A DNA stretch of 64,000 nucleotides from Conchocele bisecta. Its lineage: Eukaryota > Mollusca > Bivalvia > Lucinida > Thyasiridae. Every line of letters starts with the position of its first letter. The first letter of the stretch is position 1. The stretch covers positions 85,538,208 to 85,602,207 of the forward strand of contig CM055271.1 in NCBI GenBank assembly GCA_029237695.1, read 5' to 3'. Under the pieces are notes generated by a model. It saw only the letters and a program-made list of their open reading frames with translations. It made no database searches and was not told the origin of the DNA. This document shows, piece by piece, positions 1 through 64,000 of this stretch. Position numbers and translations under genes: made by a program.

Positions 1-20
1 GTCGCGAAACCTCCGTCATC

Positions 21-330
21 CTTCGCAGTGCCGTAGCCAGAGGTTCGAAATAGCCGAGGCCAACATAAGCGGCGGAAGACGATAATTATTGGGGGTGGAA
101 GTGTGGAGGGCCCGAGGGCCCGAGTTTGCTAGGCGGGTCCGGGGGCATGCCCACCCTGAAAATTTTGAAATCAAAGTGGTCTGAAACGCCATTTCCTGCA
201 TTCTCAGCAAAGTCTGAGCACATACTATGACTCCCATTTTTCCTATATTGGAATAAAAAAATAAAAATCGTGAAAAAACGGACGAGGCCATGGCCTCGTC
301 TGGCCTCAACGTGGCTACGGCACTGCTTCG
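21..330. mobile_element. 300-bp MITE with 14-bp TIRs and CTTCG target duplication
   Basis: The element runs 26-325. It begins CAGTGCCGTAGCCA and ends with the exact reverse complement of that 14-mer. It is flanked on both sides by CTTCG (21-25 and 326-330), a perfect 5-bp target duplication. It has no coding capacity; the long open frame on the minus strand across it continues into unrelated flank and has no recognisable domain. The terminus resembles hAT-type CAGTG ends, but a 5-bp duplication is short for hAT, so I leave the superfamily open. Confidence 0.8.
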
Positions 331-1260
331 TGAATATTTTTCTTGAATACTACTGTACAGTTTAGTTTCGTTTGTACAAGCAATTGTAGTACGAGGCCAA
401 TTTCTGTTCCGCTTCAGTACTTCAGTACTATATACAGTACCACTTACACGTTTATTCTGGGAACCTTGCCTCAAAACCTAAATTTAGCAACACAAAATCC
501 CAATATTGTTGTTGTTGTAAGCATGGATTTCAGGAATGTTTTATCAAAGAATTATGAACATTACACTGTACAAACCCAGGGATTTCCCGGACTCGTGTTT
601 TATGCGTCACTGACTCGCAAAATTGAGCGAGGACTCACATTGTCAACTAGTACTGCATCCCCAGGACCCACAAAATCTCAGCGGCTCAATTTTGCCTTTT
701 TCGGTATTTTTCTTCAATGCATATTACATATTAACTTAAGTTTGAAACGGAAATACGTCATCGGTTACTGTCCACATTAATCGTCGACGTGTCACATATT
801 AAGTCGTACTCATCTGTAGATTGATACACAAAACGTTTACACAATTTAGACCATGAAGGTAGACAGTTCGGGTTCTGCTCGACAGAAAACCCGTCTCTAT
901 ATGAACTTAATTAGCTGTTGGTGGGATGGTATATAAACCCATTCACTTTCAACAGAAAAGCCAAAATCACGTTTGTAAAATTTGGGACCCCAACAATTCA
1001 ACAGGGAGCCCCACCATAGAAATGTTGGGGGTCCTGTGACTCTCATTTAAAAAATCCTAGGGAAAACCCTGCGGACCATGGACATAACGGACCAGGGCAT
1101 AACGGACCAGATTTCAGGCGAAACAGACCAGATTTCTGGACATAACAGACCAGACTTTTCTGGATAATATGTTAATATATACGGGAAAAGTAACCATACA
1201 CTACAATAATTTATTTAAGTGATTGTATATCAAAGTGTTACAGGTATTGTAATGAATACA
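331..1260. other. Intergenic, no gene seen
   Basis: No coding similarity or splice-supported exon was recognised. Around 1075-1160 a short motif containing GGACCAG or AGACCAG repeats four to five times with CATAAC spacers, which looks like a decayed minisatellite. Confidence 0.4.
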
Positions 1261-1274
1261 TGTAGCAGTATATA

Positions 1275-1310
<36 letters not shown>

Positions 1311-1375
1311 GAAAGAAAGAAAGAAAGAGAAAGAAAGAAAGAGAAAGATAGAAAGAAAAAAGAAAGAAAGAAATT
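1261..1375. repeat. (GAAA)n microsatellite
   Basis: About 115 bases of near-pure GAAA/GAAAGA tetranucleotide repeat. It is followed at 1380-1435 by three short imperfect repeats of a TCGTCCGCTA-type motif. Confidence 0.9.
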
Positions 1376-1915
1376 CAAATCGTCCGCTATTTGGTCAAAT
1401 CGTCCGCTATTGGTTAAAGTCGCCCGCTAGTATACTATATTATCATGATACAATGCTATCCAAACTGGTAAAATTCAGTTTTGTTGCGTATACCAAGGTG
1501 TTACCGGTGTTCGTGCCCATAAGGAGTAAAGTAAAAAGAAATAGAATACACGATTTGCCTGAACAGATATAAATCTTGTACAAAGACTACAACCATCCCT
1601 CAATCATTTCACATGATATCCGAGTTCATTCATGAAACATTGGTACGAATGCTGTCTATTTTTGTGACGTCATGTAATATGTCGTAATTGTAGAAACAGT
1701 ATTCCTGCCCTTCCAGGAAATGAGTGTGTGAGTGTCTGCATTGAAGCTTCCTCAATAATTTTTACAGAAAAAGATACCAAAAATGTTTCTTATTTTGTTT
1801 CTAATTCGATTAATAAAATATAATGTGATAAGTGCTGCACATTACTCACAAGAATATATGCCGTATTAAATCGGCAAAACTAGTCGTTTACTATTACATG
1901 ACAGAGACTGTGACA
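1376..1915. other. Intergenic, no gene seen
   Basis: AT-rich sequence between the microsatellite and the Academ-like fragment. I found no inverted repeat matching the 3701-4478 side, so no transposon end can be placed here. Confidence 0.4.
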
Positions 1916-3700
1916 TTAATTCAGGCCACTGATTGGGGGTTGAATAAACAGATCCGGGTGATATCCAGTGTCGTCGTCACACCAGCCGAAGCTGTTGAAG
2001 GCTGGCAAAGTCGGTTTTGCCAGGTGGGCACGTTTGTCAATCATAGTGGCAAGTGCAGACCATTTTACATGCTGGTGGGAGTAATTTGAGAAAGACAGCT
2101 GATTTCTGATTAAGGAACTTGTGTGCTCGTAAACTTTCAATATCAGCAAAGCCATCGTCCTTCTTGCTGTATACCTTGATCAACAACTGTGTTGCCTCTT
2201 TGGTGATCTCTGACCCGATATCATTGTCATGTTCGCCGAAGAGCTCCATGGCAGGTGTCTCAACCGTCAACATTGCATCAAACAATGCCCTCTTCCCAGT
2301 GAAATATGGGTAGCTGGTGATGTCTCTGCCGCTGAGACTGTGGACAAATGGCAGCCTGTCACACACAGAAGGCCCGATCACTGATGCAATGTCATGGATT
2401 GGTAGATATGTGTTAAAATCAGTGCGAACCCACAATTCCTTCAAGTTCTCCAGTCTATCTGTGTTTGCATAGTAAATGCAAAGTACCACGACGTCTGTGT
2501 CATTGGCATGCACGATTACCCTCGCGGCACCATGTTCAATGGCATAAACTGTGTGCTGAATAATTCGTGTATCTGCTTCCTCTTGTGTGGATTCAAGCTG
2601 AGGAACAGGGGACACCTGTTCATGTGTAACTGATATGGTTTTCGTCTTCTCTTTGAATCCTCCACTGAGGTACAGGTTTCTATCTGTCCGTGTTAGTGGC
2701 CTACTGGCCTTGCTGACCAATCATCACTTAAGTAATTGAGAAGTGCAGCTTTGTTTACATCAAGTGCGAAGAAGTCACTGGCGTCAGGGGCGAGATAGTG
2801 CTTGCACACCTTGTATGCCTTGGCTTTATGGGTATCTCGTTTTCGTTTCTGACGCAATGCTGATTGAGACTGACTGATCGATACCTGTCACAACAAAAGT
2901 GGATACTTTTGGTCCGAGTTGGTGCGTCATTGAGCAGCTTCTCAAGATAACGATCGCCAATGGTGCCAAACGTTTCACCTTTCTTGAATGACCATTTGTT
3001 CACAGAATGCATGGCATCAACAATGACGGTTGTGTTCAGTTCTCCATCGGGAAGATTGGATACGGGATCAACTTTCGTTTCTTTCAATATCACCTTTACT
3101 AGACTTCACGCATGGTGGCGTCTTCCTGAAATAATGATGGTGGAACTTTGCCTTTCATGTCCTTTACCAGATATACGTCGCAAAATATCTTGACGATTTA
3201 ATTGTTTTGCTTTTGCTTTCAGGTTTGTCTCTCTAGTGCCAGACGTAACTTTACTTATAGGTCGTTTGCCTTTACACGAAACTTTGTTGCATATTATACA
3301 CATCGACTTCGCTCTATACGTTGGCACCTTCGATCTTGTTTTCACTGGCGAGATGACGGTTGACGTGCCAGGCTCATCGTCATCATGTATTGTCAATTTG
3401 TCTCTTTTTGGCAATATGTATGCTCTTCGTCAACAAGTATTCACATCTACAACTTGTGTGCCATTTTGGATTCATGGTTTGTAACCAATTGGCATATTTG
3501 CTTATAGATCCTAACCTTTCAGCAGTTTCGTCACATCGTCCTTCCGTTGCTCTATTCGCAGTTACATTGAACATGTGTTTTGTACTTGTTCTTTGGCATA
3601 TTATGCACAGTGCATAATCCAATGCCTCCACCCTACTAGACACGCCACATTTACCACACTGTGTCAGGGAAACGCTTCCACCACGAAGTGGACTAGCCAT
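1916..3700 (-). pseudogene. Decayed Academ-like transposon protein: zinc fingers plus PIN/XPG-like nuclease, transposase region missing
   Basis: This reads right to left on the minus strand in several frames. From about 3700 there is a Cys-rich N-terminus (CGKCG, CIICQ, then WHTSCRCEYLL). A frame change near 3400 leads to a second Cys cluster (CIICNK) with basic stretches. A TGA at 3106-3108 is followed in the same frame by VIVDAMHS near 3000, the first acidic strand of a PIN-like domain. After further frame changes near 2880 and 2710 come EEADTRIIQH, NDTDVVVL and HSLSGRD, then a tail ending in FGWCDDDTG near 1970. The order of acidic motifs (IVD, EAD-R, DTD, G-D) matches FEN1/XPG-type nucleases. 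The 23.3-26.2 kb relative carries several hundred residues of transposase between zinc-finger and nuclease parts; here that part is absent at the 3106 junction. With at least four frame breaks plus this deletion it is a non-functional fragment. The family assignment is inference from motif order. Confidence 0.75.
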
Positions 3701-4478
3701 TTTCAGATTTAATCACACAAAATGTAATATACACACAAGTCCACGGCAAATTTTAATTAGCCAGTGGGTGGGGCTTCACGAAGCTACCACGGGACTGACG
3801 AAACGACCAATCGGGCCGAACCTGACAATAATATAGGGTGGGACGTCACGTCGTGCAGTCGCCAGTGACTTGACTAACGGCAGTGTTGTGCCGGGAATAG
3901 AAAATGTCACACACAACGCTGACATTAAAATTCGATGATACACGCGTTGTATGGAAATGTGGCGCGAAAAATCAATAAACGCGCTCAGTACCGCCTGATA
4001 TTATAAGCATGTACATGCTATACAGCGGGGAAACTACTCAACATAGACATGATTGATGTGTAAAACTATGACTATTTAAATCAAATACGCACCTGTTTGT
4101 GTAAATCTTCTGACATTTAGACACAGTTCACTTTGTTCCGGAACATGTGTGATTTTTTTATGTCAGGAATCCGGAGTATCATATAAAATAGAAATTTCAT
4201 ATGAATAGTTTCTATCTCATGTAATATGAATCGAGTAAGTATGGCTACGCCACAATCTATGGATGTTTATGACATTTCAAATAATTCCTGCTGCACTAAT
4301 GGTATTTAACTCGAAATGTGGGCGGCCATTTTGAATTTCCGTTCCTGAGCATTGAGCAAAAATTTGGAAGGTCTACACAGTTGAAATGTATTACCAGGGT
4401 CCCAAAGACGGTATTAGCAGTGTCAAACCAAAAATAGCACTCAGGCCCGGAAAAACTTATATTTTGGGGCTGGGCGCT
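3701..4478. other. Flank of the Academ-like fragment, no gene seen
   Basis: Upstream side of the minus-strand fragment. It contains GACCAATCGG near 3805 (a CCAAT-type motif on the + strand) but no TATA box and no second terminal repeat. The rest is unremarkable AT-rich sequence. Confidence 0.35.
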
Positions 4479-6420
4479 TCAGGTAAAGTTCACGTTATAT
4501 ATCTCGACTGTGTGTTGGTAAGTCAGGGTCATATATCTCTAATCTGGGTTGGTAAGTCCAAGTTATATATCTTGACTGGGTTGGTAAGTCCACGTTATAT
4601 ATCTCGACTGTGGTTTGGTAATTCCTAGCTATATATCTTGACAGTGGCTTGGTAAGTCCATGTTATATATCTCGACTGTGGGTTTGTATGTCCACGTTAT
4701 ATGTATTGAAAGGGTTGGTAAGTCCAAGTTATATATCCTGACTGTGGGTTGGTAAGTCCACATTATATATCTTGACTGTGGGTTGGTAATTCCAGGTTAT
4801 ATATCTTGGCAGTGGGTTGGTAATTCCAAGTTATATATCCTGACTGTGGGTTGGTAAGTCCACGTTATATATATCCACTGTGGGTTAGTAATTCCAGGTT
4901 ATATATCTTGACTGTTGCTTGGTAAGTCAGGGTTATATATCTCTACTGTGGGTTGGTAAGTCCAAGTTATATATCTTGACTGTGGGTTGGTTAGTCCAAG
5001 ATATATATCTCGACTGTGGGTTGGTAAGTCCACGTCATAATATGTCGACTGTGGGTTGGTGTCCAAGTCATAATATCTTGACTGTGGGTTGGTGTCCAAG
5101 TCATAATATCTCACCTGTGGGTTGGTGTCCAAGTCATAATATCTCGACTGTGGGTTGGTGTCGAAGTCATAATATCTCGACTGTGGGTTGGTGTCAAGTC
5201 ATAATATCTTGACTATGGGTTGGTGTCCAAGTCATAATATCTCGACAGTGGGTTGGTGTCAAGTCATAATATCTCGACTGTGGGTTGGTGTCAAGTCATA
5301 ATATCTCGACTGTGGGTTGGTGTCCAAGTCATAATATCTCGACTGTGGGTTGGTAAGTCCAAGTCATAATAATATCTCAACTGTGTGTTGGTGTCCAAGT
5401 CATAATATCTCAACTGTGGGTTGGTGTCCAAGTCATAATATCTTGACTGTGGGTTGGTGTCCAAGTCATAATATCTTGACTGTGGGTTGGTGTGCAAGTC
5501 ATAATATCTCGACTGTGGGTTGGTGTCAAGTCATAATATCTCGACTGTGGGTTGGTGTCCAAGTCATATCTCGACTGTGGGTTGGTAAGTCCAAGTCATA
5601 ATAATATCTCGACTGTGGGTTGGTGTCCAAGTCTTAATATCTCGACTGTGAGTTGGTGTCAAGTCATAATATCTTGATTGTGGGTTGGTAAGTCCAAGTC
5701 ATAATATATGGACTGTGGGTTGGTATCCAAGTCATAATATCTCGACTGTGGGTTGGTGTCAAGTCAGAATATCTTGACTGTGGGTTGGTGTCCAAGTCAT
5801 AATATCTCGACTGTGGGTTGGTGTCCAAGTCATAATATCTTGACTGTGGGTTGGTGTCCAAGTCATAATATCTTGACTGTGGGTTGGTGTCCAAGTCATA
5901 ATATCTCGACTGTGGGTTGGTGTCCAAGTCATACTATCTTGACTGTGTGTTGGCGTCAAGTCATAATATCTTGATTGTGGGTTGGTAAGTCCAAGTTATA
6001 TATCTTGACTGTGGGTTGGTAAGTCCAAGTCATAATATATCGACTGTGGGTTGATAAGTCCAAGTAATAATATTTTGACTGTGGGTTGGTAAGTCCAACT
6101 TATAATATATATCGATTGTGGGTTTGTAACTGCAAGTCATAATATCTTGATTGTGGGTTGGTAACTGCAAGTCATAATATCTCGAATGTGAGTTTGTGTC
6201 AAGTTATAATATCTTGACTGTGGGTTGGTTTCCAAGTCATAATATCTCGACTGTGGGTTGGTGTCAAGTCATTATATCTTGAATGTGCGTTGGTGTTCAA
6301 CTCATAATATCTTGACTGTGAGTTGGTGTCCAAGACATAATATCTCGACTGTGAGTTGGTGTCAAGACATAATATCTTAACTGTGGGTTGGTGTCCAAGT
6401 CATAATATCTCGCCTGTGGG
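4479..6420. repeat. 33-35 bp satellite array, about 57 copies
   Basis: Head-to-tail repeats with core GACTGTGGGTTGGT. In the left third (to about 5030) the unit is 34-35 bp with GTAAGTCCAAGTTATATAT. In the middle it becomes 33 bp with GTGTCCAAGTCATAATAT, with occasional 32-bp and 36-bp units. The right end (5980-6420) mixes both types. Because 33 is a multiple of 3, long open frames run on both strands (TVGWCPSHNIS on +, DTNPQSRYYDL on -). These are products of the repeat, not genes. Confidence 0.95.
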
Positions 6421-6797
6421 TATAATAATGTCAATTAAAACGTTTGGTAATGGTAATTTATTATGCCAAAAAAAGGCCATATCTAAATTATGAACGGAAG
6501 TAATATGTCTCCCCATATTACAACATGGGATGTGGGACCCCATCTCTAAAGGGCATATCAGAATTTTTTTTTAAAATACTATCAAAAAATAAAAACGTGT
6601 TTTCATCATGGCCCTGTGTAAGTGGTTTAATTGAAGATATACAATACTAGGACTGCTGAATTTTTTAATAGAATTATTTTTAGGATTTAAAAAAAAAATA
6701 ATGTATTTTCATCATGGCCCTGTGTAAAGTGGTTTAATTGAAGGTATATGCTGATACTAGGACTGACTGCTGGTTTGTTTGAATTTTCAACGATATT
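6421..6797. other. Intergenic with one local duplication
   Basis: The segment beginning CATCATGGCCCTGTGT near 6605 recurs near 6711 with a similar downstream tail, a direct duplication of about 106 bp. No gene was seen. Confidence 0.5.
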
Positions 6798-7040
6798 GGG
6801 GGTCGTTTCACTTAACTTTGTATGACTAAAATGTTCGTAAGTGCAAAATTATGATAGTCTGTAAATTTCACATTAACATCGTTTCCGTGTAAATAAATAT
6901 TGGATTTACATTTATTGAGCATAGGCTGCATATGCAGCCTATGCTCAATAAATGTAAATCCATAAATTGAAATTTTCAGACGATCTTAAATTTGCACTTA
7001 CGAACATTTTAGTCGTAAGAAGTTTAGTGAAACGGGCCCC
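6798..7040. mobile_element. MITE with GTTTCACT termini and a perfect 62-bp central palindrome
   Basis: Long inverted repeats: the left arm starts GGGGTCGTTTCACTTAACTT, and the right arm is its diverged reverse complement ending GTTTAGTGAAACGGGCCCC. The centre (6901-6962) is a perfect palindrome with 31-base arms and no loop. A second copy lies at 29825-30030. Non-coding. The target duplication is not clear. Confidence 0.75.
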
Positions 7041-7614
7041 GGATTTTCAATCTTGTTGAACGCAACAAGATAGGAAATCCGATATTTATGTATATATGGG
7101 TGAATACTGTTTATAGTATGTTTTAAAAAAATCCTGATATGCATCCATTCACTTTTTTTTAGCAGAACGTGGTTTCTTACTAAAGGTGGTCTTTAACCCT
7201 TTCAACCCTACACTCTTCTACCATAATGTTCATAAATTATGCAGTTTCAGATGAGCCAGCTTGTAGTGAGCCATCTCATCAGAATCTGCACCATTTTTGT
7301 CTATAGTCGCTGCTTTTTCCGTCGTCCGCTGAACACTTAACCATTTTTTTCTTGCGTCGAAAACTTTGTAAAAGCTTCCTCATCCTGCTATAACTTTCAT
7401 ATTACTTGACGCATTCATTCAATGTTTGGACACTTGATACATCTAAGCATTTGGAACACACTAATGCCGCCATTCACATAACCTTGACCGTTTTTACCTT
7501 CAAATTCTGGCTGAAATTTTTGTGTCTAAATGTTTGTACAAGCTTCTACACATCATGGGATACATGTAAGACATTTTCAATGCGGAGTCCTAGTATCGGC
7601 ATATATCTTCAATT
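7041..7614. other. Lead-in to tandem array, no gene seen
   Basis: Near 7235-7295 there is a diverged fragment of the 'GATGAG...CTCATC...GATCTGCAC' core found in the MITEs at 53390 and 56451. No exon was supported. Confidence 0.4.
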
Positions 7615-8960
7615 AATGAAACCTTATAGGAATATTTGTCACCGTGTGAAGTTGCGCACCTGGGGTTTTAGATGCGGATTCATCCAGTATTCGCAGAGTT
7701 ATGGCTCTCGACTTAGTGAAAAGTGGCAATTTTCAACTTGTGTCGCACATAACTGAAAAGCTATTTGAGCTACAGTCATGAAACCTTATAGGAATATTTG
7801 TCATCATGTGAAGTTGTGCACCTGGAGTTTTAGATGCCGATTTATCTAGTATTCACAGAGTTGTGGCCCTTGACTTAGTGAAAAGTGGCAATTTTCAACT
7901 TGTGTTGCACATAGCTGAAAAACTATTTCAGCTACAGTCATGAAACTTTATAGGAATATTTTTCATGTGAAGTTGCGCACCTGGGGTTTTAGATGGGGAT
8001 TCATTCAGTATCCGCAGAGTTATGGCCCATGACTTAGTGAAAAGTGGAGATTTTCAACATGTGTCGCACATAACTGAAAAGCTATTTGAGCTACAGTCAT
8101 GAAACCTTATATGAATATTTGTCATCATGTGAAGTTGTGCACCTGGAGTTTTAGATGCCGATTTATCTAGTATTCACAGAGTTATGGCTCTTGACTTAGT
8201 GAAAAGTGGCAATTTTCAACTTGTGTCGCACATAAGTGAAAAACTATTTGAGCTACAGTCATGAAACCTTATAGGAATATTTGTCATCATGTGAAGTTGT
8301 GCACCTGGGATTTGAGAAGCGGATTCATCCAGTATACACAGAGATATGGCCCTTGACTGACTTAGTGAAGAATCGATTTTCAACTTGTGTCGCACATAAC
8401 TGAAAAACTATTTGAGCTACTGTCATGAAACCATATAGAATTGTTTGTCATCATGTGAAGTTATGCACCTTGTATTTTTACATCCGGATTCATTCAGTAT
8501 TCGCAGAGTAATGGCCCATGACTTAGTAAAAAGTGGCTATTTTCAACTTGTGTCGCACATAACTGAAAAACTATTTGAGCTACAGTCATAAAACCTTATA
8601 GGAAAAGGTTGCCATATTAGTTCAGTAGGTAGAGCGTTGGACTGCGGATCGGGAGATCCCAGGTGCCGTCGTTAAATCAAAGCATTTATTTATCTTATAG
8701 GAATATGTATCATCATGTGAAGTTGCACACCTGGAATTTTAGATGCGGATTCATCCAGTATTCACAGAGTTATGGCCCTTGATTTAGTGAAAATTGGCAG
8801 AGTTATGGCCCTTGACTTGTGTTGCCGGTAACTCAAAATATATTTCAGGCATGAAACTATATAGGAATGTTAATCAGCATGTGTAGTTGTGTTTTGTTTG
8901 CATATTCATCTAGTATAGAGCTATGGCCCTTGACAAGTGAAAATTACATTTGGTGTCTCT
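7615..8960. repeat. Tandem array of about 160-bp units
   Basis: Seven to eight units start near ATGAAACCTTATAGGAATAT and carry GTGAAGTTGTGCACCTGG, TTTTAGATGC, CTTGACTTAGTG and CAACTTGTGTCGCACATAA in fixed order. Spacing between successive units is 162, 162 and 159 bases. The last units are degraded and one is interrupted by the SINE at 8605-8694. Confidence 0.9.
8596..8703 (+). mobile_element. Short tRNA-derived SINE with 9-bp target duplication
   Basis: The insert at 8605-8694 interrupts a tandem-repeat unit and is flanked by TTATAGGAA at 8596-8604 and 8695-8703. The head resembles a tRNA: A-box TAGTTCAGTAGG (8618-8629), then AGAGCGTTGGACTGCGGATC like a tRNA anticodon arm. The B-box region (AGATCCCAGGTGCCG) is degraded. 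The tail is AT-rich. A functional tRNA is unlikely because the acceptor stem and B-box do not form. Confidence 0.7.
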
Positions 8961-10445
8961 TTTTAGCTCACCTGAGCGAAGCTCATGTGAGCTATTGTTA
9001 CCACAATGTGTCCGTCGTCTGTCGTTGTCCGTCGTCGTCCGTCGTCGTCCGTGAACATTTTCAAACGTCTTCTCCTCGGTAACCATTGGGCCTATAGTCA
9101 CCAAACTTCATGGTCATGGTCCTTAGGTAGGGGGATTACAAAATTGTTAAAATGACGTCATTACGTAATCCAAGATGGCCGCCGTCTAAAAATAGCACAA
9201 ATTCTTCAAAAATCGCCAACCGGATTTTGACAAAAGTTGGTAGGAATGATCGGTGTACAATGCTCTTTCAAAGTTCATAAAAGTGTGACCCCGGGGGTCA
9301 AAAATGGGCGTGGCCCGTGGGGTCAAATTGGGGTCAAATTTTATTTTTGACCGAATATGGTCATGTTATATATCAAATCGAAATTGGATGGTTATGTCAT
9401 CTAAGATGGCCGCCGAAAGGTCAAAAGGTCGTTCTTTTATCAGAGATTTCAAAATTCTTCTTCACATGAACCGCTTGGCACATGGTAGCCAAATTTAAAA
9501 GTTATGGGCCATGTGTGAAACCTTTTCAGATTTGTTAAAAGGGAGGTCATTGCTAATCCAAGATGGCCGCCGTCTAAAAATATCATAAATTCGCTGGCTG
9601 GCTGGCTGGCTGGTTGGTAGGAATGATCGATGTACAATGCTCTTTCAAAGTTGTTAAAATGGTGACCCCAGGGTCAAAAATGGGCGTGGTCCGTGGGGTC
9701 AAATTAGGGTAAACTTTTATTGGATGGTCATGTCATCCAAGATGGCCGCCGAAAGGTCAAAAGGTCGTTCTTTCATTAGAGATTTCAAAATTCTTCTTCA
9801 CACGAACCGCTTGGCCGATGGTGGCCAAACTTCACAGTTATGGTCCATGGGTGAAGCCTTTTCAGATTTGTTAAAACGGAGGTCGTCACTAATCCAAAAT
9901 GGCTGCCGTCTAAAAATAGCACAAATTCTTAAAAAATCTTCATCTCGTGAACCGCCAGCTGGATTTCGACGAAACTGGGTAGGAATGATCGATGTAGAAT
10001 GCTCTTTCAAAGGTGTTAAAATGGTGACCCCGAGGTCAAAAATGGGCATGGCCCGTGGGGTCAAATTTTATTTTTGACCGAATATGCTCATGTCATATAT
10101 CAAATTGAAGGTATTGATGAGGCGATTGCTCTGGTGCAATATTTGTCGGAATCGGATGATTATGTCATCCATGATGGCCGCCAAAAGGTCCATTTATTCG
10201 AGATTTTGTACGTCTTTTTCTCAGGAACCACATGGCCGAAGCTGGCCAAACTTCATAGTTAAGTTAAGATCCTTGGGTGAAGCATTTTCAGATTTGGTAA
10301 AATCAGAGTCATCGCTTAATCCAAGATGACCGCCATCTAAAAATAGCACAATTTTTTTAAAACACATATGAACTCAATGTCACATTCTCCTCTGGTGTTC
10401 ATGGAGTCAGGTGAGTGAATTAGGGCCATCATGGCCCTCTTGTTT
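8961..10445 (+). repeat. GCTCACC element, copy 1 (full length)
   Basis: It begins TTTTTAGCTCACCTGAGCG and AGCTCATGTGAGCTATTGTT, runs into a GTCCGTCGTC-rich stretch, then has four imperfect internal units of roughly 380 bp, each with CCAAGATGGCCGCC, GGGGTCAAA and GACCGAATATGGTC. It ends GGGCCATCATGGCCCTCTTG. The same start and/or end occur at 30631, 33129 and 62681. There are no coding domains; open frames within it repeat from unit to unit. Confidence 0.85.
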
Positions 10446-10993
10446 ATTTTGTTGATAGCTAACTTACACAGAAAAAACAAGGTAGCTACATATATCTGTT
10501 GTTGCCTTAAATTCTAATTTTCCAAGTCCTGATTATACATGCAGTGGTGGTGGGGGGCCGGGAGACATATGTTTTTGTCTGACAACAACCATATAGTTTC
10601 CGTTTGGTGGTCCCGCCTCTATATGACCTTAGCTGTTGCTGTGACATTAAACCAATTCACTTTCACTTTTTGCAAACCGTGTAGATCCAGGCGAGTCTCG
10701 TCAGGATCTGCACATTTTGTAAGTAATTTTCATATTTTTTTTAGAACAAAAAAACCAGTCCCAGTTTATAATATAAGAATATTCAACTCTACGTGGGTGG
10801 AAATTTTCAGAATATATACGGATATCAGGATTTGAGGTTCCTGAAAATTGCAGAAAAATACTAATGGTTCAACATGGGAAGCTAAATTTTATGCATTTTT
10901 GGGTGTCAAAATATGTTCTTAGCCGTTTTCAGGATTTGGCATTTGGAACTCTTCTTCCCATTCCTGACTGTATGACTTATTTTGTATTCATAG
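10446..10993. other. Intron or 5' flank of the TRAF exon
   Basis: Non-coding. At 10664-10790 lies a truncated copy of the MITE family seen at 53390 and 56451 (GTGTAGATCCAGGCGAG, CAGGATCTGCAC). The last 20 bases form a splice acceptor (TTTTGTATTCATAG, ending 10993). Confidence 0.6.
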
Positions 10994-11318
10994 ATGGCTC
11001 GTAACCAGATAGAAAACCACTTCGGCAAGAATTTACCGTTACACACTGAATGGATTATGGGACAAGTGATGACTTTCCGCTCCGATCTGGATCGTCTGGC
11101 TGCCGATGGATCGTCCAGTGGTGTGGTCAACCGGCAGATAGCTGATATCGTGGCTAAACTGACGATGGTGGAACAACAGGTGGTTCGCCTCGTCAACGAT
11201 GTGGCACAGCAACAATCGGGGGCGATAGATGGAGACATGCGACAATACGTCAACCAGATGGTGAAGACTGTGAAGGACAAATATTCCGCTGTGGAAGTCG
11301 ATATGAACGCCTTCGGTT
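10994..11318 (+). CDS. TRAF: TRAF-family adaptor, internal exon (coiled-coil region)
   Basis: This exon encodes about 108 residues starting at an ATG immediately after a splice acceptor, so the methionine may be internal. The peptide is charged and heptad-rich (QIADIVAKLTMVEQQVVRL, MVKTVKDKYSAVEVDMNAFG), as expected for the trimerising coiled coil N-terminal to a TRAF-C domain. The exon ends before GTAAGC at 11319 and leaves one base of a split codon. The next exon, at 17419, supplies the missing two bases, so the reading frame continues across a 6.1 kb intron. RING and TRAF-type zinc-finger exons were not found upstream in this window; they may lie outside it. The gene link rests on phase, strand and domain fit, not on a transcript. 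Confidence 0.7.
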
Positions 11319-13135
11319 GTAAGCTTTTGTCTTTCTTTAGTATACACGTATCCATGAAACACATAGCCATGCGATATAAATAAATATAGGGTTAACTGCA
11401 GGGCTCCAGACAAGGAATTAGTAATTCAGTATTGTCACTCCATCATTTCTGAAGCAATTGGGTATAGTTTTTAGTGAATTTTCAATGCGACCTATCATTT
11501 TCAAATTTCAAAATTACAATGCGGCTAACCTATTTCTAATGCACTCCTTTACTACTGGCGTAGGAATACATGTGCGACCGTTCATCAACAATGATATACC
11601 TGTAATGTATGACCATCAGCCAATCAGATTGCGTGATATTTAGTGCATTAGAAAGTTGTATGTTCTCAATGATGTAAATATTATAATTTCCGGTGAGATA
11701 TCAGTAGTTCCGGTATCTATATTCATATGTTCTCCTAAAAAAGCATATTCTTCATCTACATTGCTTGGCCCTAAATGATACTCTTTTGTGTTGGCCCGTT
11801 AAACACCATTACATTCCATTCCTACTAAAGCTGCAATATCGTGGTGAAATATCTATTGCATACGCACACCTGCCAAGCTGAGGTAGGATGTACACGCCAA
11901 TACACTCGTGTTACCGTATATAGTTTAAAAAACTGACCAATAGCTTGGTGGGGTATATAATAAATCAAATATTCATATTTTTGTAACAAATATGACGTAT
12001 ATCTTCATCTCCTGGTGTGAAATATCCATATTTCATGAGTGCCATTTACACCATTTCACATCACTCGATGGCACTCGTGAAATATGCACATTTCACACCA
12101 CTCAATGAACATATATGTCCTATGCAATGCAACAATCAGAATATTCTCTATTTATTACCGGCTCGTTGGCGGGAAGATGGCAATAATCCATGTATCACAC
12201 TGGTCAACAGAGCTCCAGATAAGGCGTGTATTCCTTTATTTTACACCGTTACATTTTTAGCTGAATATGCATTCATTTTCTAAAGTGGGAGTACAAAATA
12301 CTCACAACAATTGAAAAATACTGATTTTCAAACCGAGGAGTAAAATGTTGTAATTATGTTAAATTAACTCATTTGAGTTTTTAGTGAATTTTCAACCGTT
12401 TGCTTTGCCCATTTATTCCCTATGTTGTATTGGAAAAAGATGTGATAAATTCAGTGATCCATTTGTATTAAATTTGAAATCAGTGGCTGTACTCTTTAGA
12501 CAGAAAATTTGCTAAAATGGCACAAAATTCAGGGGAAAATTTAGGAATTTTACTTTTTCTTTGCCAGTAATAGAAATATTAACCTTTAACACATGGGACA
12601 TGTCAATTGCCATCTGTTGTTGTTTAAAAATTGTCTTTTTATACGCCCATTTTGAAAAAAAAAAAAAAAAAACATTTTGTTTTACCGAATGGCGGGCGTG
12701 CGGCGGGCAGAAAATCATTGTGTTAAACATAAGTCATATACCGCTTGGAATGTCGTCATGAAACTTCACAGGTGCGTTGATATCAATTGGTTGAATATCA
12801 ATTTGTCCGCCCAAGGTCAAGGTCACCAGTGCTAATAATTTCACATTGGACTGATACTATTTTGTGTAATCAAATCCTCTGACAGTTTTAGTCAATGGAT
12901 CTGAAACTTTGCACATGTGCACCATGGTGTTTTTATGACGTGCGTATGGACACTATATCTCTGAAACTTTTTCGTCAATTCACTAAAAACTTCACGTGGG
13001 TGTACATATCATGATCCATATTTTCATGCAATGCCCAACCTGTGCGGCCTCTGTGCCCAATGTCAAATTACTTTTAAATTTACCTTAACCCTTACAATAC
13101 GGGGCGCCAAGTGGGACATGGCTCAATTTTGTCAA

Positions 13136-13425
13136 CAAAATTCACTTTTGTGCCACAAAACTCAATTCTGTGTCACAAAATTCAATTATGTGTAACAAAA
13201 TCAATTCTGTGTCACAAAATTCAATTCTGTGTCACAAAATTCAATTCTGTGTCACAAAATTCATTATGTGTAACAAAATTCAATTATGTTATGTGTAACA
13301 AAATTCAATTATGTGTCACAAAATTCAATTATGTGTCACAAAATTCAATTAAAATTCAATTCTGTGTAACAAAATTCAATTCTGTGTCACAAAATTCAAT
13401 TCTGTGTCACAAAATTCAATTCTGC
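13136..13425. repeat. 20-bp minisatellite
   Basis: About 14 units of CAATTCTGTGTCACAAAATT or close variants (ATTATGTGTAACAAAATT). A diverged relative fills 13905-14110. The apparent open reading frame here only reflects repeat translation. Confidence 0.9.
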
Positions 13426-13504
13426 ACACGCATGTAAGAAGGACTACCATTGGTCAGAAACTGGACTGGAGAAATGGGTCACGGTCGCCGATCAGCAATC
13501 CAAA

Positions 13505-13519
13505 ATGGCGTCTGAAGAA
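13505..13519 (+). other. Possible orphan 5-codon first exon
   Basis: AAAATGG start context, then codons for M-A-S-E-E directly followed by GTAAGT, a consensus splice donor. An ATTGG (reverse CCAAT) motif lies about 55 bases upstream. There is no transcript support and no downstream exon was identified. It could be chance or a captured host promoter and first exon inside the nested element. Confidence 0.2.
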
Positions 13520-15566
13520 GTAAGTTTCAGAGAACGCTGGATGAAACACACTTGTTACTGCTTTGTAGCTTAGTGTTGCAAGGTATTCTTACTGTTTAAA
13601 CGTATACACGGGGTGCTAGCAATGTCCCACGATAAAATGGTCTCGTGTGGTGGTGCGGCGGAATAGTTGATGTGTGTGCACGTTTCGGCTGGAGATTGCG
13701 GCGGTTTTGCGTTGCGGTTGTCCCGGTAATCATAATATAACCAAAATAACTGTTCATAAAGAAGTATAATATTGATATATTTGGTTATATTTTCGCATTG
13801 AAATATTTAAACCTGCAAGTGTACTCCACCATCTAGTAAAATGGACTGAGACCGATCTCAACCAATCAACGTAGAGATGACATATAGACTATCAGTTACG
13901 CAAACTAATTTTTGTGGACAAAACTGACTTTTGTGGACAAAACTGAATTCTGTCCCACAAAACTGAATTTTGTTCACAAAACTCAATTCTGTCTTACAAA
14001 ATTGAATCCTTTATAACAAAAATGAATTTTGTGTATCAGAATTTTACATAATTGGATTTTGTGATTTTTAGTGTTACAAAACTCACTTTTGTCTGGACAA
14101 AATTGGTTTTGTACACATAATTAACCTGTCCTCCTGCATGGCGCCCCGTATACAATGCTGAATTAATTTGTGTCGTCTGCTGAAACCATGTTTTTATTGA
14201 GAAATAAGGCAAGATATAAAAACAACATCAGACGACAATTGTTGTGAGTAGCGGTCTAAGGGTTAACTGAAGATTTATATTGGTTTCCTGAATATATTTG
14301 CCCCTTTGAGTGATCTGAGAAAGTAAAAGAAATATGAAGAAAAAAAAATATAAAAAAAATATCTAGCATTAGTAACGTTAGTTTTGCTAAATATATAATT
14401 CATATTACCCACTGATGTGCTCACACTAGTAGCCACGTGCCTTGCTATGACTAGACACCATGTCACCAACTACGTCACCGATAACATTCAATTCTCGCAT
14501 TTTTAAATTTGGTTATTTTTTATGACCATGCGCGCACATCATTAAGGTATGACAGTCTTAATATGGATTATATATAAGTGTGCAATGCTGACCATATCTT
14601 GTTAAAGCTTTGAAAGCATTTCAAACAAGTTTATCTTTTTGTCTTATCTGCAGAGTAGTGAAAATCAGTGGTATCAGGAATTACGTCACTGCTCGCAGGT
14701 TTTTTGATAGATCGGAGAAAGAATTGCGTCCCAACTACCGGTAGTGTGTTTTTCCAGATCCTGCCAAGTTAAACTGAGCATGGAATTTCCTCAACTTAAT
14801 ATGCAAATGATTAACCGACAAATGCATGTTTATGACCAAGAACAATTTGCGACTGGATTTATACAATATACTGTTTTGAGAACACTATATCTCTGAAACC
14901 GCTTCGCCAATTCACTTGAAACTTCACATGTGTCTTTATCTTATCATCATCCATCTTTTCATCCTATGCCCAACCTGTGCGGCCCCTGTGTCCAAGATCA
15001 AAGTACTTTAAAAAATATAGTCGGCACATCGGTACACTATCAAAGCTCGTTTAGTACTATCAAATGCCTCGGCAGGCGTGACATGCTTGTTACCGCTTTC
15101 TAGTTCACAAAAATACAGCCTTGACAACTTAGCCATTTTGTCCACACGTTTACATACAATCCTGTATAGGATATATAGTTTGTGTCACTCTGACAGCTTT
15201 CTGTCAATCAGCCTGAGGTTTTACACATGTCTTCTACACATATTGAACATGTGCACCATGGTATTTTTCTGACGAATACATTTTTTTCTCACAAAAACAC
15301 GGCCTTATCAACTCGTCCGACAGCTTTCAGTCAATGGATCTGAAGCTTTGCACACGTCTTCTTGAACATATGTGCACCCATGTGTTTTCATGACAAACAT
15401 TTTTTTTTCAGAAAAAATACGGCCTTTTTCAACTTAGTCATTTTCCCACACCTTTGCATACATACAATCCTGTAGGGTATACAGTTTGTGTAATCAGCTC
15501 CTTCAACAGCTTTCTGTCAATCAGTCCCTCGACAAACGTATTTTGTGACCGGTGGCACTCTTGTTT

Positions 15567-15719
15567 CTCAATAAAAACATGGTTTAACAACACTTTAGAA
15601 ACATTTCCAATGGGGTGTAAAGTATAGTCAATTCATGTTTTGAGAGAAAAATGAAAACTTAAAAAAAAAAACACAAAAAACAGAAGACAAAAAAATTTAA
15701 TTCAGCATTGTAAGGGTTA
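15567..15719. mobile_element. Half copy of the TTAA MITE
   Basis: It begins TTTCTCAATAAAAACATGG, matching the internal part of the 14151-14266 sequence in reverse, and ends AATTCAGCATTGTAAGGGTTA. One terminus only. Confidence 0.55.
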
Positions 15720-15739
15720 TAGAGAATAGTAGGTTAGTG

Positions 15740-16095
15740 CCGTGAATGGGAAAAATATCTGGCAAGGCTTAGGAAACGGGATGGGCGAGGCTCTGCCGAG
15801 CCTATCCCGTTTCCGTGCCGCGCCAGAGTTTCGAAGAAACGGGTGGCATATAGTGTTTGGACCGTCCGTCTGTCCGTCCGTCCGTCCGTCCGTCACACTT
15901 TTCGGTTAACCACTTTGTCACAGTTTCTCAAATATGCAGCAGGTGGCATCCGCGTTCGACAGACGCATTTCTTGTTTTTTCTATAAAATGCACATTTATG
16001 AAAACTTGCATAAAGTTTGATTGGATTATAATTGTTGGATATGTTTTCTGCATGTGGTTTGTATTGTCATTATTTATCTGTTTACAAAATGTATT
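15740..16095 (+). repeat. Repeat with hairpin and (CCGT)n start
   Basis: A GC-rich inverted repeat at about 15774-15820 (GGAAACGGGAT...ATCCCGTTTCC) is followed by GGGTGGCATATAGTGTTTGG and a CCGT run at 15868-15893. This is a start type seen for molluscan dispersed repeats. Downstream to 16095 nothing else is recognised. Confidence 0.5.
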
Positions 16096-16336
16096 TTAAC
16101 CCTTACACCGCCATCTTAATTCTTTGTCGTCTGTTGTTATTTTCCATTTTTATCATCAAAAACATGCTTTGACAGCACTTTAGAATCATTTAAAACATGG
16201 TTTGACAGCACTTTAGAATCATTTCCATTTGAAATGATTCTGAAGTGCTGCCAATCCATGTTTTTATTGAGAAATAAGGCAATATATAAAAGCAACAGCA
16301 GACGACAATTGCTGTGTGTAGCGGTCTACGGGTTAA
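16096..16336. mobile_element. TTAA-flanked MITE, copy 2
   Basis: TTAACCCTTACACCGC at the left and GCGGTCTACGGGTTAA at the right, with TGTCGTCTGTTG and its reverse complement inside. The centre is an imperfect hairpin made of CAGCACTTTAGAATCATTTC and its complement. 241 bp, non-coding. Confidence 0.85.
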
Positions 16337-16466
16337 GTTTAATTTTCCGATTTAATTTCCCTTCGCATACACGTAACCTGCCGCCTGCTAGGTGTATCGG
16401 AGATGATTTGTCAACGCGACAGCAAGCAATACAATATTCGGAGATGATTGGTCATATATGATATGT

Positions 16467-16965
16467 CACAAGCATTCGGCGTGTTTTCGGCTTTCATCGG
16501 TATAACTCTATAAAAATGAACAAGGCTTCTAACTTTGGTCGGACACGACCTCGTATCATAACACATCGGCATTTTATTAACGCTAATGTGAATATTTTGG
16601 CGGAAAGTGCACATGTTCATTTGAGAATTATTGTTATCTTGCTAAAATAGATACATGTAGTTAGAACATATTTATACAAATAATATCGAATTACAGCTCG
16701 TTTTCCTAGGTCGGACACAACCTCGTATCATAACAAATGAAATAATGTGCTTAAGGCTCTAACGTCAATATTGTAGTGGTAAGTTCATATGATTATTTGC
16801 GAATATCAATATCCTGCAGATATACATAGAATGCATAGAAAATTACAATTTTAAACATGTTATTTTGTTATGATACGAGGTCGTGTCCGACCAAAGTTAG
16901 AAGCCTTGTTCATATATATATATAGAGTTATATCGACGAAAGTCGAAACACGCCGAATGCCTGTG
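16467..16965. mobile_element. MITE with long TIRs (CACARGCATTCGGCGTG)
   Basis: The left arm reads CACAAGCATTCGGCGTG, TCATCGGTATAACTC, GGCTTCTAACTTTGG and TCGGACACGACCTCGTATC; the right arm is its reverse complement ending CCGAATGCCTGTG. The arms are about 95 bp. An internal direct copy of the CCTCGTATCATAACA segment lies at 16727. A truncated relative lies at 35231-35311. The target duplication is unclear. Confidence 0.75.
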
Positions 16966-17418
16966 GATGTGATCAGACTAGACAGATGTGACGGCTGATC
17001 TAGGGCTACACTGGCGACAAACTAAAGTTTACAATTCAGTGGTTAGGCTGTTCACGGTATCACGGTAAATGTGGCCGTGACTGGAGAAATTGGGCTTATG
17101 GGTTTTGCAACCAGTGTAGATCCAGATCAGCCTGTGTATCCGCACAGTCTGATCAGGATATGCACTGCTCATCATTCCATTAATGAAACATCTGTCATGC
17201 TTGTTATAAGCAATATACTGTTATTAACTATTCTAACAAACACCACCGGGGAAATGCGAGTATCTGAGTTAGTTTTGGCATTATAATTGGATAAAACCAC
17301 AGACTTTACTACAAGAATGTGACAGAAAACATAAGAGAGGCTACTATTACTAAGAGGAGGGCTACTATTAGAATGAAAACGGTAGCTTGTTATCAACCTA
17401 ATAATTCTTTATTCCCAG

Positions 17419-18104
17419 GTATAGTGGCAACCCTATATCGGGATTTTGATAAAGTGTTCGCTCAAGTGGATGAAATGGAGAATGAGAGACGCGCTTTGGA
17501 AGAATCCCTCACGACGCATACCCAAAATATACGAACGCTAGAACGGAGTCTGGCCCTGAAAGACATTGCCCTGGCGGAATTCGAGATTCGTTTTACATCT
17601 ATGGAGAATGTGAGCTACGACGGCACTCTCGTTTGGAAAATCACAGATTTCCGCCAAAAGCAACGAGACGCGATGAACGGCAAGAGTATTAGCCTGTATT
17701 CTCCTGCGTTTTTTACTAACCGTCGAGGATATAAAATGTGCGCCCAGTTATACCCGAACGGCGATGGAATGGGAAAGGGGTCGCATCTGTCGTTGTTTTT
17801 CGTCATAATGCGGGGCCATTATGATGCTATACTGAAATGGCCATTTCAGCAGCGAGTCTCATTTTGTCTCGTTAATCAGAACGAGGGGTTGGATCATGCG
17901 ATTGATTCCTTCCGGCCTGACCCAATAAGTTTGTCGTTTCGCCGGCCGACTACCGACATGAACATTGCGAGTGGATGTCCGTTGTTCACTCGCCTGGATA
18001 ATTTACAAAACCCTTCGAATGGGTTCTTGGAAGACGACACAATGTTTGTGAAAGTTTCCGTGGACATCAAAGAGTTAATTGAACCTCTTCACAATGTTCC
18101 GTAA
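17419..18104 (+). CDS. TRAF: TRAF-family adaptor, terminal exon (coiled coil plus MATH/TRAF-C)
   Basis: TRAF proteins are cytoplasmic adaptors that trimerise and bind the tails of TNF-receptor and Toll/IL-1-type receptors, feeding NF-kB and MAPK signalling. The exon follows the acceptor at 17418. It encodes about 60 residues of coiled coil (QVDEMENERRALEESL) and then a complete MATH domain of about 150 residues: YDGTLVWKITDF, SLYSPAFFTNRRGYKMCAQ, GDGMGKGSHLSLFFVIMRG, MNIASGCPLF and DDTMFVKVSVDI. These match the TRAF2/3/5 branch, and the wording of the domain is closest to TRAF3. The stop is TAA at 18102-18104, at the usual TRAF C-terminus. No frame breaks are seen, and codon use looks like an ordinary expressed gene. 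The last codons and 3'UTR are repeated in inverted orientation at 21192-21333. Confidence 0.92.
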
Positions 18105-18252
18105 ATACTAATTTAAATGTCGGTAGCCGATTGACATTAACTAAAGCTACAGATAGAGCGAACATGTATACATTGTTTTAAAGGTACATGCCCACTCAGT
18201 AGGCACAAAATGTTCTTTATATCAGAGACATCATCTGATACATTTCTGGCAA

Positions 18253-18258
18253 AATAAA
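18253..18258 (+). promoter_or_regulatory. Candidate poly(A) signal of the TRAF gene
   Basis: AATAAA lies about 150 bases after the stop codon and is the first such hexamer downstream. It lies beyond the segment shared with the inverted copy (which ends at 18220). Confidence 0.5.
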
Positions 18259-18398
18259 CATTATTAACTATTACCTCACGTATTGATTGGTATTATTATA
18301 CATTTTATATCAGACGTAACTTTCCACACGGATATCAGGGGCGATAACGGTGTTTCCTGAAAATGTTAACGGACATTACTATTTAGTAAATGTATTTA

Positions 18399-19489
18399 TT
18401 GTATCCCCCGGACTCCGTCGGGGGATACTATGGATTTGACAGCGCGCCGCGTCCACGTCCGCGTCCGCGTCCGCCGCAGACACTTCTTGTCCGGAGCATA
18501 ACTCGAAAACCCTTTGGAATATTTTCATGAAACTTCACACATGCATAGACCACGACCCGAAGGTGTGTCGCGCACAAGAATGACAACTCTTGCATAGCTA
18601 TTTTTTGAGTTATCTCCCTTTTTTGTTTCTCGGACTGATTTCGTGTCCGGAGCATAACTCCACCACCCTTTGGAATATTTTCATGAAACTTCACACATGC
18701 ATAGACCACGACCCAAAGGTGTGTCGCGCACAAGAATGACAACTCTTGCATAGCTAATTTTTTAGTTATCTCCCTTTTTTGTTTCGCGCACTGATTGACC
18801 ATAACTCGACCACCCTTTGGAATATTTTTATGAAACTTCACACATGCATAGACCACGACCCGAAGGTGTGTCATGCACAAGAATGACAACTCTTGCATAG
18901 CTATTTTTTTAGTTATCTCCTTTTTTTGTTTTCGCCCACTGATTTCTTGTCCGGAGCATAACACGACCACCCTTTGGAATATTTTCATGAAACTTCACAC
19001 ATGCATAGACCACGACCCGGAGGTGTGTCGCACACAAGAATGACAACTCTTGCGTAGCTAATTTTTGAGTTATCTCCCTTTTTTGTTTTGCGCACTCTAC
19101 AAACTGGACAATAATGCATGAAGACCCGTTTTCTCGTCTGCTCTGTACACCTTTTCTCGTGTGCTCTGTACACTTTACCTATAGAGAGAACAATAGAGAC
19201 TGGGAGAACCATGTGTTAGCATGGGCTTGCATGTGCAAATGTCCAGTGCTTGACCACTGCTTACCACAGGTAATTTATACAGGTAAATTACTACATTGGG
19301 TACTGTGTTGAAAATATTGTGGCATTATGTGGACCTGTGCAGATATATATGTAGATAAATATAGGACTATTAAAAAAAAATTAAAAAAAAATCTGGGCTC
19401 CAGTAGCAAGCATTATTATTTTTAAACTTTTTTTCTTCATTTTTTTTTTTTCATTTTTTTTTATTTATTTTTTTTTCATTTTTATTTTT

Positions 19490-19524
<35 letters not shown>

Positions 19525-20946
19525 CAAATTATTTTTCAATTTTTGTCTAGTAGCATAAGGTCGTAAGTGCTATATACAGACTATTCACCTGTGCATGTGC
19601 TAGCATGTGCAACTGACCACTGACCACTTACAGGTAATTTATACAGGTAATTGATTATATTACATTTCCGTAAACTGTGTTGAAAATATTGTGGCATTAT
19701 GTGGACCTGTGCAGATATATGTAGATAAATATAGGACTATTAAAAAAAAATTCTGTGCTCCAGTAGCAAGCATTATTATTTAAAAAAAAAAAAAATCTTT
19801 TTTTTTTCAAATTATTTTTCAATTTTTGTCTAGTAGCATAAGGTGGTAAGTGCTATATACAGACTATTCACCTGTGCATGTGCTAGCATGTGCAACTGAC
19901 CACTGACCACTTACAGGTAATTTATACAGGTAAATGATTATATTACATATCCGTAAACTGTGTTGAAAATATTGTGGCAATATGTGGACCTGTGTATATA
20001 TGATATGTAGATAAATATAGGACTATTAAAAAACATTCTGGGCTCCAGTAGGGAGCATTATTCTTTTTCTTTTTTTTAATTTAATTTTTTTTTCCATTTT
20101 TTTTTTACATTCTTTTTCAATTTTTTAACTGACCACTAACTTATTACAGGTTAGGGTAAACTGTGTTGACAATATTGTGGCAGTATGTGGACCTGTGCAG
20201 ATAAACATAGGACTATTAACAAAAATTCTGGGCTCCAGTAGCGAGCATTATTTTTAAAAAAAAATTTGTATATTACATTTCCGTAAACTGTGTTGAAAAT
20301 ATTGTGGCATTATGTGGACCTGTGCAGATATATGTAGATAAATATAGGACTATTAAAAAAAAATTCTGGGCTCCAGTAGCAAGCATTATTATTTTTAATT
20401 TTTCAACTTTTTTTTTCAACTTTTTTTTAATTTTTTTTTTTACATTCTTTTTCAATTTTTTAACTGACCACTAACTTATTACAGGTAATTTATACAGCTA
20501 AATTATTACATTTACCTAAACTGTTGTTGACAATATTAGTGGCAGTATGTGGACCTGTGCAGATATATGTAGATAAATATAGGACTATTAAAAAAAATTC
20601 TCGGCTCCAGTAGCGAGCATTATTTTTTTTATTTACATTCTATATTACATTTCCGTCAACTGTGTTGAAAATATTGTGGCATTATGTGCACCTGTGCAGA
20701 TATATGTACATAAATATAGGACTATTAACAAATAATTCTGCGCTCCAGTAGCTTCACACATGCATAGACCCTAAAGGTGTGTCGCGCAAGAATGACAACT
20801 CTTGCATCACTAATTGTTTAGTTATCTCCCTTTGTCCGTCACCGATTTTGTCTCCGGAGCATAACTCGATCACCCTTTTTTCAAACTACTTGTGTATCTG
20901 GGGAGGGGGATACACATGCGCTTGTCGACAAGCGTCCATTTCTAGT
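18399..20946 (+). mobile_element. Helentron/HINE-like non-autonomous element, copy 1
   Basis: It starts TTGTATCCCCCGGACTCC. Near the 3' end is GGGGGATAC, the reverse complement of the 5' GTATCCCCC, followed by the 16-bp hairpin CGCTTGTCGACAAGCG and the end CCATTTCTAG. Subterminal inverted repeats, a 3' hairpin and internal tandem repeats are the hallmarks described for Helentron-associated elements. Internal arrays: four units of about 150 bp (18480-19110) with GGAATATTTTCATGAAACTT and CACAAGAATGACAACTCTTG, then T-rich units (19270-20740) with GTGTTGAAAATATTGTGGC and CTGGGCTCCAGTAG. No replication or helicase gene is present. Confidence 0.65.
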
Positions 20947-21191
20947 TTTTGATGTGCAATTATCATACTTTATAATCTGTCGAAAATATTATTTTTTTAG
21001 GTGACACATTTAATTAGTATAAATAACTAAAAAAAATACCATGCCTCATTTGCATATGAAAATAGCCTGATACCAACGCACGTCTCTATCAGTAAAATAA
21101 ATATTAATAAATGATTATAGCTGTATAGCGGCCACTCGTAATTTTTAGAACTGGTGGAATAGTGACACAATTATACACTTATTTAATTCCT

Positions 21192-21333
21192 ATAAAGAAC
21201 ATTTTGTGCCTACTGAGTGGGCATGTACCTTTAAAACAATGTATACATGTTCGCTCTATCTGTAGCTTTAGTTAATGTCAATCGGTTACCGACATTTAAA
21301 TTAGTATTTACGGTTCAATTAACTCTTTGATGT
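21192..21333 (-). repeat. Inverted copy of the TRAF C-terminus and 3'UTR
   Basis: The reverse complement of this segment matches 18064-18220 with one visible substitution and one 15-base deletion. The deletion removes exactly five codons and leaves the frame ending in E-P-stop instead of the gene's longer tail. The two copies face each other across the HINE-like element and about 420 bases of other sequence. Confidence 0.9.
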
Positions 21334-21500
21334 TGTTTTTGCGAAGAATTGATTTCCGTGTCCGTAGACAGCGATTCTTCGCAAAAATGACAGAAGTTAG
21401 GGCCAATGTACCAAAATCACCAAATGCAGCTAAACAAGATGCGCCATATTTAATATAAATCCGTTGCATAATAAGGACAAAATAAAACAATGTGTACTTT
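21334..21500. repeat. Left part of the repeat split by the Academ-like insertion
   Basis: It contains a hairpin made of TTTTTGCGAAGAATTGATTTCCG and CGATTCTTCGCAAAA, then CACCAAATGCAG, ATGCGCCATATTT and ATAAGGACAAAATAAAA, ending GTGTACTTT. The same sequence continues uninterrupted at 30170-30420; its right part here is at 27141-27215. Confidence 0.85.
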
Positions 21501-22295
21501 TAGTCTAGGGTCCTGATATGGTTGAGTGTGCACTAAAATGTACCCTCAGTTTGACTTCAGATATTGGTAGGTGGGTGGTCCAAGGTCTAAAAACAATTGG
21601 TCACGCGATCCAAGTCATGTGACTTTTCCCACCATTTTGTTTTTCAAACCATTTTACGAAAATGTATATGTCTCAGAAGGCAAGGCATTGCGTATTTGTT
21701 TTAGCTTCAACCCCCCTAGAATATGATGCATATTATGCTAGATTGGTTTATAATACAGAAAAATACAACTTTTGATACTAGTATTGGATATTTCTATAGA
21801 AAAAAGGAAAAATGTATAAGAAAATGCATGAAAAAATGCTGTTTTTTCATATATGGGTTACTTTATATACATACCTAAAAAATAATACTATCAATATAGT
21901 GACATATTGTGCATTTTTTACTTCGGAGGGATGGTGTGATTGGGATTGGTGTGGTTCAATTCGCGAAAACAGCTTATTTTATGAGAAAAATATGAAAACA
22001 TTACCCCACCCACTTTCTGGACATGCATTGAATTACTACATGTACAATATTATTTGGATATATCTCGTTAAAAATGTTATCATTCGAGATATATTTATGA
22101 AACTTCACGAGATGAGAGCAATCGCTATGAGAAGCATTATTATGTATGAAACGTTTATAGCCATGAGTACTCGTTGCCATGGTAACCGTTAACCGGACCA
22201 AAATTAGTGGGTTTTTTTATATTTAAGTAATCTGTGCACGATTCTCACATACCTGTATACATATCTAAGTGGTACTGATATCAGTGTCAGTAAGC
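21501..22295 (+). repeat. Left terminal inverted repeat of the Academ-like element
   Basis: It aligns through its length with the reverse complement of 26425-27140. Shared landmarks include TTGACTTCAGATATTGGTAG, TGATACTAGTATTGGATATT, TTACCCCACCCACTTT and GCCATGGTAACCGTTAACC. Its inner half (21930-22200) is partly repeated directly at 22300-22520. Confidence 0.85.
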
Positions 22296-23325
22296 AACGT
22301 GATTATGTGATTGGGATTGAGATGCGTCAATTCATGAAACTATATTTTGTGTGAATATAGTAAAACATTACCCCACCCACTTTTAAGACATGCGTTATAT
22401 TATTACTACATTATTCGGATATATCTTGTTAAAAATATTATCATTTGATATATAATTATGTGTGGATGTATTGGTGTTTTAAATATATTTAACGTTGCCA
22501 TAGCAACCGTTTTTATAAAGGCCCCAAAACACAATTATTATTAAATTTCAAGCTTGTGCTTTTCCTAAACTACATGTACATATATTGGCAATTAAAAAGT
22601 ATGTCAATTGAGTGACTGCCCGAGCAACAATCAGCAATCTACAATCAGCTGTATTTAAACAAGAATTATGGCGCGTTATCAAACGTCTGCGCTGTTCTAT
22701 ATACGATATTTGCACCAAATAATTTGTGGAAAATACATATTCGAGGCTCATTACATCCAAATATACACCTTACCATATACATACATGTTAGGGATACATG
22801 AAATATAACACTTACGACAATCTTAAATTTTATAATTTTGAAAGTAATACAAAACATGATGGTCCAGCTCTGGAGAAACCACTCTTTTGGCATCGCCATA
22901 TTTCACCGATAGCGATTTTGCAAAATCAAAAATATTTAAAATATGACATTGAATGCCGACATAAATGTTGAAAATTAACCTATTTTTAAATCAATATTTG
23001 CGAAATACGGCGATACCGTAAGAGAAGTTTCTCCAGAGCCAGACCCATATATGAGACGGGTCATATGATTTTGTTCCTTTAAACAACTGCGATGTTTTAT
23101 GACAACTATTTACAAAAACTGTGATACGTTAGGATGTCAGATGAAGTAAAGACTTGACACAAATTGCAGAAGACGAATATAATTTCGCATGTACTTTGGA
23201 AATGGAAATTTGTCAACTTTTGACGTCATTCACGGAATGTATGAAACACTGCAGCTTGTTACAACACTACAGTGTTTAATCATATGTTTCCTAATTTAGT
23301 TGTCTATTACCTAGAAACACGTGAT
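22296..23325. other. Academ-like element, non-coding 3' side
   Basis: 22300-22520 is a diverged direct repeat of the inner left arm (same CATTACCCCACCCACTTT and GCCATAGCAACCGTT landmarks). 22520-23325 shows no recognisable sequence; open frames are short and unsupported. Confidence 0.5.
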
Positions 23326-26198
23326 TCATTCCGTTCGATTGTTTGGGTTTTGGCACGAGTCGGAAGCTTCACATTTACAGAATTCACAACAACTTAAGTC
23401 AGCTACACAACATGGAAACGCTCCAGAGTGCGCACACTTTTCACAGCGACATGGAATTGGAAATGCATCAGGGAGTTTTATGCCTCTAGTAACAACTGGG
23501 GTGAGAACATCATCGCACAATGTGTACCCATACTCCTTTGGATCAAGCGTTCTCTCTTGACGACATGGTGCATATAACCATTGATGACATTGAAAGTATG
23601 CCCTCTGAATATGGAATCTGATGCTCGCCGATGTCGGTGCCAGTCGCTCAAAGTTATTTGAAATGGTCTTATGGTGGTATTGATGGTATCTTAGTTCGTA
23701 AAATGTATCAAATTTGTCGTCTCCGGAAACAGCGCATACAAGGAAATACTCGGCATCAGCCAGAATTCCTTCCGTTAGTGCTGTTTTACCAAAGTTTTTC
23801 AGCAACTCTGGTCCGAAACTGTTTCCCAACTTCAGAACGGCGTGCTTAGTTGAAACTTTACAGGTAGAATCACAACCACTAATAAGGGAATGTATAGCTG
23901 GCAACACATCCACCATGTCATGGTTCAGCTTTGCACTCAGGGCATGGAGTGGTACTGACCTTGATGTTTTACCTTGTCCACATACGATCCAGAGCTCAAT
24001 CAGTCACAACTGTTTCCAGCTACTGTTGAAGTGATACAGCAGACAAACGAACACTGTGTCTGGTGATACTACTACAATCAGTTTGAAAGAGCCAGTCGTC
24101 ACTGCATGGTTTACGTGGAGTAATAATCTGTCATCGGCTTCGTCATGGTATCTGTGGAGACATGGAACATCAGTGACTGTCTGAGAGCCATCTCTACGCA
24201 TTTCCAAACATCTTCTTCGTGTGAACCTCCAAGGTAAACAACATGTGAACTGTCGATGTGATCCAGTCTGGGTTTGATTATCCATTTCGAGAAGAATGTT
24301 TCCCAGCGGATTTTGTTCACAGTGGATGCCCAAAAAGTTTCCATATTCACCATCAATGGTGTGTCATCTCGCTTGATAGTCACTTCAATGGGATCCGATT
24401 TGCTTCTTCTCATTCGTTCAAAATCCTTGATTCCACCAGATTCATAGATGTCAAATACTATATCAATGCGCTTGGCAGACCTTGCGATTCTAGTGAATCT
24501 ATCCCACAGGTTACTGGCAATATTGCCAAATGTTCTTAACTTTAGTTGTTTAACTGGTACGCTTCGGGAATGTGCCACGAAGTCCACAATCACGGCCGTC
24601 TCCTTAACATCAGATGCATATACATCGGGAAGCTGTGTAGACCCACCCAGGTTCTTCTCTATCTCGCGTTGGAGTTCTGATTTCGGCGATTTACGCAAAT
24701 AACCATCTTTCGTCAGATTGAGTGAGGTGGATGTTAGCTCGAACTTCAGTAGTTCAGCTACGTCATAGCTTCGACTTCTGGCAATGTCAATGTACCTTAT
24801 AGCGTCTTGTGTCTCCTTCTGAATATTTACAGTGTAAACTTTCTTCTGTTTCCCTTTCCCTTTCGGTATTGGATCTGACAGTTGTTTTGTCTTCTGTTCA
24901 AACCGCGTTGAGAAAAAGTTCTGGTAAGTTTCATCGCCATCTTTCATGAATTCAAAAATAACTTTGCATCTCTCGCTGTCGGCTTGGGTTCCCGTTTCAA
25001 AGTTCTTCAAAGTGCAGTCTCCCGAAATCTCAAAGGGATTCCCTGTCTCTAACACATATTGCACCATCTGCTGTATGCACTGCTCATCTCTCGCTGTTGT
25101 TGCATTGGAAAACTCGTGATGGAGCGAGTATTCGTCTTCGTCATCTAATTCGCAGTAGTGCCTCATCCATTGCGAGATCTTTTTCATTTTTGACTAGGTC
25201 ATGTTGAGCCACTGAATCTTTGCGACGTGTTATACCTATAACACCTCCCCGACCCTTAGCTGGTTTGTTGTACATTTGTTCAAGGGCTTGATCCATGGGT
25301 ACATTGCTGAACTTTCTTTTTGTCTGGCGTACAACAAAATGGCCTTTCAGGAATTCTGTGTGGATGGATGGAAATGACTGTGGCAGCTGAAGACAATCTT
25401 CATAGAATACTGAGCCCCATCGTGAGTAATGTGTCTTGTCAAATGCGAAGAATAGCGGCAGGCACCTGCCCAGTGCGGATATGTATTGCTCACAGCTTCC
25501 ATCCCTGTGTGATCTCGTCAAATCCCGTAAAAGAGGAACGAACATGGAAATAAATTGATTCCAGTACTTGAAACTGTTGCTACTCGTGACACCATGTGCA
25601 ACAAAATCATGAAGGTCCTCTTTGAAGGTTTTAATTGATGCGATGCATTTTTCATATGACGACCTTGCTTCGATTTCGTCTCTTTGCTTGCAGACTGTCT
25701 GAAGTAACTCTATGACGTCGAGAAGTTCCTTATATCGCAGCATGTCACATTGGTTGACAAATACTAGCAGCTGGAGTCGCTGCATCACCTCTGCGAGCAT
25801 ATAAATTCCGTGCATCGCCCGTGCATAGTGGCTGCCCTTTAGGATGCTATCCACTGTCGTTCAAGTATTTCCCAATGCATGAGAGAAGAACTTTCGTCAT
25901 GTGGAAACCGCCAAGACCAAGAAATATATTACCAAGGCGTTCTGGTGGGAGCAACAGTTGAAGTTCTTTGGCCGTACTGTAGACAGATTCGTCACACCAG
26001 AGAGAGCCTGCTTGAAGAAGTGTGTCCTGGAAATTCACCATACATGTGTATATAGTCATACTCGGATGCCGGATATGGCAGAATCGGCTTGTAGCCTATC
26101 GACGTAGGTTCTGATTCATCAGATGATATCAAGCTGTGAAATGCGCTCCATGATGGCAACAATCCGTAGAAAACTACCGCGGCAAGGAGAATACTCAA
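23326..26198 (-). pseudogene. Academ-like transposase fused to PIN/XPG-like nuclease, frameshifted
   Basis: One long protein read right to left, broken at about five points (near 26050, 25850, 25160, 24150 and 23960). Order of parts: a stretch with YKPILPYPASEYDYIHM; DESVYSTAKEL and LGGFHMTKVLLSCIGKYL, which I take as part of the transposase core; FAFDKTHYSRW; PMDQALEQMYN with GGVIGITRRKDS; then the nuclease: TAVIVDFVAHSRSVP, IDIVFDIYE, EADDRLLLH, a degraded third acidic strand, and SLISGCDST; then LDPKEYGY and a Cys-rich tail (CRCEKC, CEFCKC, ending CQNP). The motif series IVD, VFD, EAD-R, GCD follows the FEN1/XPG acidic pattern. In the third strand (VVVSPDTVFVCLLYH) the usual DTDV is altered. 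The N-terminal zinc-finger part, present in the 1916-3700 relative, is absent. Function is inferred from motif order. Confidence 0.8.
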
Positions 26199-26424
26199 AA
26201 TATAACGATTTCCAGCAACTTACTAAAACATTAATTATATCGAGCTTCACCTAGGCATACCGATTTATTTTTTAATAAAATCCTGGAAATACCGATTAAA
26301 TGGAAACACACAAAAAACAACAAACATTGGAATCTTGGAGAGATTAATCAACCGGTCTGCCTCATCCGGGCTACGGCCATATCTACAAACAAGTAAAGTA
26401 TTGAGGGCTAGCGTAATTATTCTT

Positions 26425-27140
26425 ACTCACACTAATATCTGTGCCACTTAGATAGTAATACAGGTTTGTTAGAACCATAAACATGCTATTTGAATATAAA
26501 AATACATTGATTTCGGTTTGGTTAACGGTTACCATGGCAACAACCATGACTGTAAACATGTAAACATTTAATACATAATATTGCTTCTCATAGTGATTGC
26601 TCTAATCTTGTAAAGTTTCATGATTATATCCCAAATAATAACATTTTAACGAGATATATTTAAATAACATTGTAATAATAATAATGCATGTCTGAAAAGT
26701 GGGTGGGGTAAGGTTTTTATATTTTTTCCACACAATATGCATTTTTCATACATTGACGCTCCCCAATCTCGATAAGAGAATCATTCGGAAGTATCAAATG
26801 CATGATATGTCACTATGTTGATAGTATTATGTTGTCGGCACGTATATAAAGTAACCCATATATGAAAGAAACAGCATTTTTTCAAACATTTTCGTATACA
26901 TTTTTCTTTTTTTCTATATAAATATCCAATACTAGTATCAAAGGTTGTATTTTCCTGTATTACGAACCAATCTAGCATAATATGCATCATATTTTAGGGG
27001 GGAAAATGGCGGGAAAAGTCACATGACTTGGATCGCGAGACCAATTGTTTTTAGACCTTGGACCACCCACCTACCAATATCTGAAGTCAAACCCATGGTA
27101 CATTTCAGTGCACACTCAACCATATCAGGACCCATGACTA
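26425..27140 (-). repeat. Right terminal inverted repeat of the Academ-like element
   Basis: Counterpart of 21501-22295. It ends CATATCAGGACCCATGACTA at 27140. It is a little shorter than the left arm because of several small deletions. Confidence 0.85.
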
Positions 27141-27289
27141 TTTGAATCAGAGGGCTTCTGGAAGTTTCAATACTTGTTGTTGTTGTTGTTGTAACCACGT
27201 GATCATACACCTGGACTTATTCGGGTTAGAAAATGTACTTTAGGGCAATTGTGGTCTGTGCAGACTTCGATTATTTGTAGTTCTATATT
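27141..27289. repeat. Right part of the split repeat
   Basis: TTTGAATCAGAGGGCTTCTG through CCACGTGATCATACAC (to about 27210) continues the repeat begun at 21334-21500. It contains a TTG trinucleotide run that is longer here than at 30385. Confidence 0.8.
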
Positions 27290-28330
27290 GGCCACAAAAC
27301 TGATTTTGTGTTGATGACCACTAATTTATTCACCAAGGTCAAGGTCAAATACTTAGTCTCTTTTACAAAACTTAACATCAGAGAAATATTGTTATAACTT
27401 CTATTTCCTTCATCTAAAATGCTTAATATTTCACACATGCATTCCTGTAAGGCTCTACTACCATGCTGTGCCAAATCCATGACCGTCAAACCCCCGCTGA
27501 TCCCAAGGTCAAGGTCAAATACTTAGTCTCTTTACAAAACTTAACATCAGAGAAATATGTTGTAACTTCTCTAAAATGCTTAATATTTCACACATGTATT
27601 CCTGTAAGCTTCTACTACCATGCTGTGCCAAATCCACGACTGTCCAACCCCCGCTTATCCCAAGGTCAAGGTCAAATACTTAGTCTCTTTACAAAAGTTA
27701 ACATCAGACAAATATGTTATAACTTCTATTTCCTTCATCTAAAATGCTTAATATTTCACACATGCATTCCTGTAAGGCTCTACTATCATGCTGTGCCAAA
27801 TCCACGACCGTCCAACCCCCGCTGATCCCAAGGTCAAGGTCAAATATTTGGTCTCTTTACAAAACTTAACGTCAGAGAAATAAGTTATAACTTCTATTTC
27901 CTTCATTGAAAATTCTTAATATTTCACTTGTGCATTCCTCTAAGGTTGTACTATCATGCTATGACAAACCTACGACCGTCCAACCCTGGCTGATCCCAAG
28001 GTCAAGGTGACATACTTAGTCTCTTTACAAAACTTAACATCAGAGAAATATGTTATAACTTATATTTCTTTCATCGAAAATTCTTAATATTTCATGCATG
28101 CATTCCTCTAAGGCTCTACTATCATGATGTGACAAATCCCCGCTGATCTCGAGGTCAAGGTCACATACTTAGTCTCTTTACAAAACTTAACACGAGAGAA
28201 ATTGGTTATAACTTCTATTTCCTTGCTCGAATCTGCTTCACATTTCACACACGCATTGTTCCAATGGACCTCTACCACCGTGTGACAAATTCACGTTCGT
28301 GCCCAGGGTCAACGTCAGAAGCCCACACAC
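27290..28330 (+). repeat. Tandem array of about 180-bp units
   Basis: Five to six units share CCAAGGTCAAGGTCAAATAC, TTAGTCTCTTTACAAAACTT, AACTTCTATTTCCTTCAT and TGCTGTGCCAAATCCACGAC. A single undetermined base (n) sits just after the array at 28345. Confidence 0.85.
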
Positions 28331-28455
28331 TTGGAATTTTTTTTNATATATATTTAGGGGTACATAGGCCCACGCGGGGGGTATTCCGTAAGCCTCGCTT
28401 ACTGACCAATCTAGTTTGTGGCTGTGACTGGAGAAATGGGGCTTATGGTATTTGT

Positions 28456-28868
28456 GACCAGCAGGGCTCCAGATAAGGACTTAGTCATTGAGTATTGTCA
28501 CTCAATCATTTTTGAAGCAATTGGGTATTTCAAAATTTGAATTGGGTAAAATGAAATCACACTATTGTTTACACATCAACGGACAGCAATTATTGAATAG
28601 ATTGCTTCGAAATGAAAGCATGTCTTGGCATTTCATTAGAATTGTCTCCTTGGGAGACAATTCTAATGAAATACCAAGATGTGTTTTCATGGAAAATAAG
28701 AAAATATGCTATATTTGTGGTCTGTTTATTGTTTTCTGCAGCATGATAAAGGTACTACAACTTTTTTATTGCTTTTTGATACTCGCTACTTCTGATTTCA
28801 ATTGGGTTTTTGGCAATTTTAATTGGGAATTTAAGCAAATACGCAGCTTATCTGGAGCTCTGGACCAG
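28456..28868. mobile_element. 401-bp MITE with GACCAG target duplication
   Basis: The element at 28462-28862 has left end CAGGGCTCCAGATAAG and right end CTTATCTGGAGCTCTG. GACCAG flanks both sides (28456-28461, 28863-28868). The middle holds a 27-base hairpin (28623-28649 with 28653-28679, one mismatch). Related starts occur near 11400 and 12209. Confidence 0.8.
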
Positions 28869-28979
28869 TGTAGCTCTTGGTGAAATCGCCGAAACGTCCA
28901 TGGCATAAATCTGATCGTATTAATGATCGACGCAGTATTGATATATACATTACAAGTATTTAAACATTTTTACCGAGTG

Positions 28980-29180
28980 TACCATCATAATGACGAAAGT
29001 GGGCCGATACGTCTTGGTCCAAAATGTTTTTCGTACTAGTCCATTTATGAAAAGGGGATATTTAAGTTCTCAAAAATATGAAAAATTACTTGCAAATAGT
29101 GCAGATCCTGATGAGACGGCTCATCTAGATCTACACTTTTTGGCAATACCACTACACAGGCCAGTGTGTTGAAAGGGGGG
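28980..29180. mobile_element. Truncated MITE of the AACCCTTTCAACAC family
   Basis: It shares the GCAGATCCTGATGAGACGG, CTCATCTAGATCTACACTTT and GTGTTGAAAGGG landmarks with 53390-53638 and 56451-56692; the left terminus is not clear. A G-run follows. Confidence 0.55.
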
Positions 29181-29552
29181 GGGGCTATATATTTTCTAAA
29201 TTTGCTTGTTTATTTTATATTTAATTTAAGGGTGGGAATTGGCCTTCCATACACGGTATCTCAGTGATGGTCAAATCAAGTGGTGTTCATTTGGAATATA
29301 CATTTAACTGCATAAATATTTCCTCTATTTCCTTATTTCTCAACGTTGATGTCATCCATCATTTGAACATCCTTCGTGAGACAACATAAATTCAAGGGGA
29401 AATATGAAAATTATTCAGAACTTGTAGATTTGCAAGTAAGCAAGGGCCTGTAATGTTGTTGAGAAATAAGACAAATGTTCCTGCATGTGGCCGTGGTATG
29501 TGGCCGTGACTAGAGATGTGGGGCTTACAGTACCTTTCATACCCACATCAAT
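29181..29552. other. Intergenic, no gene seen
   Basis: AT-rich. Near 29490 a short fragment (TGTGGCCGTGACTAGAGA) matches the repeat near 17060 and 28420. Confidence 0.4.
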
Positions 29553-29762
29553 TTAACCCTTAGACCGCTACTCACAACAATTGTCGTTGGCTGTTGCTTT
29601 TATATCTTGCCTTATTTCTCAATAAAAATGGAAATGAAGTGCTGTCAAAGCATGTTGTAAATTATTCTAATGTGCTATCAAAGCATATTTTTGATGATAA
29701 AAATGGAAAATATAAAATAAACAGCAGACGACAAAAAAATAAGATACCAGTCTAAGGGTTAA
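29553..29762. mobile_element. TTAA-flanked MITE, copy 3
   Basis: TTAACCCTTAGACCGC at the left, GTCTAAGGGTTAA at the right, with CAATTGTCGTTGGCTGTTGC and AACAGCAGACGACA inside. 210 bp. Same family as 13085 and 16096. Confidence 0.85.
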
Positions 29763-29779
29763 TCTGCTTATACACTGAG

Positions 29780-30166
29780 TACCGTAATAACCCTAAATAT
29801 TCTAGGAAACACATGTAAATATCTGGGGGATGTTTCACTAAACTTTGTACGTCTAAAATGTGTGTAAGTGCAAAATTATGATAGTCTGTAAATTTCACAT
29901 GTGTTCTTGTAAACAATTATTGTATTTTCAGTATGCTCAACAAATGTAAATCAATCCATTTAAATTTCCAGACTATTCTAAATTTGCACTTCTGAACATT
30001 TTAGTCGTAAGAAGTTTAGTGATTTCCCACAATAAAGAATGTCCCAGTGTTTACAGTTATTATGGTGGTATTGGTTTATCACAGTCACCATATATTTGGA
30101 TACAATTTGTTTTGGGAAACCATTTCCAACACAAATGGTGTCCAAATATTTAGGGTTATTACGGTA
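29780..30166. mobile_element. TA-flanked MITE with 22-bp perfect TIRs, carrying a nested MITE
   Basis: 29780-29801 (TACCGTAATAACCCTAAATA plus two bases) is exactly the reverse complement of 30145-30166. The terminal TA dinucleotides fit a Tc1/mariner-type TA target. A second MITE (29825-30030) lies inside it. Confidence 0.75.
29825..30030. mobile_element. GTTTCACT MITE, copy 2
   Basis: Same family as 6798-7040: GGGGGATGTTTCACTAAACT at the left, GTAAGAAGTTTAGTGATTTC at the right. The centre lacks the perfect palindrome of copy 1. Confidence 0.7.
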
Positions 30167-30169
30167 TAT

Positions 30170-30420
30170 ACAGTGAATATTTGTGTCGTTTTTGCGAAGA
30201 GTCGATTTCCGTGTCTACTGATTCTTCGCAAAAACGACAAATTGGTCCAAAGTACCGAGACCACCAAATGCAGCTTAACAAGACACGTTTGATGCGCCAT
30301 ATTTCATCAAAATCCATTACATAATAAGGACAAAATAAAAGTATACGTACTTTGAATCGGAGGGCTTCTGGAAGTTTCAGTACTTGTTGTTGTTGTAACC
30401 ACGTGATCATACACATTGCT
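30170..30420. repeat. Uninterrupted relative of the Academ-like target repeat
   Basis: It holds the same hairpin (TTTTTGCGAAGAGTCGATTT with ATTCTTCGCAAAAACGAC) and the CACCAAATGCAGCTTAACAA and GTACTTTGAATCGGAGGGC landmarks as 21334-21500 plus 27141-27215, but joined, with a single TTT at 30351-30353. Confidence 0.85.
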
Positions 30421-30630
30421 TAAGGACAAGGAGAAGAGCTTGTTTTCTAATCCTTATTCACCGTTATGTTATATGTATTTTAATACATACATGTATACTA
30501 TTTGAAATAAATATTGTTTAAACTCAACTAATTGTATTCAGGGAGAGGCTACAGTGTATAACTTTTGTTTTCTTAGATCATTTCCAAGCTATCATGCTAG
30601 GTTTCAGAGTCAATTTCTCAAAATGTTCTC

Positions 30631-32117
30631 TTTTTAGCTCACCTGAGCAAAGCTCATGTGAGCTATTGTTATGGCAAAGTGTCCGTCGTCCGGCGTCCGT
30701 CGTCCGTCCGTCCGTGAACATTTTCAATCATCTTCTTCTCCCGAAATGCTGAGCCGATATTGGTCAAACTTCACAGGGATGATATATGGGTGATGCCATT
30801 TCAGATTTGTTAAAATGGAGGTCATCGACAATCCAAGGTGGCCGCCATGGAAAAGTAGGTCAAATTCTTAAAAAATCTTCTTCTCACGAACCGCCAGGCC
30901 GATTTCTACGATACTTGGTATGAATGATCGATAGTTAGCGCTGTTTCAGATTTGTTCATATGGTGGCCCGTGGGTCAAAAATGGGCGTCGCCCGAGGGGT
31001 CAAATAGGGGTCAAATTTTATTTTTAACCGAATATAGTCTTGTAATATATCAAATCGAAGGTATCGACGAGACAATCACTCTGGAACATTTTTTGTCTAA
31101 ATCATATGATTACGTCATCCAAGATGGCCACCGATAGTTCAAATGGTCATTCTTTACTAAAGATTTCAAACGTCTTCTTCTTGTAAACTGCTTGGCCGAT
31201 ATTGGCCAAACTTAACTGTAATGGTCTGTGGTTGAAGCCTGTTCATTTTTGTTAAAATTGAGGTCATCACCAAATCCAAGATGGCCGCCGTTGAGAAATA
31301 GGTCAAATTCTTAAAAAATCTTCTTCTCACGAACCGCCAGGCCGATTTCGACGATACAGGGTATAAATGATCGATAGTTAACGCTGTTTCAGATTTGTTC
31401 ATATGGTGGCCCCTGGGTCAAAAATGGGCGTGGCCCGAGGGGTCAACTAGGGGTCAAATTATATTTTTGCCCGAATATGGTCATATAATATATCAAATCG
31501 AAGGTATCGACTAGTTGATCACTCTGGACCATTTTTTTGTCTAAATCAGATGATTTTGTCATCCAAGATGGCCACCGAAAGGTAAAAAAGTTGTTCTTTT
31601 ACTAAAGATTTCAAACGTATTCTTCTTGTGAACTGCTTGGCCGATATTGGCCAAACTTAACTGTAATGGTCTGTGGGTGAAGCCTGTCCATTTTTGTTAA
31701 AATGGAGGTGGTCATCACCAAATCCAAGATGTCCGCCGTTGAAAAGTAGGTCAAATTGTCAAAAAAATCTTCTCACAAACCGCCAGGCCGATTTCGACGA
31801 AACTTTGTATGAATGATGGATAGTTAACGCTGATTCAGATTTGTTCATATGGTGGCCTCTGGGTCAAAAATGGTCATGGCCCGAGGGGTCAAATAGGGGT
31901 CAAATTTTATTTTTGACCGAATATGGTCATTTTATATATCAAATCGAAGATATAGCAGTAAATCACATGCACATTCACAATATATGTTAGATCAGAAGGT
32001 ATTAACAAATTCTGTGGAACATTTGAAGTTGTAAGTGAAGAGTCTTTGTGAAATCAAGATGACCACTATGGAGGCTTTTAGGTGAGCGATACAGGCCCAT
32101 TTGGGCCTCTTGTTTTT
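30631..32117 (+). repeat. GCTCACC element, copy 2 (full length)
   Basis: Start TTTTTAGCTCACCTGAGCAA, internal CCAAGATGGCC units with TTCTTCTCACGAACCGCCAG, end GAGCGATACAGGCCCATTTG and GGGCCTCTTG. It is a more diverged subfamily than copies 1 and 3. Confidence 0.85.
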
Positions 32118-32997
32118 TTACTCGTCCCACAGCTCCTCCACCTCATTTTCCCCCATGTTAAATTCCCATAGACTAATAATTTTTTCGTAATAAAATAAAT
32201 ATTTAACCAAATTTTACAAAACAAAAAGAAAGCTCGTTCTTAAATTTTGATACAATTTAATATTATTGACACAAAATATTGTTTCTACATTGTTTACATG
32301 TATATGGCTGTAAAATATGGGCAGGTTTGTGTACTCAATGTATTGTTATGATGGACAACTTGCATCAGTGACTGTCCATCTGTACTGCAAATGAGAGAAC
32401 AGTTGTGGGTAGTGATTCGTCGTGTATATGGTGACATCATATTCGGAAGCATGAGTTGCTTCGTCAGTCGAGAGAATAGGTCAACCTGTTATTGCAAGTT
32501 GGCGGGCTTGGTTCATTGTGTGTATCAGTAAGTACCTGCAATAGACGGTGATCGTCAAGGAATCATCTTTGGCCGTCTCCGTGTGCTATGGCTGAGGTAC
32601 ATATGTCAGCGTTGAGTAGTTCTCGATTGCCGATTCATCTAATCATGTTACTAGTAATATGATGTAAGTATTATGTTTTGTCTTGTATATACATGTATAC
32701 ATGTTAAATATGTTCTATCTAATTCATAACATGTTCATGTTCATATGACTTGCATGAATCTCCAAATATCTGGAGGAAATAAAGAATATATATATATATT
32801 TTAAATTATGTGTGAAACTATCATTTATGCAGTTTCGTCACGTGACGAGTACAGGTCTGCGTCTATGAGTGTGCACGAACGCACGCACCCACCCACCACC
32901 CACCCAACTCCCAAAACACGCACACGTACGCACACACACACGCACACACACACACACACATATCAGACAAGGTCTTAGTCTACCGTCAATTATAGTC
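32118..32997. other. Intergenic, no gene seen; short (CA)n
   Basis: No coding similarity was recognised. 32880-32962 is C/A-rich with a CACACA run. Confidence 0.5.
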
Positions 32998-33110
<113 letters not shown>

Positions 33111-33128
33111 AGTACGTTAGTAACACCT

Positions 33129-34958
33129 TTCAGCGAAGCTCATGTGAGCTATTGTTACCGCAATGTGTCCGTCGTCGTCCGTCGTCCGTGAACATTTTCA
33201 AACGTCTTCTCCTCGGTAACCATTGGGCCTATAGTCACCAAACGTCATGGTCATGGTCCTTAGGTAGGGGGATTACAAAATTGTTAAAATGACGTCATCA
33301 CGTAATCCAAGATGGCCGCCGTCTAAAAATAGCACAAATTCTTCAAAAATCTTCTCAAGACCTGCCAACCGGATTTCGACAAAACTTGGTTGGTTGGTTG
33401 GAATGATCGATGTACAATGCTCTTTCAAAGTTGTTAAAAAGGTGACCCCGGGGTCAAAAATGGGCGTGGCCCGTGGGGTCAAATTGGGGTCAAATTTTAT
33501 TTTTGACCGAATATGGTCATGTCATATATCAAATTGAAGGTATCAACGAGCCGATCACTCTGGTGCATTTTTTTTTGTCGAAATCGGATGGTTATGTCAT
33601 CCAAGATGGTCGCCGAAAGGTCAAAAAGGTCGTTCTTTTATTAGAGATTTCAAAATTCTTCTTCACATGAACCGCTTGGCCCATGGTAGCCAAACTTAAA
33701 AGTTATGGTCCATGGGTGAAGCCTTTTCAGATTTGTTAAAATAGAGGTCATCGCTAATCCAAGATGGCCACCGTCTAAAAATAGCATAAATACTTAAAAA
33801 ATATTTTTCTCATGAACTGCCAGCCAGATTTCGACGAAACTTGGTAGGAATGATTGATGTACAATGCTCTTTCAATGCTCTTTCAAATTTGTTAAAATGG
33901 TGACACAGGGGTCAAAAATGGGCATGGCCTGTGGGGTCAAATTGGGGTAAAATTTTATTTTTGACCGAATATGGTCATGTCTATATCAAATCGAAGGTGT
34001 CAAAGAGGCAATCGCTCTGGTGCATTTTTTGTCGAAATTTGATGGTCATGTCATCCAAGATGGCCGCCGAAAGGTCAAAAGGTTGTTTTTTTATTAGAGA
34101 TTTCAAAATTATTCTTCGCACGAACCGCTTCGCCCATGCTGGCCAAACTTCACAGTTATGGTCCATGGGTGAAGCCTTTTCAGATTTGTTAAAACGGAGG
34201 TCGTCGCTAATCCAAGATGGCCGTCGTCTAAAAATAGCATAAATTCTTAAATCATCTTCTCATGAACCACCAGCCGGATTTCGATGACACTTGGTAAGAA
34301 TGATCGATGTACAATGCTCTTTCAAATTTGTTAAAATGGTGACCCCGGGGTCACAAATGGGCGTGGCCCGTGGGGTCAAATTGGGGTCAAATTTTAGTTT
34401 TGACCGAATATGGTCATGTCTATATCAAATGGAAGGTATCAAAGGGACGATCGCTCTGGTACATTTTTTGTCGAAATTGGATGGTCATGTCATCCAAGAT
34501 GGCCACCGAAAGGTCAAAAGGTCTTTCTTTTATTAAAATGGTGACCCCAGGGTAAAAAATGGGCGTGGCCTGTGGGGTAAAATTTTATTTTTGACCAAAT
34601 ATGCTCATGTCATATATCAAATTGAAGGTATCGACGAGGCGATTGCTCTGGTGCAATGTTTGTCGGAATCGGATGATTATGTAATCCATGATGGCCTCCA
34701 AAAGGTCAATTTATTCAAGATTTTGAACGTTTTTTTCTGAGGAACCACATGGCCGATGCTGGCCAAACTTCATAGTAAGTTAAGATCCTTGGGTGAAGCA
34801 TTTTCAGATTTGGTAAAATGAGAGTCATCGCTTAATCCAAGATGACCACCATCTAAAAATAGCACAATTTTTTCAAAACACATGAACTCGATGTCACATT
34901 CTCCTCTGGTGTTCATGGAGTCAGATGAGCGAATTAGGGCCATCATGACCCTCTTGTT
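33129..34958 (+). repeat. GCTCACC element, copy 3 (5' truncated)
   Basis: It enters at CAGCGAAGCTCATGTGAGC, missing the first AGCTCACCTG. Internal units are very close to copy 1 (same CTCCTCGGTAACCATTGGGC and GTACAATGCTCTTTCAAAG). It ends GGGCCATCATGACCCTCTTG. Confidence 0.85.
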
Positions 34959-35230
34959 CAATAACTCATCAATCTCTTCACCGATTTTGATAATATTTGG
35001 CCACAATGTGTATCTATGGATGCTGCTTTGTTTTGCATGCGACCCACATCTGACCGCACAAGGTCAAGGTCACTGAGGACTTAAATAAGGCTGCCATCGA
35101 GGAGATTAGCTTCGTTTAACAATGCATACGAACATTTTAGTTGTCCCATGCATTCGGGTTACTACTTGCATTATTACCTTTCTTTTTCCAGTCCCGAATA
35201 GAATTATTACACAGTGGAATCTCTCTAGTT
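34959..35230. repeat. Dispersed repeat fragment, related to 55020-55150
   Basis: It carries CACCGATTTTGATAATATTT, GGCCACAATGTGT and TTTGCATGCGACCCACATC; the same landmarks appear in reverse orientation near 55020-55150. Confidence 0.6.
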
Positions 35231-35311
35231 CACAGGCATTCGGCGTGTTTCGGCTTTCATCGGTATAACTCTCCAATTATATGAACAAGGCTTCTAACTT
35301 CGGTCTGACGC
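35231..35311. mobile_element. Truncated end of the CACAGGCATTCGGCGTG MITE
   Basis: It matches the outer 80 bases of the 16467-16965 element and stops where the next repeat begins. Confidence 0.7.
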
Positions 35312-35350
35312 AATTCGTTCCCACGAAATAACAATTCGTACCCACTATAG
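35312..35350. mobile_element. Left remnant of palindromic GTTCCCACGAA MITE
   Basis: CAATTCGTTCCCACGAAATA units. The rest of this MITE resumes at 48035-48195 on the other side of the gypsy element. Confidence 0.65.
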
Positions 35351-36263
35351 TGTCACGAATCGTAGTGGGATTATAGTCTACTGGGAACAACAAGAATGGT
35401 GTGGAGAGGACCACAGGGTCACACTGATGAAAATCAGTAATATGAGATAGGTTTACTCTTGTCCAAGACGTCCGTTAAAAGTAAAGTTTACATGTAAAAA
35501 GAAGGATTATAACAAGGATAAGTGTTACCCCTATCCACCTTACTGAGATATACACCCAATCCTTACACTGACTATCATGCAATATAACCCGTTATAATTT
35601 TTTTCAACCCACCACAGGATCTGCGAGCCATGTACAGGTAATAGCCTCACCACCAAGACGAGCGGCAATCTGTACACCTCGACGCTAAGGTAAGTCTCGT
35701 TCACCCTGCCATTTGGCAGAATATTATAAAAACATGTAATCTGTCGGTGAAGAGGCACAACGCGTATCACTAAAAAAATAGGGGTCGTTCTAGTTGGTTG
35801 GGTTTGATCTGAGACAGATTCACTATTTTCCGGGTTATAACATTAGACCCAGGGTCCATTTTGTTGGTGTGTCGTGAATCGTTTTATGACTGTAGCACAA
35901 TTGACTCTCTAATGTATTATTCGTGTATGGGAAATTTCCCATAATTGTAAATACCAGTCTAGCGGGAAGGTGACGTATTTTCCAAATTTCCTCACGATAT
36001 AGGATGCAATATGAGATAGATGAGAGGGTGACATATAACTTAAATTCCCCACCAGTGTAAATACGTGTTGGACTAGGATTAGTCGGGTGGGAAGGAACAC
36101 AATACATACCGGATTAGACATTACCCAATAAGGCGTGAATCGGGTTGAGACTCGCACAGTCCTTGTGACGGTAGTGCTGAGACCCCGTATTCTATAGAGC
36201 TGTACATAGTACACTCCGCCTCGTGACTAGGAGACTATTTTGGTGAAACAGTAGAAGGCAATC
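35351..36263 (+). repeat. 5' LTR and leader region of the gypsy element
   Basis: It starts TGTCACGAATCG. A possible LTR end with TTGTGACG lies near 36160-36170 and a primer-site-like TTTTGGTGAAACAG near 36237, but neither boundary is secure. No coding sequence. Confidence 0.45.
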
Positions 36264-37103
36264 ATGTCGACCATTAAAGAGTTAATTGACGTAGGCAGGG
36301 AATTAGGCTTAACTGGGATGGAGTTAAGGTCCTTTGTGAAAGAAGAGCAAGACAGAGAGAGAATAGACTAGTAGAAAGACAGGCTGAGAAAGATAGGCTT
36401 GATGCTGATAGACTAGCAAATGAGGTAGATAGAAAGGCTGAGAAAGATAGGCTTGAGGCTGACAGACTAGCAAAAGAGGTAGAGAGATTGATTGAGAAAG
36501 ATAGGCATGAGACTGACAGACAGGCTGAGAAAGATAGGCTAGAGGCTGAGAGACTAGCAAAAGAGGTAGAGAGACTGATGGAGAAAGATAAGCTTGAGGC
36601 AGACAGATTGATGGAGGAACGAGAAATGGAAAAGGTAAGAATTGATTTGCAAATGACAAAAGTTAGATTGGAGTACGATTGCAAAATGCGTGAGTTAGAG
36701 ACCACGCAGAAAGTTGAGATAGCGAAGGCAGAAATGGGAATAGCGGATAATTATAGTCCAGTAGTCAAACATAAGATACCACATGGTCCAAAATTACCAT
36801 ATTTTGATCAGGATAAGGACAATATGGATAGTTATCTGGCACGGTTTGAACGTTACTCGGAAGTGCAAGGTTGGCCGAAAGGTCAGTGGTCATTACACCT
36901 TAGCACATTATTAAGGGGCAAAGCTCTAGATGTTTAGTCCCGTTTATCATTGGAAGATGCTCTTGATTATGACACATTGAAGACATCCTTGCTCAAAAGG
37001 TTGACTTAACGTAGAAGGGTTTAGGAAGCAATTCAAGAACGGTAAGCCAGAGCCCGGTGACATTTGTTTCAATATATCAACAGGGCTAAGAGTTATCTTG
37101 ATA
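36264..37103 (+). pseudogene. gag: gypsy gag, N-terminal part, broken
   Basis: Structural polyprotein of an LTR retrotransposon. It starts at ATG 36264 (MSTIKELIDVGRELGL) and stops at TAG 36369-36371. The adjoining frame carries a charged coiled coil of repeated AEKDRLEADRLAKEV units, then the capsid-like region (PKLPYFDQDKDNMDSYLARF, WPKGQWSLHLSTLLRGKA). Further lesions are a TAG at 36935-36937 and another break before 37020. The segment runs into an assembly gap at 37104. No functional gag can be made from this copy. Confidence 0.8.
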
Positions 37104-37603
37104 NNNNNNNNNNNNNNNNNNNNNNNNNNNNNNNNNNNNNNNNNNNNNNNNNNNNNNNNNNNNNNNNNNNNNNNNNNNNNNNNNNNNNNNNNNNNNNNNN
37201 NNNNNNNNNNNNNNNNNNNNNNNNNNNNNNNNNNNNNNNNNNNNNNNNNNNNNNNNNNNNNNNNNNNNNNNNNNNNNNNNNNNNNNNNNNNNNNNNNNNN
37301 NNNNNNNNNNNNNNNNNNNNNNNNNNNNNNNNNNNNNNNNNNNNNNNNNNNNNNNNNNNNNNNNNNNNNNNNNNNNNNNNNNNNNNNNNNNNNNNNNNNN
37401 NNNNNNNNNNNNNNNNNNNNNNNNNNNNNNNNNNNNNNNNNNNNNNNNNNNNNNNNNNNNNNNNNNNNNNNNNNNNNNNNNNNNNNNNNNNNNNNNNNNN
37501 NNNNNNNNNNNNNNNNNNNNNNNNNNNNNNNNNNNNNNNNNNNNNNNNNNNNNNNNNNNNNNNNNNNNNNNNNNNNNNNNNNNNNNNNNNNNNNNNNNNN
37601 NNN
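37104..37603. other. Assembly gap of exactly 500 N, probably artificial
   Basis: The 12 bases before the gap (GTTATCTTGATA, 37092-37103) are identical to the 12 bases after it (37604-37615). The gag frame on the left also continues in the same sense on the right. The gap is probably a placeholder across an overlap, not missing DNA. Confidence 0.8.
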
Positions 37604-39108
37604 GTTATCTTGATAAGTGGTTGGAACTAGGCAAAGATGAACGTACTTACGAAGGCGTGATAGATTTTTTGCTCATGGATCAGTGGCTAAGCACTTGCAG
37701 TCGTGACTTGTACGTTTTTCTCAAGGAAAAGGTCGTTAGCAAAGTACATGAGATGGCAGTGCAAGCTGACTTCTTTGAGGAAGCCAGAGGCGGTACAAAG
37801 TGCGTAGTACAGAGAGAGAACCGAGACAATAGAGCGAAAAGTGAGAATCGTAGCACAGGTTATGAGAGGAAGGTGAGAGGTCAAGGCGAGAGATATCGAG
37901 GCAATGACAGATCTCGTAACTATGGTAGAGAGAGAAGTGGCGAGAGAAGTAGAGAGAGTAGTAGGGAAAGGTACAGAGAGAATGACAGACGTACCATTAC
38001 ATGTTACCATTGTGGAGGTCAAGGTCACGTAGCTCCAGACTGCCCAAGAAGAGGTCACATGCATCGAGTGGCAGCCCTTGAGGAAAAGGATACTGGTGCA
38101 TATGGGCAAAAGAAGGTAAGCTTTGCAGGCAACGTTGACGAACCAGAAATGGATGATGCAATACATAGAGGCAGGAGTAGAGGCAGGAGCAGGGGCAAAG
38201 GGCGTTATCACCACTGCGGAAGAGGAGAGGGGCCCCTTTTCCCCTTTTCCCCACCTGTAGATCGGGGTAATTTTTGTATTGTAGAGGACAACCAGACCAA
38301 AGATGACGGGGAAATCACTATGATATACGCAGGTAAGGAAGTTGACCAGAGTCCGAAGGTTACAGGATGCAAATTTTCCAGTGCGAAGTTGCCAGTGGCA
38401 GAAGGTTTGTTAAATGGGAAAGTGGTGACAGTGATTCGTGATACAGGTTGCACGAGCGTGGTAGTGAGAAAGGAACTAGTACATCCTGATCAATTTCTCA
38501 GTAGAATGGCCACATGTATGCTAATAGACAAGACACGCTTGAGTGAAGTCCCTGTAGCGAGAATCACCATTGGCACCCCATTTTTCAAAGGAGAGACCGA
38601 AGCGTTATGCATGGAAGAAACTATGTACGATGTAACGATAGGGAACATTGATGGGTCACAACTTCCTGTACTGAATGATTTCAAAGGCGCGACCACGTTA
38701 GCATTTGAAACGCGTTCACAGGTTTTGAAACGCGATGAATCGTACCGGAAACTGCGGGTACCGGAAGCCGTATCTCAAGTTTCGCGTAGTGAATTCAAAG
38801 AACAACAAACAAGCTACGTTACGTTAACGTCATTACACACAAACGCAAAAAACGGAAACGTGAAGTATTCTAAGAACGGTAACGTTACGTCATTTCTGTA
38901 CCGAAAAGATTTACTGTATCGACAGTTTGAGACGACAGGTAATAACAGAAAATACCATCAATTAGTCGTTCCGGAAAAACTTAGACAGACTGTGTTAAAG
39001 GTGGCACATGAATCTATAATGTCAGGGCACTTAGGAGTAAAGAAAACAACAAATCGCGTTTTGGCAGAATTTTTCTGGCCTGGCGTGTCCGGTGACGTGA
39101 CACGATAA
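37604..39108 (+). pseudogene. gag-pol: gypsy gag C-terminus, zinc knuckle, protease and integrase zinc domain
   Basis: The capsid end (FLLMDQWLSTCSRDLYVFLKE) is followed by an Arg/Ser/Glu-rich linker, a CCHC nucleocapsid knuckle (CYHCGGQGHVAPDC, about 38001-38045), a basic region, and a retropepsin-like motif VIRDTGCTSVVV (about 38434) with the catalytic DTG. No RT follows. Instead the frame passes straight into the integrase zinc-binding region (VAHESIMSGHLGVKKTTNR, then FFWPG). It ends at an in-frame TAA (39106-39108) just before the paired cysteines of that zinc domain, which lie downstream as CRSCDIC. The direct step from protease to integrase is part of the evidence for the unusual gene order. 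Confidence 0.85.
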
Positions 39109-40065
39109 TGTAGGTCATGCGACATTTGTCAACGAACAATCTCGAAAGGTCATGTAATAAAGGCACCGCTAGGCAACATGCCACTGATTGACACGCCATT
39201 CAAACGCGTACCCGTATTCATCGTAGGACCGATTTATCCAGCAACGGATACTAAAAATCGGTATATTCTAAAGCTATTAGATTACGCCACACGATATCCA
39301 GAGACAGTACCATTACCGAGTATCGAAGCAGAACGAGTAGCTGAGGCACTCGTAGACATGTTCAGTCGTTTAGGAATTCCTGAGGAATTGTTGACTGATT
39401 GCGGATCTCAATTTACGTCGAACGTAATGCGGGAGGTCAGTAGACTATTATCACTGAGACAACTTACAACTACTCCCTACCATCCCATGTGCAACGGGTT
39501 GGTGGAGAGATTCAACGGTACATTGAAGCAGATGCTTAAACGCATGGCAAGCGAGCGTCCCAAAGATTGGGATAAGTACATTAACGCGTTGTTGTTCGCG
39601 TATCGCGAGGTTCCACAGGAGGGCCTAGCATTCTCCCCATTCGAACTACTCTATGGGAGAACAGTCAGAGGTCCTATGAGTGTTCTCAAGGATCTGTGGT
39701 CTGAGAAGGAACTTGACGAAAGCGTGAAAACTACATACCAGTACGTACTGGATCTCAGACAGAAACTCGAGCAAACGTGTGAAATCGCGAGAGAAAATTT
39801 CAAGAAATCGAGTAAACGGTACGCGAAGTACTATGACAGGAAAGCGCGTGACCGGAAGTATAAGGAGAGTGACCGGGTGTTAGTACTACTCCCCACTGAT
39901 AGGAACAAACTGTTACTCCAATGGAAAGGTCCATACCCTATAGTGGAGGTACTAAATGACTGGGATTATAGGATCGACATGAAGGGGAAACTGAAAACAT
40001 TCCATGTGAACATGTTGAAACGCTATGAAGAGCGTACGCCTCAAAGCCCAGGGAGGGGATACTAG
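39109..40065 (+). pseudogene. gypsy integrase core and C-terminal domain, catalytic residue lost
   Basis: It continues the frame after the TAA. It holds CRSCDICQRT, the core with LLDYATRYPETVPL, LLTDCGSQFTSNVM (second catalytic Asp), NGLVERFNGTLKQML (catalytic Glu), and a GPY/F-type C-terminal module (LLLQWKGPYPIVEV, FHVNMLKRYEERTP). The stop is at 40063-40065. The first catalytic Asp, normally in a V-D-I-V-G-P context, is Phe here (PVFIVGPIY, near 39215). With the upstream stop this makes the enzyme inactive. Confidence 0.9.
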
Positions 40066-40570
40066 CCGTCATAAACACGGCGGTAATTGACGACATAACT
40101 GACGGGAATTCGGGTACAGGGGAGTGTAGTGCCGATGAGCACATGACGTGTCCAATGGGGACACAGGAATCGATAGACAGGGTAGAGTTAGTCCCAGGGT
40201 TGTCCAAGGACCAAAAAGTTGAAGTACAAAGGGTGCTTAACGGTTAAGTAGTGTGAGCACGTACTGACTGATAGACCAGGGCGCACCCATGTACAGATTC
40301 ATGACATTAAATTGTCTACCTCAGACCCATTACGGATAAAAGGTTATCTCAACCCGTACATAGTTCGTGACATAGACAGATATGAGGCAGAAGACATTTG
40401 GCAGTTAGGAGTATTCGAAACTTCTAATTATCCATGTTCATACCCAGTCGTGCGAGTTAGGAAGAAGAACGCAGAGAGAAGACGGAATTTATTCCATAGA
40501 TCGACGAATAGCGATCGAAGTCATCTGTAGCTCAGACAATGTGGGTGCAGATTATTTGAGTAGGATCTAA
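40066..40570 (+). pseudogene. Remnant of gypsy RT and RNase H
   Basis: After the integrase, frames near 40240-40480 give the typical RT entry: DRPGRTHVQIHDIKL, then DIDRYEAEDIWQLGVFETSN and SYPVVRVRKKN. The sequence then jumps to DNVGADYLSRI and a stop at about 40568, the usual end of RNase H. The RT catalytic core and most of RNase H are deleted. The fragment also has a TAA near 40243. Confidence 0.75.
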
Positions 40571-42380
40571 TTGTATCCCCTGGACTCCGTCGGAAGATAC
40601 TATGGATTTGACAGCGCGCCGCGTCCGCCGCAGACACTTCTTGTCCGGAGCATAACTCAAACACCCTTTGGAATATTTTCATGAAACTTCACACATGCAT
40701 AGACCACGACCCGAAGGTGTGTCGCGCACAAGAATGACAACTCTTGCATAGCTAATTTTTTAGTTATCTCCATTTTTTGTTTCTCGCACTGATTTCGTGT
40801 CCGGAGCATAACTCCACCACCCTTTGGAATATTTTCATGAAACTTCACACATGCATAAACCACGACCCGAAGGTGTGTCGTGCACAAGAATGACAACTCT
40901 TTCATAGCTAATTTTTGAGTTATCTCCTTTTTTTGTTTCGCGCACTGATTGACCATAACTCGACCACCCTTTGGAATATTTTTATGAAACTTAACACATT
41001 CAATTAGACCACGAACCGAAGGTGTGTCGTGCACAAGAATGACAACTCTTGCATAGCTAATTTTTTAGTTATCTCCCTTTTTTGTTTTCGCGCACTGATT
41101 TCCTGTCCGGAGCATAACTCGACCACCCTTTGGAATATTTTCATGAAACCTCACACATGCATAGACCACGACCCGGAGGTGTGTCGCGCACAAGAATGAC
41201 AACTCTTGCGTAGCTAATTTTTGAGTTATCTCCCTTTTTTGTTTCGCGCACTCTACAAACTGGACAATAAAGCATGAAGACCCGTTTTCTCGTCTGCTCT
41301 GTACACCTTTTCTCGTGTGCTCTATACACCTTAGCTGTAGAGAGAACAATAGAGACTGGGAGAACCATGTGCTAGCATGGGCTAGCATGTGCAGATGCCC
41401 AGTGCTTGACCACTGTTGACCACAGGTAATTTATACAGGTACATTACTGCATTGGATATTACATTTCCGTAAACTGTGTTGAAAATATTGTGGCATTATG
41501 TGGACCTGTGCAGATATATGTAGATAAATATAGGAATATTAAAAAAAAAATCTGGGCTCCAGTAGCAAGCATTATTATTTTTAAACTTTTTTTTTCCATT
41601 TTTTGTTTTCATTTTTTTTTTTTCATTTTTTTTTTCAAATTATTTTTCAATTTTTGTCTAGTAGCATAAGGTCGTAAGTGCTATATACAGACTATTCACC
41701 TGTGCATGTGCTAGCATGTGCAACTGACCACTGACCACTTACAGGTAATTTATACAGGTAAATGTTTATATTACATTTCCGTAAACTGTGTTGAAAATAT
41801 TGTGGCAATATGTGGACCTGTGTATATATGATATGTAGATAAATATAGGACTATTAAAAAACATTCTGGGCTCCAGTAGGAGCATTATTCTTTTATTTTT
41901 TTTAAATTGAATTTTTTTTTCCATTTTTTTTTCCCATTCTTTTTCAATTTTTTAACTGATCACTAACTTATTACAGGTAATTTATACAGGTACATTATTA
42001 CATTTCCGTAAACTGTGTTGACAATATTGTGGCAGTATGTGGACCTGTGCAGATATATGTAGATAAATATAGGACTATTAACAAAAATTCTGGGCTCCAG
42101 TAACGAGCATTATTATTTTTTTTTTTGTATATTACATTTCGTAAACTGTGTTGAAAATATTGTGGCATTATGTGGACCTGTGCAGATATATGTAGATAAA
42201 TATAGGACTATTAAAAAAAAAAAAAAAATCTGGGCTCCTCGTAGCAAGCATTATTATTTTTAATTTTTAAACTTTTTTTTTCCATTTTTTTTTTCATTTT
42301 TTTTTTCAAATTCTTTTTCAATTTTTGTCTAGTAGCATAAGGTCGTAAGTGCTATATACAGACTATTATCATATAATAAA

Positions 42381-42446
42381 ACAATTATTGACTAGTGAGC
42401 CATAGAATATAATCTGATATTCTATGGCTCACTAGTCAATAATTGT
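42381..42446. repeat. Perfect 30-bp inverted repeat with 6-base loop
   Basis: The arms 42381-42410 and 42417-42446 are exact reverse complements (ACAATTATTGACTAGTGAGC...), separated by AATCTG. It sits at the edge where the HINE repeat pattern changes. Confidence 0.9.
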
Positions 42447-42611
42447 ATAATATGTTCGGGCCAGTGAAAATTGCTTTCGGGCCCAGGCTCGATGTCAAGG
42501 CGGGACAAGGTGAGGCATCTGATTCCGCGGAATTCTTGTTTACTTATCTCCCTTTGTTGTTTCGTGCTCTGATTTTGTATCCAGAGCATAACTCGAACAC
42601 CCTTTGGAATA

Positions 42612-45280
42612 TTCTTATGCCCCACCACGATAGTGGAGGGGGCATTTAGTGTTACCCTTGTCCGTCCGTCCGTCCGTCCGCACACACGAATTGGTACTTG
42701 TTGTAAGCGTACGAGGATCTTATTGGGTAGGGTTAGGATAGTGTTGGGTACTCTTGTTGGGTATTTTTATACAGTAAAAACCCAACAAGTATTCATAGGA
42801 ACGTGCGTCCCGTCATCCCGTCCGTCCGTCCGTCACAAAACTTTAACACTCGGGTAAATGTCTCATAATTTCTTCATCCTTCGACCGATCTGCTTCATAT
42901 TTCATATACACATTGCTCTGATGGTTCACTACCGCCCTGTGCCAAATCCACGTTCGTCCTGCCCCAGCCAAGCCCAGGGTCAAGGTTACATACTTGGTGC
43001 TTCAAAAACAAAAACTTTAACGCTCGGGTAAATATCTTATAATTTATGTTTTCTTTCACGGATCAGCTTCATATTTCATATACGCATTGCTCTAATGGTC
43101 CTCTACCGCACTGTGCCAAATCCACGTTCGTTCTGCCCCCGCCAAGCCCAGGGTCAAGGTCACATACTTAGTGCTTCAAAAACTTTAACTCTCGGGTAAA
43201 TATCTTATACTTTCTGTTTTCTTTCATGGATCATCTTCATATTTCATATACGCATTGCTCTAATGGTCCTCTACCGCCCTGTGCCAAATCCACGTTCGTC
43301 CTGCCCCGCCAATCCCAGGGTCAAGGTCACATACTTGGTGCTTCAAAAACTTTAACGCTCAGGTAAATATCTTATAATTTTTCTTTCCATTCACGGATCA
43401 ACTTCATATTTCATATAGTCGTTGCTCTAATGGTCCTCTACCGCCCTGTGCCAAATCCACGTTCGTCCTGCCCCCGCCAAGCCCAGGGTCAAGGTCACAT
43501 ACTTAGTGCTTCAAAAACTTTAACGCTCGGGTAAATATCTTATAATTTCTGTTTTCTTTCATGGATCATCTTCATATTTCATATACGCATTGCTCTAATG
43601 GTCCTCTACCGCCCTGTGCCAAATCCACGTTTGTCCTGCCCCCGCCAAGCCCAGGGTCAAGGTCACATACTTGGTGCTTCAAAAACTTTAACGCTCAGGT
43701 AAAAGAAAGTTTTGACTTGGAATTTGGCCTCATTTATTATCAAAGCGATATGTGGGACATCCGTGTTCTATGAACACATTTTGTAGTTTATTAAACTTCA
43801 CACATGCATAGAAGACGACCCAAAGGTGTGTCGCACGTAAGAATGACAACTCTTGCGTCGTTAATTTCTTAGTTATCTCCTTTTGTTGTTTCGTGCACTG
43901 ATTTCGTGTCTGGAGCATAACTCGAACACCCTTTGGAATATTCTTATGCCTCACCACGATAGTGGAGGGGGCATTTAGTGTTACCCTTGTCCGTCCGTCC
44001 GTCCGTCCGTCCGTCCGCACACACGAATTGGTACTTGTTGTAAGCGTACGAGGATCTTATTGGGTAGGGTTAGGATAGTGTTGGGTACTCTTGTTGGGTA
44101 TTTTTATACAGTAAAAACCCAACAAGTATTCATTCGTAGGAACGTGCGTCCCGTCCTCCCGTCCGTCCGTCCGTCACAAAACTTTAACACTCGGGTAAAT
44201 GTCTCATAATTTCTTCATCCTTCGACCGATCTGCTTCATATTTCATATACACATTGCTCTGATGGTTCACTACCGCCCTGTGCCAAATCCACGTTCGTCC
44301 TGCCCCCGCCAAGCCCAGGGTCAAGGTTACATACTTGGTGCTTCAAAAACTTTAACGCTCTGGTAAATATCTTATAATTTCTGTTTTCTTTCACGGATCA
44401 GCTTCATATTTCATATACGCATTGCTCTAATGGTCCTCTACCGCACTGTGCCAAATCCACGTTCGTTCTGCCCCCGCCAAGCCCAGGGTCAAGGTCACAT
44501 ACTTAGTGCTTCAAAAACTTTAACGCTCGGGTAAATATCTTATACTTTCTGTTTTCTTTCATGGATCATCTTCATATTTCATATACGCATTGCTCTAATG
44601 GTCCTCTACCGCCCTGTGCCAAATCCACGTTCGTCCTGCCCCGCCAATCCCAGGGTCAAGGTCACATACTTGGTGCTTCAAAAACTTTAACGCTCAGGTA
44701 AATATCTTATAATTTTTCTTTCCATTCACGGATCAACTTCATATTTCATATAGTCGTTGCTCTAATGGTCCTCTACCGCCCTGTGCCAAATCCACGTTCG
44801 TCCTGCCCCCGCCAAGCCCAGGGTCAAGGTCACATACTTAGTGCTTCAAAAACTTTAACGCTCGGGTAAATATCTTATAATTTCTGTTTTCTTTCATGGA
44901 TCATCTTCATATTTCATATACGCATTGCTCTAATGGTCCTCTACCGCCCTGTGCCAAATCCACGTTTGCCCTGCCCCCGCCAAGCCCAGGGTCAAGGTCA
45001 CATACTTGGTGCTTCAAAAACTTTAACGCTCAGGTAAAAGAAAAAAAAAATTTGACTTGCAATTTGGCCTCATTTATTATCAAAGCGATATGTGGGACAT
45101 CCGTGTTCTATGAACACATTTTCTAGTTTATTAAACTTCACACATGCATAGAAGACGACCCAAAGGTGTGTCGCACGTAAGAATGACAACTCTTGCGTCG
45201 TTAATTTCTTAGTTATCTCCTTTTGTTGTTTCGTGCACTGATTTTGTGTCTGGAGCATAACTCGAACACCCTTTGGAATA
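42612..45280 (+). repeat. Tandem duplication, period about 1.33 kb
   Basis: The block starting at TTCTTATGCC (42612) recurs at 43941. Each copy starts with CACCACGATAGTGGAGGGGG and (CCGT)n, then five units of about 180 bp with CTCTACCGCCCTGTGCCAAA, CCCAGGGTCAAGGTCACATA and CTTCAAAAACTTTAACGCTC, and ends in HINE-type sequence. The copies differ by only scattered bases. Confidence 0.9.
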
Positions 45281-45632
45281 TTTTCATGAAACTTCACACA
45301 TTCATAGACCACATCCCTAAAGGTGTGTCACGCAAGAATGACAACTCTTGCATCACTAATTTTTTAGTTATCTCCCTTTGTTTTTTCCGTCACTGATTTT
45401 GTCTCCGGAGCATAACTCGAACACCCTTTTTTCAAACTACTTGTGTATCTGGGGAGGGGGATACAGATGCGCTTGTCGACAAGCGTCCATTTCTAGTTAA
45501 GTCATAGACCGCACACCATAGCCGAGATCCTGGGCTCCAAATAGTATAAGTTGTGTAGGATGTGTATATATGTATATAGGTAAACAATGTCGGTACAACT
45601 CGTGATTACCGCTAAGTGTTTCACACTTTTAT

Positions 45633-45646
45633 TTAGGGGGGAGTAT
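45633..45646 (+). promoter_or_regulatory. Polypurine tract of the gypsy element
   Basis: AGGGGGGAG directly upstream of the 3' LTR start TGTCACGAATCG, the standard position for plus-strand priming. Confidence 0.65.
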
Positions 45647-46148
45647 TGTCACGAATCGTAGCCGACTATATTCTTTATCATCCATTAATTGTAACCCGGG
45701 TCACATAGTCTAGAGCAGTAATCGAATATTCTAGTACAAGACGGTCGAATAGGTATTGGTGTGTGAAATATCGCCCGTGGAGTACACCGCTGGAGAGAAT
45801 AGCGTTTTATCCGAAACCGCGCACGGACCACCAGTATTGGATTTTGCACTGGTCGTATCTTGGTGATCTACACTGTATATGCAGACTTAGATGCTAGCCT
45901 AATTACCTAGTAAGTCATACCTATTTATGACTGAAGTATTTCAGACTAATTCACCAGATATCTCATGAGCTAGACTGAATGTCAGATCATTAGTCCACTT
46001 ACGTTAAAATTGTAAGCCAAATGTGGGCACACATAAGTTTTACATTGACAAGCAGACTACATGGGATAGTCAAGCACTAGGGTGGGGGTATATATTCGTT
46101 GTAGCACCATATATTATCAGTCGGACATTCAATTTCATTCTTGTGACA
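45647..46148 (+). repeat. 3' LTR of the gypsy element (probable)
   Basis: It begins TGTCAC and reaches TTGTGACA at 46148, giving inverted TGTCAC/GTGACA ends and a length of about 500 bp. An alternative end at GGTGTGACA (48034) would make a 2.4 kb LTR. It does not match the 5' LTR beyond 15 bases. Confidence 0.5.
46089..46121 (+). promoter_or_regulatory. Core promoter in the 3' LTR
   Basis: TATATATT at 46089-46096 and an initiator-like TCAGTC at 46117-46122, with 30 bases from TATA to the initiator A. A GTGAGT splice-donor motif follows at about 46179. Confidence 0.5.
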
Positions 46149-48034
46149 TTGGAGCGCAAGTTTTTCACTGGGAATTGGTGAGTACATATGTTGTTACTTT
46201 CTAATGCTGCCATTTAAGTCTGAATCTTGCCAAGACCGGCAATTCTACGCAGTGTTATCGTATCCTCGATAATACTGCACTATTTAATTTACCCGAGTTA
46301 TTTGGCCCCGTTTCGACCAAACGCTTGGTCAATAAAAGCCGTATGGCATGTATCCGCTGATGTAGATTATCTCCCTTAATCAAATAGTATTGATTCATTA
46401 ATTCGTCGTGCTTACGTGTAAATAATAACGATTACAGGACTGGCATGTGGGAGCATTCCGTGAGTATTGTAATATTATTGCATATTATTCTCATGTGTTT
46501 GGTTGCATGTCACTCTGACTAATTGCATTAGCAATTTATTGTATTTGTAAAACGAAGGGCGAACTTGATTGAGATGTTCACTAACATTAGCCATGCATTT
46601 TATGTTACGATTCAATCGAATATCCATGAGAATATTGCTAATTTTAACATGTCACAATTGTAACGTGAATTTTCTGGACGACTTTCATTACTCTATGGGG
46701 AAACACATGTTAACTCCTAACCCAGTCGTCTGTACATTCATTTTAGTAAGTCATATTACGTTCGCAGTGTGTTGTAAATATTGTAAATGCTATTGCGACC
46801 AGGATGGCCAAATCAGACAGTTCTGCTCTAAGTGCACTGATTTATACATCAGTAAGCTGCAATAAGGACATGATGTGAAGTATAGTTTGTTTCAATCACT
46901 GATGCTTTGGGTCAGCCTGTGGAATCCTACAGTCTGATTAGAGTATACAGTGTTTATGATTAGTAATGTAATGTAATACTGTGAGTCTGTACAGGAGAAT
47001 ACTTGGCACAGTTGCTCTTTATTAAGTTTGCGCAGTTGGCCACGGGCAGTCTGATCATGGTAAGGCCTGTCGCAATCAACTGTTTGTTTACTAATGGTAA
47101 ATAACTGTGAATGACGTCTGTATTCACATGTACGGCTGTGAAGAGGTATATCGTTGGGTACACTAGATATAGGGGCTGTTCATTAATGTGTTATGTCGCA
47201 TTTTCCGACTTATGAATTCCATCAGCCCTCTTCTTCCAATTAGTGAAAATATCTTTGTGTACATTGCATTGTATCATGTTTCATCATTGTAATATATGAT
47301 GATGTTTAGTATTGCCATGCAATCAGGATATTGATTTCATGTGCACTACTGTGACTATTATTGAGACAATAATCATGTTACATTCTGGAAACAACACCGT
47401 TGGTGTTTTGTAGTCCCAGCCAGTACACCAGCCAGTCAGCAACGAGCGATGGCACGTCCCTTCTTTGTGTCTGCGTAATTCAGTACGCAACACAGAGTTA
47501 TTTACTTATTCTGGAGTCCACGGCACGACACCGTGTGTTAGCGGGGACTCTGCTCCGCGTGGACCAAGGGCGTAATCGAGTGGGTCATATTCCGGTGACG
47601 TCATTCCGTCAAAGGACGTGAAGAATCGATAGGGACGTTCACCGATGCGTTATCGACCCCATCCGCCCAAGTAGGCTCAGTATCTCCTAAGAACCAGTAA
47701 CTTTACGACGTTATTATAACGTCACTCCCATCATGGCGGAAGCCGGAGTTGTTTAGATGATCTCTAACATTGGATATGTATCCAGATTATGATGACGTTT
47801 ACTTTTGACTTTAACTACCTGTTCCAGAATCGAGGATGTGCCTTGGTTGTGCAAGGGCCTGTGGCGGTGGCTGCTAGGGGGCGTTGTCCGTACTGACATA
47901 TTCATCTATTCTTTGTGTTTATCATTTATGTAAATATATCATACTTGTAAAAATATACCTTGTTGTCTCTGTCCACAACGTGCTTGGTGTTCTGTCCCTT
48001 CAGTAGACTAGCTCGGTGTCACCCTGGTGTGACA
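46149..48034. other. Downstream part of the gypsy insertion, unassigned
   Basis: Either the inner leader of a second LTR element or the rest of a long LTR. It starts TTGGAGCGCAAG and ends CACCCTGGTGTGACA. Several short open frames were examined; none shows a known domain. Confidence 0.35.
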
Positions 48035-48195
48035 TATATAACAATGTTAATTCGAGGGAACAAATTGTTATATCATGAGAATGAATTGTTAGATTGAGGA
48101 AACGAATTGTTAATTCATGGGAACAAATTGTTAAATTGAGGGAACAAATTGTTATTTCGGGAACGAATTAATAAATAAAAAAATACGTCCCCTGC
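48035..48195. mobile_element. Right remnant of the palindromic GTTCCCACGAA MITE
   Basis: GAGGGAACAAATTGTTA-type units, ending ATACGTCCCCTGC, which matches the right end of the full copy at 54123-54563. Confidence 0.75.
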
Positions 48196-49599
48196 CCATT
48201 ACAAAAGAAATCCATTACGCCACCCACTTGGTCTCATACAGTACTATCTTCTATAATAGAAGATATTTAGGCGAAGAGTATTAGGGTTGAGATCGGAAAA
48301 AAATAAGCCAAAGCCGAATTTTTCAGAAAAATACCAAAATATCATTAGTAATAACATATCAAAACTCCCCATGAATCCAGATAGCGTCCAAAATGGCCGC
48401 CAAAATGACAAAATCATAACTAGTACAAACTCCACTAAACCAATCAAGAAAACAATGTGTCGAAACATACTGAATATAAATAACGAATCATAATAATTGT
48501 GAAATGCAATACAATGAAAATGGCATCCAAGATGGCCGCCAACATCTCTTAACTCTCTAAACTGAGGAAACATGTGGAACATTTGGAATAACAATATTCA
48601 AATGTAATATCTGGCTTATACAATATATTTAATACATGTTTTATATATTATGTTATGTAAAATGATATTCGAAATTGCCACCAAATTGCGAGAAATGTCT
48701 CAAAATTACATAAATTTGTATATAAAATATATGAAATTTACCCTATTTACTATATTTGAATTTGTTAAATTGGAAACATTTGGAAACATTTGAACTACAC
48801 AATACATTTAATGTATACTTTATTTATTATATAAAACAAAATGTTATTATATAAAAACAAAATGATATTCAAGATGGTCACCAAATTGTGAGAAATATCG
48901 CAAAATAATTTACATCTATATACGGCAAATCAGCACAGGGAAATAAAAAAATACAACAATTTATTGTTATTTATACATTAAACATGTCTCAAATTGACAG
49001 ACTTAGTTCATTGCAGCATTATCAAGAAAAGTTACGTTTGTAACTGCATAACTAATTGGAATAACCTGCTAAATTAGCAAAATTATCTGTAAGTTTTAAC
49101 AAGATCATCAGTGGCATTATCGTCGTTTGAAATATCCAATTATTTTACTATGCTGCACTCATTATGACTATATTTACCAAATCAACAATAATTTAACCTA
49201 CAAATACATGCAAGATTCACATTCTAATGTTTTATTCCACGTTTTGACATCTGCTGGAACTGGTATAGCATATGGATACTACCACCATATTATTCACATG
49301 CACAATATTCATTTAACCATACTGCAATTATCGATGTGTGTATCCCTTTGCTAGAGTGAAGATTGAATCGATTCGATTCATACTTCTTAGTTTTTCAATA
49401 TACTATGTCGTATTACATGTATCAGATGAGACATGTTTCAATTCGTTCTGGTATGCATAAATATGACGTATGACTTGACCACCGACGAGAAAAGAAAATA
49501 AGTTTAAACATTATGTAACATTAAACTCTTGATTTGGACCGCTAGAATGATAAATAGATATGTTGATGTAATGCTAGATAGGTACATTGATTAACTGTG
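48196..49599. other. AT-rich intergenic, no gene seen
   Basis: 48196-48262 matches one arm of the fold-back element at 53859-54058 (CCACCCACTTGGTCTCATAC). CAAGATGGCCGCC-type motifs occur near 48395 and 48528, and diverged GAAACATTTGGAA repeats near 48560-48900. Nothing coding is recognised. Confidence 0.4.
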
Positions 49600-49900
49600 T
49601 CGAACGGGCTGTCAACAGCTATGGTCATTTTAGGCACGATCACCTGGGGTAAATCCTGTATTCCATCTGTAATGAGGAATCAGAACTGAATATTTGCATC
49701 AAGAACATATATATTCAGTCCTCAATTTAGAATATCCGGATCTGGTGTCAGGTGCTCAATGCAAAAGAGTCACTTAGTCCCAGCCCCTAAACGTAGTCGG
49801 AGTACACTAATCTTACTATACCTACACTTGGGATAACCGACTTCAACACTACCGTACAAGAATTCCAAATTATAACTGAGGGCCAAATCAAAGATATCAC
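49600..49900. repeat. Dispersed repeat, copy A (CAACAGCTATGGTCATTT)
   Basis: It shares ordered landmarks with 55250-55570: the GTCATTT start, TCAGAACTGAATATTTGCA, ATATATTCAG, GATCTGGTGTCAGG, CACTTAGTCCCAGCCC and AATCTTACTA. Confidence 0.65.
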
Positions 49901-52124
49901 GAGTCTGGTAATTGTGACCAGCACCGCTATCATACCCGTCTCATGTTCCCTGTCGGCCGTCAACAGAATATCAGTTAGTATAAACATGTTCCCGCGGACA
50001 GGACACTCTTTAAACGTCGGTTGTCAACATCAAACTTCAAGGCAATGAGACCTGCACAGTGTGCCATATGAATGACAGTTCAGGCTTCTAAAAAGTGTGT
50101 ACATGTACTTATATAATGTATACATCGCCCTGCAATACATATGCATTACACAAACTGTATAACTTGCACCATTGTAAACAATAGTATAAGTTATTGTGAT
50201 TCTACATAGGCTATATGGTGTAATATTGCCCGTCTGGGAACGTATTTGTCATACCGCAGATCGTGTATTTGGCCGTATAAACATCTCTTCTTTTGAACTT
50301 TGCGTTTTTTTCGGGAAGATAAATAATCCGATATTCGATTTTCTACCGTCAGTCTTAATATAAAGGCGTAAATTAACATTTTGTTTTTTTATTAAACGAA
50401 AACAAACTAAATATGGAGTAAGAAATCCATCGAAAACGACTTTATGACAGTTTATTTATATCGTGTAATTTAATTTATATTCCACTGCTCTATCGATATG
50501 CTCTCCCTTTGGCGCCTCTAGAATAATGCGACTGGTTCCCAAACATTCGTTGTCATTGCTACGCCGCGTTTCGTGCGTGGAACCCATAGTTTGTGACCTA
50601 AATATAGCCATGTCACGAAGCCAAGCGTGTTGATATTTGAAAAGCAATTTTCGTTATTTTGGCTAATTTTTCGCTCATATTTTGATGAGCGAAGAATATT
50701 TATGGAAAAATAAACAATAAATACTGGTTTTGAGTGTACAATTTGTTACTTTTATTGATCAATTCGGGGGTTTATTGTGTTTAGTGAGGAATACAATTCG
50801 CAATCGCTAGACGCTTTCAAAGTGTGTCTTCATTGGACGCGAGGCGCCGGAGGGGAATCGCAATTTCTCTATGTCCGACGGCCTTGGCAGGTCATATAAT
50901 ATATTTGACCAGGCAAGCTAGACAATCAAAAGCCGAGAAACTTCGGACATACATGGTGCCGCATGCTATACCCCCCCCCCCCCGCCCCTCCCACCACCGC
51001 CACAACAGTGTACATATCACAAACTAGGATTTGAAAACAATTACCAATATGCTGCGTATATAAATTCATCTCCAAGAACAAAACAGTTTAATGGTCAGTT
51101 TAATGGTCGCACCGGCCCTTCCACGACAATGCGGGAAGCTATTTGAGCAACTCATGTCGTAATATGCGACTTGGTAGGACGGTTGGAGCAACACAGACCC
51201 AACTCTGTATGGCGGTGGATCCATGCACTTAGGATCCTATATGTATGGAGTGTTGCGTTCTATTTGCGGACATTGCGCATGGACGCCTTGCGCAATGGGA
51301 TTGCGCATTGATCACGTCGCGCATGAGACATTCACCTGCGTCAACTGCACAACGTTCAAGCGAATGAGACATTGAAGTATGGACTGTCACATTGTGTAGC
51401 CCGGTAAACCAGAACAGTAACAATAGCTCACACAACGGTATTGGACGTTTATACAGGGGACTTAATGTAAGGTATAATAAAGAGTTTTATTTCACAGAGA
51501 AAACTCACTAATTCATTGGCAGTCATTAAATAAACCGCTATAACTTGTTAACGCAATGGAATATTTACATGCGGTTTTCGCCGGTCTTGCTAAATTATTG
51601 ATGACTATAATGTGCGCATTAAACAAATGAGCAACATGGGGGTAATATTTCAGAACACCAATGGGTGGGTGGTTTGATGTGAAGCAACCAATGAGTAAGT
51701 AGTGTTCTAGTTCTAGCCCCATAGTTCTTCGTAAACTGACTCGAAGATAAAGGTTAACCAGGACTTGACAGCCCTAATTAAGGCGAAAATTGCGTAAAAA
51801 TTAGGCCAATGACGTCCATGTGTGGGTGATCTGTGGTGAGGCATCCAAGGAGCAAGAGTGTGGCAGATCTAGTCCTAGTAGTTATTGAGAAATTGACTCG
51901 AATACAAAGGTACCAACATGCGATCCACCGTCCCTTAGACATATTCCAATATGCACATTGTCTGTCTGCGGTCTCCGTACTCAACCGCAAATGTCTTATT
52001 AAATGTCTTATTAATTGGAGAAGTTGCGTATCCAGTCCAGCAGGCTACCGTTGGTTCAGTGTCAAAAAGCGTATCCCGAATCGACACATGTCATGGAGAA
52101 CACAGAACAACGTAAACCAATCAT
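49901..52124. other. Intergenic, no supported gene
   Basis: A C-run lies at 50971-50983. 51640-51760 and 51790-51910 are diverged direct repeats (ACCAATGGGTGGGTGG, CTAGTTCTAG, AAACTGACTCGAA). Open frames are short and show no domains. Confidence 0.4.
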
Positions 52125-52479
52125 TGTAACGATAATTGTTCATAATCATTGGTAACCAATCATTGGCGGGGTACGCCCGAGGAAAATCTGTATCTGTATA
52201 TATATTCTAAATAGTGCCCACATACATAGTCTCAGCCTCGTCGCATGAGACGGGCTGAGAATCCAGTTACACCGGCCCAGCTTGATACCAGATACAGTAG
52301 AATTACATGTACATGTATATTAATCGGTTGTCAGGCTGGAACAGACTATGAGAATATTAGTTCGTCTGCTGAGTGCCGGAACTTCATATAACATGGTGCT
52401 CAGCATATCGATAAGATGATAGCACGGCTGCTCAGACTGGTGACAGCCGGACCAGCTGAGATAGTAAAAATATGTTACA
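52125..52479 (+). repeat. LTR of a second gypsy element (355 bp)
   Basis: It begins TGTAACGATAATTG and ends ATATGTTACA, with inverted TGTAAC/GTTACA termini. A TATATATATTC motif lies near 52196. The primer-binding site follows six bases later. Confidence 0.75.
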
Positions 52480-52485
52480 TAATTT

Positions 52486-52503
52486 TGGCGCCCAACGAGG
52501 GAC
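52486..52503 (+). promoter_or_regulatory. tRNA primer-binding site
   Basis: TGGCGCCCAACGAGGGAC immediately downstream of the LTR; the TGGCGCCC start is typical of tRNA-Lys-type primer sites. Confidence 0.8.
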
Positions 52504-52559
52504 TGCCATACTTTAATATAATATACCCTTATGCTCAGCATGCTGATAATAAGGTTGAT

Positions 52560-53850
52560 TAAACTGGTCTCGTGCTTGAGCTAGCCGGACCAGCTGATGG
52601 AAGCGAACATACGATCGTTACAGGAGAAAACAACCAGATGCATTTGATGGTAATTCTGATTTCAATGATTTTATTTCACACTTCGACCAAGTTCACTTTG
52701 GGAACCAATGGTCGGATCACGAGAAAATCGATCCAGCTGGCTACGTCATTGAGGGGCCCATCTGAGCGGCTGTTGGCAGACATTCTAGACGCACACCGAA
52801 TTCCATACGAGTTGCGTAGCTTGGTTGAGTCCAGATTCTGTCCCCACGAGAGTGATTCAGCGTTTAAATGCGAGTTCAGAGCCCGCAGGCGGGCGAGGTC
52901 GGAGAATACATTTGACTATGGCCACGCCATCAGACGATTGGCAAACTATGCATTCCCATGCATGCCATATCATGCTAGAGAAGAACTATTGATTGATCAA
53001 TATATTTCACACCTAAATGACACAGATTTACGGAAACACGTGCAATTTGGCCATCCTGCTACTTTAAATGCTACGATGGCACTGGCGATTGAATGGGAAA
53101 GTTGTATCAACTCACTTCCTAACCGTAAACCGATTGTGGTGTTTGACGACTCGGACGTAAACACGGTGACAACACCAGTGCAACGGCCAGATAATACGAA
53201 ACCAAAACCTCGCAATACACATGCAAATACTAAATGTAATACACGTACACGATCCGAGGGTGACATACTGAAAGTCGTCTCAGATATTGTTGGACAAATT
53301 AAACGACGTAGTGCATGACATAAAACATATCTCACACATCAGAAGACAAGGTACGAGCTTATTCAATATAATTCAGACAATATTAGAAGTAACCCTTTCA
53401 ACACCACATACCTGTATAGTAGTATTGGCAAAAAGTGTAAATCCAGATGAGCCGGCTCCTGACGAGCCGTCTCATCAGGATCTGCATTTTTTGCAAGAAA
53501 TTTTCATATTTTGAGAACAAAAGCACCCCCTTTTTCATAAATTTACTGGTCTGAAAATCATTTTGTGACGGCTGGATATTGGCTGCCAAAATTAACATAT
53601 CAAAATACATTCAATTTACTTAGGGGTGAAAGGGTTAAATGTGGAAAACAATACCATTTTATTAGAGATTGCCCTGAACGATACCATACAAACAGTGCAG
53701 ACGCCAAGACACGTATAGCAAAGTCGGGAAACACACCATGCAGTCACTTCTTTAAACCAGGTTTGGTTGTCTTCCACAGATGTTTGCTCGGAGAAAGGTC
53801 ACACATGAAATTGTCCGCTATAAAGCATGCATGCTGGTTCTGTTCCGGTG
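52560..53850 (+). pseudogene. gag: gypsy gag with frameshift and MITE insertion
   Basis: Capsid-like gag. The first part (FNDFISHFDQVHFGNQW, near 52660-52720) is in one frame. A frame change near 52730 leads to QLATSLRGPSERLLADIL, VESRFCPHESDSAFKCEF, RRLANYAFPCMPYHAREELL and DTDLRKHVQFGHP, ending at 53318. A MITE at 53390-53638 then splits off the nucleocapsid: KCGKQYHFIRDCPERY resumes right after it, and CWFCSGDINH lies before the fold-back insertion at 53859. No protease, RT or integrase was seen downstream. Confidence 0.85.
53390..53638. mobile_element. MITE, AACCCTTTCAACAC family, inside gag
   Basis: Left end TAACCCTTTCAACACCAC, right end GGGGTGAAAGGGTTAA, with core GATGAGCCGGCTCCTGACG. 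Inserted at a TTAA-like target, the left copy of which is now GTAA. Confidence 0.75.
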
Positions 53851-54066
53851 ACATAAATCACAGGTGGAAGACTCGGACATGTGACGCAACAAAATGCCCA
53901 TTGCAAAAATCCATTACCCCACCACCCACTTGGTCTCGTACAGTAATATCTTCTATTATAGACGATAGTACGGTATGAGACCAAGTGGGTGGGGTAATGG
54001 ATTTTTTTTTGTAATGGGATTTTGTTTTTGTGTCACAGGTCCGAGTCTTCCGCCTGTGACATAAAT
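53851..54066. mobile_element. 200-bp fold-back MITE with 8-bp target duplication
   Basis: The element at 53859-54058 is an almost complete palindrome: ends CACAGGTGGAAGACTCGGAC and GTCCGAGTCTTCCGCCTGTG; centre GTCTCGTACAG...GATAGTACGGTATGAGAC. ACATAAAT flanks it at 53851-53858 and 54059-54066. Eight-base duplications are typical of hAT elements. One arm recurs at 48196-48262. Confidence 0.85.
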
Positions 54067-54122
54067 GGTATTCGATCCAAAACGTTGGTCGATACAGGGA
54101 GTGTATTGTACTACGGAGCCCC

Positions 54123-54563
54123 GCAGGGGACGTAGCATTCTTTTTTTATTAATTCGTTCCCACGAAGTAACAATTTGTTCCCTCAATTTAACTATTCGTT
54201 CCCACGAATTAACAATTCGTTTCCTCAATTTAACAATTCGTTCCCACGAAATAACAATTCGTTCCCACGATATAACAATTCGTTCTCATGATATAACAAT
54301 TGTTCCCTCGAATTAACATTGTTATATCGTGGGAACGAATTGTTAATTTGAGGGGAAAAAGGGTTAAATTGAGGGAACAAATTGTCATTTCGTGGGAACG
54401 ACTTGTTAATTCGAGGGAACAAATTGTTATATCGTGGGAACAAATGGAACGAACTGTTATTTCATGGGAACGAATTGTTAATTCGAGGGAACGAATTGTT
54501 TAATTGAGGGAACAAATTGTTATTTCGTGGGAACAAATTAATAAAAAAATCCATGTCCCCTGC
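54123..54563. mobile_element. Palindromic MITE built of GTTCCCACGAA repeats
   Basis: Ends GCAGGGGACGT and (A/C)ATGTCCCCTGC; then TTTTTTTATTAATTCGTTCC and its complement. The left half repeats AACAATTCGTTCCCACGAAA-like units; the right half is the same in reverse, turning at about 54310. The copy split by the gypsy element is at 35312 and 48035. Confidence 0.8.
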
Positions 54564-55249
54564 TTTCAAGTTGATATCGCAAGCGGTCACAGAGATATAG
54601 CAATTGGAAAAAAATTAACGTAAAACTTTAACAAAAAGTTTAAAGTCATTTGACCTTTACCTTGAGCTCCTTGGCAGCATGGGTAGGGTATACAATGAAA
54701 ATATGGATGGTGATCAATGTGTGTATGAAGTTTCAAGTTGAATCCCAAAGCCGTCACAGGGTATAAGCCGTTCCCCAGGAAATTTTAGCAACATATTTGC
54801 AGAATTTACATAACAAATGCGGAATTCTATTCCTCAGTTGTTATAAAAATTGCGTCGGCTTACGACGTCATTTACATAAAATATAGTAGTTTCTGTAAAT
54901 ATATTTCATGACAAGGGCATCGCTATATATCACTAAGCTAATCCTCTCGCTGGCAGCCTTGATAATAAAATATTTTATTTGTTTACATATTTGCCTCACA
55001 AACAAGGTGAATATAAGTCCACAGTGACATTCATCATGGACAGTCGGATGTGGGTCGTATGCAAAACAAAGCACCATCCCACAAAAGACACACACTGTGG
55101 CCAAATATTATCAAAATCGGTGAATCTATGCATGAGTTATTGAACAATGAAAGGCGTTACTAACTTCCGCACGCACGCACATGAACTTGGCAATGACAAT
55201 CCATACCAGTTACTTAGGGGTGAAAGGGTTTTGTTTGTGTGTTTGTTTG
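54564..55249. other. Intergenic with dispersed repeat fragment
   Basis: 55020-55150 is a reverse-oriented relative of 34959-35100 (GATGTGGGTCGTATGCAAAA, GGCCAAATATTATCAAAATC). The rest shows no gene. Confidence 0.45.
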
Positions 55250-55570
55250 TTGGGGTTTAACGGCCTATTAACAGCTAAGGTCATTTAAGGCCGGGTCAAT
55301 GGTTTAGTACTAAATCCCATATATTACCTGTACAAGTGCATGTACATGTTCAAGTACATGTACAAATGGGGGTAAAATCCCAAAATCAGAACTGAATATT
55401 TACAATAAAAAAACTATATATTCAGCCCTGAAATCAGAATAATCCTAATCTGATGCCAGATCCTCGCCACACCAGAATCACTTGGCCCCCTTCCAAACAC
55501 AGTAGGATCAGTAATAATCTTACTACTTTTATAATGGGCAATAACCCAATTCAACTCCCACTAAGATTCA
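55250..55570. repeat. Dispersed repeat, copy B (GGTTTAACGGCCTATTAAC)
   Basis: Same order of landmarks as 49600-49900: AACAGCTAAGGTCATTTAAG, TCAGAACTGAATATTTACA, TATATTCAGCCCTGAAATC, CAGAATCACTTGGCCCCC. Short palindromic TGTACATGTTCAAGTACATG near 55345. Confidence 0.65.
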
Positions 55571-55727
55571 CTAAAATAGGCAGCGTTCGTGTCAACGTTT
55601 CATGAATGAACTCATCTATCATGTGAAGTGATGGAGGGATGATTGCAGTATTTGTTTATGGTTTATATACTTCAGGAAAGTCGTATATATGCTATTTGTT
55701 TTGTACTGTATTCCTTATGGGCACGAA

Positions 55728-56380
55728 AACCGATAACTCCTCGATATATTTGCGCAAAATAACGCTGTTTTTCTTGGGTGGTTTAAAAGTAATATTTAGA
55801 GATATAATCTGGAGTTGCTCGCTATCAGGATGTTGATTCGTGTTTACTGTTTCAAAGGCAGCGCCCAAACGTGACGTAATATAACGCGTTATATGCGTCA
55901 ATCGCGCGACATGACGTGGGCACGAAAACTCACGTAGCATGATTATATATATGTGTCTGGATGGTACTGAATAATGTATGGTCGAGACGCCAGTTTCCGG
56001 GGTTTAGTCGCAGAGTTCGGGGTATTCATATATTTTGTAATTTATAGACATATATGCAGCCGCGATGTGCTTTACGTGAGGTGATTCAGATAAGCATGAC
56101 TTGACGTACAATATATAAGTCCTTTAAAATCCCACCAAATTCAGTGCTGGGACTAAATATTGGTAATTTTTGCCATTTAGGTAATTGTGTTTACGAACCA
56201 TACCGTGATTTTCTGCGTCCGCCATTAATCTGCTTTTTAATATTGTTAACATCATAAACAATAGAAAAGGTTCAAGTTGTCCTTCACTGGCTGATTCATC
56301 TGCGAGATGATCCACATCCAATGAAAACTCGGGACGAAGTAGCAGATTTATTGAAACTTTCGGAACATACCCCAAACAAC
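55728..56380. repeat. Segmental duplication, copy 1
   Basis: Three blocks are shared, in the same order, with 57269-58966: 55728-55988 (CGCAAAATAACGCTGTTTTT, CGCGCGACATGACGTGGGCA), about 55998-56050 (TTCGGGGTATTCA), and 56190-56380 (GATTTTCTGCG, CCAATGAAAACTCGGGACGA). No exon is supported, though the last block has a protein-like minus-strand frame (KVSINLLLRPEFSL). Confidence 0.7.
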
Positions 56381-56450
56381 CAGTGTGGTGATCGGAACAA
56401 TTTGTTTATTGGCTCATCAATACATAATGTTACCAACAACTTTTAAACAT

Positions 56451-56692
56451 TTAACGCTTTCAGCCCTAAATAACTGGAATGGATTATAATATGTTAATTT
56501 TCGGTCAATTCCATTCAGCACAAAATATTTTTCAAATAATCGGTCATAATTTTTTTTGTTTAAACAAATATGAAAATTACATGCAAAGATCGAGTGCAGA
56601 TCCTGATCATACAGTTCGTCATGAGCCGGCTCGTCTGGATCTACACTGTTTGAAAACACCTATATAAATGGCTGTAGTGTTGAAAGGGTTAA
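56451..56692. mobile_element. TTAA-flanked MITE, same family as 53390
   Basis: TTAACGCTTTCAGCCC at the left and GTGTTGAAAGGGTTAA at the right; core GTGCAGATCCTGATCATAC, opposite orientation to the 53390 copy. Confidence 0.8.
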
Positions 56693-57268
56693 CACATGAT
56701 TTAAACATGTAGATGTACAGTAGGATTGAACTTCAGTTCAGGGCTGGTTCAGTTGGATCATGGGTAATATGAATGATAAAATATAATCAATTACATGTAT
56801 TATATGTTCTTAATCAAACTTTGGCTCTTGCAGCGCTGGAGAGTGACATTGTCGTCTGCGGGTTTATTATATGTATTACTGTCTTTTTTAATAACACGGG
56901 CAAGTTTTTTATTGCAATTTCAGGTCTCTCATTAGTGACGATCCTAATGTACTACTGACTTTTTTTTTAATAACACGGGCAAGTTTTTTGATAGCTTTTT
57001 TAGCTCTCTCATTAGTGACGATTCTACTATAAAGCTCAACCATGCAGTCTTAAACAATAATAGAACAGTGATTTCTAACCCAGTACTGCCAGAGTAAAAG
57101 AGGGTGAATATCTGTAATTGTATATTTTGTATTTGTACCCGATTATTGCATGTATATTATGTACGGTTTGTGGGGGATGGCCCCGACCCACCATAAACCT
57201 ATTACGGGGACAATAAATGTTTTCAATCCCACCCCACCTCCCCCCACAAAAAAAACACAAAAAAAAAC
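56693..57268. other. Intergenic with 78-bp direct duplication
   Basis: 56879-56956 and 56957-57034 are adjacent near-copies (TTTAATAACACGGGCAAGTT, CTCTCATTAGTGACGAT). No gene was seen. Confidence 0.5.
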
Positions 57269-58966
57269 CGGTAACTCCTCGGTATATTCGCGCAAAATGA
57301 ACGCTGTTTTTCTTGGGTGGTTTAAAAGTAATATTTTGAGATATAATCTGGAGTTGCTCGCTATCAGGACGTTGATTCATGTTTACTGTTTCAAAGGCAG
57401 CGTCCAAACGTGACGTAAAATAACACGTTAGGCGTCAATCGCGCGACATGACGTGGGCACGAAAACTCACGTAGCATGATTATATATGTGTCTGGATGGT
57501 TTTGAATAATGTATGGTCTCCAATGCGCCCAAATGCGCCAAAAATGAAAAAATCTCCAATGCGCACTTTAGTCATATCTCCTAAAATACATGCATACAAC
57601 AACAACAACAATATTGGGATTTTGTGATACATGTAGTAGGTTTTCCGCAAAACAAAGTTTTCAGTCGTGTAGAGCCTCGATCAATAGTTTCGGAACACCT
57701 AACGACATGTGCTTCCTTCATTCAGTGGAACAGCAAATTTCAAACAAAATAAACCAATAAGGTAGGAAAACTATTCAATTCAGATAAAAACTTACCATCA
57801 GAATTATGGTTTTCGGGTTATTCGGAGTTTTCGGGGTATTCACATATTTTGTAATGTATACATCCTCTTTGGATGTATCTTCGGGGCCCTAGTACATGCA
57901 TTTTACAGTGAGCGGAGTATAGATTGACATCAGCAAACATTATGAATACAAATGAAACCTGTAACACCATGCAAATAATGTGCAACAACAAAAAAATATT
58001 AAAAACGAAAGTCGGTGTAAGAAACGTACCTTCTAGATGTCGGCCATTGTGATCTAAATCAGCTAGGAGCTTTCTTCTATCTTCGTGTTTTAAAGTTCTA
58101 TATCCCGCCTGTATCGGTGCACCCACTTCAGAGTGTAGTTTGTAGTGTTGTATGAATGAAAATTGTATCTGGTTTCCAAATCACAGTATTTCTGCAAAAA
58201 CACAGTTCATTTAACATAATTTTGGTTAAATTTTATCAAGGTATCTTTTTTTTTTTTTACACCATTTTTATAGATTTTTTATATAGTCAGATTTGGAAGG
58301 AATCTCTAATGATAGATAACATAATTGTTTCTGTGAAAATCGACCGTGAAAATAGACACTAAACATAATTGTCGACTCAAGCATCTAAGTCACTCTGATC
58401 AGAATGTCACATGACCAGTTGTCAAAGACGCTGAAAGTAAAATTGGAGCTAGATTTTTCCAAATAAAACGAAAAATAACATGGTAAATTACTTGCAAATT
58501 GTGTCAATCGATTTGATAAAAATATTTTACCATAACAAATAGTTTTTAACACCAAAATTGGATTCAAATACCCGTTTTTTTCTCATTTTCTTCCTCGAGT
58601 AGTGACAGCGTACTGTTTACTTCCGGATTGAATGAAAGGTGACGTCATAAAAGTCGCGAGCTGCCATTGCACGTGAATAAAAGAAAAGAAAAGCCCCGAA
58701 GTTAGTGCAAGCTCCGAAGATAGGAGAAAGAGGGCTACAGACATGTGTGCAGCTAATTTTGGCCATTTGTCATTTTGTTCACGAGCCTACAGTGATTTTC
58801 TGCGTTAATCTGCTCTTTAATATTGTTAAAATCATAAACGATATAAAAGTTTCAAGTTTTCCTTCACTGTCACTCATTCATCTTCGAGTTGATCACCAGC
58901 CAATGAAAACTCTGGACGAATTAACAGATGTATTGACACTTTCGTAACATACCCTGAAAACACCAA
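57269..58966. repeat. Segmental duplication, copy 2
   Basis: Counterpart of 55728-56380 with extra sequence between blocks: 57269-57525, about 57810-57860, and 58788-58966. The third block keeps GYVTKVSIHLLIRPEFSL in the minus frame. Confidence 0.7.
58030..58191 (-). other. Possible internal exon, minus strand, unidentified
   Basis: On the minus strand TTTTTGCAG precedes position 58191 and GAAG/GTACGT follows 58030, good acceptor and donor matches. One frame reads APIQAGYRTLKHEDRRKLLA and continues DLDHNGRHLE to the donor, but it has a stop near the acceptor, so a different acceptor would be needed. CRE-like TGACGTCA and ACTTCCGG motifs near 58620-58645 could be an upstream promoter. I do not recognise the family. 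Confidence 0.25.
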
Positions 58967-59874
58967 CCATAAGTCAAGATTCAAGATGGTTGACTCCTGT
59001 GTTGCTAAACGCGCTAACGCGAAATTTAATCCAACAACAATCTTATTTTGAAGGCAAGAAACCTTGAAAGAAATGTTTACCATTGGATTGAACGGAAAAG
59101 TTAACTCATATGTTATGTTTTATAAAAACCGCTAGTTGATAAACTTGTTAATACCCCGAAAAATAGACCCACCATCATACAAATTTCCGATTATTTACAT
59201 TTTTCCCAGACGCTCAAGTTTGGACGTCACTAACTTGTTACGTTACCCAGTTTAATTCTAATTGGTTTCTGAACGATTTGGTTACTTAAGTATTACTCCC
59301 AGGTACCAGACCTGATGCCGTCGAAATCATGCATACTCGTACTGCAGATGTTATTCAACATATCAAATCGCCTTAAACATGTTAATGGGTGTATTTAAAT
59401 ATAACAGTGTATTCTTAAAAATGTTTCTATAATTATTTTCATCCATTCCTTTGCTCATTACATTCGTGTCTGCCCTGGTCATGCTCGTATGTGAATACGG
59501 CCGATACACATCCCTCTTTTTGGTTCATATATTGCACAAAAAGATACCAACTGGCGATACGCTATGCTTTTGAATGGGACTTTAAAAGTGCTCAACAATC
59601 AAGTTCTTTTGAACAACAACTATATATGAGTATATTCCAAAGCATTTGTGCAGTCTTGTTGACAGATTTGCATAAGCTCAAGGTACGTCATTTTTAGTCG
59701 AGAACATCACCGACTCCAGTTGGGTCGTGATGGCTGCTTTTTGTATATTGGCATTTTTTATTTTCAATAAAACTGAACATATAAAGCATCTAACTGTATA
59801 AACATTTTGATTGAACCCTAGTTGACATTTACAAACATACACCAGCATTATATTGTTGATTTCAATACAATTTT
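58967..59874. other. Intergenic, no gene seen
   Basis: AT-rich sequence. Open frames (for example 59491-59697) lack recognisable motifs. Confidence 0.4.
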
Positions 59875-61584
59875 TGTCCCGCCTGCTTTAGCAGAATCGG
59901 GACATAGGCATAGCTTTTCCGTCGGTGGCGGCGGCGTCAACATTTCACGTTCAGTTTTTGCATTTAGGTCAGTTTCCAGAAAACTATAACACCTACGACC
60001 TCCATACTTGGTATACATCAATACTGTGGTGTAACCATCTCACACAGAGGGAGCCCATGTGACCGTGACCTAATTTTCATGGTTGATTAACCTCCTTTTC
60101 ACATGCATTCAACGTTAAGTTTTTGCGTTTAGCTCAGGTTAATTCATTGTAACTTCTGTTTCCCTCAATGGAATGCTTTAATATTCCATACATGCATTTG
60201 TAACAACATCCCGCATCATTCTCCAGAAAGCCCATTGTGCCTGCTAACCCCAAAGGTCAAGGTTGCTGACTTAGAAATTTCCGTGTTTGCAAAAGTTAAT
60301 GCTCAGTTTATGCTTTAATATTCCATACATACATTTGTAACAACATCCTGCATCATTCTACAGAAAGCCCATGTTGCCCGCTAACCCCAAAGGTCAAGGT
60401 CACTGACTTAGAAATTTCCGTGTTTGGAAAAGTTAACGCTCAGTTTATGCTTTACCGTAATATTCGTTTGGAAAAGTTAACGCTCAGTTTATGCTTTAAT
60501 ATTCCATACATGAATTTGTAACAACATCCCGCATCATTCTACAGAAAGCCCATGGTGCCCGCAAACCGCAAAGGTCAAGGTCGCTGACTTAGAAATTTCC
60601 GTGTTTGGAAAAGTTAACGCTCAGTTTATGTTTTAATATGCCATATATGCATTTGTAACAACATCCCACATCATTCTACAGAAAGCCCATGGTGCCCGCT
60701 AACCCCAAAGGTCAAGGTCACTGAATTAGAAATTTCCATGTTTGGAAAAGTTAACGCTCAGTTTATGCTTTAATATTCCATACATGCTTTTGTAACAAGA
60801 TCCCGCATCATTCTACAGAAAGCCCATGGTGCCCGCAAACCCCAAAGGTCAAGGTCACTGACTTAGAAATTTCCGTGTTTGCTAAAGTTAACGCTCAGTT
60901 TATGCTTTAATATTCCATACATGCATTTGTAACAACATCCCGCATCATTCTACAGAAATCCCATGGTGCCTGCTAATCCCAAAGGTCAAGGTCACTGACT
61001 TAGAAATTTGCGTGTTTGCAAAAGTTAACGCTCAGTTTATGCTTTAATATTCCATACATGCTTTTGTAACAAGATCCCGCATCATTCTACAGAAAGCCCA
61101 TGGTGCCCGCAAACCCCAAAGGTCAAGGTCGCTGACTTAGAAATTTCCGTGTTTGGAAAAGTTAACGCTCAGTTTATGTTTTAATATGCCATATATGCAT
61201 TTGTAACAACATCCCACATCATTCTACAGAAAGCTCATGGTGCCCGCTAACCCCAAAGGTCAAGGTCACTGAATTAGAAATTTCCATGTTTGGAAAAGTC
61301 AACGCTCAGTTTATGCTTTAATATTCCATACATGCATTTGTAACAACATCCCGCATCATTCTACAGAAAGCCCATGGTGCCCGCTAACCCCAAAGGTCAA
61401 GGTCACTGACTTACAAATTAACGCTCAGTTTATGCTTTAATATTCCATACATGCATTTGTAACAACATCCCGCATCATTCTACAGAAAACCCATGTTGCT
61501 CACTAACCCCAAGGTTATTACAAGCTCCATATATACTATCAAACTGCGCCAGGTGGGACATTTTGCTCCGCGGAGCTCTTGTTT
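59875..61584 (+). repeat. GTCCCGCCTGC element, copy 1
   Basis: It starts TGTCCCGCCTGCTTTAGCAG with GGCGGCGGCGTCAAC, and continues into about eleven tandem units of roughly 137 bp (CCCCAAAGGTCAAGGTCACT, GACTTAGAAATTTCCGTG, AAGTTAACGCTCAGTTTATG, TTTGTAACAACATCCCGC). It ends GCTCCGCGGAGCTCTTG. Non-coding. Confidence 0.85.
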
Positions 61585-61694
61585 CATATATGGTAAGAAA
61601 TCATGGCAAATTCCCTGGTAGGCATTTTTTACCAAAAAAACATGTGTTTTTATTTCTGAGATATTCATGAATTTTGTCAATAAAAAGGAGTCTT

Positions 61695-62487
61695 TTGTCC
61701 CACCTGCTTTAGCAGAAGCGGGACATAGGCATAGCTTTTCCGTCGGCGTAGGCGGCGTCAACATTTCACGTTAAGTTTTTGCGTTTAGCTCAGTTTCCAG
61801 AAAACTATAAGTCCTACGACCTCAATACTTGGTATACATCAACACTGTGGTGTAACCATCTCACACAGAGGGAGCCCATGTGACCTTGACCTAGTTTTCA
61901 TGGTTCATTGACCTACTTTTCACATGCATTCAACGTTAAGTTTTTGCGTTTAGCTCTGTTTCTAAAACTTAACGCTCAGGTTAATTCATTGTAACTTCTG
62001 TTTCCCTCAATGGAATGCTTTAATATTCCATACATGCATTTGTAACAACATCCCACATCATTCTACTGAAATCCCATGGTGCCCGCTAACCCCAAAGGTC
62101 AAGGTTACTGACTTAGAAATTTCCGTGTTTGGAAAAGTTAACGCTCAGTTTATGCTTTCAATATTCCATACATGCATTTGTAACAACATCCTGCATAATT
62201 CTACAGAAAGCCCATGGTGCCCGCTAACTCTAAAGGCCAAGGTCACTGACTTAGAAATTTCTGTGTTTATAACAGTTAACGCTCGGTTTAATGTATTACA
62301 ACTTCTGTTTCCCTTCATGGAATGCTTCGGTATACATATGATCAAGACTGTGATGTAACCATCTCACACAGAGGGAGCCCATGTGACCTTCACCTAGTTT
62401 TCATGGTTCATTGACCAATTTTTCACGTGCATTCAACGTTAAGTTTTTGCGGTTAGCTCTGTTTCTAAAACTTAACGCTCAGGTTAA
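61695..62487 (+). repeat. GTCCCGCCTGC element, copy 2 (3' truncated)
   Basis: Start TGTCCCACCTGCTTTAGCAG. About three tandem units, then cut at CTTAACGCTCAGGTTAA, where the next repeat begins. Confidence 0.8.
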
Positions 62488-62680
62488 TTGTATCCCCTGG
62501 ACGAAAGTCCGGTTGAACTATGGATTTGACACCGTTCCGCGTCCGCCGCAGACACTTCTTGTACGGAGCATAACTCGAACATCCCTTTGGAATATTTTCG
62601 TGAAACTTCACACATGCATAGACCACGACCCGAAGGTGTTTCGCGCACAAGAATGACAATTTTTTAGTTATCTCCTTTTT
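62488..62680 (+). mobile_element. HINE-like element, 5' fragment
   Basis: TTGTATCCCCTGGACG, GGATTTGACACCG and CATGAAACTT-type unit sequence as in the 18399 and 40571 copies; only one partial unit before the next repeat. Confidence 0.7.
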
Positions 62681-64000
62681 TAGTTCACCTGAGCGAAGCT
62701 CATGTGAGCTATTGTTACCGCAATGTGTCCGTCATCGGGCGTTGAACATTTTCAAATGTTCTCCTCGGTAAACCATTGGGCCTATAGTCACCAAACTTCT
62801 GGTCAATGGTCCTTAGGTGGGGCATTACAAAATTGTTAAAATGACGTCCATCCACGTAATCCAAGATGGGCCCGCCAGTCTTAAAAATAGCACAAATTCT
62901 TCTTTAAAATTTTTTTTTTCCTTCAAAAAATTGTCTTCCAAGAATCCGACCAAACGGATTTCGACAAAACTTGGTACGGAATTGATTGACGTACATTTGC
63001 TCTTTCAAAGTTGTTTAAAATGGTGACCCCGGGGTTCGAAAAAGTATGGGGTCAATCAAAAAATGGGCGTGGGCCCGTGGGGTCAAATTGGGGGTTAAAT
63101 TTTATTTTTTTGGACCCGAATATGGTCATTGTTATATATCAAATACGAAGGTGTATCAATTGGGAGGCGATTCAACTCTGGTACATTTTTTTGTCGAAAT
63201 CGGATTGTTATGTCATCCAAGATGGCCCGCCGAAAATGTCAAAAGGTTGCTTCTTTTTTAGTAGAGATTTCAAAATTATTCTTCTTCCTCATGAATACCG
63301 CTTGGCCCATTGGTAGGCCAAAATTAAAAAAGTTAATGGTTCCATGGTGATGGGTTGAATGCTTTTTTCTGATTTGTTAAAATGGAGGGGTCCATCGCTT
63401 AATCCAAGATGGGCCCGGCCCGTCTAAAAAAGTAGCTTAATCTTAAATTCTTAAAAATCTTCTTCTCATGAACCTCGCTTCTGGTCCGGAGTTTCGACTA
63501 AAACTTTGGTAGGGGGAATGATTGATTTACTATGCTCTTTCAAAAAGTTGTGAAAAATGGTGTCCCCAGGGGTCAAAAATGGGCATGGCCTGGTGGGGGA
63601 GTTGAGGGTCAAATTTTTTATTTTTTTTACTGAAATTATGCTCATGCCCCATATATTAAAACATTGAAGGTATCGATTGTGGGCGATTGCCTCTGGTGCA
63701 ATATTTTGTCGGTAATTGGGATTGATTGATGTCATTACCATGATGGTCCATTCAAAAGGTCCATTTATTACGGAATTTTGTTGAACGTCTTTTTCTCAGG
63801 AACCGCATTGGCCGATGCTGGCCAAACTTAATAGTAAGTTAAGATCCTTGGGTGTGTGAAGCATTTTCAGATTTGGGTTAAAAATGGAGAGTTCCATCGC
63901 TTAATCCAAGATTACCCGCCATTCTAAAAATTAGCACAATTTTTTAAAAAAACACATTATGAACTCAATTGTCCACATTTCCTCCTTGGTGTTCATGGAG
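62681..64000 (+). repeat. GCTCACC element, copy 4 (runs off the window)
   Basis: It starts TAGTTCACCTGAGCGAAGC and follows the order of copies 1 and 3 to the window end (GTGTTCATGGAG). Against those copies it carries extra single bases every 10-20 positions, for example CCAAGATGGGCCCGCC for CCAAGATGGCCGCC. This looks like sequencing error. Confidence 0.85.

What the first reader, a model, noticed from the sequence alone, without database searches (positions are those of the whole stretch)
21498..27143. Academ-like transposon with long inverted repeats and a dated, unoccupied target in the same window
Seen: inverted ends TAGTC(T/A)(A/T)GGGTCCTG at 21501 and 27140, arms of 0.7-0.8 kb, TTT on both sides, and an uninterrupted relative of the target at 30341-30360 with one TTT. 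The single minus-strand gene joins a transposase-like part (DESVYS, LGGFHM, QALEQ) to a PIN/XPG-like nuclease (IVD, VFD, EAD-R, GCD) and a Cys-rich tail. Known: the Academ superfamily has 3-bp target duplications and an XPG-bearing branch. Inference: this is a molluscan member, and such uncharacterised multi-copy animal proteins with EADTRI/GCDxTS motifs are probably transposon-encoded.
Basis: partly seen in the sequence, partly recalled or inferred. Interest (0 to 1): 0.85.

Follow-up and report, generated by a model that had tools for sequence, protein, structure and literature searches.

The report
Jumping gene carrying two DNA-cutting enzymes
This stretch is a worn-out copy of a multi-copy jumping gene whose relatives encode a transposase-like part fused to a flap-type nuclease; it looks like a clean new example of a known kind of animal transposon rather than a new kind.

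The parts
21501..27140 (-). whole transposon (gene on the minus strand)
   Evidence: same ends in genomic copies, 3-bp duplications
21498..21500 (.). target duplication TTT, left
   Evidence: sequence; single TTT in related empty site
27141..27143 (.). target duplication TTT, right
   Evidence: sequence
21501..22294 (+). left terminal inverted repeat (794 bp); its part 21935-22099 is repeated at 22306-22460, just inside the arm
26422..27140 (-). right terminal inverted repeat (719 bp)
25850..26095 (-). transposase-half fragment with WCDESVYS (candidate second D) and LGGFHM
   Evidence: the D and the H are kept in 18 of 18 rows with letters there
25141..25860 (-). transposase-half fragment with DQALE (candidate catalytic E)
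   Evidence: D and E kept in 20 of 20 rows with letters there
24111..25193 (-). linker and first part of the 5' nuclease (IVDF and VFDIY acids); the last residues are in the wrong frame
   Evidence: (E 9.7e-129 to the family profile)
24004..24363 (-). nuclease middle part in another frame (EADDR, SPDT)
   Evidence: E 9.4e-18
23326..24003 (-). nuclease end (GCDST) and Cys-rich tail
   Evidence: (E 6e-86)
30180..30414 (+). related unoccupied site with one TTT at 30351-30353

Best explanation
A decayed copy of a DNA transposon of the Academ type (AcademX branch). Shown: fixed ends, 0.7-0.8 kb inverted arms, 3-bp (once 4-bp) target duplications, many copies, and a gene whose relatives fuse a transposase-like half to a nuclease of FEN/EXO1/XRN fold with a ten-Cys tail. 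Inferred: the N-terminal half is an RNase-H-like DDE transposase (D of DNFD, D of WCDEGVY, E of DQALE) that binds the arms and cuts and joins the 3' ends 3 bp apart. Also inferred: the fused nuclease cuts or trims the other (5') strand or 5' flaps at the ends, much as TnsA supplies second-strand cutting in Tn7 (recalled comparison). No whole reading frame was seen in the copies examined.
Against: No Academ reference protein or end was compared. The transposase half was not modelled well (residues 33-153 of model 2 below pLDDT 50), and that model's fold matches lie on the nuclease part, so an RNase H fold is not shown. DUF6589 matches only 2 of 21 and 2 of 57 members at E up to 0.1; the two scores I saw, 23.3 and 11.9 bits, are under the cut-off of 27. 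Another acid considered, the E of RSHREG, is kept in only 13 of 20. The nuclease's role is inference only.
Confidence: 0.82

Rival explanations
1. It is a transposon with DDE-like and FEN-type halves, but of a lineage that specialists would place outside Academ; the likeness in duplication length and nuclease is convergent.
For: No reference sequence could be compared; the only family link found for the transposase half is to DUF6589, a family without an assigned function.
Against: Both AcademX features named in the PMC10045372 passage (3-4 bp duplication, nuclease) are met, and the length agrees with bivalve Academ.
Confidence: 0.12
2. The FEN/XPG-fold nuclease, not a DDE domain, does the cutting: the long arms extrude as a cruciform and the nuclease cuts the junction as GEN1 does; the N-terminal half only binds DNA.
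Against: Near-uniform 3-bp duplications suit staggered strand transfer by a DDE enzyme; D, D, H and E are near-invariant in the N-terminal half.
Confidence: 0.05
3. Not a transposon: a chance or segmental-duplication inverted repeat with a captured gene.
For: The flanks are themselves repeated in the window.
Against: The same ends occur at 23 distinct target sites, each with its own 3-bp duplication.
Confidence: 0.01

Closest known systems
Academ superfamily, AcademX lineage (Kojima)
   Same: 3-4 bp duplications and an encoded nuclease (passage of PMC10045372); length near that of curated bivalve Academ elements (passages of PMC10294476)
   Different: No sequence comparison with a named Academ entry was possible, so differences in ends and arms are unknown
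AcademH lineage (Kojima)
   Same: Same superfamily by the cited passage
   Different: AcademH has a helicase and 9-10 bp duplications; no Pfam helicase was listed for the element's four ORFs scanned or for the 57 family members
Pfam DUF6589 (PF20231)
   Same: Covers the transposase half (P0135 residues 99-337 on profile 135-359, E 3e-5); P0135 also carries a precomputed PF20231 mark, 1 of the 120 rows listed
   Different: In the scan here 23.3 bits against a cut-off of 27; no function assigned by Pfam
FEN1/EXO1/XPG/XRN 5'-nuclease superfamily
   Same: Fold and acid pattern
   Different: 6-15% identity in the structural matches listed; profile search of PDB sequences gave only three hits, all with E above 0.3; fused to a transposase-like half
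Tn7 TnsA+TnsB (recalled)
   Same: Two different nucleases for the two strands, as a working analogy
   Different: TnsA is a restriction-enzyme fold and a separate protein (recalled); no homology claimed

Membership tests
Academ / AcademX | 3 or 4 bp target site duplication | tested here: met
   24 of 25 two-ended copies fit 3 bp, 1 of 25 has 4 bp; feature as stated in the PMC10045372 passage
Academ / AcademX | encodes a nuclease with the transposase | tested here: met
Academ / AcademX | DDD/E transposase domain | tested here: inconclusive
   conserved D 10/12, D 18/18, H 18/18, E 20/20; fold not modelled
Academ / AcademX | groups with Academ references in a transposase tree | not testable with these tools
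   Repbase/Dfam not among the tools; Kojima 2020 not held
AcademH | encoded helicase and 9-10 bp duplication | tested here: not met
   no Pfam helicase among matches of the element's four ORFs or the 22 families listed for 57 members; no 9- or 10-bp match in 25 two-ended copies
Pfam DUF6589 | score above curated cut-off | tested here: inconclusive
   23.3 bits (P0135) and 11.9 bits (P0072) against 27; searches give no scores; P0135 bears a precomputed PF20231 mark
FEN/XPG/EXO1/XRN 5'-nuclease superfamily | fold and conserved metal-binding acids | tested here: met
   which acids bind metal is recalled from FEN1, and their spatial overlay was not measured

The most novel reading that the evidence does not exclude
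The protein is a one-piece two-nuclease transposase: an RNase-H-like domain homologous to Pfam DUF6589 makes and joins the 3' ends, and a fused flap-type 5' nuclease cuts the second strand. On this reading DUF6589 proteins are transposase cores, and many unnamed animal proteins with EADDR/GCDTTS motifs are transposon products.
Probability: 0.4. Interest if true: 0.6.

Novelty: new member of a known kind. Interest (0 to 1): 0.4.

Why it matters
It gives a well-bounded family with 23 distinct target sites, and a structural case that a FEN/EXO1/XRN-fold nuclease is fused to a transposase-like half in animals. The two halves have separable acids, so a bench test of which one cuts which strand is direct. 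In the Pfam scans that show scores no match reached its cut-off, and only one of the 120 relatives listed and none of those carries a precomputed Pfam mark. Such proteins are therefore probably left unnamed in animal annotations.

Full report
What is there. The window holds a 5640-bp element at 21501-27140 with inverted ends TAGTC(TA/AT)GGGTCCTGATATG, flanked by TTT on both sides. The arms align over 794 and 719 bp; the outer 138 bp are 94% complementary, and the left arm has a 72-bp stretch that the right arm lacks. A related site at 30180-30414 lacks the element and has one TTT. It is 76.6% identical on the left flank and 88.6% on a short right flank, so it shows the target and not a date.

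Copies. The window lies in an unnamed 1.89 Gb genome of 1196 contigs. The outer 140 bp found 40 scored places out of 132 candidates, at 97-100% identity, the window's own among them; the count is a lower bound. I fetched the other 39. With the window, 25 of 40 show both ends. Of these, 24 fit a 3-bp duplication (L036 also fits 8 bp, because of a local repeat), and L041, a 517-bp short form, has 4 bp. The remaining 15 show one end in the stretch fetched. L021 and L022 share one flank, so the 3-bp sites number 23. Left ends mostly read TAGTCTAGGG and right ends TAGTCATGGG; three of the 25 two-ended copies have one base changed in one terminal TAGTC. In nine of 39 the profiles find no coding piece, and in the other 30 the longest matching piece is 461 residues, against more than 850 residues in relatives that are themselves incomplete. 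So no whole reading frame was seen. Over a 789-base coding block, 21 copies (of 30 with the block, those covering over 80%) differ by a median of 4.1%.

Protein. The window ORFs 25141-25860, 24111-25193, 24004-24363 and 23326-24003 (minus strand) follow one another along the family profile in different frames, so I read them as one gene broken by frameshifts. A fragment at 25850-26095 carries the WCDESVYS and LGGFHM motifs. Protein searches gave 3 relatives at first, 273 with an alignment (best 120 listed) and 313 with the N-terminal half (best 120 listed). They include Dissostichus (fish) and Hydractinia entries by the sources' own names. P0012 and P0015 carry the transposase half and most of the nuclease in one frame; P0006, P0014, P0030 and P0072 carry the end of the transposase half, the nuclease and the tail. 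P0122 runs from the transposase half to the first nuclease motif. No single relative seen spans the whole protein.

Transposase half. The 21-row alignment shows DNFD (first D 10 of 12), WCDEGVY (D 18 of 18), GGFH (H 18 of 18) and DQALE (D and E 20 of 20) among rows with letters there; the E of RSHREG is kept in 13 of 20. P0135 matches Pfam DUF6589 over residues 99-337 at E 3e-5, 23.3 bits against a cut-off of 27, and carries a precomputed mark for that family. Two of 21 and two of 57 members match it at E up to 0.1. The fold itself was not obtained. Calling this an RNase-H-like DDE domain is therefore inference from the motif order and the company it keeps.

Comparison. PMC10045372 (passages only) says AcademX makes 3 or 4 bp duplications and AcademH 9 or 10, and links this to the nuclease and helicase they encode. 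PMC10294476 (passages only) reports 100 curated bivalve Academ elements averaging 5565 bp and calls Academ almost limited to bivalve molluscs. PMC9587614 (passages) lists Academ among superfamilies with a DDD/E transposase. PMC10799480 (passages) concerns fungal helicases and did not bear on this. The element fits AcademX in duplication length, size and nuclease. The defining tree could not be run, and Kojima 2020 was not held.

Mechanism. Most likely the transposase half binds the arms, cuts and joins 3' ends with a 3-bp stagger, and the fused nuclease deals with the 5' strand or flaps. The duplications and the copies are shown; the division of labour is inferred. The rival in which the nuclease resolves extruded arms is not excluded but is less likely, given the near-uniform duplication and the near-invariant acids in the first half.

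Verdict. Observation confirmed, interpretation partly supported, new member of a known kind, interest 0.4.

Noticed in passing
window 1919-3712 (-): Decayed relative of the same nuclease family: ORF 2037-2720 with EADTRI and GRDITS (E 2.8e-34 to the profile). Further pieces in other frames upstream look, by eye, like a zinc-binding start and the first nuclease acids, apparently without the transposase half. No terminal repeats enclosing it were found within 1-12000.
   Followed up: partly
window 22861-23045: Small imperfect palindrome (58-nt arms, 78%) inside the element; may be a nested miniature element.
   Followed up: no
L041 and L040: L041: 517-bp form with both ends and a 4-bp duplication. 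L040: 5701 bp with both ends but no coding piece found by the profiles. Both look like non-autonomous forms.
   Followed up: partly
window 27333-28293 and 42835-45023: Repeats spaced roughly 160-170 bp, shared between the two places at about 70% identity.
   Followed up: no
window 36290-40065: Open frames with integrase-like and gag-like text, interrupted by a run of N: looks like a Gypsy-type retroelement (naming by eye).
   Followed up: no
window 4632-6200 (-), at least: Short tandem peptide-like repeats (DTNPQSRYYDL) from what looks like a DNA satellite (only 1200-6200 was read).
   Followed up: no
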